Source: Arctopsyche grandis (taxonomy: Eukaryota > Arthropoda > Insecta > Trichoptera > Hydropsychidae). From it: a stretch of DNA of 64,000 bases. This document shows, piece after piece, positions 1-64,000 of the stretch. The position numbers were made by a program, and so were the translations under genes. The number at the start of each line of letters is the position of its first letter. The first letter of the stretch is position 1. The stretch spans positions 1,912,501 to 1,976,500 of the forward strand of contig NC_135365.1 in NCBI RefSeq assembly GCF_051622035.1. The letters run 5' to 3'. The notes below the pieces were generated by a model, which saw only the letters and a list, made by a program, of their open reading frames with translations, did not search any database and was not told the origin of the DNA.

Positions 1-597
1 GGAACGGTGCGGGTGGGGGAATTAGAAACGACAGTTTAGTTATGACCTCGTTTATTGAGCTTGAATGGCCGAGCCAGGGAGTTGCTCGGCGCCTCTGCCC
101 CTTTATGGCGGGGGCTGTGGATTGAGTAGGCTGTGGCTGGCTGGTCAGGAAGGGTTGACCAGCCACACCAAGACCTTCTCGGTTGGCGTCTCGCGAGCGT
201 CTGAGAGCTCTCCGTGTTCGAGGCTTGGGTCGAAACACGTGGTCGAGCTGGCCGTAGTCGATAAGGGTCGACTACGGGAGAAGCCAGACTCCTCGGAGGG
301 CTTCTATGCCAATGAGAGCTCGCCGTGATCGAGGCAGGGGTCAACCACGGGCCAGCCTGCCTGGTTGAGGCTGGTTTTTACGAGGCTGCTACATCTGGCG
401 GTCCGCGCCGGGATCACCGGACGTACGAACCCACGGGGGAATCTAAAGCCGACTGACAGATGGTCGGTGCAAAGAGTGGGAAAAAAGGCCGAAGGCCGTA
501 AGAGGACAACCAACGGCCATGAGGGCTTTTAGCTTGAACAAATGCTGTGACACGACTTTGGCCTTTTACTTGGATCCTCCACCCACCCCTACGCAAC
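1..597. repeat. GC-rich dispersed repeat, LTR-like
   Basis: The first ~200 bases resemble the insertion at 34330-34640. The last ~50 bases, ending CTACGCAACA, match the minus-strand piece at 16336-16425 and the end of the repeat closing at 63352. The CAACA end shared by three copies suggests an LTR terminus. Its reading frames are not conserved between copies, so I see no gene. The start lies outside the window. The family is not identified. Confidence 0.45.
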
Positions 598-1065
598 AGT
601 ATCTACATTGTGTTATTCTCTGCAATTACCGTCAGTGATACTACAAACACATTGCTGGAGGAGCGAAATGAATGTCTAAAAACAAATACTTCTAAGAGCA
701 TTGTGAATAATACCCGACTTGTGCGAAATTGTCGTAAAAGAGATAATTATGGACAAAATAATTCGAAAATGACCCTCCATCATTCACACCAGATATCCGT
801 GAACAAGTTATTTTATATTTGTGAACGAAATATCGGTTAACACAATATTTGTGAACGACATGTCTGTGAGCCGACGGCAGTGAACAAATTGTGTATGAAT
901 CGAGACATTTATTTTATTACATTCGATATTTTTAAGTTGGGCAATGTTAAATTATATTGCATTTACAGAAATTTGAGCTCCTGTCAAGCTTGGCCCTCGT
1001 CTGTTGCATGACTTCGCTATGCAGGAACTACGCTATTGCTCTAATAAGAATTAAATACAGAGACG
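598..1065. other. AT-rich 5' flank of ZAD gene 1
   Basis: No gene or recognised repeat is seen. The leader shared by other cluster members is absent here, which fits gene 1 being the most diverged copy. Confidence 0.4.
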
Positions 1066-2145
1066 ATGGAGTGTCGGCTTTGTCTTGGACCAGCTCCGGC
1101 CGAGTCTTCTGTCTCGATCTTCGGCAATCCTCATCCAGAGCGTTTGGTGCAACGCATTTGGACGTGCTGTCAAATTCAGGTCGGTTGCTGTTTACAGGTT
1201 TACAATTATGGACCCAATTGGTTAACTCTTCACACCGCTTTATCCTACCTTTTTCATCTGCAGGTTAAAAGAGGCGACGGGTTGCCGGACACGGTGTGTC
1301 TTTCGTGTAAGACCAATCTGGAATCGCTAATCAGCTTTCGAAAGGCTTGTTTTCGAAGCAACGAAACATCTCAACTGAGGTTAGATGATTGCTTGAAGAT
1401 CAAGACTGAAGAAGTTTTATTGGAAGATGTAATAGGGGACGATGGGCCTTCGTCACCGAAAATTCCCCGAAAGAAATGTAAAATTTGTTCAAAGACATTT
1501 CCCAGTGAATCTAAACTTGTTTCACACCAAAAAAGACATAGTGAAGAGAAGCCGTTCAAATGTGACATTTGTTTAAAATCATTTAATCAGAAATCTTATC
1601 TCGACTCACATAAAAAACGGCATACAGGGATAAAACCACACAAATGTGAGATTTGTTTAAAATCATTTGCTCTAAAATATAAACTCGAGTTACATAAAAA
1701 ATTGCATACTGGGATAAAACCATACACGTGTGATATTTGTTTAAAATCATATATTCAGAAATATCAACTTGTGTCACATTTAAAAACTCACTTGGATAAA
1801 AAGCCTTACCAGTGCGAAGTTTGTTTAAAATCATTTAGTATTAAATATAAACTTGTAATACATTTAAGATCTCACACGGGGGAAAAACCTTATGAGTGTG
1901 AAATTTGTTCAAAATCATTTTCTCAGAGTTCCTCTCTTGTGAGACATTTAAAATCTCACACGGGGGAAAAGCCTTACAAGTGTGAAATTTGTTCGAAATC
2001 ATATATTCAAAAATATAACCTCGTTGAACATGAAAAATTGCATACTGGGATAAAACCACACACTTGCAACATTTGTCTAAAATCATTTGTTTGTAAGTAT
2101 CAACTTGTGAGACATTTTAAATTTCACACGGGGGAAAAGCCTTAG
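1066..2145 (+). CDS. ZAD-C2H2 zinc finger protein, copy 1
   Basis: Predicted nuclear DNA-binding protein, exons 1066-1179 and 1264-2145 (331 aa). Exon 1 carries the first ZAD zinc pair (C3, C6 in MECRLCL). Exon 2 opens VKRGDGLPDTVCLSC with the second pair. The donor reads CAG|GTCGGT and the acceptor TTTTTCATCTGCAG. The 84-bp intron happens to be open in frame, so retention would only add 28 residues; the splice is preferred because it restores ZAD spacing (CCQIQ-VKRGDG). Eight C2H2 fingers follow, the first (KCKICSK...) intact only in this copy. A linker TGEKP then runs into TAG: relative to sister copies, CAA is missing from the CCTTACAAG codons, and finger homology continues in frame beyond. 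The array is thus probably truncated. ZAD modules dimerise in known family members; the targets here are unknown. Confidence 0.85.
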   Translation: MECRLCLGPAPAESSVSIFGNPHPERLVQRIWTCCQIQVGCCLQVYNYGPNWLTLHTALSYLFHLQVKRGDGLPDTVCLSCKTNLESLISFRKACFRSNETSQLRLDDCLKIKTEEVLLEDVIGDDGPSSPKIPRKKCKICSKTFPSESKLVSHQKRHSEEKPFKCDICLKSFNQKSYLDSHKKRHTGIKPHKCEICLKSFALKYKLELHKKLHTGIKPYTCDICLKSYIQKYQLVSHLKTHLDKKPYQCEVCLKSFSIKYKLVIHLRSHTGEKPYECEICSKSFSQSSSLVRHLKSHTGEKPYKCEICSKSYIQKYNLVEHEKLHTGIKPHTCNICLKSFVCKYQLVRHFKFHTGEKP

Positions 2146-3135
2146 TGTGACATTTGTTTAAAATTATTTATTCAAAAATCTAGCCTTGGCTCACATAAGA
2201 AATTGCATACTGGGATAAAATCACACAAATGTGACGATTGTTTAAAATCGTTTAATGAAAATTATAGACTTGTGTCCCATAAAAATTGCATACTGGGCCA
2301 ACACCACATAAATGTGATATTTGTTTAAAGTTATTTGTTCATAAAAATGAATTTGTAATACATTTAAGATCTCACACCGTAGAAAAGCCTTACAAGTGTG
2401 ATATTTGTTTGAAATAGTTTTCTAATAAACGCTACCTTGTAAATATATAACTTCAGATCTAACACTGACAATCATTCTTTAAAAAAATTTTGCTCGTGGG
2501 TTAATATAAGTTCTTATGAGATGTAATAATAACATAATATGTAAATATAAATATTGTTTATTATATGAATACTGTTTATATTCTATAACTGTTTATATTC
2601 TATACTGGGATAACACCACACAAATGTGACATTTGTTTAAAATCATTTAAACGTAAATATCAGCTCGTGTCACATAAAAAATTGCATATTCCGATAAACC
2701 GACACAAATATGAAGTTTATTTAAAACAATTCACCCAAAAATCGATCCTCAAGACACATAAAATCTCATTCTAGGAAATAGTTTTATTAATGTGACGTTT
2801 AATATATATTTAATATAATCACGTTTAATACATATTTTTTTAAATATCCAGACATGTACCCCCGGCCAATAACCCCCTGGACATTAACTCCCCATGTAAA
2901 TAAACCTCACGAGACATGATATCTCATTCTAAGAACTAACATAGTCTTATGAATGTGATAAGTTTTTGATAAATATCACATTGTGAGGCATTTAAATACC
3001 CACACCATACAAGTGTGATATGTGTTTGAAATCATTTTCTAATAAAAGCTACCTTGTAAGTCACTTGAGATTGCTACTTTGAAACACCAATTGAAACATT
3101 TGAGGTAGCTAAAAGCTAACTTGTAAGTCACTAGA
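2146..3135 (+). pseudogene. Decayed zinc fingers downstream of copy 1
   Basis: Finger homology continues in the gene 1 frame past the stop for about 45 codons, then loses frame near 2282 where sister copies have one more A in the CATAAAAAATTGC motif. A separate piece at 2608-2775 matches the last finger and tail of copies 2-4. A vestigial finger at about 3008-3080 (YKCDMCLKSFSNKSYLVSH) is shared with the 3' flanks of most other copies. All are remnants of a once longer array. Confidence 0.7.
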
Positions 3136-4130
3136 GATCTCACACTCTGGGACCCGAACCGTTATTTTTTTCGTTCCAGTTCGGTAAAAACAATATATAT
3201 CGGTTCAGTTCCGGTTTGTCGGTTTTCTTGTATTTGAATATTAACAAGTTAATGTAAATACACCCACACCAACTATACCTCTCTTTATATGACTTTTCGC
3301 TATAACTTATTGTGATCATATATGTAGGTACATAATTAAAATATCAAAATAGAATATTTCCTAGCGTTTGCAGATGCATTGCGGAATAGAGGGTGGATTC
3401 CGATGCAGACAAAATACATTTTTTTTTACTTATACTTACTTGACTTTCTCTAGGCTTACCAACTTTTCAACGGGCCCTCATTTTAGGAACAAAAGTGCGA
3501 CACCAGTTTAGAAATAATCTAGTAGTTTTTTATTCTAAAAGTATGAGTGTATCTATTTTTTAAGTTTTGTGGTTTCAATTTTGATTGAATCCAAATCCCG
3601 TAAAAATCATTCAACGTCATTTGCTCGCTGTGCAATTTCATTGTGGATTCTTTTAATCAAATTTATCTCATGGGTTATAAAAGTTGTAATAATAATATAA
3701 TATGTATATAAAAATATTGTTTATTATATGAATACTGTTGTTTATTATACATATGTACAACTTGAAAATTCGCTAAGCAGAATAAGTTTTTAAACGGAAC
3801 CTTATTATTATTATTTAATAAATCAGATGTAACAGCTTTAGAGATGATATTTTTATACCAGTATATGATTTCCTATCAGAAACTATTAATAAACAGTATA
3901 AATATCGGGGAAGCCAAATGCTTAAACTATTCTAGCTGCGCTATATTTGACTTATTCAGTATTGATGCTGCATTGACGCTTTATGCATTGATGTAGCTAA
4001 GCTGTGCAGCACATTAGAGTTGGAACAAAAGGCAACTTTCTCATACAATTTCATGCAAACATACATATGTATATGTATTTTTGTTTCAATTAATCGCGAT
4101 TGTCACCGGTTTTAGGCCTCGTGTTCCAGT
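3136..4130. repeat. Conserved 3' flank of the ZAD duplication unit
   Basis: Noncoding, AT-rich sequence nearly identical to 13650-14650 downstream of copy 3. Parts recur at 39110-39380, 47050-47310, 57165-57430 and 60128-60370. It marks the extent of the duplicated unit beyond the coding region. No function is seen. Confidence 0.7.
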
Positions 4131-4159
4131 GTCTTGAACGTACCTTTCGGAATGCTCAA

Positions 4160-4977
4160 AATTCCCGCAGTACATAAACAGATTTACGCCCTGTTTTCAT
4201 TGGTCTACAATTTCCCGCCCTTGTCCCGTATCACATTCACTTACGCACACTTTACGAGAGGGAGATAGAGATAGAGACCAGACCGAAGACGACGACCTGC
4301 AGATCTTCAGTGGAGGAGACAACGCGCCGCGCTTTACCACTGAGCAACATCACAAAACCGACGCAGGTGGCGTCTCGATTGAGAGCCCCTGGCGTCCGTA
4401 CAGTCGGCTTTCGTGGCCTTACGACCCACGATTTGGCCGATGTTTTTTGATGCTGTCCACCCTCGTCAGCACACGTGTAGTTGTTCGATAACGGTCGCCG
4501 CGTAAACATTGTGTTTTTTACGTGGCTCGTTCCTCGCCACTGAATCACCAGCTAGAGGCTGGTGATGTTTGACGATACTTGGAGACCAGCTCCAATATCC
4601 GTCTTCTTGTCTGTCTTCTTACCGAAGGCAGACAACTCAGCTACGCGTGGCTAACCTCAAAAGCACGCGTGGTTCTTAATTGACTCCCCCCCCCCTTGTT
4701 TTTTCTGTTTGCTCTATGTAAATTCAACTTGCAAATATATTCATCATATACAGCTTTATGACCTGTTTTTGATTACATATAATTTGCTGGCACTCTCCCG
4801 TATCACACTCACACTGACGAACACGGTACGAGAGCAGAGCAACCAGAAGCAGAGACTAGACCACCGACGACGAAGGAAGACACCGTGAGGAAACCAGCCC
4901 CGCCCACGCTTACCACGAGCTATCTCACAAACCGACATCAGGTGGCTCTTGATTGAGAACCCCTGGCGTCCGTACAG
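4160..4977. repeat. LTR-like repeat family B, two adjoining copies
   Basis: A partial copy (about 4160-4398) is followed by a longer one (about 4399-4977). Both end in GGCGTCCGTACA. Related copies lie at 51500-52020 and 60477-60953. A poly-C tract and a Pol II-like AT stretch recur at the same place in each. The family resembles an LTR, but no coding interior is present, so the assignment is tentative. Confidence 0.4.
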
Positions 4978-5000
4978 ATAAGTAAGTAATATGTATTTAC

Positions 5001-5361
5001 ACGGTCTCCGTGGCGAGACAGAATGTTAAACGACAGAAAACGCAAATATCGGAAGGCAAAGATCGAAAATCGAAAGATAAAAAAAAATGGTGCATGGTAA
5101 ACGGTACATACTCACATAATTTGCGCGAACAAGAGGAACATGCTTTTCCTCCCGTATTCTGCGCACGCACATTAATACGGGAGGAAAAGCCGGTTCTTCT
5201 TTTTCCTTTTGTATCCTGCTCGCGCAAATTAAGTGAGTATGTACCGTTTACCATGCACCATTTTTTTTATCTTTTGACTTAAGATCTTTCGATTTTCGAT
5301 CTTTGCCTTCCGATATTTGCGTTTTCTGTCGTTTAAAATTCTGTCTCGTCACGTAGACCCG
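5001..5361. mobile_element. Foldback element, arms ~150 bp
   Basis: The two halves are near-perfect reverse complements: the left begins ACGGTCTCCGTGGCGAGAC and the right ends GTCACGTAGACCCGT. The short loop lies around 5155-5195. Single arms of the same family occur at 8904-9112 and 16090-16180. No transposase is encoded. The DNA or RNA could form one long hairpin. Confidence 0.75.
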
Positions 5362-5436
5362 TATGGTACAATAGAACCACGATTATCCGGATTGTTAAAA
5401 ACAAACACAAATTTTACGATTTTGCTGCTTTGAAAT

Positions 5437-5881
5437 TTTATTTTTTTTATTTTATTTTATTTACATATATACCAGGAAGGCCTTACAGGTAAATCCCAAT
5501 GCGCCTTCCTGGCCAATTACAAATACAAATACAGCATTTTTATTATAAGTCGTTGAATTGCGAGACACTGAAAAAACTCGCAAATTAACGAGACATCTAT
5601 GAATTGTACATAAATTTTTTATTGTACATCAATCAAATTTTTCAAATAGTGGTGACATAGTAGGTAGGAAGGATTTTTAGCCAATTTTTTTTCTGGGAAC
5701 CGTTTCAACAATGAAATCAGAGAAAATTGGCAAACTCTGATAGGAAACGATCAACCTGGAGTCACAAATCCAGGTCTGACCAACAGCATACTCTGAAAAA
5801 TTCATTTTCATTCAGGGATAGAACCCGGCACCTTCTTGACGGTAAGCAGAAGCTTAACGTCCGAGCTATGCTGCTGGCTGC
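5437..5881 (-). mobile_element. tRNA-derived SINE, full-length copy A
   Basis: Read on the minus strand, the head at about 5880-5815 has a tRNA-like A box (TAGCTCGGACG) and B box (GGGTTCTATCCC). A unique body of ~330 bp follows, then a small palindrome (CCAGGAAGGC ... GCCTTCCTGG) and an A-rich tail of TAAAATAAAAT type. Three more copies lie at 15705-16087, 39521-39812 and 47456-47758. It would be transcribed by Pol III and mobilised by a LINE in trans. Confidence 0.75.
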
Positions 5882-5989
5882 ATATTAATTCTAAAATAAG
5901 AAGGAGAAATGAATCAGTTGTCTTCAAAATTCAATACTTTGAGTACGTTTGTTTCTTGAAAACTTGATCGCGATTAATTTTTATTGATC

Positions 5990-6166
5990 GCGAATATATT
6001 CTGTTTGTGTGACCAATTTTTAATTTTTGGGTGTGACCAGTTTTCTCGTGACCGATTTTAGGGTGTGACAAGTTTTCTCGTGACCAGTTTTAGGGTGACG
6101 GGTGACTGATCTAGAGCGACCGGTTGTCCTGTGACCGGTTCACATTTGACTAGTAGTCCGATTACC
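5990..6166. mobile_element. GTGACCAGTTTT-type MITE, partial
   Basis: Contains several copies of GTGACCAGTTTTCTC-like motifs and ends GACTAGTAGTCCGATTACC, the same terminus as the complete element at 40500-40689. It abuts the leader of ZAD copy 2. Confidence 0.55.
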
Positions 6167-6185
6167 GTCGGGTGCACGTTATTTA

Positions 6186-6256
6186 GTGCAGTCGACCTTA
6201 AGTGTCAAATTTATACAATAGATGTCACTAAAGAGTCAAGAGTCGGGTACGAGATA
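6186..6256 (+). promoter_or_regulatory. Conserved leader of ZAD copy 2
   Basis: Carries the cluster consensus TTAGTGCAG...CCTTAAGTGTCAAAT, then TTATACAATAGATGTCAC, just upstream of the start codon. The same block precedes copies 3, 4, 5, 6 and 8 and lies orphaned at 49497-49555. It is probably core promoter plus 5' UTR; the TTAGTGCAG part could be an initiator, which is inference. Confidence 0.5.
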
Positions 6257-7623
6257 ATGGAGTGCAGGCTTTGTCTTCGACCAGCTCTGGCCGAGTCTTC
6301 CGTCTCCATCTTCGGATATCCTCATCCAGAGCGTCTGGAACAAAGCATTCGGACCTGCTGTCAAATTTATGTCTGTTGCTGGTTACAGGTTACAATTATT
6401 GTGGACCCAATTGGTTAACTCTTATTCCCACCTTTTCTCATCTGCAGGTTAAGAGAGACGATGGGTTGTCAAACATAGTGTGTCTTTCGTGTAAGACCAA
6501 TCTGGAATCGTTAATCAGCTTTCGAGAGGCTTGTTTTCGAAGCAACGAAACGTCTCAACTGAGGTTATATGACTGCTTGAAGATCAAGACGGAAGAAGTT
6601 TTGTTGGAAAATGTAATATGGGACGATGAGCCTTCACTACCGACAATTCACCGAAAGAGTAGTGAAATTTGTTCAAAGCCATTGCCCAGTGAATCTGACC
6701 TTGTTTTACATAGAGAAAAGTCTTTCAAATGTGACATTTGTTCAAAGTCATTTAGTATGAAATATAAACTTGTGATACATTTAAGATCTCACACGGGGGA
6801 AAAGCCTTACAAGTGTGAAATTTGTTTAAAATCATTTTCTCAAAGATCTAACCTCAGAACACATGAAAAATTGCATACTGGGATAAAACCACACAAATGT
6901 GACACTTGCTTAAAATCATTTATTCGTAAACATGAACTTGTGTCTCATTTAATATCTCACACGGGGGAAAAGCCTTACAAGTGCGAAATTTGTTCAAAAT
7001 CATTTACTCATAGTTCCACTCTTGTTAATCATATAAGATCTCACACGGGGGAAAAGCTTTATAAGTGTGAAATTTGTTTAAAATCATATACTCGAAGGTC
7101 CCATCTTCTTTATCATTTAAGATCTCACACGCGTGAAAGGCCTTATGAGTGTGAAATTTGTTTGGAATCATTTACTAAAAAATCTAAACTCAAAACACAT
7201 GAAAAATTGCATACTGGTATAAAACCACACAAATGTAACATTTGTTTAAAATCATGTATTAGCAAATATGAACTTGTTAGTCATTTGCGATCTCACACAG
7301 AGGAAAAACCTTACAAGTGTGAAATTTGTTTAAAGTCATTTACTAAATATTCTGGCCTCAGGACACATAAAAGATTGCATACCGGGATAAGACCACACAA
7401 ATGTGAAGTTTGTTTAAAAGCATTCATCCAAAAATCTCACCTCAGGACACATGAAAACTCGCATACTGGGATAAAACCACACAAATGTGACATTTGTTTG
7501 AAATCATTTAAACATAAATATCAGCTCATGTCACACAAAAAATTGCATATTCCGATAAACCGACACAAATATGAAGTTTATTTAAAACAATTCACCCAAA
7601 AATCGATCCCAAGACCCACATAA
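6257..7623 (+). CDS. ZAD-C2H2 zinc finger protein, copy 2
   Basis: Exons 6257-6370 and 6448-7623 (429 aa), intron 77 bp with donor TAT|GTCTGT and acceptor TCTGCAG. The ZAD has C3/C6 in exon 1 and VCLSC at the start of exon 2. An acidic linker follows ([17 protein letters not shown]). The ancestral first finger is degenerate ([14 protein letters not shown], one cysteine lost). Ten good C2H2 fingers follow, with linkers alternating mostly between TGEKP-Y and TGIKP-H. The C-terminus is a ruined finger, HKYEVYLKQFTQKSIPRPT, where both cysteines are tyrosine; the same tail occurs in copies 3 and 4. Predicted nuclear DNA-binding regulator, target unknown. The frame is open throughout, so it may be functional. 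Confidence 0.88.
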
Positions 7624-8087
7624 AATCTCACTCTAGGAAATAGTTTTATTAATTTAACTAATATAACTCGTTGAATATATTTTTTTGTTAAATATCACAT
7701 TGTGGGTATCCGGACATGTACCCCCTGGACACACACCCCCAGCCAATAACCCCCTGGACATTAACTCCCCACGTAAATAAACCTCTCGAGACATGATATC
7801 TCATTGTAAGAACTAGTCTTATGAATGTGATAACTTTTTGATAAACATCATATTATAAGGCATTTAAATACCCACACCATACAAGTGTGATATGTGTTTG
7901 AAATCATTTTCTAATAAAAGCTACCTTGTAAGTCACTAGAGATCTCACACTTGGGGACCCGAACCGTTATTGTTTTCGTTCCAGTTCGGTAAAAACAATA
8001 TATAACGGTTCAGTTCCGGATTGTTGGTTTTCTTGTATTTGAATATAAACAAGTTAATGTAAATACACCCACACCGTCTATACCTCT
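7624..8087 (+). pseudogene. 3' flank of copy 2 with vestigial finger
   Basis: Matches the 3' flanks of copies 1, 3 and 4, including C-rich stretches (ACATGTACCCCCTGG). A decayed finger lies at about 7866-7935. It is interrupted at ~8088 by a LINE fragment. Confidence 0.6.
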
Positions 8088-8900
8088 CTCATCTTTTTGC
8101 GGATGATACATTAGTATATATATTAGGTAAGAATTCAAAAGAGATGTGTGATATTTTGAATGTGGAATTGACAAAATAAATAAATGGTTGTGTGTAAACA
8201 AATTCAAAATTAATATTAATAAAACAAAAATGAAATGGATAAATAATAAAACTGGTGTAGGTGAAGTGAAAATGGATGACAAAGTAATAGAGATTGTCGA
8301 TAGCATTAAATATTTAGGTATTTACATAGATTCAAGACTGAATTTTAAGGTACACGCTGAATATATTATAAAAAAAATGGCTAGAAAAGTTGGTGTTTTA
8401 TGTACGTTAAGAAATGTTTTAAGTTGAAAAAGTAAAGTTTTAGTCTATAATACAATTGTCTTTCCACACGTAGTGTATTGTGCCAATGTGCTTAACTTGT
8501 TTAGTGGTCAAAATTTAGGGAAAATACAAAAATTACAAAATAAAACTATGAGAGGTATTTTGAATGTTGGTAGATTAAAAAGTATTAGAAGTATGTTAGA
8601 TGAATTGGGATGGTTATCGTTTGACGGTGATCGTTTGTTTATAAGTTAGATCATAAGTTATTGCCAAAGTACTTTGATGATTATATAATAAGGAATAGAG
8701 ATAAACATAGTTTTTATACTAGAAATAAGGATAAACTAATTATAAGTAGAGTAAGAAAAAATAAGACAGCTGAGGGTGATTTTCACAGGGGTGTGCTCAT
8801 GTATAATACCCTCCCTGACTGCATCAGGTCTGCTAAGACCATGGAAGCATTCTTGCGAGGAGCGAAGAGACACCTATGTGAGGGACAGTACATATAAGTT
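8088..8900 (+). mobile_element. 5'-truncated LINE, reverse transcriptase 3' part
   Basis: Translation shows the RT motif HLFADDTLVYI near 8091-8123, then INKWLCVNKFKIN, IKYLGIYIDSRLNF, KVLVYNTIVFPHVVYC, LQKLQNKTMRGIL and a C-terminus with GVLMYNTLPDCIRSAKT. This order is typical of the end of Jockey/CR1-type ORF2. Several breaks are visible, such as a stop before INKWL and one at 8425-8427. It has inserted in the copy 2 3' flank directly after a sequence (TATACCTCTCT) that is continuous in the copy 3 flank, the pattern of a 5'-truncated LINE insertion. Related remnants lie at 18326-19945 and 27541-27920. Confidence 0.75.
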
Positions 8901-8903
8901 AAA

Positions 8904-9112
8904 TGGGTCTACCTCACGGGACCGAAAGTGAAACGTTCGAAAACGCAAATATCGGAAGGCAAAGATCGAAAATCGAAATATCTTAAGTCGAAAGATAAAA
9001 AAAGGGCCTCTCCCCCCGTCGTACATACTCACTTAATTTGCGCGAGCAGGATACAACAGGAACAAGAGGAACAGGCTTTTCCTCCCGTATTTTATTTACC
9101 TGTTGAATATAA
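8904..9112. mobile_element. Single arm of the 5001-5361 foldback family
   Basis: Shares GCAAATATCGGAAGGCAAAG, the following purine-rich stretch, TTTGCGCGAGCAGGATAC and TTTTCCTCCCGTATT with one arm of that element. The second arm is not visible here. Confidence 0.6.
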
Positions 9113-9328
9113 TAAATTCTAGAAATAAATTTTGTAGTTTTTTTCATTTTCATTCACCTAGTTTAATATTACACAATTTGTTTAATCTGCGAACTCTATT
9201 CATACACAAACTAATAACAAATAAATTAATCACACAAGTAAGCATGAACTAAGCATGTAAAATGGGTAAGTTTTGGTATTTTAGGTGGCTCATTACTAGT
9301 TTTTATTTTAATTACCTATATTATCAAA

Positions 9329-9533
9329 GGTAATTGGACTATTCGTCACATTGGGGTGGTCACAAAGACAATTTTTGCCATGAAAATCGCGAATACACAA
9401 TATTTGGCACTCAAGTTCTCGTTACTATGATAGTTATCGTTAGTATGATGGACTTTTCGGCTGCCAGATGTTCCATTATAGAGATTTTAGTGACTTTGTG
9501 ACGATTATTTTGTGACCAGTAATCACCGAACCG
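9329..9533. mobile_element. MITE with 8-bp target duplication TTATCAAA
   Basis: Begins GGTAATTGGACTATTCGTCAC and ends GTGACCAGTAATCACCGAACCG, imperfect inverted termini. TTATCAAA lies at 9321-9328 and again at 9534-9541. The interior matches 29835-30001 on the opposite strand. The ends match the element at 40500-40689, so they are one family with different interiors. There is no coding capacity. Confidence 0.7.
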
Positions 9534-9541
9534 TTATCAAA

Positions 9542-10419
9542 ATACATACATATGTCCTTTATTCTTCATAATTGTTTATTATATAACATATCAATTCTTA
9601 TACAAATCAAAATATTTTATTTTAATAGAGTCAAATTAATGTTTTCATTTTATATTACTATTTTTTGACATTAAAAACGTTTCAGAAAAATTAAATTTGA
9701 TTGAAATACAGATTTAAAATTGGTATTCTCCATGTTTGGAGCTACTTTGCATCTAAATTCTCATGGCGATCGACTTTTGTTGCTTTTTTTTTAGTTCTTA
9801 AAATTTAAAAATATTTATTTTTAAAATCAAATACATATTTAAATTATTTTAAAATTTTGGTCATTTCATTTTACAATTCAATCAACTGTTTTTAAAATTT
9901 CCCACGTATAATATGTACATTGGAACAATCATTGTTATGGTTTTTGATAGACTTTGGACATTATTTTCATTAATATTAATAGGTGATAAGAAACTGTAAA
10001 TTTTATGAAGCTCGTTTATTTCAAAAAGCTTTTTATTAAATTGATTCAATATTTTTTGTGTTCAAAGAAATTGAACCATTCTTTTTTGAAGAGAGGTCGC
10101 ATTATTATCCTTTCTCACAATTAAAAGTATTCTTATTTCGTGCAATAACAAAAACATATTCATTTGCTCAACCCCCTTACCTTAACTTCTCCCAAAAGAA
10201 TTAAAAATATTCTCCTTCAAAAAACTTTAAATCTAATTTAATTAATTATTGTTTATATTTTATTGTAAAATATGGAAATCATTATTATTTTCCAAATTCA
10301 CTCTCGTAATTGAGATCGACCAAATTTTGCTTCGAAATCACCCTAGTTTATTATCATTTGCCAATAGCCCTTAAATATACTATGTACTTCAACTTTGGTT
10401 ATTTCACACTATGGTAGTG
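9542..10419. other. AT-rich intergenic DNA, nothing recognised
   Basis: Only short random frames and simple A/T runs are visible. Confidence 0.4.
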
Positions 10420-10428
10420 TGAAAAAGC

Positions 10429-10817
10429 GGGTTTGGTGCATCTGCTCTAAAATCGCCAGATTAACAGAACGGCAGCTTTAAACGTAATTCTCGTTTTCTC
10501 GAATGATAGATTGCACATCAGATGACGAGTTACCTTTAGATGTGCACAGATGCAATTATTAAAATTGAGTTGGATCTTTCTGGCGAATTTAATAAGGCAA
10601 GATTCGGAACTTATCGAATCTTGCCTTATTAAACTCGCCTGAAAGATCCAACTCAATTTTAATAATTACCATTTTAATAATTGCATCTGTGCACATCGAA
10701 AGGTTACCCGTCATCTGCAATATATCATTCGAGAAGATGAGAATTGCATAGAAAGCAGCCGTCCGTTAATCTGTCGTTTAATTTGTCTGGCGATTTTAGA
10801 GCGGATGCACCGCATCC
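10429..10817. mobile_element. Foldback MITE with 9-bp duplication TGAAAAAGC
   Basis: Arms of ~190 bp are reverse complements meeting near 10608-10617. Termini are GGGTTTGGTGCATCTGCTC and its counterpart GAGCGGATGCACCGCATCC. TGAAAAAGC lies at 10420-10428 and again at 10818-10826. A 9-bp duplication with long inverted arms is the habit of Mutator-like foldback elements, so I infer a MULE-type MITE. No transposase is seen. Confidence 0.7.
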
Positions 10818-10826
10818 TGAAAAAGC

Positions 10827-11640
10827 ACATTCATATTTCAATTAAAATAAAGTTTGTGTTTGCATCAAAGATCTGTCTTGAGATGAGCTTTTGCGAACTG
10901 AAAAAAAATGGGCCGCCGTACGATGAACAATTATCGGTCATAGCAGGTATAAAAAAAATGCACCACTGAGAAATCAACAAGAAAAAACAAAAATAATCGA
11001 ATTCCAACGTAATATATTTTAATCAGTCTGGTTACTTCCAGACACCCCAAATGCCGAGTCACTGGACATGATACGATGATATTTGGCTGATATTAATTTC
11101 ACCGCTAATTGTTGTTTAAAATACAAAATTGAAAATCAACTAGAATGTAAAATCGAATAAAAAAGTAGTAAGTACATATGTTAATATTATAGTATCCTAA
11201 CATAAAAATACTCGGCTAACTATAAACCACACAAACTAGTGACGAGAAAACAAACAAAAATTCACGTGTTCATATACATGTTCATATGTGTGCCTTAGGG
11301 AAAAATTTCGGCGAGTGCGAAAAGTATTTCAGTTGAACTTTCAATGCTGTGTATACGGCGATTGGTGGAGATGGCCGATTGGGACATACGAGAGTTTGTG
11401 GGGACGGGCGAGAATCCAACCCCGTTTTTGTGGATATCGCAGTGGCGAGTTGTCCGTAGTGGATTGCGGCAATAGCCAAATCATCCCGTGTGGGTACCGC
11501 TTTCGAGCAACCTTTCCGGGAACCGCTTAGTACATATGTAATTACCTTTTTTTTAATTTTCGAATATTAGAATAACTCTTCATTTAAAAAATATTAATAA
11601 TAATTTGCTATCAAAATATAAGCTCTTTTACTGCATTGCA
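10827..11640. other. Intergenic DNA, nothing firmly recognised
   Basis: AT-rich to about 11290, then a GC-richer patch (11290-11530) with overlapping short frames on both strands. No domain or conserved copy is visible. Confidence 0.35.
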
Positions 11641-11925
11641 ACGCATGCCGGGTTCACTGTGAAAAAAAATCGCCCAAAAACGGGATTGAGTGTCATTGCA
11701 ACGCTATAATTTCAAATGTTTTCGCGTCGCGACCAACGTGTTCGTTGCCTGCGTTGTTCCGACAAGTGGGAACGGGAACGGGAACTGCATGCGTTATTGT
11801 GGCATTGCAACGCATGGCGGGTTTCGTTCGTTGTCAGTTTTCAGTTCGTTGCCTGCGTTGTTCCGACAAATGGGAACGGGTACGGGAATTGCATGCGTTA
11901 TTGTGGCATTGCAACGCATGACGTG
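11640..11925. repeat. Two-copy tandem repeat, ~106-bp period
   Basis: A block starting GTTCGTTGCCTGCGTTGTTC and ending GGCATTGCAACGCATG occurs at about 11739-11817 and 11846-11922. An outlying CATTGCAACGCATGCC lies at 11634-11650. Confidence 0.65.
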
Positions 11926-12221
11926 GCATGTATATGGGATCGGTCATTTTGCAACTTCAGAACGACACGTCGCATCAACCAAGTTGTTCGCGAGTTGAGC
12001 GGTGCGGCCCGGCCCGTTGGGTCTGACCGCACTATACGGCAATCGAGCGATCCGACACTTCACAGTTAACGAAACAAGACACTGACGGTCACAGCTAACG
12101 AAAATATCCACAAACACATTTTTTCTAGATCATGAAAACGTGATCAGTAATCAATTCTGAGTTAATAATGTCTCGTACTTTTTCATACAAACAATAACTG
12201 TCGTGTCGTGTGCACGTTGTT

Positions 12222-12291
12222 TAGTGCAGACAGACCTTAAGTGTCAAATTTATACAATAGATGTCATAAACAAAGAGTCGGGTACGACATG
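12222..12291 (+). promoter_or_regulatory. Conserved leader of ZAD copy 3
   Basis: TTTAGTGCAGACAGACCTTA, GTGTCAAAT and ATACAATAGATGTCA match the leaders of copies 2, 4, 6 and 8. The ~100 bases further upstream match the reverse complement of 17740-17820 upstream of copy 4, so copies 3 and 4 share more 5' sequence than the rest. Confidence 0.5.
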
Positions 12292-13325
12292 ATGGAGTGC
12301 AGGCTTTGTCTTCGACCAACTCCGGCCGAGTCTTCCGTCTCCTTCTTCGGCGATCCTCATCCAGAGCGTCTGGAACAAAGGATTCGGACCTGCTGTCAAA
12401 TTTATGTCAGTTGCTGGTTACAGGTTACAATTATTGTGCACCCAATTGGTTAACTCTTATTCCCATCTTTTCTCATCTGCAGGTTAAGAGAGACGATGGG
12501 TTGCCAGACATAGTGTGTCTTTCGTGTAAGACCAATCTGGAATCGTTAATCAGCTTTCGAGAGGCTTGTTTTCGAAGCAACGAAACGTCTCAACTGAGGT
12601 TATATGACTGCTTGAAGATCAAAACGGAAGAAGTTTTTTTGGAAGATGTAATATGGGACGATGAGCCTTCACTACCAACCAATCACCCAAAGAGTAGTGA
12701 AATTTGTTCAAAGCCATTGCCCAGTGAATCTGACCTTGTTTTACATGGTAGAGAAAAGCCGTTCAAATGTGACATTTGTTTAAAATCGTTTAGTATTAAA
12801 AATAAACTTGTGATACATTTAAGATCACACACGGGGGAAAAACCTTATAAGTGTGAAGTTTGTTTAAAATCATTTTCTCAAAAATCTAACCTCAGAACAC
12901 ATGAAAAATTGCATACTGGGATAAAACCACACAAATGTGACACTTGCTTAAAATCATTTATTCGTAAACATGAACTTGTGTCACATTTAATATCTCACAC
13001 GGGGGAAAAGCCTTACAAGTGTGAAATTTGTTTAAAGTCATTTACTCAAAATTCTGGCCTCCAGGTACATAAAAAATTGCATACCGGGATAAGACAACAC
13101 AAATGTGAAGTTTGTTTAAAATCATTCACCCAAATATCTTACCTCAGGACACATGAAAAGTTGCATACTGGGATAATACCACACAAATGTGACATTTGTT
13201 TAAAATCATTTAAACGTAAATATCAGCTTGTGTCACATAAAAAATTGCATATTCCGATAAACCGACACAAATATGAAGTTTATTTAAAACAATTCACCCA
13301 AAAATCGATCCCAAGACCCACATAA
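12292..13325 (+). CDS. ZAD-C2H2 zinc finger protein, copy 3
   Basis: Exons 12292-12405 and 12483-13325 (318 aa), intron 77 bp (donor TAT|GTCAGT, acceptor TCATCTGCAG). The ZAD is intact across the splice ([28 protein letters not shown]). The first finger is degenerate as in copy 2. Six C2H2 fingers follow, then the same cysteine-less tail HKYEVYLKQF. Close to copy 2 but four fingers shorter; the lost block corresponds to the middle of copy 2's array, consistent with unequal exchange between finger repeats. One linker is TGIRQ and one TGIIP instead of TGIKP. Predicted nuclear DNA-binding protein; the frame is fully open. Confidence 0.87.
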
Positions 13326-14670
13326 AATCTCACTCTAGGAAATAGTTTTATTAATTCAACTAATATAACTCGTTTAATATATTTTTTTGTTAAATATCAC
13401 ATTGTGGGTATCCGGACATGTACCCCCTGAACACATATCCCCGGCCAATAACACCCTGGACATTAACTCCCCATGTAAATAAACCTCGCGAGACATGATA
13501 TCTCATTCTAAGAACTAGTCTTATGAATGTGATAACTTTTTGATAAATATCACATTGTGAGGCATTTAAATACCCACACCATACAAGTGTGATATGTGTT
13601 TGAAATTATTTTCTAATAAAAGCTACCTTTTAAGTCACTAGAGATCTCACACTCAGGGACCCGAACCGTTATTTTTTTCGTTCCAGTTCGGTAAAAACAA
13701 TATATATCGGTTCAGTTCCGGTTTGTCGGTTTTCTTGTATTTGAATATTAACAAGCTAATGTAAATACACCCACACCGTCTATACCTCTCTTTATATGAC
13801 TTTTCGCTATAACTTATTGTGATCATATATGTAGGTACATAATTAAAATATCAAAAGAGAATATTTCCTAGTGTTTGCAGATGCATTGCGGAATAGAGGG
13901 TGGATTCCGATGCAGACAAAATACATTTTTTTTTACTTATACTTACTTGACTTTCTCTAGGCTTACCAACTTTTCAACGGGCCTCATTTTAGGAACAAAA
14001 GTGCGACACCAGTTTAGAAATAATCTAGTAGTTTTTTATTCCAAAAGTATGAGTGTATCTATTTTTTAAGTTTTGTGGTTTCAATTTTGATTGAATCCAA
14101 ATCCCGTAAAAATCACTCAACGTCATTTGCTCGCTGTGCAATTTCATTGTGGATTCTTTTAATCAAATTTATCTCATGGGTTATAAAAGTTGTAATAATA
14201 ATATAATATGTATATAAAAATATTGTTTATTATATGAATACTGTTGTTTATTATACATATGTACAACTTGAAAATTCGCTATGCAGAATAAGTTTTTAAA
14301 CGGAACCTTATATTATTATTTAATAAATCAGATGTAACAGCTTTAAAGATGATATTTTCATACCAGTATATGATTTCCTATCAGAAACTAGTAATAAACA
14401 GTATAAATCTCGGGGAAGCCAAATGCTTAAACTATTCTAGCTGCGTTATATTTTACTTATTCGGTATTGATGCTGCATTGACGCTTTGTGTATTGATGTA
14501 GCGAAGCTGTGCAGCACATTAGAGTTGGAACAAAAGGCAACTTTCTCACACAATTTCATGCAAACATACATATGTATATGTATTTTTGTTACGATTAATC
14601 GCGATTGTCACCGGTTTTAGGCCTCGTGTTCCAGTGTCTTGAACGTACCTTTCGGAATGCTCAAAATTCC
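13326..14670. repeat. 3' flank of copy 3 with vestigial finger
   Basis: Nearly identical to the copy 1 flank at 2790-4160. The vestigial finger is at about 13577-13640. It holds no gene. Confidence 0.65.
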
Positions 14671-15169
14671 CGATTTTCAAAAATTTTATATTATGAATAC
14701 TTTTTAAGCAATTTCAAAGAAACAAATTTACAGATTTAATAAAGAAGTAGCAAAGTGTTATGAAACAATGACAGATTATTTGAAACAATGAACAATACCA
14801 TTAAAAAAATATTCTGTGTTTTCCTGGATTAGCTTGGAAAAAGTACCAGAATGGTTATGGAAAATTCTAAAAACAGTAACGATACGAATAATATTAAAAC
14901 AAATGACACATATTTGTTTCATTAAATAAAATTATTATATTGAATAAAAATATCAATAATTTTATTTTACTACTGCCATCTATGTATAAAATTAATGACT
15001 ACGTGACGTCACCGAGATTAAAAATTTTCGGACTAGTTTCGTTTCTTAAACGATATTTTATCTCTATCGTAATGGCGGAAGATCCATTTACTTGTATTGA
15101 TGAGCAAAATGGCAAAGTATGAAAGAGGCAAACTTTTTCCTGAATTGTAATCATAAGTGAAACGTTAAG
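14671..15169. other. AT-rich intergenic DNA
   Basis: A 60-codon frame at 14940-15122 has no recognisable domain and no second copy in the window. I see nothing else. Confidence 0.35.
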
Positions 15170-15540
15170 GAGGTATGTTAAAAATTATGTTAAAATTAAG
15201 AATTACAATCTCCAAATTGGAATGGAAAAATGGGTAGTTATGTATATTTTCGCAAATAAAAATGGGACTTTTTGAACACTATAAAAATGATATCGAATGT
15301 GCGAGTATATTTTCTCCATTACAGGGCATGGTGGAGATTCAATGAACCGATGAATGAAATGGAGTTTCTATAGATGTATTTGAAAGTATTCCACAGTGCA
15401 TTGAAAATGATGTATTATTTTAATTTTTGCCAAATGTATAATATATGTATGTACTTAATCTAATAAAAAAGTATACAAATTCATGTTTAAAATTGTTTTT
15501 ATTCCTGTCTACATTTTCGTTTATTTTTGACTGTTCTTGT
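15170..15540. repeat. Repeat family E, probable 3' end of a Tc1/mariner-type element
   Basis: Matches 28050-28230 and 58725-59000. The last follows directly on a Tc1/mariner-like transposase, which suggests this is that element's 3' end. It contains ATTTTCTCCATTACAG, a good acceptor-like sequence, and ends with an AATAAAA signal near 15464. Confidence 0.45.
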
Positions 15541-15613
15541 TCCAATTAACACTTGCATACACATGAAAAATTAATTATCATGCATACATATGAAAAACGG
15601 TTAGTAAATATAT

Positions 15614-15689
15614 CAGGGCGTGCGGTAAAAGTCTCTCTCCCCCCGTCGTACATCCTCAAAAAGAGAGATAATTTCACCGCATGCCCCTG
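15614..15689. mobile_element. Short palindromic MITE
   Basis: CAGGGCGTGCGGTAAAA at the left pairs with TTTCACCGCATGCCCCTG at the right. A 24-base middle (CCCCCCGTCGTACATCC) also occurs near 9010. The CAGGG...CCCTG ends resemble hAT termini, but I found no clear 8-bp duplication. Confidence 0.5.
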
Positions 15690-15704
15690 ACATTTATTTT
15701 ATGA

Positions 15705-16087
15705 CAACATACCAGGAAGGCATTACAGGCAACCCCAATGCGCCTTCCTGGCCAATTACAAATATTGCAGCATTTTTCATTACATAAGTAACTGAATTAC
15801 GAGACACTGAAAAACTCGCAAATCAATGAGACATCAATCAAATCGTACACAAAATTATTTATTGCACATTAATCAAACACAAATTATTGGTGACATATTG
15901 TATATATATATATGAAGGATTTTGGCCAATTTTTACCGGGAACCGTTTCAACAATGAAATCAGAGAAAATTGGCAAACTCTGATAGGAAACGATCAACCT
16001 GGAGTCACAAATCCAGGTCTAACCAGCAGTATACTCTGAAAAATTCATTTTCACTCGAGGCCCGGCCCTGGGATCGAACCCGGCATC
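15705..16087 (-). mobile_element. SINE, copy B
   Basis: Same family as 5437-5881, head lost: the B box (GGGTTCGATCCC on the minus strand) is at about 16067-16078, the tail palindrome at 15712-15752. The 5' end is replaced by a foldback arm. Confidence 0.7.
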
Positions 16088-16089
16088 TC

Positions 16090-16180
16090 ACCTTTGCCAT
16101 GCACCTTATTTTTTTGATCTTTGCCTTCCGATATTTGCTTTTTCGACCATTTCACTTTCGGTCCCGTTAGGTAGACCCAA
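16090..16180. mobile_element. Single arm of foldback family
   Basis: Shares GATCTTTGCCTTCCGATATT and the terminal GTAGACCC with the element at 5001-5361. Confidence 0.55.
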
Positions 16181-16335
16181 CATACGCGCTCATAATGGCG
16201 CATTCACATATATATGTAAGTATGCAAGGCCGTAGAGATAAAATCCGGGCCACGGGCCAATTTGAAAATCCGGGGGGTTCCCTTGACCCATTTTAGGAAT
16301 GTAAAAAAAAATGATGTGGGTATTTCAATTAATAT

Positions 16336-16425
16336 TGTTGCGTAGGGGTGGGTGGAGGATCCAAGTAAAAGGCCAAAGTCGTTTCACAGCATTTATTGGT
16401 GATTAAGGAGATACACGCACTGGCA
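16336..16425 (-). repeat. LTR-like repeat C, end fragment
   Basis: Reverse complement of the end seen at 547-597 and 63260-63352 (TGTTGCGTAGGGGTGGGTGG onward). Fossil fragment only. Confidence 0.5.
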
Positions 16426-16429
16426 GTTT

Positions 16430-16812
16430 CCGTCCCCTTGAAATACCAATTGAAATACTTACAAGGTAGCTTTTAGCTACCTCAAATGTTTCAATTGGTG
16501 TTTCAAAGTAGCAATCTCAAGTGACTTACAAGGTAGCTTTTATTAGAAAATGATTTCAAACACATATCACACTTGTATGGTGTGGGTATTTAAATGCCTC
16601 ACAATGTGATGTTTATCAAAAAGTTATCACATTCATAAGACTAGTTCTTACAATGAGATATTATGTCTCGTGAGGTTTATTTACGTGGGGAGTTATTGGC
16701 CGGGGGTATGTGTCCAGGGGGTACATGTCCGGATACCCACAATGTGTTATTTAACAAAAAAATATATTAAACGAGTATTAAAATTAATAAAACTATTTCC
16801 TAGAATGAGATT
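16430..16812 (-). pseudogene. 3' flank of copy 4 with vestigial finger
   Basis: Reverse complement of the copy 1-3 flanks, with the decayed finger at about 16525-16590. Confidence 0.6.
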
Positions 16813-17677
16813 TTATGTGGGTCTTGGGATCGATTTTTGGGTGAATTGTTTTAAATAAACTTCATATTTGTGTCGGTTTATCGGAATATGCAATTTTTTA
16901 TGTGACACAAGCTGATATTTATGTTTAAATGATTTTAAACAAGTGTCACATTTGTGTGGTTTTATCCCAGTATGCAACTTTTCATGTGTCCTGAGGTGAG
17001 ATTTTTGGGTGAATGATTTTAAACAAACTTCACATTTGTGTGGTCTTATCCCGGTATGCAATTTTTTATGTACCTGGAGGTGAGAATTTCGAGTAAATGA
17101 CTTTAAACAAATTTCACACTTGTAAGGTTTTTCCTCCGTGTGAGATCGTAAATGACTAACAAGTTCATATTTACTACTAAATGATTTCAAACAATTGTCA
17201 CATTTGAACGGCTTTTCTCTATTATGTAAAACAAGGTCTGATTCACTGGGTAATGGCTTTGAACAAATTTCACTACTCTTTCGGTGAATTGTCGGTAGTG
17301 AAGGCTCATCATCCCATATTACATTTTCCAACAAAACTTCTTCCGTCTTGATTTTCAAGCGGTCATATAACCTCAGTTGAGACGTTTCGTTGCTTCGAAA
17401 ACAAGCCTCTCGAAAGCTGATTAACGATTCCAGATTGGTCTTACACGAAAGACACACTATGTCTGGCAACCCATCGTCTCTCTTAACCTGCAGATGAGAA
17501 AAGGTGGAAATAAGAGTTAACCAATTGGGTCCATAATATTGTAACCTGTAACCAGCAACAGACATAAATTTGACAGCCGGTCCGAATGCTTTGTTCCAGA
17601 CGCTCTGGATGAGGATATCCGAAGATGGAGACGGAAGACTCGGCCGGAGCTGGTCGAAGACAAAGCCTGCACTCCAT
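16813..17677 (-). CDS. ZAD-C2H2 zinc finger protein, copy 4
   Basis: The only minus-strand member. Exons 17677-17564 and 17487-16813 (262 aa), intron 76 bp with the same GTCTGT donor and CTGCAG acceptor. A second ATG sits one codon upstream (17680). ZAD: MECRLCLRPAPAE, then [15 protein letters not shown]. One cysteine in the exon 1 CC pair is glycine (IRTGCQIY), but this is not one of the four zinc ligands. The array is short: a degenerate first finger, four good C2H2 fingers, then the cysteine-less tail HKYEVYLKQF shared with copies 2 and 3. The frame is fully open. Shortest of the cluster and divergent in orientation to copy 5. Confidence 0.85.
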
Positions 17678-17689
17678 CATCTCGTACCC

Positions 17690-17820
17690 GACTCTTGACT
17701 CTTTAGTGAGATCTATTGTATACATTTGACACTTAAGGTCTGTCTGCACCAAACAACGTGCACACGACACGACAGTTATTGTTTGTATGAAAAAGTACGA
17801 GACATTAGTAACTCAGAATG
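17690..17820 (-). promoter_or_regulatory. Conserved leader of ZAD copy 4
   Basis: On the minus strand it reads GTGCAGACAGACCTTAAGTG then ATACAATAGATCTCACTAAA, and extends upstream in close match to the region before copy 3. Confidence 0.5.
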
Positions 17821-17909
17821 CATATCTAAGTTTCGCACCTCACTCTCTCACTATGTGCACGAGTGAGAAGTGTATATCAATCGTTGAGCTCGATCGGGTT
17901 ACGATTATA

Positions 17910-18325
17910 TGCCTAAGTTGTTTTCCATCCGAATTTACGTTGCTACTATTACTCGCCACCGGTGTCGCGTCGATAGCTCACACACACACTAACAGACATT
18001 TGTTTACATTTTAACATTTGACAGTTGACGTGTGTGTACTCCATACTGCGGCATATATAATACATTCATGAGTCAGTGTACACTTTTCTTCGAAGCCGTT
18101 GATATAGCTGAACACCATCTAACTCCTCTATCATGTCCAACTTTTCTAAAGAATACAAACATAACCCCGTGAGTTCCACATCAGATGACGGTTTATCCAT
18201 AAAGCTTTTTGCCGGGATGGATTTCATTGTATGCTGGTCTAACATATTCAAGGTGGATTGTTTCCAAGTGATTTCAATGCTATTTTCATAGTATAGTGGA
18301 TGTGGTGGAGGCAGTTATCATATAT
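17910..18325 (-). repeat. Inverted-duplicate block with 61-codon frame, copy 1
   Basis: Reverse complement of 24768-25205, with few differences. Each copy has an open frame (here 18251-18066 minus) including LDQHTMKSIPAKSFMDKPS and YQRLRRKVYTDS before the stop. The copies are so similar at DNA level that the open frame is not in itself proof of selection. I do not recognise the protein. The two blocks lie upstream of divergent copies 4 and 5. Confidence 0.55.
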
Positions 18326-18472
18326 AATGCAATTGTCCGACCACATTTTATGTGTTGTGGATCTTTTCTGTAGGCTAGGCTAAGATAGGCTGCAAAAATT
18401 ACAGAATAGAGCCACGAAGAGTATCTTAGATGCACATAAATAGGTATATTAGTATAAGATCCGTGTTAAAGT
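18326..18472 (+). mobile_element. LINE remnant, upstream part
   Basis: Translates in pieces as VIYNAIVRPHFMCCGSF and LQKLQNRATKSIL, the RT 3' region seen at 8430-8560. Interrupted by the LTR element that starts at 18473 and resumed at 19574. Confidence 0.55.
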
Positions 18473-18962
18473 TGTGGCGGCTCGCTTATACGACATGGTC
18501 GAGTTTGGTTGCCTTCCTGCGAGTGGGGACCAACCCGGCTGGGTTCGGAGAGCCGCTACTCACCCTGTCTTCAGCTGTCATATAATAAACACGTGCATTA
18601 ACATGCCAGTCGTCTCATTCGTTCATCCTCCATACTGGTGACCCCCGACATCGCCACGCAGCCTCGATCAATTTCAACATGCCGCTCATCCCTGCCTCGC
18701 CGAGTCAGGCGGGAAAGCTACCCGCCACGCCCCCATCGCCATCAACAGAGCGCGTCGCGGCCCGCGGGTGACAATAAACGAGCAGACACGGCTACCTACC
18801 TACCTACCTACCGACTGGAGTCCAGCCAACGTCGATGACAGGTGCTTTAAAAAATGGGGGAGCGAATGAGACGACGATCTTGACAGCTGGATGTGGAGTC
18901 ATGCGCGATCCACTACACATAGAACGGTCATCCAGCACCACAAGACATACACCACCTCAGCA

Positions 18963-18993
<31 letters not shown>

Positions 18994-19569
18994 GGCCCCG
19001 TCCGTCCCCACGAGCGTCGTCACGCCGAGACGGGCGGTAGCGCTACAACACCTCCACGAGCCACAACGACTCACAGTCCAGCTCGGAGTATCATCAACCA
19101 CATCGATGCCCCTGCCGCCCCCGCCGCCCCACCAACCGACATCAGCCTCAGAAGAGCGGCGCCGCCGCAGCATCGCATCGCATCGGCGCGACCATCGGAC
19201 CAGCCACCGTCCTGCTCGTGACGTCACCGCCCTCGAATCTACCGACCATTCAGGGCGGTACACCTATGTACACAGCGGATGACCCACGTCAACAATTTTT
19301 TTTCTCCCCACGTAATAATTTTTTCTCTTCGTGTAACAATAATTTTTTTCTTTTGTAAAATTTGTTTCTTTGTAATTTTGGTATCGCTGATGCTGGGGGG
19401 GGAGTGATGTGGCGGCTCGCTTATACGACATGGTCGAGTTTGGTTGCCTTCCTGCGAGTGGGGACCAACCCGGCTGGGTTCGGAGAGCCGCTACTCACCC
19501 TGTCTTCAGCTGTCATATAATAAACACGTGCATTAACATGCCAGTCGTCTCATTCGTTCATCCTCCATA
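18473..19569 (+). mobile_element. Small non-autonomous LTR element (TRIM-like), complete
   Basis: Two 162-bp LTRs (18473-18634 and 19408-19569) look identical and start TGTGGCGG. A 4-bp duplication AAGT lies at 18469-18472 and 19570-19573. Just inside the 5' LTR is a primer-binding-site-like TGGTGACCCCCGAC; a G-rich polypurine tract precedes the 3' LTR. The ~770-bp interior has no gag or pol. It is structurally whole and probably young. The interior carries a CAT/ATC microsatellite and CTAC repeats. It must have used proteins from another element. Confidence 0.85.
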
Positions 19570-19573
19570 AAGT

Positions 19574-19942
19574 ATTTTATAAATTTGATGATACTCTGAA
19601 AATATATATGTCGGTTTTTATTTATGAGTTAGATAAGAAAATGTTAAGGTATTTCGATGGATATTTTATTAGAGGTATGGGGGAAGGCGAGTGCAACAGT
19701 GACGGTGTTGTTTAATCTGACGAAGAGAATGCTTCCCGCAAAACGGTGACTGACCGTGCATCACATTGGTATTGCCAGAACCCCGGCGGTCACCACAGAG
19801 GGTTACATTTACATAAATATAGCATTAGAGGTAGCAATAAATCACAGAATTTAAAATTAAATAAGAGTAGGAAAAACGTGTATGTATGGAAGTGTTGTTA
19901 CTTATAATAAGCTACCAGATGAAATTACAAATATACTTTGTA
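19574..19942 (+). mobile_element. LINE remnant, downstream part
   Basis: Continues the remnant broken by the LTR element (FIYELDKKMLRYFDGYFIRG; YNKLPDEI), matching the end of ORF2 in the 8088-8900 fragment. Confidence 0.5.
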
Positions 19943-20459
19943 ACGCGACGTTCTCCCAAGTGTCCCTTAAGTTGGTAGCGGTAGTAACCTTTAGGTTGGC
20001 ACCAGCTACTTTACCGCGCCAAACACACTACCCGTCTCGAGAAGGGTCGAGACGCGGTCTCTCCATCTCCAGCCACCGACCGGGACGGACCTCCCTCCAG
20101 CATCTCCGCCGAGCGTCTTCAGAGACGCCCAGAGATCGCCATCTTGTGTCCACACGAGGCAGTACGGAGTTTGTCTCCTGCCTTCCCCTCCCACTTCTGT
20201 GACGATACCACAGGGCCAGCTTCCGGAGGAAGCTGTTATCAACGCACACGACTTGCAGTCAGGAACCTCCCCGACTATATACATTTATATAACTATCCCA
20301 AGGTTAGTCCCCGTTTCCCACATAACACGACTCTTGGAAGAATAACGACATATAACGCCCTCTGCATAAAGACGCGCGTAATACCGTTCATTACAACTTG
20401 TAATATTGATAAACTTATGGTAGCTGTAATAAACAAATAAAACCTTTATTGTTTCAACA
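19940..20459 (+). repeat. LTR-like repeat D
   Basis: Starts TGTAACGCGACGTTCTCCC and ends near an AATAAAACC signal and CAACA. The same start recurs at 42630. TG...CA ends and internal polyadenylation signal suggest a solo LTR; I could not confirm a target duplication. Confidence 0.45.
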
Positions 20460-21057
20460 CTCTACAATCACACATCCTATTCAAATCTAAACTATCAAAT
20501 ATCATTCTGATTGTATAGATACTCCTTTCAAAATTTCAAAACTTGTCTACCTAAATCTTGTTTACACAAAACTGCTATTTGGAAAATATAATATAAGCAT
20601 TTGAGAATAATGGTTATAATTTTTATCATCTCTTCCTCGTCCCTATAACAAGCTATTCGCTTCACAAAATAATTTTATTTCTGAAAAGCTCGCCAGCCGC
20701 TACACACATATGAATTGTCATCGTAGTATATTCTGCTTTTTCATTTACATGTTATATTTAAGAAAGAAAATAACTGTATCATAATGCAATTTTATAGAGT
20801 TATAATTACTTAAGTATGTTTCGAAATCTTAATTCACTGAAATAAATCCCAATTTATGATTGATCGTGTAAATATAATATGACTCGGAATTCCCAAACAT
20901 TGGCTATTTTTTTTTTTTTTTTTGATGCTTGACCATTTCTCGTCCACCTTGATTTTTCGGTTTTAAATTGAAATTAGAGTCAGGTAATTGGGTTTAAATA
21001 CGGGCCACTCAAGCAACAGAATAGCATTTATTCATATAAAAGCATTAAAGTATAATT
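20460..21057. other. AT-rich intergenic DNA
   Basis: No gene or repeat recognised apart from an 18-T run near 20910. Confidence 0.4.
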
Positions 21058-21061
21058 TTAA

Positions 21062-23342
21062 CCTTTCCTTACCGGTGATAGAAACATAGTCGACATTTAC
21101 TCTAATTGTGTGAATATCTCTGTAAATATACTAAATACAGAGTTCATATTTTGGGTATTCCTCAGCAATACATTAATGTATTAGATAGAATTATTATAAT
21201 ATACACGTATTTATCTGACGCAACAGAAAAAAATATTTTATCGAAGAATCGGGCATAATGCGCAAATGCAGTGTGTGTTATTAGGTTTTTTCCTTTTGTC
21301 GTGTCCCGTTCTCGGTGCGCGCGTGTTGTTTTTTTCGTTTCGGAGCTTTTTTGTACCGTGTGGACCAGCACTTTATTTGTGTTTCTTGATTATTATATAG
21401 TAAATACGGTAATAATTATTTAATGTTATTTTTTTTTAATTTGCTATGCTACATTGTATATTATATTTATATTTTCAAAGACATAATTTTACTGATACGG
21501 AAGATTTTATTGAAGATATGGAAGATACAGATTCGGAATTAGAGGCCAGTGAAAATGAAGACGAAGAAGTGTATACATCGAATCATGGATTTCAATGGAA
21601 TTCATTACCACCATCATCCTCAAGACGTAGAGAGTGCAATATTGTTACCGAAAATTCAGGACTTATAAATGGTAGCACTACTGTAAATACTATTAGAGAA
21701 ATGTTCTCTTTGTTTATAAATTCAAATATGGTGAGAGAAATATGTGAACAAACGAATCGTCAGTTACATCGTACATCCACGAAAATTATCGAGCCGATAT
21801 TGGCAGAAGAATTGCTTGCATTCATTGGAATAATGCTTGCGTCTGGCAGAAATAGGACCCGAAAATTAGGCTTAAATGAATTGTGGACTAATGACAGCGC
21901 TTTTTGCCAACCATTTTTTACGGCATCTATGTCTCGGGATAGGTTCATCACAATATTCAGTCAAATTCGTTTTGACGACAAAGAAACCAGACAAGAAAGA
22001 ATACACGTGTCGTCTGATAAATTAGAACCTATCAGGACAATTTTTAATGAATTTGTAGAAGAATGTAAACGTAATTATTCTCCAAGTTGCAACATTACTG
22101 TGGATGAACGTTTGGCTACCTATAGAGGCAATTGCCCATTCCGCGTGTATATGAAGTCGAAACCCGGTAGATATGGAATAAAAATGTGGGTATCGGCTGA
22201 CTCTTCAACAGCATATATATTAAATATACAGGTTTATACAGGTATGGTTAATAATTGCCGAGAGATAAATCAAGGGAATCGTGTAGTGATGGATTTAGTT
22301 CAACCGCAATATGGCACCAATAGAGGTGTAACAACGGACAACTTTTTTACTTCGGTGGCATTAGCTGATAGCCTTTTAGATAAAGGGCTAACTCTAACTG
22401 GTACCCTACGTAAAAATAAACGGCAAATTCCCAAAGAATTTTTACCATCGAAACATAGACTTTTACACAGTAGCTTGTTTGGTTTTACATCAACCAAGAC
22501 ATTAGTTTCGTATGTGCCAAAAAAAATAAAGCAGTTTTGCTATTGTCTACTCAATTTCATGAAAGTGAAGTGAGTAGTCATGAAGAAAAGAAGCCGGAAA
22601 TAATAATGTTTTATAATAAAACAAAAGGTGCAGTAGATACCGGCGATAAAATGACAAGTGAGTATTCTTGTGCAAGATCAACAAGAAGATGGCCTTTTAG
22701 AGTGTTTATGGAGATGCTGGATATAGCTGCGCTAAATGCATATTTGCTATGGGCGCAGAAATATCCAGAATGGAAGGCGAATAACAGAAGTCGACGAAAA
22801 TTATTTATTAGAGAACTTAGTTTGGAATTAGCTATGCCCAATATTGTATTTTTTTTATTTACGTTTACTTCTCATTTTTTTTTATCAATTTATGTATTTG
22901 TGTATTAAAATTATTATTGTGAAAATAAATACATGAAAAGTACATATAAACATATTTTATTTTATTTGATGAAAAAATTGAATATATTTTTACGCATAGG
23001 TTTTGAATCATCGCGTAATTCTGGCGGATGTGGCGTGATCACTGATCAGCGAGTCGCGGAGTGGGGGCCTAGTGTTCGTCCTCACTTGGAGATGGGCGGC
23101 CTTCTGGGATTGTCGTTCACGCGTCTTCAATTTCATGCTTTTTAGATCGTTTTTAGCAGTATATTACCAATATTGATACATATATATTCATTTATATAGA
23201 TACGGACTATTACTATAGTCATGAATAGAAGGAAAAATGATTAAATATTCATATTTATCAGACTTTAAAATCACGAATTTCTAGAACGACTGAGTCGACA
23301 TCACCGCTGCACGCGTAATTTTTTAGCACCGTAAGGGAAAGG
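21062..23342 (+). mobile_element. piggyBac-like DNA transposon, nearly complete
   Basis: 2,281 bp flanked by TTAA at 21058-21061 and 23343-23346, the piggyBac target. Inverted ends are CCTTTCCTTACCGGTG and CCGTAAGGGAAAGG. A second inverted motif, around GTCGACAT, lies ~30 bp inside each end. It contains one transposase gene broken by one visible frame slip. Nothing has inserted into it. Confidence 0.9.
21446..22908 (+). pseudogene. piggyBac-type transposase, one frameshift
   Basis: DDD transposase of a cut-and-paste element that integrates at TTAA. An acidic N-terminus (residues 25-42 from the first in-frame ATG; a more likely start is the Met at 21518) precedes the core. Catalytic aspartates are visible at D220 (NITVDERLATYRG) and D298 (TTDNFFTS), 78 residues apart as in canonical piggyBac (D268/D346). 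The third (KGAVDTGDKM, codon at 22636) lies in the next frame. The switch falls at an 8-A run, 22519-22526; one more A would give the family sequence VPKKNK. It is either a real slip or a sequencing error. No cysteine-rich C-terminal finger is visible after AMPN. Confidence 0.88.
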
Positions 23343-23397
23343 TTAATAACATTTAAAACAATCGTAACAAAAAATATATATTCATTAATGTAAAACA

Positions 23398-23559
23398 TGT
23401 GGCGGCTCGCTTATACGACATGGTCGAGTTTGGTTGCCTTCCTGCGAGTGGGGACCAACTCGGCTGGGTTCGGAGAGCCGCTACTCACTCTGCCTTCAGC
23501 TGTCATAAATAAAACACGTGCATTAACATGCCAGTCGTCTCATTCGTTCATCCTCCATA
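23398..23559 (+). mobile_element. Solo LTR of the TRIM-like family
   Basis: A single 162-bp LTR like those at 18473 and 36065, flanked by AACA at 23394-23397 and 23560-23563. It lies 55 bp beyond the piggyBac element. It arose by LTR-LTR recombination. Confidence 0.85.
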
Positions 23560-23563
23560 AACA

Positions 23564-24250
23564 CAAAAAAGACACATGAAATAAGTGATTTCAACATTGA
23601 ATCATTGAAAAATCACCAAATAAAAAAAAATCAGATGTCTCCGTTCTTCGGTGAATTCTTTTCATGAGTTTTAAGACACAATATCGATAATGGACTTTTC
23701 GCAAGAGAATAGGTAAAAGACAATGATTAGAACTATTAAATTATTTTAATTAAAAGAGATAAACTTTATATGGTGAGTGATTAGCTGATTAATATTTAAG
23801 TCATATATGTAATTATGAGAATAACAGAGAATTACACATCTTAAGAAAAATTGCTTTTAACAATATAAATAAGTAATACATAAAGGTAAAACATTATAAA
23901 CAAACAATATATGTAAAACATTAATTATTTAGAAAAGGTAAAAACATATATACACAATTTAAAAAATATGAAGATACATACATATATACAAAAAAAATTA
24001 TACAATGTGAAAACAAGGTTATAATCTAATCGTGATATTTTAGTCAGTTTGGAAATATAAATAAACAATATTTTTATGGAAAACAGAAGTTTAAACCAGT
24101 CTAAGTATTTTCTGCATACCTCTGAACTATTAAATATAATAAAGTTTATTTCAGCTTCATGAGATGGGATGAGTTGGAAATACATAATTATATTTTTAAA
24201 TAATCTATATAATATCTGTCTATCCACTATTAAAACTCCAATCATAGATC
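23564..24250. other. AT-rich intergenic DNA
   Basis: A 106-codon minus frame at 23925-24245 is low-complexity (I/F/Y/K) and looks like chance. Nothing else seen. Confidence 0.35.
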
Positions 24251-24254
24251 CATC

Positions 24255-24575
24255 TCCAAATCCTTAACAACATTAGTGAGAGCTAAGCGTTCGGCATGAG
24301 AATCGGCAGTCATTATATATTTTGGATTTATGTTCCCCAGAAATCTTTCAAAAGAGCAAATGCTGAAAAAATCTCAAAAGTTGTTTGACTTTAGTATTGA
24401 TAACTGCTAATGGAACAGCGCTGGCTATACTTTCTGTCAGAACAAAAGTTATAGTGTGTTGTAGCAAATCACAGGATGACGTTGAGTCAATAAATATAAT
24501 GTTATTATGGTTTGGTCTCTCTTCATTAGCGGAGTCGTGATTATTACAGTAAAGGGATTTTCTATAAATTTAATT
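24255..24575 (-). pseudogene. Transposase-like remnant, family uncertain
   Basis: Minus-strand translation gives ERPNHNNIIFIDSTSSCDLL followed by HTITFVLTESIASAVPLAVI, with several breaks. The DSTSSCD and SAVPL context resembles MULE-type transposase cores. Low certainty. Confidence 0.3.
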
Positions 24576-24767
24576 TTGGCGCCTCCTATTCTCCCTATAC
24601 ATTGAATAGTCTAACATTGAATGTATATTTTCTGTAAGAAAAGAATTTTAAATTTATTATGTACATATGTAGCTTTATAAAATGTTCATTGTTATAATAT
24701 TTATTACCTTGATCATACTAGTCATTTTTCCACCTCTTTCATATAAAAATGCAGCATACTGTTGAAC

Positions 24768-25205
24768 TGCCTCCACCACATCCACTATACTATGAAAATA
24801 GCATTGAAATCAGTGGAACCCAATCACGGGAATGTTTATCGACTTAGAAACGATCCACCTTGAATTTTTTAGACCAGCATACAATGAAATCCATCCCGGC
24901 AAAAAGCTTTATGGATAAACCGTCATCTGATGTGGAACCCACGGAGTTATGTTTGTATTCTTTAGAAAAGTTGGACATGATAGAGGAGTTAGATGGTGTT
25001 CAGCTATATCAACGGCTTCGAAGAAAAGTGTACACTGACTCATGAATGTATTATATATGCCGCAGTATGGAGTAAACACACGTCAACTGTTAAATGTTAA
25101 AACGTAAACAAATGTCTGTTAGTGTGTGTGTGAGCTATCGACGCGACACCGGTGGCGAGTAATAGTAACAACGTAAATTCGGATGGGAAACTTAGATATG
25201 CCCCC
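24768..25205 (+). repeat. Inverted-duplicate block with 61-codon frame, copy 2
   Basis: Partner of 17910-18325. The frame at 24860-25045 differs from the other copy at three residues and ends YQRLRRKVYTDS. Unknown product, if any. Confidence 0.55.
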
Positions 25206-25590
25206 CAAACATTGAGTAAACTATTCAATCCATCTGTGGCAGGTACAAAATCTAATATTAATGTTAAAGAGACAGTTTTGTTTTTTTGAAACCTGTCACT
25301 GTTTAATGTATTAACAGAGGCTCGATGTTTGGAAGAATATCAGCACTTTTTTAGACAATTAATAGAGAATATAAAAAGTGAATCCACGCCGGAAAAATTG
25401 CTACTATTGATGGCAACAAAAATTAAATATGAAGAGTTTGGTTGTGCCGCTCTAAAATCTATTTGGTGTACCGTCAATAGTGTGGATTCTGAAAGGTATA
25501 TTTTAATAAATACAATATAATTGTTGCCGATCGTCGCACAAATCTTAAAAAATAATCTGCAGAAATATTCTCCATGTTGAGTTTTAATAA
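25206..25590 (+). pseudogene. hAT transposase C-terminal remnant
   Basis: The frame at 25329-25520 ends with CTVNSVDSERYILINT, and a second frame continues as IVADRRTNL-like sequence. The VNSVDSER motif is characteristic of the hAT dimerisation region. Earlier parts are not recognisable. Confidence 0.55.
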
Positions 25591-25879
25591 ATTTCAATTT
25601 AATTTTAATTTTAATAAATTTCATTGTAATTTTAATTCCAAAACATTTTTGAATTTTTCTATTATTTTTTAATCGTTGTGTTGTCTTTAAATTGTACATA
25701 TATATATGTATATAATTTTTATTACAATTCATCGAAATCTTCATCAAAATAGATGCTAAAATTGAACATTTTTAATGCCCTAAAACGCTAAAATGCAAAA
25801 TGAAAATGCTAAAATTGACAAAAATAGATGCCCAAAATACGTGTCTCTATTGATCGAGTAGGAAACTAATGTCAACGGC

Positions 25880-25979
25880 TGCATAGTGCGGTCAGACCAT
25901 TATTGTCAAAATTATACAATCGATAGACTGTGACTAAAAAAGTCACAGACCGTCACTCGTCAGAGTCGGGTAAGAGAGG
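25880..25979 (+). promoter_or_regulatory. Leader of ZAD copy 5
   Basis: CATAGTGCGGTCAGACC, TTGTCAAAATTATACAATCG and AAAAAAGTCACAGACCGTC correspond to the cluster leader, with small differences. Confidence 0.45.
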
Positions 25980-27284
25980 ATGGAGTGCAGACTTTGTCTT
26001 GGACCAGCTCCGGCCGGGTCTTCCGTCTCCATCTTCGGCGATCCTCATCCAGAGCGTCTGGAGCAACGCATTCGGACCTGCTGTCAAATTTATGTCAGTT
26101 GCTGGTTACAGGTTACAACTATTGTGGACCCTCTTCTCACCGCTTAATCCTACTTCTTTCATCTGCAGGTTAAAAGAGGCGACGGGTTGCCGGACACGAT
26201 GTGTATTTCGTGCAAGACCAATTTGGAATCGTTAATCAGCTTTCGAAAGGCTTGTTTGCGAAGCAACGAAACGTCTCAACTGAGGTTAGATGACTGCTTG
26301 AAGATCAAGACGGAAGAAGTTTTGTTGGAAGATGTAATATGGGACGATGAGCCTTCACTACGGACAATTCACCGAAAGAGTAGTGAAATTTGTTCAAAGC
26401 CATTGCCCAGTGAATCTGACATTGTTTTACATAGTAGAGAAAAGCCATTCAAATGTGACATTTGTTTAATGTCATTTATTCGAAAAAATTATCTTGTGAT
26501 ACATTTAAGAACCCACACGGGGGAAAAGCCTTACAAGTGTGAAATTTGTTTAAAATCATTTACTCAAAATTTTACCCTTCGGTTACATAAACAATTGCAT
26601 ACTGGGTTAAAACCACACAAATGTGACATTTGTTTAAAATCATTTATTCGAAAAAATTATCTTGCGATACATATAAGATCTCACACGGGGGAAAAGCCTT
26701 ACAAGTGTGAAATTTGTTTAAAATCATTTATTTATAAAACTAACCTCGCGTCACATGTAAAATTGCATACTAGCATAAAACCACACAAATGTGACATTTG
26801 TTTAAAGTCATTTAGGAATAAACATGAACTTATTAGTCATTTAAGAACCCACACGGGGGAAAAGCCTTATAAGTGTGAAATTTGTTTAAAATCCTTTCTT
26901 AAGAAATCTAATCTCACGTCACATGAAAAATTGCATACTGGGAAGAAACCACACAAATGTGACATTTGTTCAAAATCATTTATTTGTAATTCTTATCTTG
27001 TTCATCATTTGAGATCTCACGCTGGGGAAAAGCCTTACAAGTGTGATATTTGTTCGAAATCATTTTTTCACAAATCTTATTTTGTTCGTCATTTGAAATC
27101 TCACACGGGAGAAAAGCCTTACAGGTGTGACATTTGTTTAAAATCATTTATGTACAATTCTTATCTTGTTCGTCATTTGAGATCTCACACGGGGGAAAAG
27201 CCTTACAAGTGTGATATTTGTTTAAAGTCATTCACCTTAAACTCGACCCTCACGAAACATATAAGGTCTCATTCTACGAAATAG
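25980..27284 (+). CDS. ZAD-C2H2 zinc finger protein, copy 5
   Basis: Exons 25980-26093 and 26169-27284 (409 aa). The intron is 75 bp, the shortest, with an in-frame stop (TAA) if retained. [16 protein letters not shown], then VKRGDGLPDTMCISC. The acidic linker and degenerate first finger ([14 protein letters not shown]) are as in copies 2-4. Ten clean C2H2 fingers end KHIRSHSTK. The last four fingers use TGEKP or AGEKP linkers in a row; the earlier ones alternate TGEKP and TGLKP/SIKP/GKKP. Unlike copies 2-4 it lacks the cysteine-less tail and so belongs to a second subgroup with copies 6-9. The frame is fully open; predicted nuclear DNA-binding regulator. Confidence 0.88.
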
Positions 27285-27289
27285 TATTA

Positions 27290-27920
27290 TTTTTATTTAT
27301 TTATTTATTTTATTCTAAACAGACCATTGTGGCATAACAAGCATTCCTAAAGCGCCATAATGGTCAAAAAATATAACACAAAAGAAACAAAATAACAATT
27401 AAAAATAATTTAAAACATAACGAAAATAATATACTCATCAATTATACATAAAAAAAATACATTTGAACATAAACATAAATACATCCATACATAAATATAA
27501 AAAATAGCATTTAATAATAACAGATTAAGTAAAAATTATGATAAATTATGATAAACTGTAGAAATAGGGCATTGCGTGCAATTTTGAATGTGAGGAAATA
27601 GTATAGAAATAGTGTTAAATTAAGCACTTTAAAATTTGTATATTAGCTAGATAAGAATCTGTTACCCAAATATTTGAATAATTACATGGTTCGGAATAGA
27701 GATATACATAATTAAAAAACTAGAAATAGAAATAAATTAATTATAGGTAGAGTTAAGAAAGCAAGAACTGCAGGATGTTTTTTTCACAGAGGTATTCAAA
27801 TTTATGATTCCTTTCCAGATCATTAGAAGTGCTAATAACATTGGTGCTGTCTTGAAGGGTGTTAATGGATACCTTTGTGGAAGATTGCATTGCCAGCAAT
27901 GTTTGGCATTATAATTTTAG
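27290..27920. mobile_element. LINE remnant with adjoining SINE/LINE-like tail
   Basis: 27322-27367 holds a palindrome (GACCATTGTGGC ... GCCATAATGGTC) next to TTTA repeats, like a retroposon tail read on the minus strand. 27541-27920 translates in broken frames to RALRAILNV, LLPKYLNNYMVRNRD and RNKLIIGRVKKARTA, the same LINE 3' region as 8560-8760. Confidence 0.5.
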
Positions 27921-28049
27921 TTATAGTTACTAATTATAGCTGTTTTTTTTTGTTAATTATATTATGTTATTTTGTAGTTACAATTATAGTTGTTATTTTT
28001 TTATATATTCATTAGCAATTTGCTATTTTAAATTAAATAAAAAAAAAAA

Positions 28050-28500
28050 TGAATGTGCGAGTATATTTTCTCTATAACAGGGCATGATGGAGTTTCAATG
28101 AACTGATGAAAGAAATAGTCTTTCTATAGATGTATTTGAAAGTATTCTACAGTGCATTGAAAACTATGTATTATTTCAATTGTTGCCAAATGTATTTATG
28201 TACATAATCTAATAAAAAGTATAATTATACATAAAATATATTTTTGACTTTTAAAATTTGCTAGACAATTAATTATAAGTATTTTAAAACAATAAAAAAT
28301 CACAATCAATAGAAAAAACATCTGACTATTGATTCCAATATTCACTTTGAGCATAAAAATACAAGATTTTGATTTAAAGACCGCAAAATCGCATTTTTTA
28401 AACGTTCATATCTGGTAAACGATCACTAACCAACAAAAATCATTATCATATTCGAATTCAGTGGGTAATAATAATACTGGTTAGTCTCCGCTCTGGTAAT
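28050..28500. repeat. Repeat E fragment and a second dispersed repeat
   Basis: 28050-28230 matches 15290-15490 and 58800-58930. 28235-28500 is the reverse complement of 39845-40145. Neither is assigned to a family. Confidence 0.5.
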
Positions 28501-28700
28501 TTTTTTTGTTCCTTGTGTTATTTTTGGTGTTGATTTCAAATAATAATGAAATTCTTGGCAGGATTTCTTAAAATTTGCTTTGGTAATTAGCATTGTTTTA
28601 AGAACTGCGATTTGCAACTGAGTTTCGATTGTCCACTACTTATTCATAAGAGAAAAGACCCTTTCTATGAGTGCATTAGTGCCGGGCAGACATAAAAATT
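28426..28700 (-). pseudogene. hAT transposase C-terminal fragment
   Basis: On the minus strand: LCLPGTNALIERVFSLMNK, then a stop, then TIETQLQIAVLKTMLITKAN. This matches the hAT dimerisation region (PGTNA..ERVFS). Only the C-terminus remains. Confidence 0.55.
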
Positions 28701-28940
28701 GTTGCTCTCTTTTTGATTACGGGATATTTCGACGTCCCGAAGCTGTGCTTGGGGACATAGGCTACCTGAAAACGGGACGTATGGTCCATAGATGTATAAT
28801 ACATAGATCCGCCCTCACGCTTTATACTGGTCTCCCTTTTGGCGCATGCAAAATACATGGCGCATGCACACTTTCTCTCAGTATGTAGTTAGCTTTGCAA
28901 GTAGGAAAGGTTGATTGCGGACATCTTGTCGATAGATATG

Positions 28941-29101
28941 CGGAGATGTTGTCGTCACAAACTGAGGGTTGCGGGGGGTTTAACTAGCAGGGAAGTGAAA
29001 AAAACGCCAACTGCTGCGTCGTAGGGAAAAAACCTTTTTTTCCCAACTTCCCCGCTAGTTAAACCCCCCGCACACCTCAGTTAGTGGCGACAAGATCTCC
29101 G
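28941..29101. mobile_element. Palindromic MITE
   Basis: Arms run CGGAGATGTTGTCGTCAC ... inward to GGTTTAACTAGC and its reverse complement GCTAGTTAAACC, ending GTGGCGACAAGATCTCCG. The ~40-base loop carries AAAAAACCTTTTTTTCCC. No coding capacity. Confidence 0.6.
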
Positions 29102-29834
29102 ACCAAAAATGTATTGTAAGGCGCATCTAGGTTATTCTATATCAATGCGTTTAGTCACTTTAGGCATGAGGTAAGTTGTCTTAAGAACATAAATAAATAC
29201 GATCGTTCGGAATCAATCAGTTTGTCGCAATTTAGATTAGTTAATCACATGAAGCCCATATTAATCTTCTACAAATTAAATTGTATGCCTTTAACAAAAT
29301 GTAAACGTTGACAAAATTTCTATGAAAATTCGCGATTGATTCCGTCGTCGCACTTCAACATGTTGGTCTTACAAATATTTTACAAATATTACTTACGACA
29401 AATATAGTCTTAATTTGACATACATATATGACCATAGAAGTAGAATGCATAGAATGGTCATTGTTAACAAAAGTACTGTCTGAAAGCGAGCCATCGAAGA
29501 GAGAGACGGAAAGTCAGAAGAGAGAGAGAGAGAGATGGTAGATATGACAGCCGTCAAACTTAAGGTCTGACCGCACTATGCGACAACTGAACGATCCGAC
29601 ACTTCACAACAGTATGCAACAATATTAGGTAAACTGCACTTGAACGAAAGCGATGCGACACTCTGCAATAAATGATGTCAATCATTCGTTCGGTACCTCG
29701 GAGCAAAATGGACGAAACTATTATAGTATTTTTGATATGCGACGAAGAAGAACAATCGAGAAAAACCAAAAGATTATGGCTACATGCTATTCCAAAGTCA
29801 CGATATGAAGAAGGAAAATAATTGTCGCAAGGTT
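29102..29834. other. Intergenic DNA
   Basis: Contains a (GA)n run at about 29508-29534 and, at 29555-29590, an inverted piece of the ZAD leader (CTTAAGGTCTGACCGCACTA). The minus frame 29560-30051 crosses a MITE and is not a credible gene. Confidence 0.4.
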
Positions 29835-30001
29835 CATGCGGGCCATGGATGGAACATCTGGCAGCCGAAAAGTCCATCATACTAACGATAATAACTATCA
29901 TATTAACGAGAACTCGATTGCAAAATATTCCGTATTCGCGATTTTCATGGCAAAAATTGTCTTTTGGGCGATTGCAATGTGCGTCCAATAATCCAATTAC
30001 C
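29835..30001. mobile_element. MITE related to 9329-9533, opposite strand
   Basis: Shares CGAAAAGTCCATCATACTAA, ATTTTCATGGCAAAAATTGT and the terminus CCAATTACC. It ends about 35 bp before the leader of ZAD copy 6. Confidence 0.6.
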
Positions 30002-30034
30002 GTCAAATGTATACAATAATTAATTATAAATATT

Positions 30035-30104
30035 ATCACTATTAGTGTCAATTTTATATAGCAGATGTCACTAAAAAAGTCACAGACGAGTTGGGTGCGA
30101 GAGG
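30035..30104 (+). promoter_or_regulatory. Leader of ZAD copy 6
   Basis: ATTAGTGTCAATTTTATATA, GATGTCACTAAAAAAGTCAC and GAGTTGGGTGCGAGAGG lie directly before the start codon. Confidence 0.5.
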
Positions 30105-31423
30105 ATGGAGTGCAGGCTTTGTCTTGGACCAGCTCCGGCCGGGTCTTCCGTCTCCATCTTCGGCGATCCTCATCCAGAGCGTCTCGAGCAACGCATTCGG
30201 ACCTGCTGTCAAATTTATGTCAGTTGCTGGTTACAGGTTACAATTATTGTGCACCCAATTGGTTAACTCTTATTCCCATCTTTTCTCATCTGCAGGTTAA
30301 GAGAAACGATGGGCTGCCAGACATAGTGTGTATTTCGTGTAAGACCAATCTGGAATTGTTGATCAGCTTTCGAAAGGCTTGTTTTCGAAGCAACGAAACG
30401 TCTCAACTGAGGTTAGATGACTGCTTGAAGATCAAGACGGAAGAAGTTTTGCTGGATGATGTAATATGGGACGATGAGCCTTCACCACCGACAATTCACC
30501 GAAAGCGTAGTGAAATTTGTTCAAAGCCATTGCCCAGTGAAGCTGAACTTGTTTTACATAGTAGAGAAAAGCCGTTCAAATGTGACATTTGTTTAAAATC
30601 GTTTAGTATTAAACATAAACTTGTGATACATTTAAGAACTCACACGGGAGAAAAACCTTATAAATGTGGAATTTGTTCAAAATCATTCACTCATAGTTTT
30701 TCTCTTGTGATACATTTAAGATCTCACACGGGGGAAAAGCCTTATGAGTGTGAAATTTGTTTAAAATCATTTTCTCAAAGTTCCTCTCTTATTTCTCATT
30801 TAAGATCTCACACGGGGGAAAAGCCCTATGAGTGTGAAATTTGTTTAAAATTATTTCCTCGAAATTCTGCTCTCAGGCTACATCAAAAATTGCATACGGG
30901 GATAAAACCATACAAATGTGAACTTTGTTTAAAATCATTTTTTCGACAATGTGATCTCAGAACACATGAAAAATGGCATATTGGGATAAAACCACACAAA
31001 TGTGACATTTGTTCAAAATCATTTGTTTTTAAATCTTGCCTCGTGTCACATGAAAAATTGCACACTGGGATAAAACCCCACAAGTGTGAAATTTGTTTAA
31101 AATCCTTTCTTCATAAATGTAACCTCGCGTCACATCAGAAATTGCATATTGGGATAAAACCACACAAATGTGGCATTTGTTTAAAATCCTTTCTTCAGAA
31201 ATCTAACCTCAGGACACATGAAAAATTGCATACTGGGATAAAATCACACAAATGTGACATTTGTTCAAAATCATATGTTAATAAATATGTACTTGTTCGT
31301 CATTTACGATCTCATACGGGATCGGGGGAAAAGCCTTACAAGTGTGACATTTGTTTAAAATCATTCACCCTTAAGTCTTCCCTCCCGAAACATATAAGGT
31401 CTCATTCCTATAGTCGCATATAG
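30105..31423 (+). CDS. ZAD-C2H2 zinc finger protein, copy 6
   Basis: Exons 30105-30218 and 30296-31423 (413 aa), intron 77 bp. [16 protein letters not shown], then [15 protein letters not shown]. Degenerate first finger, then ten C2H2 fingers. The last linker is TGSGEKP, two residues longer than normal, and is copied in the fragment at 40857-41190, which fixes the origin of that fragment. The C-terminus reads [11 protein letters not shown]. Most of fingers 5-9 use the TGIKP-H linker. The frame is fully open. Predicted nuclear DNA-binding regulator. Confidence 0.88.
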
Positions 31424-31572
31424 TCTTATGAATGTGAAATATGTACGCATATAATATAATTTTTTGATGAATTTCACTGCGTGGCATTGAAATACCCACA
31501 CCGTACAAGTATGATATTTGTATGAAGTCGATTTCTAATCAAAGCTACACTTGAGATCACATAGGCAAATTC
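31424..31572 (+). pseudogene. 3' flank of copy 6 with vestigial finger
   Basis: The decayed finger at about 31500-31550 corresponds to those after copies 1-4, 7 and 8. Confidence 0.55.
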
Positions 31573-31622
31573 TTTTCCTTTGACTCCTGGCATGCACTGA
31601 TTTCAGTCCCAGTCCGCCACTG
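31573..31622 (-). mobile_element. hAT terminus, 50-bp remnant
   Basis: On the minus strand it starts CAGTGGCGGACTGGGACTGA, the same end as the element at 43130-44702. The rest is missing. It is absent from the duplicate of this flank at 41180. Confidence 0.6.
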
Positions 31623-32017
31623 CTTATATGTATGTAAGTGTTGTAAATATTGAGTAATTTGTTTATATACACAAATACTTTCAGGCTTCACTTGAATGTG
31701 GAGCAGTTGTTGTTTTGACGAATACAGATTTTGTACAAATTATCATATTTGTTTAGGAAAAACCAAGTCTACAAGAGAAGTTTTCATTTTGATTATTAAA
31801 AGATTTGATTTTATTGTTCATATATGGATATGATCGACTTCTTCGCAACTTAATATCTAAGATTGCAAATGTTTCTACCACATACATATGTACAATACCA
31901 CTTGCTTGGTAATTATACAATTTCAATTTTATGCAAAGTACTTCAAATCGCCGAGTGTTATTAGCATAAGATGAAATGTACAATAAAACAAAAATAAAAA
32001 ATTATATATATATTTTT
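31623..32017. other. AT-rich intergenic DNA
   Basis: Nothing recognised; a 76-codon minus frame (31753-31983) has no visible domain. Confidence 0.35.
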
Positions 32018-32288
32018 TTTATATGTGTATAATATTTTATAATAAAAATATAAAATAATGATTTTAAAATGATTTTATTATTATTTTAAGAATTTTTATT
32101 TAGATTTTTTTTTTACATATTACACGTTGCAGTTCTTTATAGGACACTTTATTGTATCATAATTTAACTTTAACATGAAATGTATCTTATGGAGCGGTTC
32201 AAATACATAATAAAAAAAAAAATACCTGTGAGAACATCGACAATATTGGCTAATATATTATAATTGTATGATATATGTACTTTCAAAT
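32018..32288. repeat. Inverted duplicate of 40373-40857, without the MITE
   Basis: Reverse complement of 40373-40857 apart from the 190-bp MITE and its target duplication. It preserves the empty target site around 32150 (TATCATAATTTAAC). Confidence 0.7.
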
Positions 32289-32442
32289 AATCTTTAAAAT
32301 ATATACCTAAATCTAAATAACAGGGACAAAATTAAAAAAAAAACCTTTTATGCACAGTAAATACAATGATTTATTATGTTTTCAACACATTATACATAAA
32401 CACATTCTTGAATACATGAAATATAAAAAAAAATTGCCGTTC

Positions 32443-32596
32443 AACAACATTCAGTGAATCATTGGGATACTCCTCGGTGCCACCACATACATACACTAAT
32501 CCGTCAAAAACTGCAGCCGTCGAGCCTGATCGCTTATATTTCATCGGGAGCAATTCAGTTCGTAGCTTTGAGATAAGATCCATGCACCAGACCTAT
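32443..32596 (-). pseudogene. Kelch-repeat exon or fragment
   Basis: The minus frame reads VWCMDLISKLRTELLPMK, YKRSGSTAAVFDGLVYVCGG and NDSLNVVER, one blade of a kelch propeller (R-G.A-V..G.VYV-GG, N-VER). An acceptor-like ATATAG lies just upstream. The end has no good donor and runs into a low-complexity stretch. No other kelch exon or BTB domain is seen within the window. It could be one exon of a real gene or a captured fragment. Confidence 0.5.
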
Positions 32597-32599
32597 ATT

Positions 32600-33176
32600 T
32601 TCATGTTTCGTACATATATAAAACATTGCTAATTGTTGAATATGAGTAAATTGAGTAATTGTTGAATATGAGAAGTGAAAAATATGGAATAGTACAAGTG
32701 ATATTGTTTTGAGTTGCTGACTATCACCGATTTAATTACCAATGTATTGATAAGTAAGTAATATGTATGTACAATAGAACCACGATTATCCGTTTTCAAC
32801 ACATTATACATAAACATATTCTTGAATATATATTATTTGGTTTGATTTTTAAATGCTTTTTATTATTACGAAATTATGTTCACAATACATCTTATATCTA
32901 CATATTTTAATAGCTACTGATCTACTGATCATTTTCTATTTTGCAATTTTATTTTATTTGGTTAGTAATCATAGTATTATATTATTCTAATGTTAATGCA
33001 CAGCATAATAGGAGAAAGAGCTCAAAAACCTATTTACAATTGAATATATATTATAATATATAGATGACATATAGAAAATGTTTTACAATGTAACAAAGAT
33101 AAACAAATAATGTTACCGACGATTTATTTATGTAGATGAGATGTAACAAGTTCATTATAAAATGACGAATTCACTT
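32600..33176. other. AT-rich intergenic DNA
   Basis: A ~40-bp direct repeat (TTTTCAACACATTATACATA) at 32790 copies 32378. Nothing else recognised. Confidence 0.35.
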
Positions 33177-33277
33177 TTAGATACCGTCCATATTAAAGAT
33201 GAAGCCGATGGCATAATCATCGCTCTTGTACAAAACATGCAGAATGACTCTCCGGCAACGTCCCATTGGCTCCGAAG
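33177..33277 (-). other. Possible terminal exon, unassigned
   Basis: Preceded on the minus strand by a good acceptor (TCGTTTTGTTTTCTCAG). One frame is open to a stop and reads SEPMGRCRRVILHVLYKSDD then YAIGFIFNMDGI. The composition looks coding, but I recognise no family. Confidence 0.2.
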
Positions 33278-33399
33278 CTGAGAAAACAAAACGACCTTCT
33301 TTTTTACATATAATTACTATTGTAACAAGTGAACATAACTAAAGGATCCTCTTACTAACACAATCAGTGTTTTCGTAGACCTCCCCGCAGTGAATTAAG

Positions 33400-33893
33400 A
33401 TTAAATTTTGATTTGACATTCGAACTGTTAAAGTGAAATGAACGCAAAAGCGATTGCCAACCTTCTCGGATGCGAGCGATGCTAACGTCAGATGGGCTGA
33501 CAGATGCCCGCAAACTCCTCGCGAAGACCACAAACAACGGCCACGGCCACGGCCACGAGGGCCTTTGGCTCGAACATATGTCTAGTCGATAATAATAAAA
33601 ATTTCGTAAATAAAAAGTATTTGAGAATATTTTTGTTTGTGTGACCAATTTTAAATTTTTGGGTGTGACCAGTTTTCTCGTGACCAGTTTCAGCGTGTGA
33701 CCAGTTTTCTCGTGTGACTAGTTTTCTCGTGACCAGTTTTAGCGTGTGACTAGTTTTCTCGTGACCAGTTTTAGCGTGTGACTAGTTTTCTCGTGACCAG
33801 TTTTAGCGTGACGGATGATCACGAGTGACCGATCTAGAGCGACCAGTTGTCCTGTGACAGGTTCACATTTGACTAGTAATCACCGAACCATCA
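33400..33893. mobile_element. GTGACCAGTTTT-type repeat, long form
   Basis: The right half has six or more copies of GTGACCAGTTTTCTC-like units and ends ACTAGTAATCACCGAACC. The left half (33400-33640) is a GC-richer block. The whole is repeated in reverse at 47904-48345. It cuts off the 3' end of the hAT transposase gene next to it. Confidence 0.6.
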
Positions 33894-35974
33894 AACGACG
33901 TTCATGCCACCATTGAAGCGGATCTTCTTTACGATTTAGATACTCTTCATTTAGGTATTTATCTAATTCGCGAATGCCAGCAGCAAGCTGGTTATCTGGC
34001 CTAGTAATTTTTTGTATTTCTTGGTCGTATTCATCCCATATGCAGCTATTTTTATTACTAGGTATAGATGTTGATGCGTCGCTGGAAGTAGGAACAGCCT
34101 CTGAAGTATCCCCTTGAACTAATTGTACTTGGCCGATTTTATTTCTAAGGGCTTGTACTACCATTTCACAGGCTCTTTGATTTTTGAATCCCCTCGTCTT
34201 AAATCGAGGATCCAAAATCGTACACTCTGCGTATAACATTGAACGATAGCTTCAGGAGCTGTAATGTGTGTGTGTATGCTGGGTGACCAGTGGCTGTGTG
34301 TGTGTGTCGTCGTCTCTATGTGTGTTCAGCTCGCTCTGGAGCACGTGCTGGAACAGGGCGGGGTGGGGAATTAGACAAGTCAGCTCGGGTTATCCTCGTT
34401 TATTGACGAATAGAATGGCGAGCCGGGGAGTTTGCCGGCGCCTCTCGCCTGTGCCCCTCTATGGCGGGGGCTGTGGATGAGTACTGGCTGGCTGGCTGCA
34501 GCTGGTCACTGGTCACTGGTCACTGGTCAGGCAAGGTAGACCAGCCACCAGCCACCAGCCACGCCAGTACCGTCTCGGCCGGCGGATGGCGGGCGTCTCG
34601 TTTGACAGATGAGCGCGCCTCGTAAACATGAGTGCGCGCCCGTAAGAGCCCAAAACACGGCCATGTGGATTTGTTGGCTCGGACAAACATATTCTTCTCT
34701 ATATCTTTGAAACGATCTTCCATGCCTTTCTTTAGCAGAGACTGCACATAAACTATTTTTGTATTGTAAGAAACATGTCTTTGTAAAAAAAATTTTAGTA
34801 AATTACACAAAATTATTATTTTAGATAAAGTGACGTTTTTCTCAGCACTTATTTCTACGGTAATCTCGTAGAATGGACTGAGTAATGGTAAAACTTCCTC
34901 TATGACTTCCCAGTCCCCTTCATTTAAAGTTAAATCAGGGCGTAGAAGTGCAACGGTAGCAATCACTGCATCCTTTACCTGTACTATTCGCTTGAGCATG
35001 TCAAAAGTGGAATTCCAGCGGGTTTGTACATCCTGCTTGAGCTTAAGAACAGGCAAATTCATTTGCTGCTGCGTAGCAGCCAATTTATGTTTTCCTTGTG
35101 TGCTACGATTAAAAAACTCGACAATATTTTCTCTTCCCAAAACGTCACATATCTTTTTCGTAGCTTCTTGTACAACAAGATTTAGAGAGTGAGCGAAACA
35201 TGAGATGGACCGCCAATCACCAAGTCTAACAGCAGATAAGATATTTGCTGCATTATCGCTAACAATGGCGGCAACTTTGTGTGAAATGTTCCACTCTGCC
35301 ATAACAACTTTCATAAAGTCGCACAAGTTTTGACTAGTATGTCGCTCTTTATAATTGATACAACCAAGTAATACTGAGTGAAGTTTAGTCTCTTCATTTA
35401 TAAAATGAGCTACAATAGCTATATAACTGTCGTTATTTCTAGACGTCCAACCATCAGTACTAAGAGACAACGCTGGTGCTGCTTGTACCTTTATTTTTGC
35501 TTCAGCCATGACGTCATTGTGAATTCTTGACATTAAATTTTCCGATAACGTTTTTCTTGATGGTAGTTTATAGCCTGGGCATCGAGAAACTAATTCAATA
35601 AGTTTACGAAATTCTGTATCTTCTACGATTCTTAAGGCGTGATGCCCTTAAGCTACCATCTTGACAAGTTGTTTATCAATTTGCTCAATCTTTCGAACTG
35701 GCGGTGGTCTACGAATGTATTGGATCATCGATTGTTGGGAGTCTACTATATTTGATGATGCTGAAATTATATTCTCCGATTCACATGTGCTTTGACTTGA
35801 TTGAAGTGAGTTTAAACTAGGTAATATCGGCGTTTGTCTTTCAGCAGTTAATGGGATCAAAAGGTGTTTTGTTTTCATATGTCGGGTTAAATTACCATTT
35901 GATCCGCCCGCAATACTTATTATTGTTGAACAATGGTTACATGTTTTCTTTTTGATGACATCGTAACAAATAGC
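33894..35974 (-). pseudogene. hAT transposase, BED-type (ZBED-like), interrupted
   Basis: A hAT-superfamily transposase read from 35974 downward. An acceptor-like TTGTTATAG precedes a BED zinc finger (CNHC at ~35940, ending NLTRHMKTKH). The core follows: LSLSTDGWTSRNNDSYIAIV with the first catalytic aspartate, AAIVSDNAANI, ISCFAHSLNLVV and VQTRWNSTFDML. One in-frame TAA lies at ~35650 (KMVA-stop-GHHALRIVED). A ~430-bp GC-rich insertion at about 34245-34680 separates RANKS from LDPRFKTRGF. The gene stops at DPLQWWHERR where the MITE ending 33893 cuts it, so the C-terminal dimerisation region is missing. The upstream exon is also missing. Confidence 0.8.
34245..34680. repeat. GC-rich insertion inside the hAT gene
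   Basis: 34340-34640 resembles 1-200 of the window (GGGTGGGGAATTAGA; GCCCCTCTATGGCGGGGGCT). It begins with (TG)n-rich sequence and holds GGTCACT repeats near 34503. Probably a fragment of the LTR-like family at 1-597. Confidence 0.5.
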
Positions 35975-36064
35975 CTATAACAAAACACATTAACCCTATA
36001 CGTAAACTATTTTTAAAGTATATTAAAGAAATGAATAAATTGTTAATAGTAATTGTTATTATAC

Positions 36065-37109
36065 TGTGGCGGCTCGCTTATACGACATGGTCGAGTTTGG
36101 TTGCCTTCCTGCGAGTGGGGACCAACCCGGCTGGGTTCGGAGAGCCGCTACTCACTCTGTCTTCAGCTGTCATATAATAAACACGTGCATTAACATGCCA
36201 GTCGTCTCATTCGTTCATCCTCCATACTGGTGACCCCCGACATCGAGCCACGCAGCCTCGATCAATTTCAACATGCCGCTCATCCCTGTCTCGCCGCGCC
36301 CCCATCGCCATCAACACAGCACGCCGCGGCCCGCGGGTGACAATAAACGAGCAGACACGGCTACCTACCTACCTACCTACCTACCGACGTCCAGCCACAA
36401 CGTCGATGACAGGTGCTTAAAAAAATGGGGGAGCGAATGAGACGACGATCTTGACAGCTGGATGTGGAGTCATGCGCGATCCACTACACATAGAACGGTC
36501 ATCCAGCACCACAAGACATACACCACCTCAGCACCATCAAGGCCCCGTCCGTCCCCACGAGCGTCGTCACGCCGAGACGGGCGGCAGCGCTACAACACCT
36601 CCACGAGCCACAACGACTCACAGTCCAGCTCGGAGTATCATCAACCACATCGATGCCCCTGCCGCCCCCGCCGCCCCACCAACCGACATCAGCCTCGGAA
36701 GAGCGGCGCCGCCGCAGCATCGCATCGCGCGACCATCGGACCACCCACCGTCCTGCTCGCGACGTCACCGCCCTCGAATCTACCGACCATTCAGGGCGGT
36801 ACACCTATGTACACAGCGGATGACCCACGTCAACAATTTTTTTTCTCCCACGTTATAATTTTTTCTCTTTGTGTAACAATAATTTTTTTCTTTTGTAAAA
36901 TTTGTTTCTTTGTAATTTTGGTATCGCTGATGCTGGGGGGGGAGTGATGTGGCGGCTCGCTTATACGACATGGTCGAGTTTGGTTGCCTTCCTGCGAGTG
37001 GGGACCAACCCGGCTGGGTTCGGAGAGCCGCTACTCACTCTGTCTTCAGCTGTCATATAATAAACACGTGCATTAACATGCCAGTCGTCTCATTCGTTCA
37101 TCCTCCATA
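36065..37109 (+). mobile_element. Small non-autonomous LTR element (TRIM-like), complete
   Basis: Second complete copy of the 18473-19569 family. LTRs 36065-36226 and 36948-37109 are 162 bp each and nearly identical, flanked by ATAC at 36061-36064 and 37110-37113. Same primer-binding-site-like motif and polypurine tract; no gag or pol. It looks whole and young. It lacks the long ATC microsatellite of the other copy. Confidence 0.85.
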
Positions 37110-37113
37110 ATAC

Positions 37114-37509
37114 ATTAGAAGCATAAGCTGCCTGATAACGACAGAGTCTTATTATTTTAAAATTTATTTAACGTTCGGTTAACGTCACTCTCGTTCATTC
37201 GGTCACAAACTAATGAAATTCTTGTGTAGTTGGCGAACGAACTGTCTTGTGTAGTTCGCGAACGAACTAGATCGTAAGAGAGTGAACAAGACGCGCGCGC
37301 ATGCGCATGCGCATGTGCAGTGAGCGAGCGGCAGTATTAGTGAATTAGTGTAGTGTGGTGTAGTGCCGTCCCACTCTCGCTCATTCGGTCACGAACTAGT
37401 GAACTAAGGAGCGAGGAGTGAGGGACTAGTTCGACTAGTTCGACTTGTTCACCTGTGGGAGCGCTCTTACGACAAGCCTACGTCACTGGTCAGAGTTGGG
37501 TGCGAGAGG
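37114..37509 (+). promoter_or_regulatory. Divergent 5' region of ZAD copy 7
   Basis: Only the last ~30 bases (GTCACTGGTCAGAGTTGGGT) match the cluster leader. Upstream is unlike the other copies: repeats of CTCGTTCATTCGGTCAC (37192, 37378) and GTTCGCGAACGAACTAG, and an alternating GCGCGCATGCGCATGCGCAT tract at 37293-37315. Copy 7 has therefore lost or exchanged the standard leader. Confidence 0.4.
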
Positions 37510-38510
37510 ATGGAGTGCAGGCTTTGTCTTGGATGGAGTACTCCGGCCGAATCTTCCGTCTCCATCTTCGGCGATCCTCATCCAGAATGTCTGGAGCAAA
37601 GCATTCGGACCTGCTGTCAAATTTATGTCAGTTGCTGGTTACAGGTTACAATTATTGTGCACCCAATTGGTTAACTCTTATTCCCATCTTTTCTCATCTG
37701 CAGGTTAAGAGAAACGATGGGCTGCCAGACATAGTGTGTATTTCGTGTAAGACCAATCTGGAATCGTTGATCAGCTTTCGAAAGGCTTGTTTTCGAAGCA
37801 ACGAAACGTCTCAACTGAGGTTAGATGATTGCTTGAAGATCAAGACTGAAGAAGTTTTGTTGGAAGATTTAATATGGGACGATGAGCCTTCACTACCGAT
37901 CATTCACCGAAAGAATAGTAAAATTTGTTCAAAGCCATTGCCCAGTGGATCTGAACTCGTTATACATAGTAGAGAAAAGCCGTTCAAATGTGACAATTGT
38001 TTAAAATCATTTCGTCGTAAATATGATCTTGTGATACATATAAGATCTCACACGGGGGAAAAGCCTTACAAATGTGATATTTGTTTAAAATCATTTCGTC
38101 GTAAATATGATCTTGTGATGCATTTAAGATCTCACACGGGGGAAAAGCCTTACAAATGTGATATTTGTTTAAAATCATTTAGGAATAAATCTGCGCTTAT
38201 TATTCATTCAAGAACCCACACGGGGGAAAAGCCTTACAAGTGTAAAATCTGTTTAAAATTATTTTCTCATAAAAATAGCTTCAAGGCACATACAAAATTG
38301 CATACTCGGATAAAACCACACAAATGTGACTTTTGTTTAAAGTCATTTTTTTACCATTCTTATCTTGTTCGTCATTTGAGATCTCATACTGGGGAAAAGC
38401 CTTACAAGTGTGATATTTGTTTAAAATCATTCTCCTTAAACTCGATCCTCACGAAACATATAAGAACTCGATGTCACCTTAGGTTCTTAAAAAATCGCAT
38501 ACTGGGATAA
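37510..38510 (+). CDS. ZAD-C2H2 zinc finger protein, copy 7
   Basis: Exons 37510-37626 and 37704-38510 (307 aa), intron 77 bp. Exon 1 is 117 bp because of a one-codon insertion after MECRLCLG (WSTPAE instead of PAPAE). ZAD second half: [15 protein letters not shown]. Degenerate first finger ([14 protein letters not shown]), then six C2H2 fingers; the first two are nearly identical (FRRKYDL), a fresh finger duplication. After finger six the frame runs into [17 protein letters not shown]. Compared with copy 8 an A is missing near 38474 (TTAGGTTC against TTAAGGTTC), which removes one further finger. It is otherwise open and probably still encodes a shortened protein. Confidence 0.82.
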
Positions 38511-38800
38511 AACCATACAAATGTGACATTTGTTTATCATCATTTACTCGGAAATATCATCTTGTTTTTCATTTACGATCTCACACGCGGGAAAAGACAC
38601 AAGTGTGATATTTGTTTAAAATCATCCCTCAAGCTACATATAAGTTCTCATTCTACGAAATAGTCTTATGAATGTGAATGCTAATAATATAATTTTTTGA
38701 TAAATATCACTTTGAGAGGTATTTAAATACTCACACCGTATGTACAAGTGTGATATTTGTTTGAAGTCGATTTCTGATCAAAACTACCTTGTAAGTCGCT
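38511..38800 (+). pseudogene. Out-of-frame fingers and 3' flank of copy 7
   Basis: Finger sequence ([18 protein letters not shown]) continues after the stop in another frame. It then reaches AAAAGACACAAGTG, where the usual linker codons are lost, as in copy 8. The vestigial finger shared by the family lies at 38745-38800. Confidence 0.65.
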
Positions 38801-38936
38801 TGAGATCTCACATTGACATTTATTTTCTGAACAAATTTGTCTCATGGATTATAAAAGATGTCATAAGATGTAATAATAACATAATATGTATATAAAGATA
38901 TTGTTTTATTATATGAATACTGTTTTTTATTATACA

Positions 38937-39102
38937 CAAGGCTTTTTTTTTTTTAAAAAGTGTGCCGGAACTCACTTTTTGTCAAGTTTTTTATTGGAAA
39001 AGATTATATTGTATAGAATATTCGTTTGAAACACAAAAAAATGCTAAGACAAAAAGGTGCCGGAACGCCGTTCCACTGCGTTACATGAGAAAAAAAGCCC
39101 TG
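38937..39102. mobile_element. hAT-like MITE, 8-bp duplication ATTATACA
   Basis: Begins CAAGGCTTTTTTTT and ends AAAAAAAGCCCTG; ATTATACA lies at 38929-38936 and 39103-39110. The empty site is visible in the copy 1 flank (TTATTATACATATGTAC near 3740). 46878-47042 is the duplicate; remnants lie at 57120-57165 and 59148-59301. Confidence 0.75.
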
Positions 39103-39520
39103 ATTATACATATTTATATACAATTTAAAAATTCGTTACCCAGAACAAGTTTTTAAATGGAACCTTATTATTATTCAATAAATCAGATGTGACAGCTCTA
39201 GAGATGATATATTTATAACAGTAAATGATTTTCTATCAGAAACTAGTAATAAACAGTATTAACCTTGGGGATGCTAAACCCTTAAACCATTCTAGCTGCA
39301 ATATATTTGACTTATGTACATCGGTGTAGCAAAGCTGGCTGAACAAAAGTCAACTTTCTCATACAAACGTTTTCGGTTTGGTTTTGGTTTGGCTCCCTGC
39401 TCACACTTACATTCATTTTCTAAACAAATTTATCTCATGGATTATAAAAGTTGTTATAAGATGTAATAATAACATGTATATAAAGATATTGTTTATTATA
39501 TGAATGCTGTTGTTTATACT

Positions 39521-39812
39521 TGGCCAGCAGTTTGGCTTAATGGTAGCATATATATTTAGAACCACCGAGATCGATGGTTCGACTCGTCAAACTGCTGGTT
39601 AGATTTGGGGGTTTTGTGACTCCAAATCGATCGTTTCTCTATCAGAGTTTGTCAATTTTATCTGGTTATTGTTGAAACGGTTCCTGCAAATTGGTAATAG
39701 ATCATTTCCTGATGTCACAAAAATCTGTGTGTATAATTTGTAGAAGTTATGCACAGAAATCTATAGATGTCTCTATAATTTCGTGTTTATTATTGTATAA
39801 AAATTGTAATAA
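39521..39812 (+). mobile_element. SINE, copy C
   Basis: tRNA-like head with A box (TTTGGCTTAATGGTAGC) and B box (GATGGTTCGACTCG), body as in 5437-5881 (GTTGAAACGGTTCC). The tail palindrome is missing. Present also in the duplicate block at 47456-47758, so it was inserted before that duplication. Confidence 0.7.
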
Positions 39813-39839
39813 TAACACTGAGCAACAAAAAAATCACGT

Positions 39840-40372
39840 TTTTGAGTTACCAGAGCGGAGACTAACCAATCTTTACTAAGTTTGCCCCACTGAATTCGAA
39901 TATGATAATGATTTTTGTTGGTTGGTGATAGTTTAAGAGATATGAGCGTTTTAAAAAATGCGCGATTTTTAAACTTTTTTGGCTTTTGCCGTCTTCAACT
40001 CAAAATCTAGTATTGTTGTGCTCAAATTGAGTATTGGAATCAATAGTCAGATGTTTTTTCTATAGATTGTGATTTTTTATTGTTTTAAAAAACTTATAAT
40101 TAATTGTCTAGGGAATTTTAAAAGTCAAAAATATATTTTTTTTTACGGATTTTTTCTCCGTGCTGTTTTGCGTTTGTTTGGTCAGTTTTTTATTTCACCA
40201 CATTCATAAGGATTGGTTTTCTATCTCCATATTTTTTATTTCTATCTAAGCGTACTAACTCGAGCGGTAATTGCTAAGAAAGACTTTCGTTCAGTTCCCG
40301 TATGCGTACAACGGAAGCGTTAGAGCAAGGGAGATGGCAAACGAGAGTCCGACCACACGCGCGTAAGCGACG
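39840..40372. repeat. Dispersed repeat, unassigned
   Basis: 39845-40145 is the reverse complement of 28235-28500 (TTACCAGAGCGGAGACTAAC at its start); the first part recurs at 47785-47900. The rest shows nothing. Confidence 0.45.
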
Positions 40373-40857
40373 GAAAGTACATATATCATACAATAATTAT
40401 AATTTAGTAGCCAATATTGTCAACGATGTTCTTACATGTATTTTTTTTTTTATGTATTCGAACCGCTCCATAAGATATATTTCATATTGAAGTTAAATTG
40501 GTTCGGTGATTACTAGTCAAATGTGAACCGGTCGCTCTAGATCGGTCACACTAAAACTGGTCACGAAAAAACTGGTGGATCGATTTTAGGGTGTGACCAG
40601 TTTTAGTGTGACGGGTGATCACGTGTGACCGATATAGAGCGACCGGTTGTCCTGTGACTGGTTCACATATGACTAGTAGTCCGTTTACCGTTCAATTATG
40701 ATACAATAAAGTGTCGTCTAAAGAACTGCAACGTGTAATCTATAACAAAAATGTGAACGAAACATAGAGCTTATATGTAAATAAACATTCTTAAAATAAT
40801 AATAAAATCAGTTTAAAATAATTATTTTATATTTTTATTATAAAATATTATACACAC
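40373..40857. repeat. Inverted duplicate of 32018-32288, carrying a MITE
   Basis: Opposite orientation to 32018-32288. It is joined directly to a same-orientation copy of the end of ZAD copy 6, so the duplication was rearranged. Confidence 0.7.
40500..40689. mobile_element. Complete 190-bp palindromic MITE
   Basis: Starts GGTTCGGTGATTACTAGTCA and ends TGACTAGTAGTCCGTTTACC; subterminal GAACCGGTCGCTCTAGATCG is mirrored at the right. GTTAAATT (40492-40499) and GTTCAATT (40690-40697) are an 8-bp duplication with one mismatch. The empty site exists at 32150. GG/CC ends with 8-bp duplications do not match a family I can name; Merlin-like is one option. Confidence 0.75.
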
Positions 40858-41190
40858 TGGGATAAAACCACACAAGTGTGACATTTGTTCAAAATCATAT
40901 GTTAATAAATATGTACTTGTTCGTCATTTACGATCTCATACGGGATCGGGGGAAAAGCCTTACAAGTGTGACATTTGTTTAAAATCATTCACCCTTAAGT
41001 CTTCCCTCCCGAAACATATAAGGTCTCATTCCTATAGTCGCATATAGTCTTATGAATGTGAAATATGTACGCATATAATATAATTTTTTGATGAATATCA
41101 CTGCGTGGCATTGAAATACCCACACCGTACAAGTGTGATATTTGTATGAAGTCGATTTCTAATCAAAGCTACACTTGAGATCACATAGAC
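40857..41190 (+). pseudogene. Duplicated tail of ZAD copy 6
   Basis: Matches 31232-31565, including the unusual GATCGGGGGAAAAGCC linker and the stop context CGCATATAGTCTTATG. It holds less than two fingers, with no start codon or ZAD. Confidence 0.8.
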
Positions 41191-42629
41191 ATTAATTTTC
41201 TTATCAAATTTATCTCATGGGTTTTAAAAGTTGTCATAAGATGTAATATTGGGAACGTAGAAAATTTTGGTGCTAAAGATAATGTCTCACAAAGATATAA
41301 ATCTTACAATACTGTACCCCGAATTGATTCAGTTTGCACGGACATGTAAGACCCGAACAATGACAAGCTTTTTCAATGACAATGACAACAATTCTCCATA
41401 TTTCTTATAGTTGTAAAGATATTTCATCTTTGTTGACTGGAAACGGTACCTCCCCTTATATGTAGGTGCCTTCTTTTTTTTAAGTTTTTGAATTAAATTA
41501 CCTCCCAAACCACTAATCAAATCGGACTGAATTTTTTTACATGTAATAGTAATTATAAATTTTATACATCAATATTTTAAAATATGTTTTCCTAAACCGG
41601 AGGTAGTACTTTTACTCTGGAAGACCGAGGTTTTTTATATTTTTCTCAGAAACCCTTTAGTTTATTGAACTAAAATTTCATATTTAGAAGCTTAAGTTTA
41701 ATACCAAGTTATTTATAAAAGTTGGTAAGCATCCGTCAACCGGAAATGGTAGTTTACTCTCGTTCGATTTTTCTTCCACTATTTTTTTCGACCTCTTAAA
41801 CATGTGTGCTCTTCACGAAAAAACACAAATATATATTTCGTAATTATTGTATTAATGTGATGAAAATAAAAACAATAACTTAATTAAACCGTAAGCGGGA
41901 TTTTTTTCCTCTTAGAAAAGTCAAAAATGTTGTAACCACGATTCTTTCCACACCCTTGAACGTGTCAAGCTGAAAATTTATATTTCTATTCTTTATATAT
42001 TAACTTTCAATTGTTAAGGTTTTGGTCAGAATTCGTAAACCGGAAGTAGAACTTTTGTCTTTTGTAAGTTTCCCTACATTGGGGCTCAATTTGTATCGAA
42101 AACGCTCCTATAACCCGTATGTGTATGTTTAATCATCGAATTATTTTTTTGACCTTATATTCCTCAAATACATAGATATAGTTATGGGTTGGTCACATCC
42201 GATTTTTTTTATTTATTTACTGTTTGTGTGCACATGATTTTTGTTGAAATTTTTTTGCTCAGCACGGAGCTGGAGCAAAATATTGATCCCGGAGCGGAGC
42301 AGTTGCAAAAACAGTCCACTCCAATTTACTGGTATATACATATTTATGGCTTTGTTCTCTATTATTTTAATAAAACAAAAAAGTTAACTATTTGTATTTT
42401 CATTTAATTCCACCTGAATTATATAATATTATGTATTAATAATGTCATACTTGTTTTCCGAACAAAACAAAATAGACTTCACCATGATAAACATTATTAC
42501 CAACTAGTGTTGTAATAATGATTGAGCCCATTGATTTCAACGGGTGGTTTCGAAAAGGAATTGAAACACGAATAAAAATAAATATATATATATAAAAAAA
42601 AAAAAAATATATTTATTCAAAAATGTTTG
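41191..42629. repeat. AT-rich region with CCGGAAGT-type repeats
   Basis: AACCGGAGGTAGTACTTTT (41595), AACCGGAAATGGTAG (41738) and AACCGGAAGTAGAACTTTTG (42041) are degenerate units spaced irregularly; a similar region is 49930-50220. 42498-42575 is the reverse complement of 49385-49450. No gene is seen. Confidence 0.35.
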
Positions 42630-43129
42630 TAACGTGACGTTCTCCCAGCTATCCTATCAGGGCAACATTAGACATTATTTCGGGTGGCTCAACTCAGTGA
42701 CATCCTGCCGCGGGAAAGGAGACGAGAGCCGGCTCTCTCGTCCATTCGTATTTCGGTCATCCACGGGTACAGACGTACCCCTTCCCTCAATCTCTCCCGA
42801 GCCGTCTCCAGAGAAGACGGGCCCAGAGATCAGCCATCTTATTGAAGAGCCGCGGGACAGTTGAGTGTATCATCACTCCCTCCCCTGAGTTCCAACAGTT
42901 CGTCACCTGTATCTCCACGCAGCTTCCTAAGAAGCATCAGCCGCTGGAAGACCGACGATGTGACCCGAGAGCCAGCCGCACGGCAGCTATAGACGAGACG
43001 AGGATTATAATCAGGAACTTCACGACAACTACAAGACATCCCAGGTTAGCCATTCTGTTTCCTTTGACCCCCACCACGGAACGAACGCACCTGGAAGGAC
43101 GAACAAACATATCCTTGCATGCCAGTAAC

Positions 43130-44702
43130 CAGTGGCGGACTGGGACTGAAATTAGTGCATGCCAGGAGTCAAAGGGGGCCCACCCAGGGTTAAAAAAATT
43201 TGTCCCCCCCCCCATATAAAAAATAAATAGATCCATAAATTACAAAGCAAAATAGATCCATAAATTACAAAGCAAAATAGATCCATAAATTACATTGTAT
43301 ATTTCGTTTTAGCCCTTGTCCTAGGTAAATAGAATGCATCATAAAAGAATGCGGCATAATCGCGGCTTTTACTTTCGGTAGAAAACAATCAGAGACGTCA
43401 TTTCAGCTTTTTCTTGGGGGGGGCAGGCAAAGATTGGTCAAATTTTTTTTCAAAAAATCTTTTTTATATCGTAATAAAAATGGAAAATATTCTTTGTACA
43501 CCTTATTGAGTTATAAAATATGAAAAAAATAGCGCCGCAGGCGAAATTTAAAAATTTTATTTAAAAAAATTTAAATTTAAAATTTTTTTCCAAAAATCTT
43601 CACATGGTCAACAAAAATCGACCATCAAACTGTGTCACTAAAAACTATCAATTAACTTAATTTCTACCGACTATCTATGTACATACTTTATCTACATATG
43701 TACATAATGTTCGCTATGACAATAAATAAAGTTTTGGGATCATGCGATAATTCGAACTCGGAATCGACCACTGATCACGTTTACATAATATAGAAAAATG
43801 TGTGTGGCATTGTGTGCCTGAGTGTGTGTTTCTGTGTGTCTTTTTATTATTTTATATATGTTAATTAGTGCTTCCAATCCCGGAAGGTTACTTCAGCACC
43901 GGGATTGCGGTGCTGGGAATTTTTGATCCCGGGATCCCGGTGCTATCACCGGGATTTCAAATGTATAAGAAAAAAAAGTTCAATTTGCATGTTTTCAATA
44001 TTAATTTAGGGAGGCGAGTGCCTCCCTATGCCCGCCCCCCCCCCCCCAAATTACGTCCCTGAAAACAATGCATAATATTTTCAATTAATCGAAAATCTGG
44101 ATTTTGGGGAGGGGGCCCCTATCGTATATTTCTTTATACATGGATGTGTCTATATAGATTAGGAATAGATTTTATATTCGGAAACTGTTTAAAATTGTGT
44201 ATTTAAATCTTACTACATCGTCGAAGTATAATCAAATGTTATTTTGAAAGTATGAAGTTAATTTAAATCGAAGGTTGATGATGAATCGTCCTATTGTTTT
44301 AAGCAATTCAGTTTATATTATTCACGGAAATTTGTTTATTGCCATTTTTATTTTAGTAGGTAGTTGTTACATAGGTATTGGTATATACATAATCTTGAGG
44401 TTGGAAATGGGCCCAGCAAAAGGGCCCACGCAAATATTGAAACTTACATTTCGAGCTTAATAAAAAAAGTTAACCGATCCTTGGTCTGTTAAAGCCGGTA
44501 TTAGTTGTTTTTGTATATCGTAAGAAATTTGTTTTGTTGAAATACCCAAACTTTAGGTCCCAAAGTGCAATATCCTATAAATTTTTACACACGTGAAATA
44601 GTTAAAAAGTTATTTAATTTTACTGAGGGCCCATATTTTCCAACAGATAGTGGGGCCCACATGCCATCGGGCATGTTCGCTTGTATGGCCAGTCCGCCAC
44701 TG
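43130..44702. mobile_element. hAT element, non-autonomous or decayed
   Basis: Termini CAGTGGCGGACTGG and CCAGTCCGCCACTG; 8-bp duplication CCAGTAAC at 43122-43129 and 44703-44710. No hAT transposase remains. It contains a second hAT element. Confidence 0.85.
43390..44061. mobile_element. Nested hAT-type MITE, 672 bp
   Basis: Termini CAGAGACGTCATTT and its partner AAATTACGTCCCTG; 8-bp duplication AAAACAAT at 43382-43389 and 44062-44069. G-rich and C-rich tracts lie just inside the ends. Noncoding. A related end is at 63545-63577. Confidence 0.8.
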
Positions 44703-44757
44703 CCAGTAACTCTCACAGTGAGAGAGTTGTATTCGCGCATAAATACGTTCCGTCACA

Positions 44758-45110
44758 TGCTGTATAAAAATAGCTGGTTACCCGAGTCAAAACATTATTA
44801 TATTTTAAATTTTGCAATCGTTTATAGCCCAAAGATAATGTAAATATTTGATTATATCTGATATATCTGATTTTGTTGTATAAAAAAGTTTGGTTACCCC
44901 AGTCCAAAAATTAATTTAATTTTAAATTTTACAATTATTTATAGCTTAAAGTCGATGGTTTATTTGTAGATTTTTTATCTCACTTCAAAATTTTTTTTCT
45001 ATAAAAAAAGGGATGGTCACCCTAGTCCAAAAATTATAATATTTAAGTTTTGCAATTAATTATATCATAAAGATGATGGGAATATTGATTAATTAGACTG
45101 GTTATGGAAA
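44758..45110. repeat. Three degenerate tandem units of ~120 bp
   Basis: Units starting TGTATAAAAATAGCTGGTTAC, TGTATAAAAAAGTTTGGTTA and CTATAAAAAAAGGGATGGTC begin near 44760, 44878 and 44999; each continues with CAGTCCAAAA-like and TTTATAGC-like sequence. Confidence 0.6.
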
Positions 45111-45194
45111 ATATCGTAAGTAATATCGTTGGTGTGAACGCAGCCATTCAAACGCGGTTTACCTAATATTGTCGCGCACTGCCGAGTCGTGTCG

Positions 45195-45271
45195 CATACT
45201 CGTAGTGTCAAATTTATACAATAGATTGACTGTGACTAAAAAAGTCACTGGTCTGAGTTGGCTACGAGAGG
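45195..45271 (+). promoter_or_regulatory. Leader of ZAD copy 8
   Basis: CGTAGTGTCAAATTTATAC, AATAGATTGACTGTGAC and AAAAAAGTCACTGGTC lie before the start codon, matching the other leaders. Confidence 0.5.
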
Positions 45272-46545
45272 ATGGAGTGCAGGCTTTGTCTTGGACCAGC
45301 TCCGGCCGAGTCTTCCGTCTCCATCTTCGGCGATCCTCGTCCAGAGCGTCTGGAGCTACGCATTCGGACCTGCTGCCAAATTTATGTCGGTTGCTGGTTA
45401 CAGGATACAACTATCGTGGACCCAATCGGTTAACTCTTATTCCCACCTTTTTTCATCCGCAGGTTAAGAGAAACGATGGGCTGCCAGACATAGTGTGTCT
45501 TTCGTGTAAGACCAATCTGGAATCGTTGATCAGCTTTCGAAAGGCTTGTTTTCGAAGCAACGAAACGTCTCAACTGAGGTTAGATGATTGCTTGAAGATC
45601 AAGACTGAAGAAGTTTTGTTGGAAGATTTAATATGGGACGATGAGCCTTCACTACCGATCATTCACCGAAAGAATAGTAAAATTTGTCCAAAGCCATTGC
45701 TCAGTGAAGCTGAACTTGTTTTACATAGTAGAGAAAAGCCGTTCAAATGTGACAATTGTTTAAAATCATTTCGTCGTAAATATGATCTTGTGAGACATTT
45801 AAGATCTCACACGGGGGAAAAGCCTTACAAATGTGATATTTGTTTAAAATCATTTAGGAATAAATATGGGCTTATTATTCATTTAAGAACCCACACGGGG
45901 GAAAAGCCTTACAAGTGTAAAATCTGTTTAAAATCATTTTCTCATAAAAATAGCTTCAAGGCACATACAAAATTGCATAGTGGGATAAAACCACACAAAT
46001 GTGACTTGTGTTCAAAATCCTTTACAAAAAAAAGTCAACTTTTGTTTCATTTAACATCGCACCCGGGGGAAAAGCCTTACAAGTGTGAAATTTGTTTAAA
46101 ATCGTTTCCTCAAAGTTCTGGCCTCTGGGCACATAAAAAAATACATACTGGGATAAAACCACACAAATGTTACTTTTGTTCAAAATCATTTTTTCAAAGA
46201 GTTAACCTCATGTCACATGAAAATTTGCATACTGGGATAAAACGACACAAATGTGACTTTTGTTTAAAATCATTTTTTTACCATTCTTATCTTGTTCGTC
46301 ATTTGAGATCTCATACTGGGGAAAAGCCTTACAAGTGTGATATTTGTTTAAAATCATTCACCTTAAACTCGACCCTCACGAAACATATAAGAACTCAATG
46401 TCACCTTAAGGTTCATAAAAAATCGCATACTCGGATAAAACCATACAAATGTGACATCTGTTTATCATCATTTACTCGAAAATATCATCTTGTTCGTCAT
46501 TTACGATCTCACACGCGGGAAAAGACAAGTGTGATATTTGTTTAA
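45272..46545 (+). CDS. ZAD-C2H2 zinc finger protein, copy 8
   Basis: Exons 45272-45385 and 45463-46545 (398 aa), intron 77 bp. [16 protein letters not shown], then [15 protein letters not shown]. Degenerate first finger (NSKICPKPLLSEAE), then nine C2H2 fingers. Fingers 8 and 9 are joined by an unusual spacer, RTQCHLKVHKKSHTRIKP, that looks like the remnant of another finger. The frame ends REKTSVIFV: linker codons are lost (AAAAGACAAGTG in place of a full TGEKPYK), which removes a last finger whose sequence is still visible to 46600. The same loss is seen after copy 7, so it predates their duplication. Otherwise fully open. Confidence 0.86.
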
Positions 46546-46877
46546 AATCATTCACCGTAAAATCATCCCTCAAGGCACATATAAGTTCCAATTCTACGAA
46601 ATAGTCTTATGAATGTGAATACGAATAATATAATTTTTTGATAAATATCACTTAGAGAGGTATTTAAATACTCACACCGTATGTACAAGTGTGATATTTG
46701 TTTGAAATCGATTTCTAATCAAAGCTACCTTGTAAGTCGCTTGAGATCTCACATTGACATTCATTTTCTGAACAAATTTGTCTCGTGGATTATAAAAGAT
46801 GTCATAAGATGTAATAATAACATAATATGTATATAAAGATATTGTTTTATTATATGAATACTGTTTTTTATTATACA

Positions 46878-47042
46878 CAAGGCTTTTTTTTAAAAAAAAG
46901 GGTGCCGGAACTCACTTTTTGTCATGTTTTTTATTGGAAAAGATTATATTATATAGAATATTCGTTTGAAACACAAAAAAATGCTAAGACAAAAAGGTGC
47001 CGGAACGCCGTTCCACTGCGTTACATGAGAAAAAAAGCCCTG
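46878..47042. mobile_element. hAT-like MITE, duplicate of 38937-39102
   Basis: Same ends and same ATTATACA flanks (46870-46877, 47043-47050), so it was copied with the block and did not insert independently. Confidence 0.75.
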
Positions 47043-47455
47043 ATTATACATATTTATATACAATTTAAAAATTCGTTACCCAGAACAAGTTTTTAAATGG
47101 AACCTTATTATTATTCAATAAATCAGATGTAACAGCTCTAGAGATGATATATTTATACCAGTAAATGATTTTCTATCAGAAACTAGTAATAAACAGTATT
47201 AACCTTGGGGCTGCTAAACCCTTAAACCATTCTAGCTGCAATATATTTGACTTACATTGGTGTAGCAAAGCTGGCTGAACAAAGGTCAACTTTCTCATAC
47301 AAACGTTTTCGGTTTGGTTTTGGTTTGGCTCCCTGCTCACACTTACATTCATTTTCTAAACAAATTTATCTCATGGGTTATAAAAGTTGTTATAAGATGT
47401 AATAATAACATGTATATAAAGATATTGTTTATTATATGAATGCTGTTGTTTATAC

Positions 47456-47758
47456 TTAGCCAGCAGTTTGGCTTAATGGTAGCATATATATTTAGAACCA
47501 CCGAGATCGATGGTTCGACTCGTCAAACTGCTGGTTAGATTTGGGGGTTTTGTGACTCCAAATCGATCGTTTCTCTATCAGAGTTTGTCAATTTTATCTG
47601 GTTATTGTTGAAACGGTTCCTGCAAATTGGTAATAGATCATTTCCTGATGTCACAAAAATCTGTGTGTATAATTTGTAGAAGTTATGCACAGAAATCTGA
47701 AATCTATAGATGTCTCTATAATTTCGTGTTTATTATTTGTATAAAAATTGCAATAATA
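47456..47758 (+). mobile_element. SINE, copy D
   Basis: Duplicate of copy C at 39521-39812, same truncated tail. Confidence 0.7.
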
Positions 47759-47903
47759 ACACTGTGCAACAAAAAATCACGTTTTTGAGTTACCAGAGCG
47801 GAGACTAACCAATCTTTACTAGGTTTGACCCACTGAATTCGAATATGATAATGATTTTTGTTGGTTGGTGATCTTTTACGAGATATGAGCGTTTAAAATA
47901 ATG

Positions 47904-48345
47904 GGTTCGGTGATTACTAGTCAAATGTGAACCGGTCGCTCTAGATCGGTCACTCGTGATCACCCGTCACGCTAAAACTGGTCACGAGAAAACTGGTCGC
48001 ACGCTAAAATTGGCCACGAGAAAACTGGTCACCCGCTAAAACTGGTCACACCTAAAATCAGTCACGAGAAAACTGGTCACACCCAAAAATTAAAAATTGG
48101 TCACACAAAAAAGTTATTCACAAATACTTTTTATTTACGAAATTTTTATTATTATCGACTAGACATATGTTCGAGCCAAAAGCCCTCGTGGCCGTTGGTT
48201 GTGGTCTTCGCGAGGAGTTCGCGGGCATCTCATCAGAGTCAACTCATCTGACGCTCTCTAGCCGCGTCGAGAAGGTTGGCAATCGCTTTTGCGTTCATTT
48301 CACTTTGACAGTTCGGATGTCAAATCACGGTTTAATCTTAATTCA
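47904..48345. mobile_element. GTGACCAGTTTT-type repeat, long form, reversed
   Basis: Starts GGTTCGGTGATTACTAGTCA; reverse complement of 33400-33893. Ends near TTAATCTTAATTCAC. Confidence 0.6.
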
Positions 48346-48397
48346 CCATTTTTTATATGTGTATAATATATATACTATATATAAAAACGGACTGTCG

Positions 48398-48775
48398 CTA
48401 AATATATTTGTATATTTGTATATTTGTATATTTGTATATTTGTATATTTGTATATTTGTATATTTGTATATTTGTATGTGACGGACGATCAACCATCAAC
48501 CAGTATGGGGAACAAATTTTTTTTTTTTTTCATATTTTTCAGTTTTTTAATTTTTTTAATTTTTTCAGTTTTTTCATTTTTTTCATTTTTTCAGTTTTTT
48601 CATTTTTTTCATTTTTTCAGTTTTTTCATTTTTTTCATTTTTTTCATTTTTTTCATTTTTTCAGTTTTTTCATTTTTTTCATTTTTTCAGTTTTTTCATT
48701 TTTTTCATTTTTTCAGTTTTTTCATTTTTTTCATTTTTTCAGTTTTTCATTTTTTTCATTTTTTCAGTTTTTTCA
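48398..48775. repeat. Microsatellites
   Basis: (TATATTTG)n, about ten units, at 48398-48478, then from ~48515 a T-rich tract of TTTTTTCATTTTTTTCATTT type with CAG spacers to 48775. Confidence 0.85.
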
Positions 48776-49290
48776 TTGCCGGGGGCGCTGGCGGCGCTGG
48801 GGGCGAAGCCCCCGGGGTGCCAAAGGCATCGGGGCGCTGGGGGCGCCGGAGGCGTCGGCGGCGCCGGGGGCGAAGCCCACGGGATGCCGAAGGCATCGGG
48901 GACGCTGGGGGCGAAGCCCCCGGGGTGCCGAAGGCATCGGGGGGGCTGGGGGCGCCGGAGGCGTCGGCGGCGCTGGGGGCGAAGCCCCCGGGGTGCCGAA
49001 GGCATCGGGGGTGCTGGGGGCGCCGGAGGCGTCGGCGGCGCTGGGGGCGAAGCCCCCGGGGTGCCGAAGGCATCGGGGGGGCTGGGGGCGCCGGAGGCGT
49101 CGGCGGCGCTGGGGGCGAAGCCCCCGGGGTGCCGAAGGCATCGGGGGTGCTGGGGGCGCCGGAGGCGTCGGCGGCGCTGGGGGCGAAGCCCCCGGGGTGC
49201 CGAAGGCGTCGGGGGCGCCGGAGGCGTCGGCGGCGCTGGGGCCGAAGGCCCCGGAGCGACGGAGGCATCGGGGGCAAAGGCGTCAGGAGG
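48776..49290. repeat. GC-rich minisatellite, 68-bp unit
   Basis: Unit CGCTGGGGGCGAAGCCCCCG... begins at 48971, 49039, 49107 and 49175, exactly 68 bp apart, with less regular units on either side. Because 68 is not a multiple of three, each unit shifts the frame; the long open frames on both strands reflect absence of stops in GC-rich repeats, not a gene. Runs of four to six G recur. GGGGGCGAAGCCCCC is itself a hairpin. Confidence 0.85.
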
Positions 49291-49454
49291 TCGGCGATGC
49301 ACAAAACGTAGTTCGTAATTCGTAATCACTTCGTAATTCGTGCATCAATTTCTTTCCGAAACCAGTCGATTCAATATCTTTAACTTTATTTTTATTCGAG
49401 TTTCAATTCCTTTTCGAAACCACCCGTTGAAATCAACGGGTCCAACACTAGTTT

Positions 49455-49555
49455 TATTATAAAAATATAAAATAATTATTTTAAACTGATTTAGTGTCTA
49501 ACACACTTAGTGTCAAATTTATACAGTAGATGTCACTAAAAAAGTCACAGACGAG
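49455..49555 (+). promoter_or_regulatory. Orphaned leader of ZAD copy 9
   Basis: TTAGTGTCAAATTTATACAG, TAGATGTCACTAAAAAAGTC and ACAGACGAG match the leader that elsewhere lies within 100 bp of the start codon. Here it is followed by an inserted element; the matching downstream half resumes at 54922, 32 bp before the copy 9 start codon. Confidence 0.7.
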
Positions 49556-50542
49556 TCTGTCACTGATTCACTGTAAGTTCGCCTAATGCAATTCACCTAA
49601 TTCGAGTATACCTAAGCGAGTTGGTCGAATATCAACATACCGAACGACGACCATACCTAATGTCATACATACCTAACTGCAGTTTACCTAATACAAATTG
49701 ATCGAATGAAGGTTGTTTTACGTTGACGGATAGATGGCACTTTTGCATTGATAATTTCAAGATTATTTAAAACAAAATAAAATATTAAGTTGTATTTTAA
49801 AATTTATATTTTATTAATAGATGAAGTCGATCACTGTTTTTAAAAAATGTGCGTGTTTGGCTGTGTATTTTAGTAATAATTCAAACACCATTAAATATCT
49901 TTGAAACTGAAACACTGAAACTTTTTACTGTGTAATAAAATTTTAATCGTTGCGCTATAATTTTTTTTTTCATTTTCAAATCTGCCGGAAGTAGCATTAT
50001 TTTTCTTTGAATTATTATATATCCTAGACCGTGTATCGAACTGAAATTTTATATCTATAACTTGTATTAACTTGTACGCTCGAACTTACACTATTTTTTG
50101 GACTTATTAATTAAATGTCTACTCTTATCGAAAAAATATAGTCCTTCAATTAATATTACATAAATAATAAATAATCAATAAGTTTTATAAACCGGAAACG
50201 AGCCTTTTATTACATACAAATCTCAAAAATGATGCGACTGCTGCTGCCGATGCTGCTGATTTTTTCGAAACTATTGGATACTCACATTAAACTAATAGTT
50301 GATAGTGTCATGCCGACTCGAATTGCAAGTCAAGTGCCATTTTATTAAGTGATAAGCAATACTGTGTTACATTCATTGAAAGCCTAGGTTCTATAAATCA
50401 TATTCATTAAGTAGATAGAAGAAACGGAATTCAGCGAAGAAATGTCATACGATGAACACTTACCATTTTACATATCGACTAATTCCGATAAGTCATATTT
50501 TAAATCCATTGTCATATGAAATAATTATTATATATGGGATAG

Positions 50543-50906
50543 ATGAAACATATTGTGACTAATCAGAATATATTACAACAGGTAAATACACTTTTACTAT
50601 ACATATGTACTCTGTTAATATTTTTCTTATATAGATATATACTTTTTACCCGAACACTAGAAAAAGTCAAAGATTTGTGGAAACATTGTGTTTCATTTGA
50701 TACTTACTCTAGAGAACAGCTGGCATTGTTATCATTAACAATCTTTGAGTTTTACTGAACAACATTTCAAATCTATTTTCAAACAAGAAATCGAACGGAA
50801 ATAAACTAGAAAATATATATCACTCTTTATCTTCCAGCGACAATTCGTCTTAGATTGTAGAAGACAAGAGTCTCCACTTGCTGAAGTTAAAAATTATAAA
50901 GAAAAA
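50543..50906 (+). other. Exon-like segments inside the 5.36-kb element
   Basis: MKHIVTNQNILQQ is followed by a donor-like CAG|GTAAATAC (50580). ACTAG then precedes EKVKDLWKHCVSFDTYSREQ (from about 50661). At 50838-50906 a fine acceptor (CTTTATCTTCCAG) opens RQFVLDCRRQESPLAEVKNY, then KEK and donor-like GTAAATAT. These would fit a spliced gene of the element, product unknown. Splicing is inferred. Confidence 0.3.
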
Positions 50907-51029
50907 GTAAATATATATTAATTATTTAAATAATGGGAATAAAAAGTACACAGTAAAATTTTTTAAATTGAAAGAAATAGAGTCTTTTGAAATTTTTTTA
51001 ATACACAATAGTTATGACAAATATTAATA

Positions 51030-51380
51030 AACACGAAAACACAGTATTTAATGAATGGTCTGGTATACAAATATTTAAAATATAAAAAAACTCATGGTGT
51101 GGTGATTTATTGGCAGTCTTTTCACTACACAATAACCATGAGCGGTGACACATCACTTGCAAAACTTGATTTTAAGTGGCAGTCATTACATAACAATTCA
51201 TTCCACAATAACAACAATTCAAAACAACATATCAATTCGGAAATCAACGAAAACACAGTATTTAATCATTGGTCTCGTATACAAATATTTAAAATATAAA
51301 AAAAACTCATGGGGTGGCGATTTATGCAATAGTATTAAAGCTAATCAGTCTTTTCACCACACAATAACCATGAAAAGTTA
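51030..51380. repeat. Direct repeat, two units
   Basis: CGAAAACACAGTATTTAAT, GTATACAAATATTTAAAATA and CAGTCTTTTCACYACACAAT occur in the same order from ~51033 and ~51247. Confidence 0.65.
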
Positions 51381-51499
51381 TAAACCCCTGATATGATATA
51401 CATATGTAGTGTTTGTGTCCTTTTGATGTTGTCGATTTTATATGCTAAAAAATCAATTCACTATATTAAAAAAAAAAAATTATACTTTCTCGAGAATTT

Positions 51500-52020
51500 T
51501 CCACGATTTGTCCGATATATTTTTGTGCTGGCCACCCCAGACTGACTGACAGTCGCGCGCCAACGGCTTCGGCATAAACACGTAGTTTTTCTCGCCACCG
51601 AAATCACCAGCTCGGCCACTGGTGATGGGTTGTGACGATACTTGGAGACCAGCAACCAGCGACCAGCGACCAGCGACCAGCTCCAGTATCGCCAGTATAG
51701 CGGTGTGCGCCAGAGGAAGCAGTTGTCTGCAGAGGGTCTGTCTCAGTTGTCGTCCAGAAGGCAGCTACTCAACAACTCGTAGCCAGCTACGCGTGGCTAA
51801 CCTCAAAAGGCACGCGTGCTTTCTGCTTTCTTTGTTTACTCCCCCCCTTTCCTCGGTTGCTCTGCTTGATCTCTGTATAACTTATACAAAATACAGTCGC
51901 AATACATAAACAGATTTACGCCCTGTTTTCATTGGTTTACAATTTCCTCCCTTTTTTCCACATCACGCATCCCACGCACACTACGAAGGAGAAAGGGACA
52001 GCAGAGCAGCCGACATCTTA
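51500..52020. repeat. LTR-like repeat B fragment
   Basis: Shares CGCGCCAACGG, GATACTTGGAGACCAGC, GCTACGCGTGGCTAACCTCA and AAACAGATTTACGCCCTG with 4160-4977. Fossil, inserted in the 5.36-kb element; CAGCGACCAG is repeated at 51655-51680. Confidence 0.5.
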
Positions 52021-52436
52021 AATTAAAAAATAGCAACTAACATATAGGTACTTTTATAATATTTCTGATAGATTTTTAACTCATTAAAATATATTTTTAA
52101 GATCTTTTTTTTTAATTTGTCATAGGACCCAGAATAAATTTTCCCAGGGCCCAGGATATTGCGATACTCGCCAATCAAAATATGTACACGAATGTTGAAT
52201 TAATTATACCTCCCACTTTAGATACGGTGGGACTGATTTTTCATTCTATTCATATTTTAATTCATACTCTATCATCATTAGCTATAAGTAATTATAATCA
52301 CTGATGATGTTATATTATTATGAATGTGATATCACTCAGGAGATAAATTATTCACATCAATAAAATCATAATGAAACTGTGTAAATAATACGTTCTTGAA
52401 CTAGTACAATTATTTATAATGCTGTATTGTTTTAGA

Positions 52437-53945
52437 TGCAGATACCATTAATAATACTGCAGATTGTTTATCCTACCAGAACAGTGAAAATGTTGTAAAA
52501 GTACTTAAAAGAAGACCAGGAAATCGAATACGGTGGACTAGAGAAATTCATATCTAAATATAAGGGACAACCCGTGTCTGCAAAAAACCCTAACATCTGG
52601 ATTGCTCAAAATGTCGGATTTTGGTATTCAGATAACTTCTCCATTGAAAAATCAAAATATTTTTTGCAATGCATACTCAAGTCTTGTTGATTCTGCACGG
52701 CAAAAGTCGTACATTTGTTCTATAGTCAAAATGAAGCCTTTTTTACGAGGCTCTTTTTTATCATTTAAATGTACTTTTGTTATACTCATAATGAACATTT
52801 CAAGAAAATATATAATATGCAACTTTTATTTGTGCTGAAATGTAACATGTCAAAATTCAATACTTTCATATATACAGTTATATTGTATGCCAAATCACTC
52901 CATAAAACTTGAAATAATTCATACCAGTAATAATTCATTTAGAATATTGTACTTTAGAAAAATGCCAAATTCACTATTTTATTTAATGTAATAATTAAAC
53001 GCTAGCAAAGCTTTCCCGCAGTTGTTCTCACCAACCACAACCATTAATATGAAGTACACGTATGATTTAAGTGAAGTTATATTTCGCAATTGCAATCACA
53101 TTATCTTAGAATAGCACGAAACATTTCATTACTCAATATAATCAATTTCACCCTACTTATTTTATTTATTAAGTTTTGATAACATGGGAATAATTAAGGT
53201 AATGATTTTTTTTTTTAGACATTTGAAAACTATTTCTGAAGAGGAAAGGGTTGGAATAACTGTGGAAACTACTGAGGACCCGTTGGTCCTACTCATCGAG
53301 CCAAGAATGTCCTAAATTTGTTGTTAGTAGATTTATGCGACAACTAATGGAACAGTATCACATTTGTGTTAGCAAAATTTGATATGGGAGCTGTTTCGTT
53401 CACAGTTATCGTCGCAGGGAGGCAATCTGCGTTAGAGAATATGTCAAGATTAAAAATGCTGAATTCCATAATTTATTGATAAATATTACTTATACTATGC
53501 TATTTTTAAATTTTTCGTTCTAGTATATTTAGAACTGAAATTTGGATTTAATGTACGTTTAGAATCCTAGCTCCACGCTTGAAACCCAATTATAAATGTG
53601 ATATTAAATTCTGAACTAAAAAAGGATTTCGAAAAAATATGCGGCTTCAAATTTTTAAACTCTTTCCAATGTTAAATTTTATTTATCGCTGTGTGAATGA
53701 GCTGATAAGCATTAAATTTTGTGCGAAACAATTAGACATGTCACAAGCTACAGTTATTGATTGAAATCATTATTTACTTAGGGTCTGTGTGGTGTCACTA
53801 ATAGAACAACCAAATACCATGATCGGTGGAGAAGAGATGGTCATTGAAATTAGCAAACGTCTTTTCGTTTATATACGTACCAAATTTTTTGTAAAAAACT
53901 TCTATAGCTTCACACAAGAGTATTTTTATTACATGACTTGATACA
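52437..53945 (+). other. Further exon-like segments in the 5.36-kb element
   Basis: Three stretches follow acceptor-like sites. 52437 (TTGTTTTAG|): DADTINNTADCLSYQNSENV, then KVLKRRPGNRIRWTREIHI and a stop. 53220 (TTTTTTTAG|): HLKTISEEERVGITVETTED, then PLVLLIEPRMS and a stop. 53780 (TTTACTTAG|): VCVVSLIEQPNTMIGGEEMV, then IEISKRLFVYIRTKFFVKNF to a stop near 53940. I recognise none of them. Multiple stops mean that they cannot all belong to one transcript as they stand. Confidence 0.25.
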
Positions 53946-54931
53946 ATAGTCAATTTTCTTTAACGTTAGTTGTTTTACATATTGATTATTCATATATTGA
54001 AAAGAATATATGTGTTCTGTGTTGTCTGTAATAAGTTGACCATCTGTAATACCACTCATGAGTTTTTATTATATGAAAATGTTTATTATAAATTGGTTTA
54101 TTTCTGTAACTTGATTAATAAATTATTTATTATTTATTGTATTGCTTGTTTCTTGTCTTGCTATTATTGTTTATATTTCATTGTGTTTTGCAATCTACGT
54201 ATAAATTACTAACTGATTTATATTTGTTATGTATTCATCATAATTTATATTTATTACGTATATTTAAAATTATTAATTATTTATTATGGAAATTGTATCA
54301 ATCGTAGAAATTGTACTAGTCTGTCTATTATACATGCGTTTTCTTCTCACCTTCTTTTAATATTGATGATTGGAAAGCCAATTTTAATATATGTACAATA
54401 AAAAAAATCTGTATATCTTTTTTGATTCCTTTTTATTACTTTGTTTTATCATAAATTTTATTGTAAATATGTACAATGTTTGCTATATAATATAGTATAG
54501 TATATATAGCAAAAGATAATACAAAGCTACAAAAGCAATTAATTTTTTCAATGTCCTTAATTTAGTTCACTCGCCATTAGGTGGGAAATCCTTTTTAAAT
54601 CTTCTGTCGGGCGCAATATGGTGTATATAGAGTTTAAGGGCTATTTGCAAAGAAATGTTATAACATTTATCTGTCTATGTTACTACGCCATCTATTGATA
54701 TCGCGTCGAAAAATTACTAAATAATAAAATTTACTACTATTGGTTTGAAACTCGGCTACTGCTGGTTTGAAACTCGAAATTAGGTGAATGTGTCATTCGG
54801 TATAAAGATATTAGGTGAATTTACCATTAGGTCAATAGATTTTCGGTAAAAGCGTCATTAGTGGAATTGCATTAGGTGAATTGATTTAGGTGTATTGCAT
54901 TCGACCAATTTACCTGCTCCCTCTGTCACTG

Positions 54932-54952
54932 GTCAGAGTTGGGTGCGAGAGG
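54932..54952 (+). promoter_or_regulatory. Residual 5' leader of ZAD copy 9
   Basis: GTCAGAGTTGGGTGCGAGAG is the start-proximal part of the leader left beside the gene after the insertion. Confidence 0.6.
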
Positions 54953-57090
54953 ATGGAGTGCAGGCTTTGTCTTGGACCAGCTCCGGCCGAATCTTCCGTC
55001 TCCATCTTCGGCGATCCTCATCCAGAATGTCTGGAGCAACGCATTCGGACCTGCTGTCAAATTTATGTCAGTTGCTGGTTACAGGTTACAATTATTGTGC
55101 ACCCAATTGGTTAACTCTTATTCCTATCTTTTCTCATCTGCAGGTTAAGAGAAACGATGGGCTGCCAGACATAGTGTGTATTTCGTGTAAGACCAATCTG
55201 GAATTGTTGATCAGCTTTCGAAAGGCTTGTTTTCGAAACAACGAAACGTCTCAACTGAGGTTAGATGATTGCTTGAAGATCAAGACGGAAGAAGTTTTGC
55301 TGGATGATGTAATATGGGACGATGAGCCTTCACTACCGACAATTCACCGAAAGCGTAGTGAAATTTGTTCAAAGCCATTGCCCAGTGAAGCTGAACTTGT
55401 TTTACATAGTAGAGAAAAGCCGTTCAAATGTGACAATTGTTTAAAATCATTTAGTAGTAAATATAAACTTGGGACACATTTAAGATCTCATACGGGGAAA
55501 AATCCTTATAAGTGTGAAATTTGTTTAAAATTATTTACTCAAAAATCTAGTCTTGTGTCACATGAAAAATTGCATACTGGGTCAATGTACAAATGTGACA
55601 TTTGTTTAAAATCATTTTTTCAGAAATATGAACTTGTTATACATTTAAGATCACATACAGGAGAAAAGCCTTACGAGTGTGGTATTTGTTCAAAATCATT
55701 TACTCGTAAATCTGGCCTCGAGTCACATAAAATATTGCATACTGGGATGAAACCACACAAATGTGAAGTTTGTTTAAAATCATTTTCTCTAAAACATAAC
55801 CTCAGGACACACGAAAATTTGCATACTGGGATAAAACCACACAAATGTAACAATTGTTTAAAATCATTTGTTAGTAAATATGAACTTGTTCGTCATTTAC
55901 GAACTCACACAGGGAAAAAGCCTTATGAGTGTAAAATTTGTTTAAAATCATTTATTCAAAAATCTAGTCTTGTGTCACATGAAAAATTGCATACTGGGTC
56001 AATGTACAAATGTGACATTTGTTTAAAATCATTTTTTCAGAAATATGAACTTGTTATACATTTAAGATCACATACAGGAGAAAAGCCTTACGAGTGTGGT
56101 ATTTGTTCAAAATCATTTACTCGTAAATCTGGCCTCGAGTCACATAAAATATTGCATACTGGGATGAAACCACACAAATGTGACATTTGTTTAAAATCAT
56201 TTATTCGGAATTCTTATCTTGTTCGTCATTTGAGATGTCACACCAGGGAAAAGCCTTACAAGTGTGATATTTGTTTAAAATCATTTAGTAGTAAATATAA
56301 ACTTGGGACACATTTAAGATCTCATACGGGGGAAAATCCTTATAAGTGTGAAATTTGTTTAAAATTATTTACTCAAAAACATAGCCTAGTGACACATAAA
56401 ATATTGCATACTGGGATAAAACCACACAAATGTGAAGTTTGTTTAAAATCATTTTCTCTAAAACATAACCTCAGGACACACGAAAATTTGCATACTGGGA
56501 TAAAACCACACAAATGTAACAATTGTTTAAAATCATTTTTTAGTAAATATGAACTTGTTCGTCATTTACGAACTCACACAGGGAAAAAGCCTTATGAGTG
56601 TAAAATTTGTTTAAAATCATTTATTCAAAAATCTAGTCTTGTGTCACATGAAAAATTGCATACTGGGTCAATGTACAAATGTGACATTTGTTTAAAATCA
56701 TTTTTTCATAAATATGAACTTGTTATACATTTAAGATCACATACAGGAGAAAAGCCTTACGAGTGTGGTATTTGTTCAAAATCATTTACTCGTAAATCTG
56801 GCCTCGAGTCACATAAAATATTGCATACTGGGATGAAACCACACAAATGTGACATATGTTTAAAATCATTTTCTCGAAAATATTACCTCAGGGTACATGA
56901 AAAATTGCATACTGGGATAAAACCACACAAATGTGACATTTGTTTAAAATCATTTATTCGGAATTCTTATCTTGTTCGTCATTTGAGATGTCACACCGGG
57001 GAAAAGCCTTACAAGTGTGATATTTGTTTAAAATCATTCACCATTAAATCGTCCCTCACGAAACATATAAGACATCATTCTCCGAAATAG
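54953..57090 (+). CDS. ZAD-C2H2 zinc finger protein, copy 9, 20 fingers
   Basis: Largest member. Exons 54953-55066 and 55144-57090 (686 aa), intron 77 bp (TAT|GTCAGT ... TCTGCAG). [16 protein letters not shown], then [15 protein letters not shown]. Degenerate first finger, then twenty C2H2 fingers ending KHIRHHSPK. The array grew by block copying: fingers 2-4, 7-9 and 15-17 are near-identical triplets, and fingers 5-6 match 13-14. Each triplet has a shortened linker (HTGSMYKC) one residue below normal. The spacing of this linker, 417 and 669 bp (55581, 55998, 56667), equals five and eight fingers less one codon. The frame is completely open despite the inserted element 22 bp upstream of the residual leader. 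Confidence 0.9.
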
Positions 57091-57430
57091 TCTTAAGCTA
57101 TTACCCGGTCAGTCCAGAAACCCTAGTTCCATCGCGTTACATGGGAAAAAGCCCTGATTATGTAGAACAAGTTTTTAAACGGAACCTTATTATTATTATT
57201 CAATAAATCAGATGTAACAGCTCTAGATATGATGTTCTTATACCAGTAAATGATTTTCTATCAGAAACTAGTAATAGACAATATAAATCTTGGGGAAGGT
57301 AAACCCTTAAACTATTCTAGCTGCATTATATTTGACTTAATCAGTATTGATGCTGCATTGACACTTTATGCATCGATGCAGCAAAGCTGCAGAGCACATT
57401 AGAGTTGGAACAGAAGGTAACTTTAACAAA
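57091..57430. repeat. 3' flank of copy 9
   Basis: A short MITE remnant (GCGTTACATGGGAAAAAGCCCTG) then the common 3' flank. The vestigial finger seen after other copies is absent. Confidence 0.55.
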
Positions 57431-57740
57431 TGATATAGCTCGTGCAGCGAAAGCTGGCACGTACCAATACAAACACGTATATTGTGTCCGTGAAGATATG
57501 AATAAGATTTTTTGTATATGTTTTCTAGGACAATCCCTTTCATACGCACCCACTTTCCGAGCATGACAGAAACAACAATTATTTTTTTTATTGCTCAAAG
57601 TGTGCACTACAGAATGATTTTTTCCAGTTTCACTGGTCAGTCACCGATCAACCCCCACAAACTGACGTAATGCGTTCTTATATTGTTTGCTAATTGGTTA
57701 ATTGGAGTTACTTCATTAGAATTAGTGGATATATGATAAT
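57431..57740. other. Intergenic DNA
   Basis: Minus frames at 57337-57607 include CCFCHARKVGAYERDC, which has a zinc-knuckle look but no supporting context. Nothing firm. Confidence 0.3.
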
Positions 57741-57743
57741 AAA

Positions 57744-58525
57744 ATGCTTTGTAATAAAATTGGATCTGGGAAAACACTAACGGGACAATCTCGCGAAATT
57801 GTGTATAATGTTTTCAACTATTTCATGCATCGTATAGTGAATAGTGAAAGTGACGAAAGAAATAGTTTTATGAAAAATTTATATGCTTTTAAAACAAAAT
57901 TTTTCTACAAAAGTTATTAGAAGTTTTGAAAGATAGTTTAAAACTGAAAGGTGCGATTTCTTCGTTAAGAGTTATCGTTCGTAGGCTAGGTTTCAAATGG
58001 AGAAAGATGAAAAATAATAAACAAATACTTATTGAAAAAAGTGTAATTCGACTGAAGAGATCCATATATCTTTCCAAATTAGAAGAGTATAGATTGCAAG
58101 GCCGCCCTATAGTTTACACGGATGAATCCTATATAAATAGCTCACATACGATGCCAAAATCATGGTCCGATGAAACTAGCAAAGGTTGCAGAGTACCGAT
58201 TTATAAGGGTAATATGCTAATAATAGTTCACGCCTGTTCTGAAAAAGGATTTATTCCAAATGCGTTACTTATATATCCATCTAAAATTAAAACCGGAGAT
58301 TATCATAATAATATGAACGCGATTAATTACCAAAAATGGATTAAAGAAAAGCTTGTTCCAAATTTACAACCCCAATCTGTAATTGTTATTGATAATGCGT
58401 CGTACCATAATGTCATGTCAGAACCTATGCCCACATCTAATTCGTACGTACGTACGTTTGTTTTACTTATAATTAAAAAAAAATGCTATTTATCATTTTA
58501 TTCGTGGCACGTATTCAAATATTAA
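57744..58525 (+). pseudogene. Tc1/mariner-type transposase remnant
   Basis: 57744-57920 encodes an N-terminal piece (GSGKTLTGQSREIVYNVFNY). After a stop and frame change, 57926-58525 gives the DDE core: VYTDESYINSSHT with the first aspartate (D66 of this frame), KGNMLIIVHACSEKGFIPNA, GDYHNNMNAINYQKWI and VIVIDNASYHN with the second (D156). Sequence similarity ends at PMPTSNSYV, where TTC|GTACGT may be a splice donor; the third catalytic residue is not visible. The family E repeat at 58725-59000 is probably the 3' end. Confidence 0.7.
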
Positions 58526-58724
58526 ATAAATATGCCATCCAAATTATATCATAGATCTTAAAAATATTACACGATCGGTTGAAATAAAATATATAAATAT
58601 TAGCGTGTTTCTTTCAACAGTCTGTATATGAAAAATGCACTTGTGTGAGTACTGTGCACGTGCCTTCTGTAGCTAATATACCTATACATATTCGTTAAAT
58701 TTGTTTCATTAAAAAATATATTAA

Positions 58725-59000
58725 AAAAAAATTACAATCTCCAAATTGGAAGGGAAAAATAGTGTTGAAAAATTTCAATAAAAAATTTATAGCGTATGTG
58801 TGAGTATATTTTCTCTATAACAGGGCATGATGGAGATTCAATGAACTGATGAAAGAAATAGACTTTCTCTAGATGTAGTTGAAAATGTTTAATTTCAGTT
58901 GTCATGTACTTAATTTAATAAAAAGTATACAAATTGATGTTTAAAATTGTTGTTATTTCTGTCTATATTTTCGTTTATTTTTGACTGTTGTTCCAATTAA
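58725..59000. repeat. Repeat family E, copy after the transposase
   Basis: Matches 15170-15540 and 28050-28230 (GAGTATATTTTCTCTATAAC; CAGGGCATGATGGAG). Confidence 0.5.
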
Positions 59001-59147
59001 TGTTAAAATTTGTTGATTTTATTTTCCTATTTAATATACATATATGTAAATTAAAATAATGTAGGAGCTACATACATGGCGGCCCAAGCAAGCCAAAATC
59101 GCAGGGAGATGAAAAAACAAAGTGGTCTAAGAATATTGTTATTTAAA

Positions 59148-59301
59148 AAAAAGGGGCCGGAACTCACTTGTCAAGTTTTTTATTGGAAAAAATTATATTC
59201 AAATTATATTATATAGAATATTCGTTTGAACCATAAAAACTAAGAAAAAAAGGCGCCGGAACGCCGTTCCACTGCGTTACATGGGGAAAGAAAGCCCCGA
59301 T
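59148..59301. mobile_element. hAT-like MITE remnant
   Basis: Right part matches 38990-39102 (GCCGGAACGCCGTTCCACTG) and is followed by ATTATACA. The left terminus is lost. Confidence 0.6.
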
Positions 59302-59314
59302 TATACATAAGTAC

Positions 59315-60127
59315 TGTAGGAATCTCGTCATCGTCATCGTCATCGAAACATTCAAGAATATTCCGCAACAGCAAACTACATCGAGCGGAACGAAACCCAG
59401 ACGACATACACCTGCAGTCATTATATTAAACTCAGGCGGAACGGCGCCAAATCCAACTCAAGCGGAACGATGCCAAAATCCTTCGAGAATGATCTACCCT
59501 TCACACTCGAGCGGAACGAAACCCAGACGACATACACCTGCAGTCATTATATTAAACTCAAGCGGAACGCCCCTACCAGTCGAGTGGAACCAAAACGGTC
59601 GAAACACGCCGCCACCATTAAAATACATCGAGCGGAACGGCGCCAATCGTTCCAGAAAATTCTACCCCTCGACAAAAGTGCATTCCTCTCTTACGCATCA
59701 ACAAACCACCACCATCGATCAGGTGATTCCAGAAACACTATAAAAGGAGGTACAACCCAAACAACGCCAGTCGACCCACAGCAGCAAGCGTCGACATACA
59801 GCTCCTGACCAGCCACCACTACACTACGCGGACTTGGAAGATCAACCAGCCGGACGAGCCAGCAACGCACTGCCGTATCCAGAGACCTTCCGAACATTGC
59901 CGAACAACGAGCCAGCAACACACTGCCGCATCCAGAGACCTTCTGAACATAGCTGAATGCCGAGCCAGCGACACTCTACCATATCCAGAGACCGCTGAAC
60001 GACATACTTTTGCCCACAAATATAATACCTTTGTACAACCATAGGCAAACAATAAAACTTTATAAAACTAGCACAACAGTGTTTCGTTAGGCTGGGATAC
60101 GGTCAACACTTACCTACCCCGCCTACA
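59315..60127 (+). mobile_element. Solo LTR, 813 bp
   Basis: Starts TGTAGGAATC and ends CCGCCTACA, flanked by GTAC at 59311-59314 and 60128-60131. The empty site (CATATGTACAACTT) is present in the copy 1 flank near 3750. It has a TATA box (CTATAAAAGG, ~59738) and a polyadenylation signal (CAATAAAAC, ~60048). Internal repeats include a CGAGCGGAACG block in two main copies and GAGCCAGC...CCAGAGACC in three. No coding interior: a recombined fossil of an LTR retroelement. Confidence 0.85.
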
Positions 60128-60131
60128 GTAC

Positions 60132-60415
60132 AATTTAAAAATTTGCTACGCAGAACAAGTTTTTAAACGGAACCTTATTATTATTATTCAATAAATCAGA
60201 TTTAACAGCTCTAGAGATGATATATCTATACCAGTATATGGTTTTCTATCAGAAACTAGTAATCAACGGTATAAATCTTGGGTAAGCTGAACCCTTAAAC
60301 TATTCTAGCTGCACTATATTTGACAGTAAAATTGGAACAAAGGGCAACTTTCTCATACAAACATACATACATGTAGGGCTGCTAGGCGGTCCGATTAATC
60401 GGGATTGTCACCGGT
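60132..60415. repeat. Common 3' flank of a lost ZAD copy
   Basis: Continues the flank interrupted by the solo LTR (GAACAAGTTTTTAAACGGAA, TCAGAAACTAGTAAT). Confidence 0.6.
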
Positions 60416-60476
60416 TTTAATAATTGTTTAAAATTATTTGGTAGTAAATATAAACTTGTGTTACATTTAAGATTTC
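60416..60476 (+). pseudogene. Zinc finger fragment, left half
   Basis: Reads NNCLKLFGSKYKLVLHLRF, one C2H2 finger. Broken at ACATTTAAGAT where the LTR-like B copy begins; the array resumes at 60954. Confidence 0.65.
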
Positions 60477-60953
60477 TGTTCAGACTAAGTGTCTGATGGT
60501 CGGCTTTCGTGACCTTACGACCCACGATTTGGCCGATGTTTTTTGGTGCTGACCACCCTGGTCAGCGCACACGAGTTGCGCGCCAACGGTCGCCGCATAA
60601 ACACGCTGTTCGCTCCTCGCCACCGAATGACTAGCTCGAGACTGGTGATGTTTGACTATAGTTGGAGACCAGCTCCAGTATACGTCCGGTGTGCACCAGA
60701 GGAAGCCTGGTCTGTCTTTGTCCAAAGCATGCGTGGTTCGTTGTTTACTCCCCCCCCCCTTTTCCCCCGGTTTGCTCTATGTACATTCAACGTGAAAATA
60801 TAATCATTGTGATCAGATTTACGACCTGTTTCATTGTTATATAATCTCCCGCGACTGTCCCGTCTCACACTCACACTTACACACTGAATGTACAGCTATC
60901 TCACAAACCGACGCAGGTGGCCTCTCGATTGAGAATCCCTGGCGTCCGTATAA
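60477..60953. repeat. LTR-like repeat B, copy splitting a finger array
   Basis: Starts TGTTCAGACTAAGTGTCTG and ends near GGCGTCCGTATA; same order of motifs as 4399-4977. Fossil. Confidence 0.5.
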
Positions 60954-61150
60954 TTTTATATGGGGGAAAAGCCTTATGAGTGTGAAATTTGTTCAAAATC
61001 ATTTACTCATAGATCTTTTCTTGTTTATCATTTAAGATCCCACACAGGGGAAAAGCCGTACAAGTGTGAAATTTGTTTAAAATCTATTTCTTGTAAATCT
61101 AACCTCGAGTCACATAAAAAATTGGTATATATTGGGGCTACCCACGTAAT
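60954..61150 (+). pseudogene. Zinc finger fragment, right half
   Basis: [20 protein letters not shown] then [19 protein letters not shown]: two fingers, the second with a damaged LKSF core. No ZAD, no start. Marks a tenth family member, mostly gone. Confidence 0.7.
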
Positions 61151-61429
61151 TTGATGTATTATAATGAATAAATATACTGTAGCGTATGCTAAAAGAAGCC
61201 GCCGGTTAAGTGCAATCGGATTAGGCCGAGGCGCATCCCTGACACTGTGCGACCGTTATAATTGGTTTCGAGGATTATCTTCAGACTAAGTGCAAGTCGG
61301 CTAAACAATGGCCACCGAATTCGCCTAATAACGGCACCCGGTTCCTTCTCAGAAGTGACAGCGATAGCGTGGGACCGAGTGTCGCGGGAATACATATCCG
61401 GGTACATGTCTAAAGAATAGGGAAGTAAC

Positions 61430-63177
61430 CAGTGGCGGCTCGTGATAATTTTTAGTGGCGGGGCTGCACTGAAAAGATGTCTAAAAAATGTCACCATAAT
61501 TATTCTATCATGTCATAACAGGACAAAATAAGCACAATTTTTGGCGTACGACCACTTACATGTGGATTTAAGTATTATTGAAAAAAAAACTAGCAAAATT
61601 CACCACCCATTAAAGGGGTGCGTCCAAACGCGATGAAGATTTCGAAAAATACGCTGGTACTCCAGTAAGATTGCTAAAAAAAATTCGTTCTTGCTGGTTT
61701 CGCGACGCGGATTAAAAAAAACCCCAAAAACTTAACCCCCTAATTCGTAACGAAAAACATTAACCTGTTGACAATGCATCGATACATCGGTTGTTTCATC
61801 TGCCATAACAGCTAGATAAGTTGCTTTTTTTATTTCAGCACTTATTTGTTCCCTACACACGTTCAAAATACAATCTAAAATTTCATTTTGAATAGTTTTT
61901 GATGTCCCTTTAAAAACCGAAGAAGTTTGAAAATGTTTTTTTAAAGAATCGTCGAAATTTTGTGAATATTCTAGAAGCCCCCGAAAAACTCCTGGATTTT
62001 TTGAATTATCTGTTTCATCGTGTCCCCTCATTGGCATTTCAAATTTACCGCAAAATTTAACGCAATCAATAATTTTAAATAAAACATCCCGATTTTTTTT
62101 TGACGTTTTCGTTATGCTTATCTATTTCCCGCCGACAAGCTTCCCAAAATCGTGAGATTACACACATTTTTTAAGTGTTCGACACTTCCCTCGTGTTTTT
62201 AAATTTATCGTTTAAATGTTTTAAGTCAATAACTCCTGTTTCGTCCAAGATGCTTCGCCTGGCGACTCGCCTCCAAACAAAAGACACGGATAACAAAATA
62301 ACGCGTTTTTTTCTGTACATCTCGTTAACCAATTGTATTTTTTATAAATGTCTGGTTTAAATTTTCGCGAGTAACTAAAAGATCTACTAGTTGCAGGCTG
62401 TGAAATAATTAAATTGGGCGTGAGGCAGCCTAATGCTTTTATAGCGACTTTTTCGGTAAGTTCTAGTCGCGAAAAGTGCAAATTTTGTAAATATTTTACT
62501 GAATTCTTTTGTTCTTCCATTTTTAAAAGAAAAAAAATCTTAATATATTTAAATAAAAATTACGAGAAAAAGTTAAACAGATTTGAAAAAAGTTTGCTGT
62601 TATCAAAATGAAAACGACTCACCGAAGATTTGATGAGGGCTCGTACGCAACCAATTAAGAGTAACGAAAACGAATTAAGCTGTGATCGTGCGATTCAACT
62701 AATCAAATGTAAGATCAAGCGCGCGAAATCTTAAACAAACTGACAGATGAATGTCGTTTAACAGGCGAAGGCTGCCGACTGTCCAGCCCAAAACGGAAGA
62801 GTGAGTGAAAGAGAAAGAGCTATATGCAGTTGCAAATAGCTCTTTCTCTTTCTCGTTCCGAAACTCCGGGCTGGGCAGCGTTCAGCTCGGCGCTGTAACA
62901 CTTTACAGCCAGTACAGCAACATTTTAATTCATCTGTCACCATACAAGTTAGTGAGGTCTTCGAAACGGTCAACATTACTTACAATATCACCCTTTTGGA
63001 CATGGGTGATATTGTAAGTAATATTTACTCTGTCGAAGGCCCCAATAGTTAAGTCCATCCAACTAATAAAAAAAATATCATTAATAAATAAAATATTAAA
63101 TGTATTATTAAATATATATCTTAGAATTTTATAGGAGGGGCTGCAGCCCGGCAGCCCATTAGGACGAGCCGCCACTG
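61430..63177 (-). mobile_element. hAT element, ZMYM1-like, internally deleted
   Basis: Termini CAGTGGCGGCTCGTG and GGACGAGCCGCCACTG; 8-bp duplication GAAGTAAC at 61422-61429 and 63178-63185. Encodes only the front part of a transposase on the minus strand. Two internal inverted repeats lie at 62800-62855 (AAAGAGAAAGAGCTAT and partner) and 62970-63025 (ATTACTTACAATATCACCC and partner). Confidence 0.85.
61732..62520 (-). pseudogene. hAT transposase N-terminal remnant, ZMYM1-like
   Basis: Minus frames in order: SRKFKPDIYKKYNWLTRCTE and NALFCYPCLLFGG (TTF-type zinc finger region, ~62360-62260); a frame-shifted middle with EVSNT and SRFWEACRREI; then MPMRGHDETDNSKNPGVFRG, SSVFKGTSKTIQNEI and LAVMADETTDVSMHCQQVNV (61790-61730), where DETTD holds the first catalytic aspartate. 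The rest of the catalytic core and the dimerisation region are missing, so it cannot move on its own. Confidence 0.75.
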
Positions 63178-63353
63178 GAAGTAACCAGGCGTCGAAGATG
63201 CTCTGAGCGACCTGTCCTTTATAAGGAGGTACTTAGACGATATCAAGACATTCTGGAGGGAGCTCTGCCAGTGTGTGTATCTCCTTAATCACCAATAAAT
63301 GCTGAGAAACGACTTTGGTTTTTTACTTGGATCCTCCACCCACCTCTTCGCAA

Positions 63354-63640
63354 CAATATTATACCAACAAACCAAATCTCTTAATAGATTTTTTAAAATT
63401 ATTTTACTATTAATTTTATTGATAAAAACATAAATAAAAAAAATTATTAAAAGAAATAGTTAAAATTTATATACTCTTTATTTTAATATAATACACCCCC
63501 TTAGAACGTCATTCCTTACTGGTCAAAAATTTTGCCCCCCCCCCCTGGGAAAAGCTGAAGTGACGCCCCTGCTTGCATTTATAAAAAGTTTGATCATGTT
63601 TTATTTATACATATGTATATCGTGGAGATATCTTATAAAC
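63354..63640. other. AT-rich DNA with a hAT-type end
   Basis: 63545-63577 (CCCCTGGGAAAAGCTGAAGTGACGCCCCTG region) mirrors the left end of the element at 43390. The other end is not seen. Confidence 0.4.
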
Positions 63641-64000
63641 TATGGAGGATGAACGAATGAGACGACTGGCATGTTAATGCACGTGTTTATTATATGACAG
63701 CTGAAGACAGTGAGTAGTAGCTCTCCGAACCCAGCCGGGTTGGTCCCCACTCGCAGGAAGGCAACCAAACTCGACCATGTCGTATAAGCGAGCCGCCACA
63801 TCACTCCCCCCCCAGCATCAGCGATACCAAAATTACAAAGAAACAAATTTTACAAAAGAAAAAAAATTATTGTTACACAAAGAGAAAAAATTATTACGTG
63901 GGGAGAAAAAAAAATGTTGACGTGGGTCATCCGCTGTGTACATAGGTGTACCGCCCTGAATGGTCGGTAGATTCGAGGGCGGTGACGTCGCGAGCAGGAC
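63641..64000 (-). mobile_element. TRIM-like LTR element, cut by window end
   Basis: The 3' LTR is at 63641-63800 (minus strand). The polypurine tract and the interior follow to the window edge, matching 18473-19569 and 36065-37109. Fourth member of the family in 64 kb. Confidence 0.8.

Follow-up and report, generated by a model that had tools for sequence, protein, structure and literature searches.

A putative cut-and-paste DNA transposon lies between the leader and the coding frame of a ZAD zinc-finger gene in Arctopsyche grandis

Introduction

Cut-and-paste DNA transposons are recognized by their terminal inverted repeats (TIRs) and by the short duplication of target sequence at their two ends. 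In the parts of the literature drawn on here, Mutator-like elements (MULEs) are described with target duplications of 8-11 bp and long, variable TIRs, and Rehavkus with a duplication of 9 bp and TIRs of 26-400 bp (PMC6446971), while arthropod MULEs measure 1.4-10 kb with TIRs of 13-1193 bp (PMC13359780). Merlin elements duplicate 8-9 bp, have TIRs of 24-462 bp and carry 5'-GG at both ends, and include one described family whose TIRs are highly imperfect (PMC8101967). A different relation between mobile DNA and genes is known from the Introners of Chrysochromulina, in which the 5' splice site comes with the inserted element and the 3' splice site is taken from the host; Introner families have median lengths of 30-654 nt, with copy numbers that run from 5 to more than 2,000 per genome (PMC9860276).

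Here we analyze a locus of the caddisfly Arctopsyche grandis where a gene with a zf-AD domain and an array of C2H2 fingers (ZAD-ZNF) stands 5.4 kb from its leader. The intervening DNA, about 5.36 kb, reads as a class II, cut-and-paste transposon in which no transposase can be made out, and such an insertion is an ordinary kind of event. As far as the sections cited above describe them, MULEs and Rehavkus resemble this element in duplication length and in their long, variable TIRs; the element differs in that its six frames give no match to a MULE transposase domain and its TIRs are strongly diverged. The duplication range, TIR length and imperfect TIRs reported for Merlin agree as well, but whereas 5'-GG is described there for both ends, this element has it at its right end alone (GGGAGC; left end GATTCA), and DDE_Tnp_IS1595 has no match in the element. 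A MULE would fit by duplication and repeat length, whereas the terminal GG of Merlin fails at the left end. Introners, in the account cited, share with this locus the predicted layout of an own donor and a borrowed acceptor; they are short and form multi-copy families, in contrast to one 5.36-kb insert in a leader whose splicing is only predicted.

Results and discussion

The ZAD gene and its cluster

The window, i.e. the whole stretch of 64,000 nt that was analyzed (NC_135365.1, positions 1,912,501 to 1,976,500), contains nine ZAD genes, with ATG at 1066, 6257, 12292, 17677 (minus strand), 25980, 30105, 37510, 45272 and 54953. In each of them exon 1 measures 114-117 bp and the following intron 75-84 bp, with boundaries cut by pattern. 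The initial annotation described the gene at 54953 as an intact 20-finger gene and the largest ZAD gene, and this is what we found: its undamaged frame runs to 686 aa and includes 20 C2H2 fingers (counted by regular expression), versus 262-429 aa and 4-10 fingers in the other eight. The zf-AD domain (PF07776) is matched with E = 5.2e-12 and is followed by the C2H2 array, so that the gene belongs to the ZAD-ZNF genes. With this combination, common to insect ZAD-ZNF genes, the protein is not unusual except for its finger number within this cluster. The intron of 77 bp (55067-55143) follows an exon end at 55066 that gives a zf-AD score of 46.3 bits, against 39.9 bits with the end placed 18 nt further on; the donor at this position is weak (TAT/GTCAGT, 3.5 bits). 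An intact frame says little on expression, as a recently silenced gene would also look intact.

The shared leader

A leader block is common to seven of the nine genes. In six of these (6257, 12292, 17677, 25980, 30105 and 45272) it directly adjoins the ATG, while that of the 54953 gene is displaced 5.4 kb upstream. The best blastn match of this stranded leader covers 58 nt at 89.7% identity (30034-30091), and blastn gave no leader match at the ZAD genes 1066 and 37510; the seven-leader alignment omits these two genes, and an earlier alignment of the joined site includes them. By eye, the best-kept part is the core AAATTTATACAATAG, and the stranded core has no private change relative to the paralogues p06, p12 and p45. 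A TATA-like TTTATACA stands at about 49517-49524 in the stranded leader, and most of the seven leaders show a TATA-like word followed by TCA some 27-33 nt on (by eye; 12292 is without it). Neither TATAWAD nor TCAKTY words are present in the leader. The spacing of TATA-like word and TCA suggests a core promoter in the leader with a start near 49547 (TCA at 49545-49547), which would place the insertion in the 5' UTR. In addition, a scan of viral contigs returned no ZAD relatives.

Table 1 Features of the locus and of three paralogous leaders (window coordinates).
Feature	Position	Strand	Remarks
Paralogue p26, without element	25896..25979	+	Leader adjoins ATG; single target ACCGTCACT, 7/9 bases by eye
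Paralogue p30, without element, closest gene body	30034..30104	+	Leader contiguous; target stretch missing
Paralogue p45, without element	45189..45271	+	Leader adjoins ATG; single target AAAGTCACT, 6/9 bases by eye
Stranded leader of ZAD gene	49494..49564	+	Homologous to leaders at 30034, 45189, 25900, 6201, 12240 and 17733 (-)
Left target-site copy	49556..49565	+	9 bp TCTGTCACT plus G; exact repeat of 54922-54931
Left terminal inverted repeat	49565..49707	+	Arrayed ~15-nt units; the heptamer is in most cases ACC[TG]AAT
Candidate 5' splice site	49570..49578	+	ACT/GTAAGT, 7.6 bits, in left end, 8 nt inside element
Two-copy internal repeat	51033..51373		Copies 51033-51141 and 51247-51373, 80%
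Other repeat family in element	51501..52013		Related to 4166-4769 and 60522-60849, blastn pieces 72-84%
Broken open frames	53142..53941	+	No transposase family match in Pfam or NCBIfam
Right terminal inverted repeat	54779..54921	-	Array of ACC[TG]AAT-type heptamers, inverted
Candidate 3' splice site	54917..54937	+	...GGTCAG/A, AG 54935-54936, just past right duplication, weak
Right target-site copy	54922..54931	+	Exact repeat of 49556-49565
Exon 1 of ZAD zinc-finger gene	54953..55066	+	114 bp; chosen exon end gives better zf-AD match
Exon 2	55144..57090	+	Remaining part of ZAD, then linker, 20 C2H2 fingers and stop codon

A probable single insertion with a target-site duplication

The leader breaks off at the ten bases TCTGTCACTG (49556-49565), which reappear at 54922-54931, as had been claimed; with both strands of the window scanned, these two exact copies are the only ones. 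The chance that two random 10-mers of the window are equal is 3.0e-5. Between the copies we measured 5,356 bp, in line with the annotated 5.36-kb element that parts leader and gene, with 31 bp left between the right junction and the ATG at 54953. A duplication of 9-10 bp is exact at the element, and the paralogues p26 and p45 hold a single, diverged copy of the target. The target stretch was presumably lost from p30 by a small deletion. The tenth base of the left copy, a G, may already belong to the element as its first base.

It had been proposed that one insertion hit either a promoter or a 5' UTR, and the core of this proposal stands in graded form: given the duplicated target, the inverted arrays at the ends and the contiguous leaders of the paralogues, we consider it very probable that a single cut-and-paste insertion entered the non-coding 5' leader of this intact ZAD gene. 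That the agreement is due to chance, or to an assembly join of unrelated stretches, is highly improbable. The upstream flanks in the cluster are scrambled and two ZAD genes have no leader match, as such a join would allow, but the duplication, the in-register end arrays and the paralogue leaders agree on the same two junctions.

The ends of the element

Both ends carry arrays of the heptamer, in inverted orientation. The left 200 nt hold eight heptamers (offsets 16, 30, 59, 74, 90, 106, 121 and 136) with none on the opposite strand, and the right 200 nt hold seven on the minus strand, two of them overlapping (offsets 17, 45, 89, 90, 106, 121 and 137 in the reverse complement), with none on the plus strand. 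The ends thus contain 15 of the 49 hits on both strands of the 64 kb, every one of the 15 oriented as expected, for a heptamer set that was picked after inspection of the ends. Aligning the left 200 nt with the reverse complement of the right 200 nt gave a local score of 58, whereas 500 dinucleotide shuffles did not exceed 33; among 490 inverted pairs taken at random from genomic sequence, however, 3 reached the same score. Without gaps, the ends share 69 of 150 positions when the element starts at 49565 and 60 of 150 when it starts at 49566. Random genomic inverted pairs averaged 40.4 identities (sd 6.4, maximum 67), and none of 1,989 reached 69.

The outermost 8 nt (GATTCACT and GGGAGCAG) agree at the first G only, and the next 37 nt inward agree at 27 positions. 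The inverted ends and the perfect duplication of the initial annotation are both real, with the qualification that the TIRs, although in register, are imperfect, at about 62% identity over 45 bp. Since the ends are in register with a start at 49565, the true duplication is probably the 9 bp TCTGTCACT, the tenth base G being shared by chance with the first base of the element; the annotated 10-bp duplication holds as an exact repeat and would be one base too long as a duplication.

In this copy, the two ends contain GTAA[AG]TT in matching register. The end motif CCTAATGCAATTCNCCTAAT had no exact match in the genome contigs searched and one exact match in a viral contig, where the stretch is without the array (by eye); a 14-mer search matched at least 120 viral stretches. 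A literature search with five end sequences retrieved no related paper, as judged by title.

The interior of the element

A two-copy repeat and a stretch of another repeat family lie inside the element (Table 1). From the internal repeat and the relatives of 51501-52013 elsewhere in the window, we take it that other repeats entered the element by nesting or were captured by it. The broken frames (CAKQLDMSQATVID...IGGEEMVIEI), including 53615-53850, may resemble a Merlin/IS1595-like transposase, a likeness that found no support in the searches that follow.

Searches for a transposase gave none. The six whole frames of the element, with X at stops, returned one Pfam row at E <= 1 (YbgU, 0.95) and no transposase domain. 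Ten element pieces gave five Pfam rows at E 0.05-0.18 (LRR_12, HTH_50, NCTSP_N, DUF7816 and US29), far below the cut-off and none a transposase; two further pieces against Pfam and two against NCBIfam gave no match. DDE_Tnp_IS1595 matched neither 53615-53938 nor the whole frames, the frame being broken and short. Viral and genome scans with the transposase-like fragment found no relative, and PF12762 was absent from the one virus record searched, its control matching in 1 of 14 genomes. A blastn search of the whole element against phages gave only one 36-nt match, by position in a GACCAGC repeat, and Rfam and tRNA searches returned nothing. Because no transposase domain was found in the six frames, the transposon class rests on the ends and the duplication.

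With E up to 10, tblastn of the same fragment against plasmids yielded three records at E 3 to 10. Two of the three were inspected and gave no support for a transposase, one match lying in an ABC-transporter ATPase-like frame (by eye) and one opposite an unrelated frame.

Age of the insertion

The gene bodies of 54953 and 30105 differ at 9 of 453 sites (5/132, 1/59 and 3/262 in three consecutive segments, the first of which includes 18 nt of intron). Since the bodies are this similar and p30 is without the element, the insertion is probably young, that is, younger than the 54953/30105 split, unless gene conversion rejuvenated the body. The leaders of the two genes differ at 6 of 58 sites, more than the bodies (Fisher p = 0.0037), as might be seen if the insertion were older and the body had undergone gene conversion. 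We set this dating aside because most of the leader changes lie, by eye, on the 30105 side. A young age agrees with the exact duplication, and it fits the unreadable transposase provided that the element was non-autonomous by the time of its transposition.

Candidate splicing of the element as a 5'-UTR intron

In the mechanism that we propose, a cut-and-paste transposon has very probably landed in the 5' leader, 31 bp before the ATG, copying 9 bp of target and leaving about 70 bp of leader stranded upstream. Transcription would still begin in the stranded leader, and the element would be removed as a large 5'-UTR intron from a donor at 49573 (ACT/GTAAGT) to a host AG ending at 54936. The GTAAGT at the left end is the sole such hexamer on the plus strand of the element. 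By fly splice-site matrices, which were not derived from this organism, 37 of 3554 GT on the plus strand score at least as high as this donor, including 50582 (9.3 bits) and 53199 (7.6 bits), both inside the element. The candidate acceptor scores 4.4 bits with the element in place versus 2.5 bits in the joined empty site, as the right end adds pyrimidines; 506 of 2965 AG on the plus strand score at least as high. On a naive joint estimate, such a donor and such an acceptor would both fall no more than 20 nt from the junctions with a probability of about 0.0017, for sites that were chosen after looking.

As RNA, the element contains 88 ATG and 11 AATAAA. The predicted spliced 5' UTR from 49547 is without an upstream ATG; a start before 49530 would include one. 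Because the element has stronger sites inside (donor of 9.3 bits at 50582, acceptor of 12.2 bits at 53218) and the exon-2 acceptor at 55143 scores 12.1 bits, more complex splicing or skipping of exon 1 is possible.

Weighing the consequences for the gene

Three outcomes had been listed, namely a recent insertion, a leader spliced across the element, and a new promoter supplied by it. This list is incomplete, as the gene may also have been silenced, or exon 1 may be skipped. Transcription from the old leader with the element spliced out is our first choice, held tentatively and level with silencing. The insertion may just as well have silenced the gene or made a young, possibly polymorphic null whose frame has had no time to decay: p30 lacks the element while its body is nearly the same, hence the probable youth, and all of the ATG and AATAAA words counted above lie between leader and gene. 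The 686 codons with 20 intact fingers and a stranded leader core without visible decay (by eye) speak against silencing, and both are compatible with a young null all the same.

It is unlikely that the right end of the element now acts as a new promoter while the old leader is no longer used. The stretch 54791-54952 is free of ATG, so that transcription from within it would yield a leader clear of upstream ATG, an initiator match (TCATTC) stands at 54793, TATA words occur at 54484, 54501, 54503, 54624 and 54801, and the ZAD genes 1066 and 37510 have open frames with no leader match by blastn, so that a different upstream sequence might suffice; the initiator word, however, occurs 214 times on the plus strand of the window, and none of the TATA words stands some 30 nt before 54793. 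Splicing of the leader past exon 1 to the acceptor of exon 2, by which the transcript would lose the start codon together with half of the ZAD, seems quite improbable. The exon-2 acceptor outscores that at 54936 by 12.1 to 4.4 bits and exon 1's own donor is weak, but exon 1 would have to be passed over.

Returning to splicing of the element from the leader, a wider form of this reading would be a transposon family with a donor in its terminal motif, whose insertion into a transcribed leader would make a large 5'-UTR intron of the entire element, with an acceptor borrowed from the host, an Introner-like gain in an insect-type ZAD gene; on the sequence at hand we regard this as conceivable but less likely than not.

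If the element is indeed spliced out, the locus would represent the gain of a large intron from a DNA transposon caught in the act, and the paralogues without the element in the same cluster would serve as controls for this intron gain. If it is not spliced, a ZAD gene has been cut off from its leader, and the locus would offer a case for the loss and regain of promoters within the cluster.

A second break upstream of a ZAD gene

When the ZAD gene with its ATG at 37510 was compared with the 20-finger ZAD gene starting at 54953, we found an exact match from GTCACTGG (37482) up to the ATG; within 37111-37510, the sequence above this point was unrelated between the two genes. No leader, the conserved upstream block shared by seven of the nine ZAD genes, was found at the 37510 gene by blastn. 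Judged from these alignments, the 37510 gene carries a second break, at most 3 bp from the transposon insertion site of the 54953 gene.

Repeats in and around the ZAD cluster

Two elements of ~1.05-1.1 kb (36065-37110 and 18473-19570), 93% alike, both carry direct repeats at their termini; these are at least ~110 bp long and end in ...CATCCTCCATA. The repeat also occurs at 23451 and 63747(-). The two elements look like small LTR elements of TRIM type. Immediately 5' of the displaced leader of the 54953 gene lies one of two Helitron-like 3' ends, and 48403-49275, also 5' of this leader, holds stacked simple arrays of (TATATTTG)n and (ATTTTTTTC)n along with a 68-bp minisatellite rich in GC. Another minisatellite, with 15/17/32-bp units (GTGACCAGTTTTAGC / GTGTGACCAGTTTTCTC), is common to four spots in the cluster. 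The transposase remains are assumed to be piggyBac-, hAT- and mariner-like, in table order.

Repeat-derived features in the window
Feature	Position	Strand	Detail
Helitron-like 3' end	49395-49451		hairpin ACCCGTTGAAATCAACGGGT, then ACACTAG before T
Helitron-like 3' end	42500-42570	(-)	hairpin less perfect than ACCCGTTGAAATCAACGGGT, then ACACTAG before T
Transposase remnant	21440-22570		DDE_Tnp_1_7, E 1.5e-65
Transposase remnant	34523-35647	(-)	DUF659, below cut-off
Transposase remnant	57893-58522		DDE_3, below cut-off
Minisatellite copies	5992-6168, 33625-33881, 40508-40691, 47912-48116		15/17/32-bp units

Finger array of the 54953 gene

The 20-finger array (55425-57038) contains a 417-bp unit of about five fingers, present 3.5 times at 80% and spanning 55425-56883. 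Because this unit is repeated, the gene has probably grown through internal duplication.
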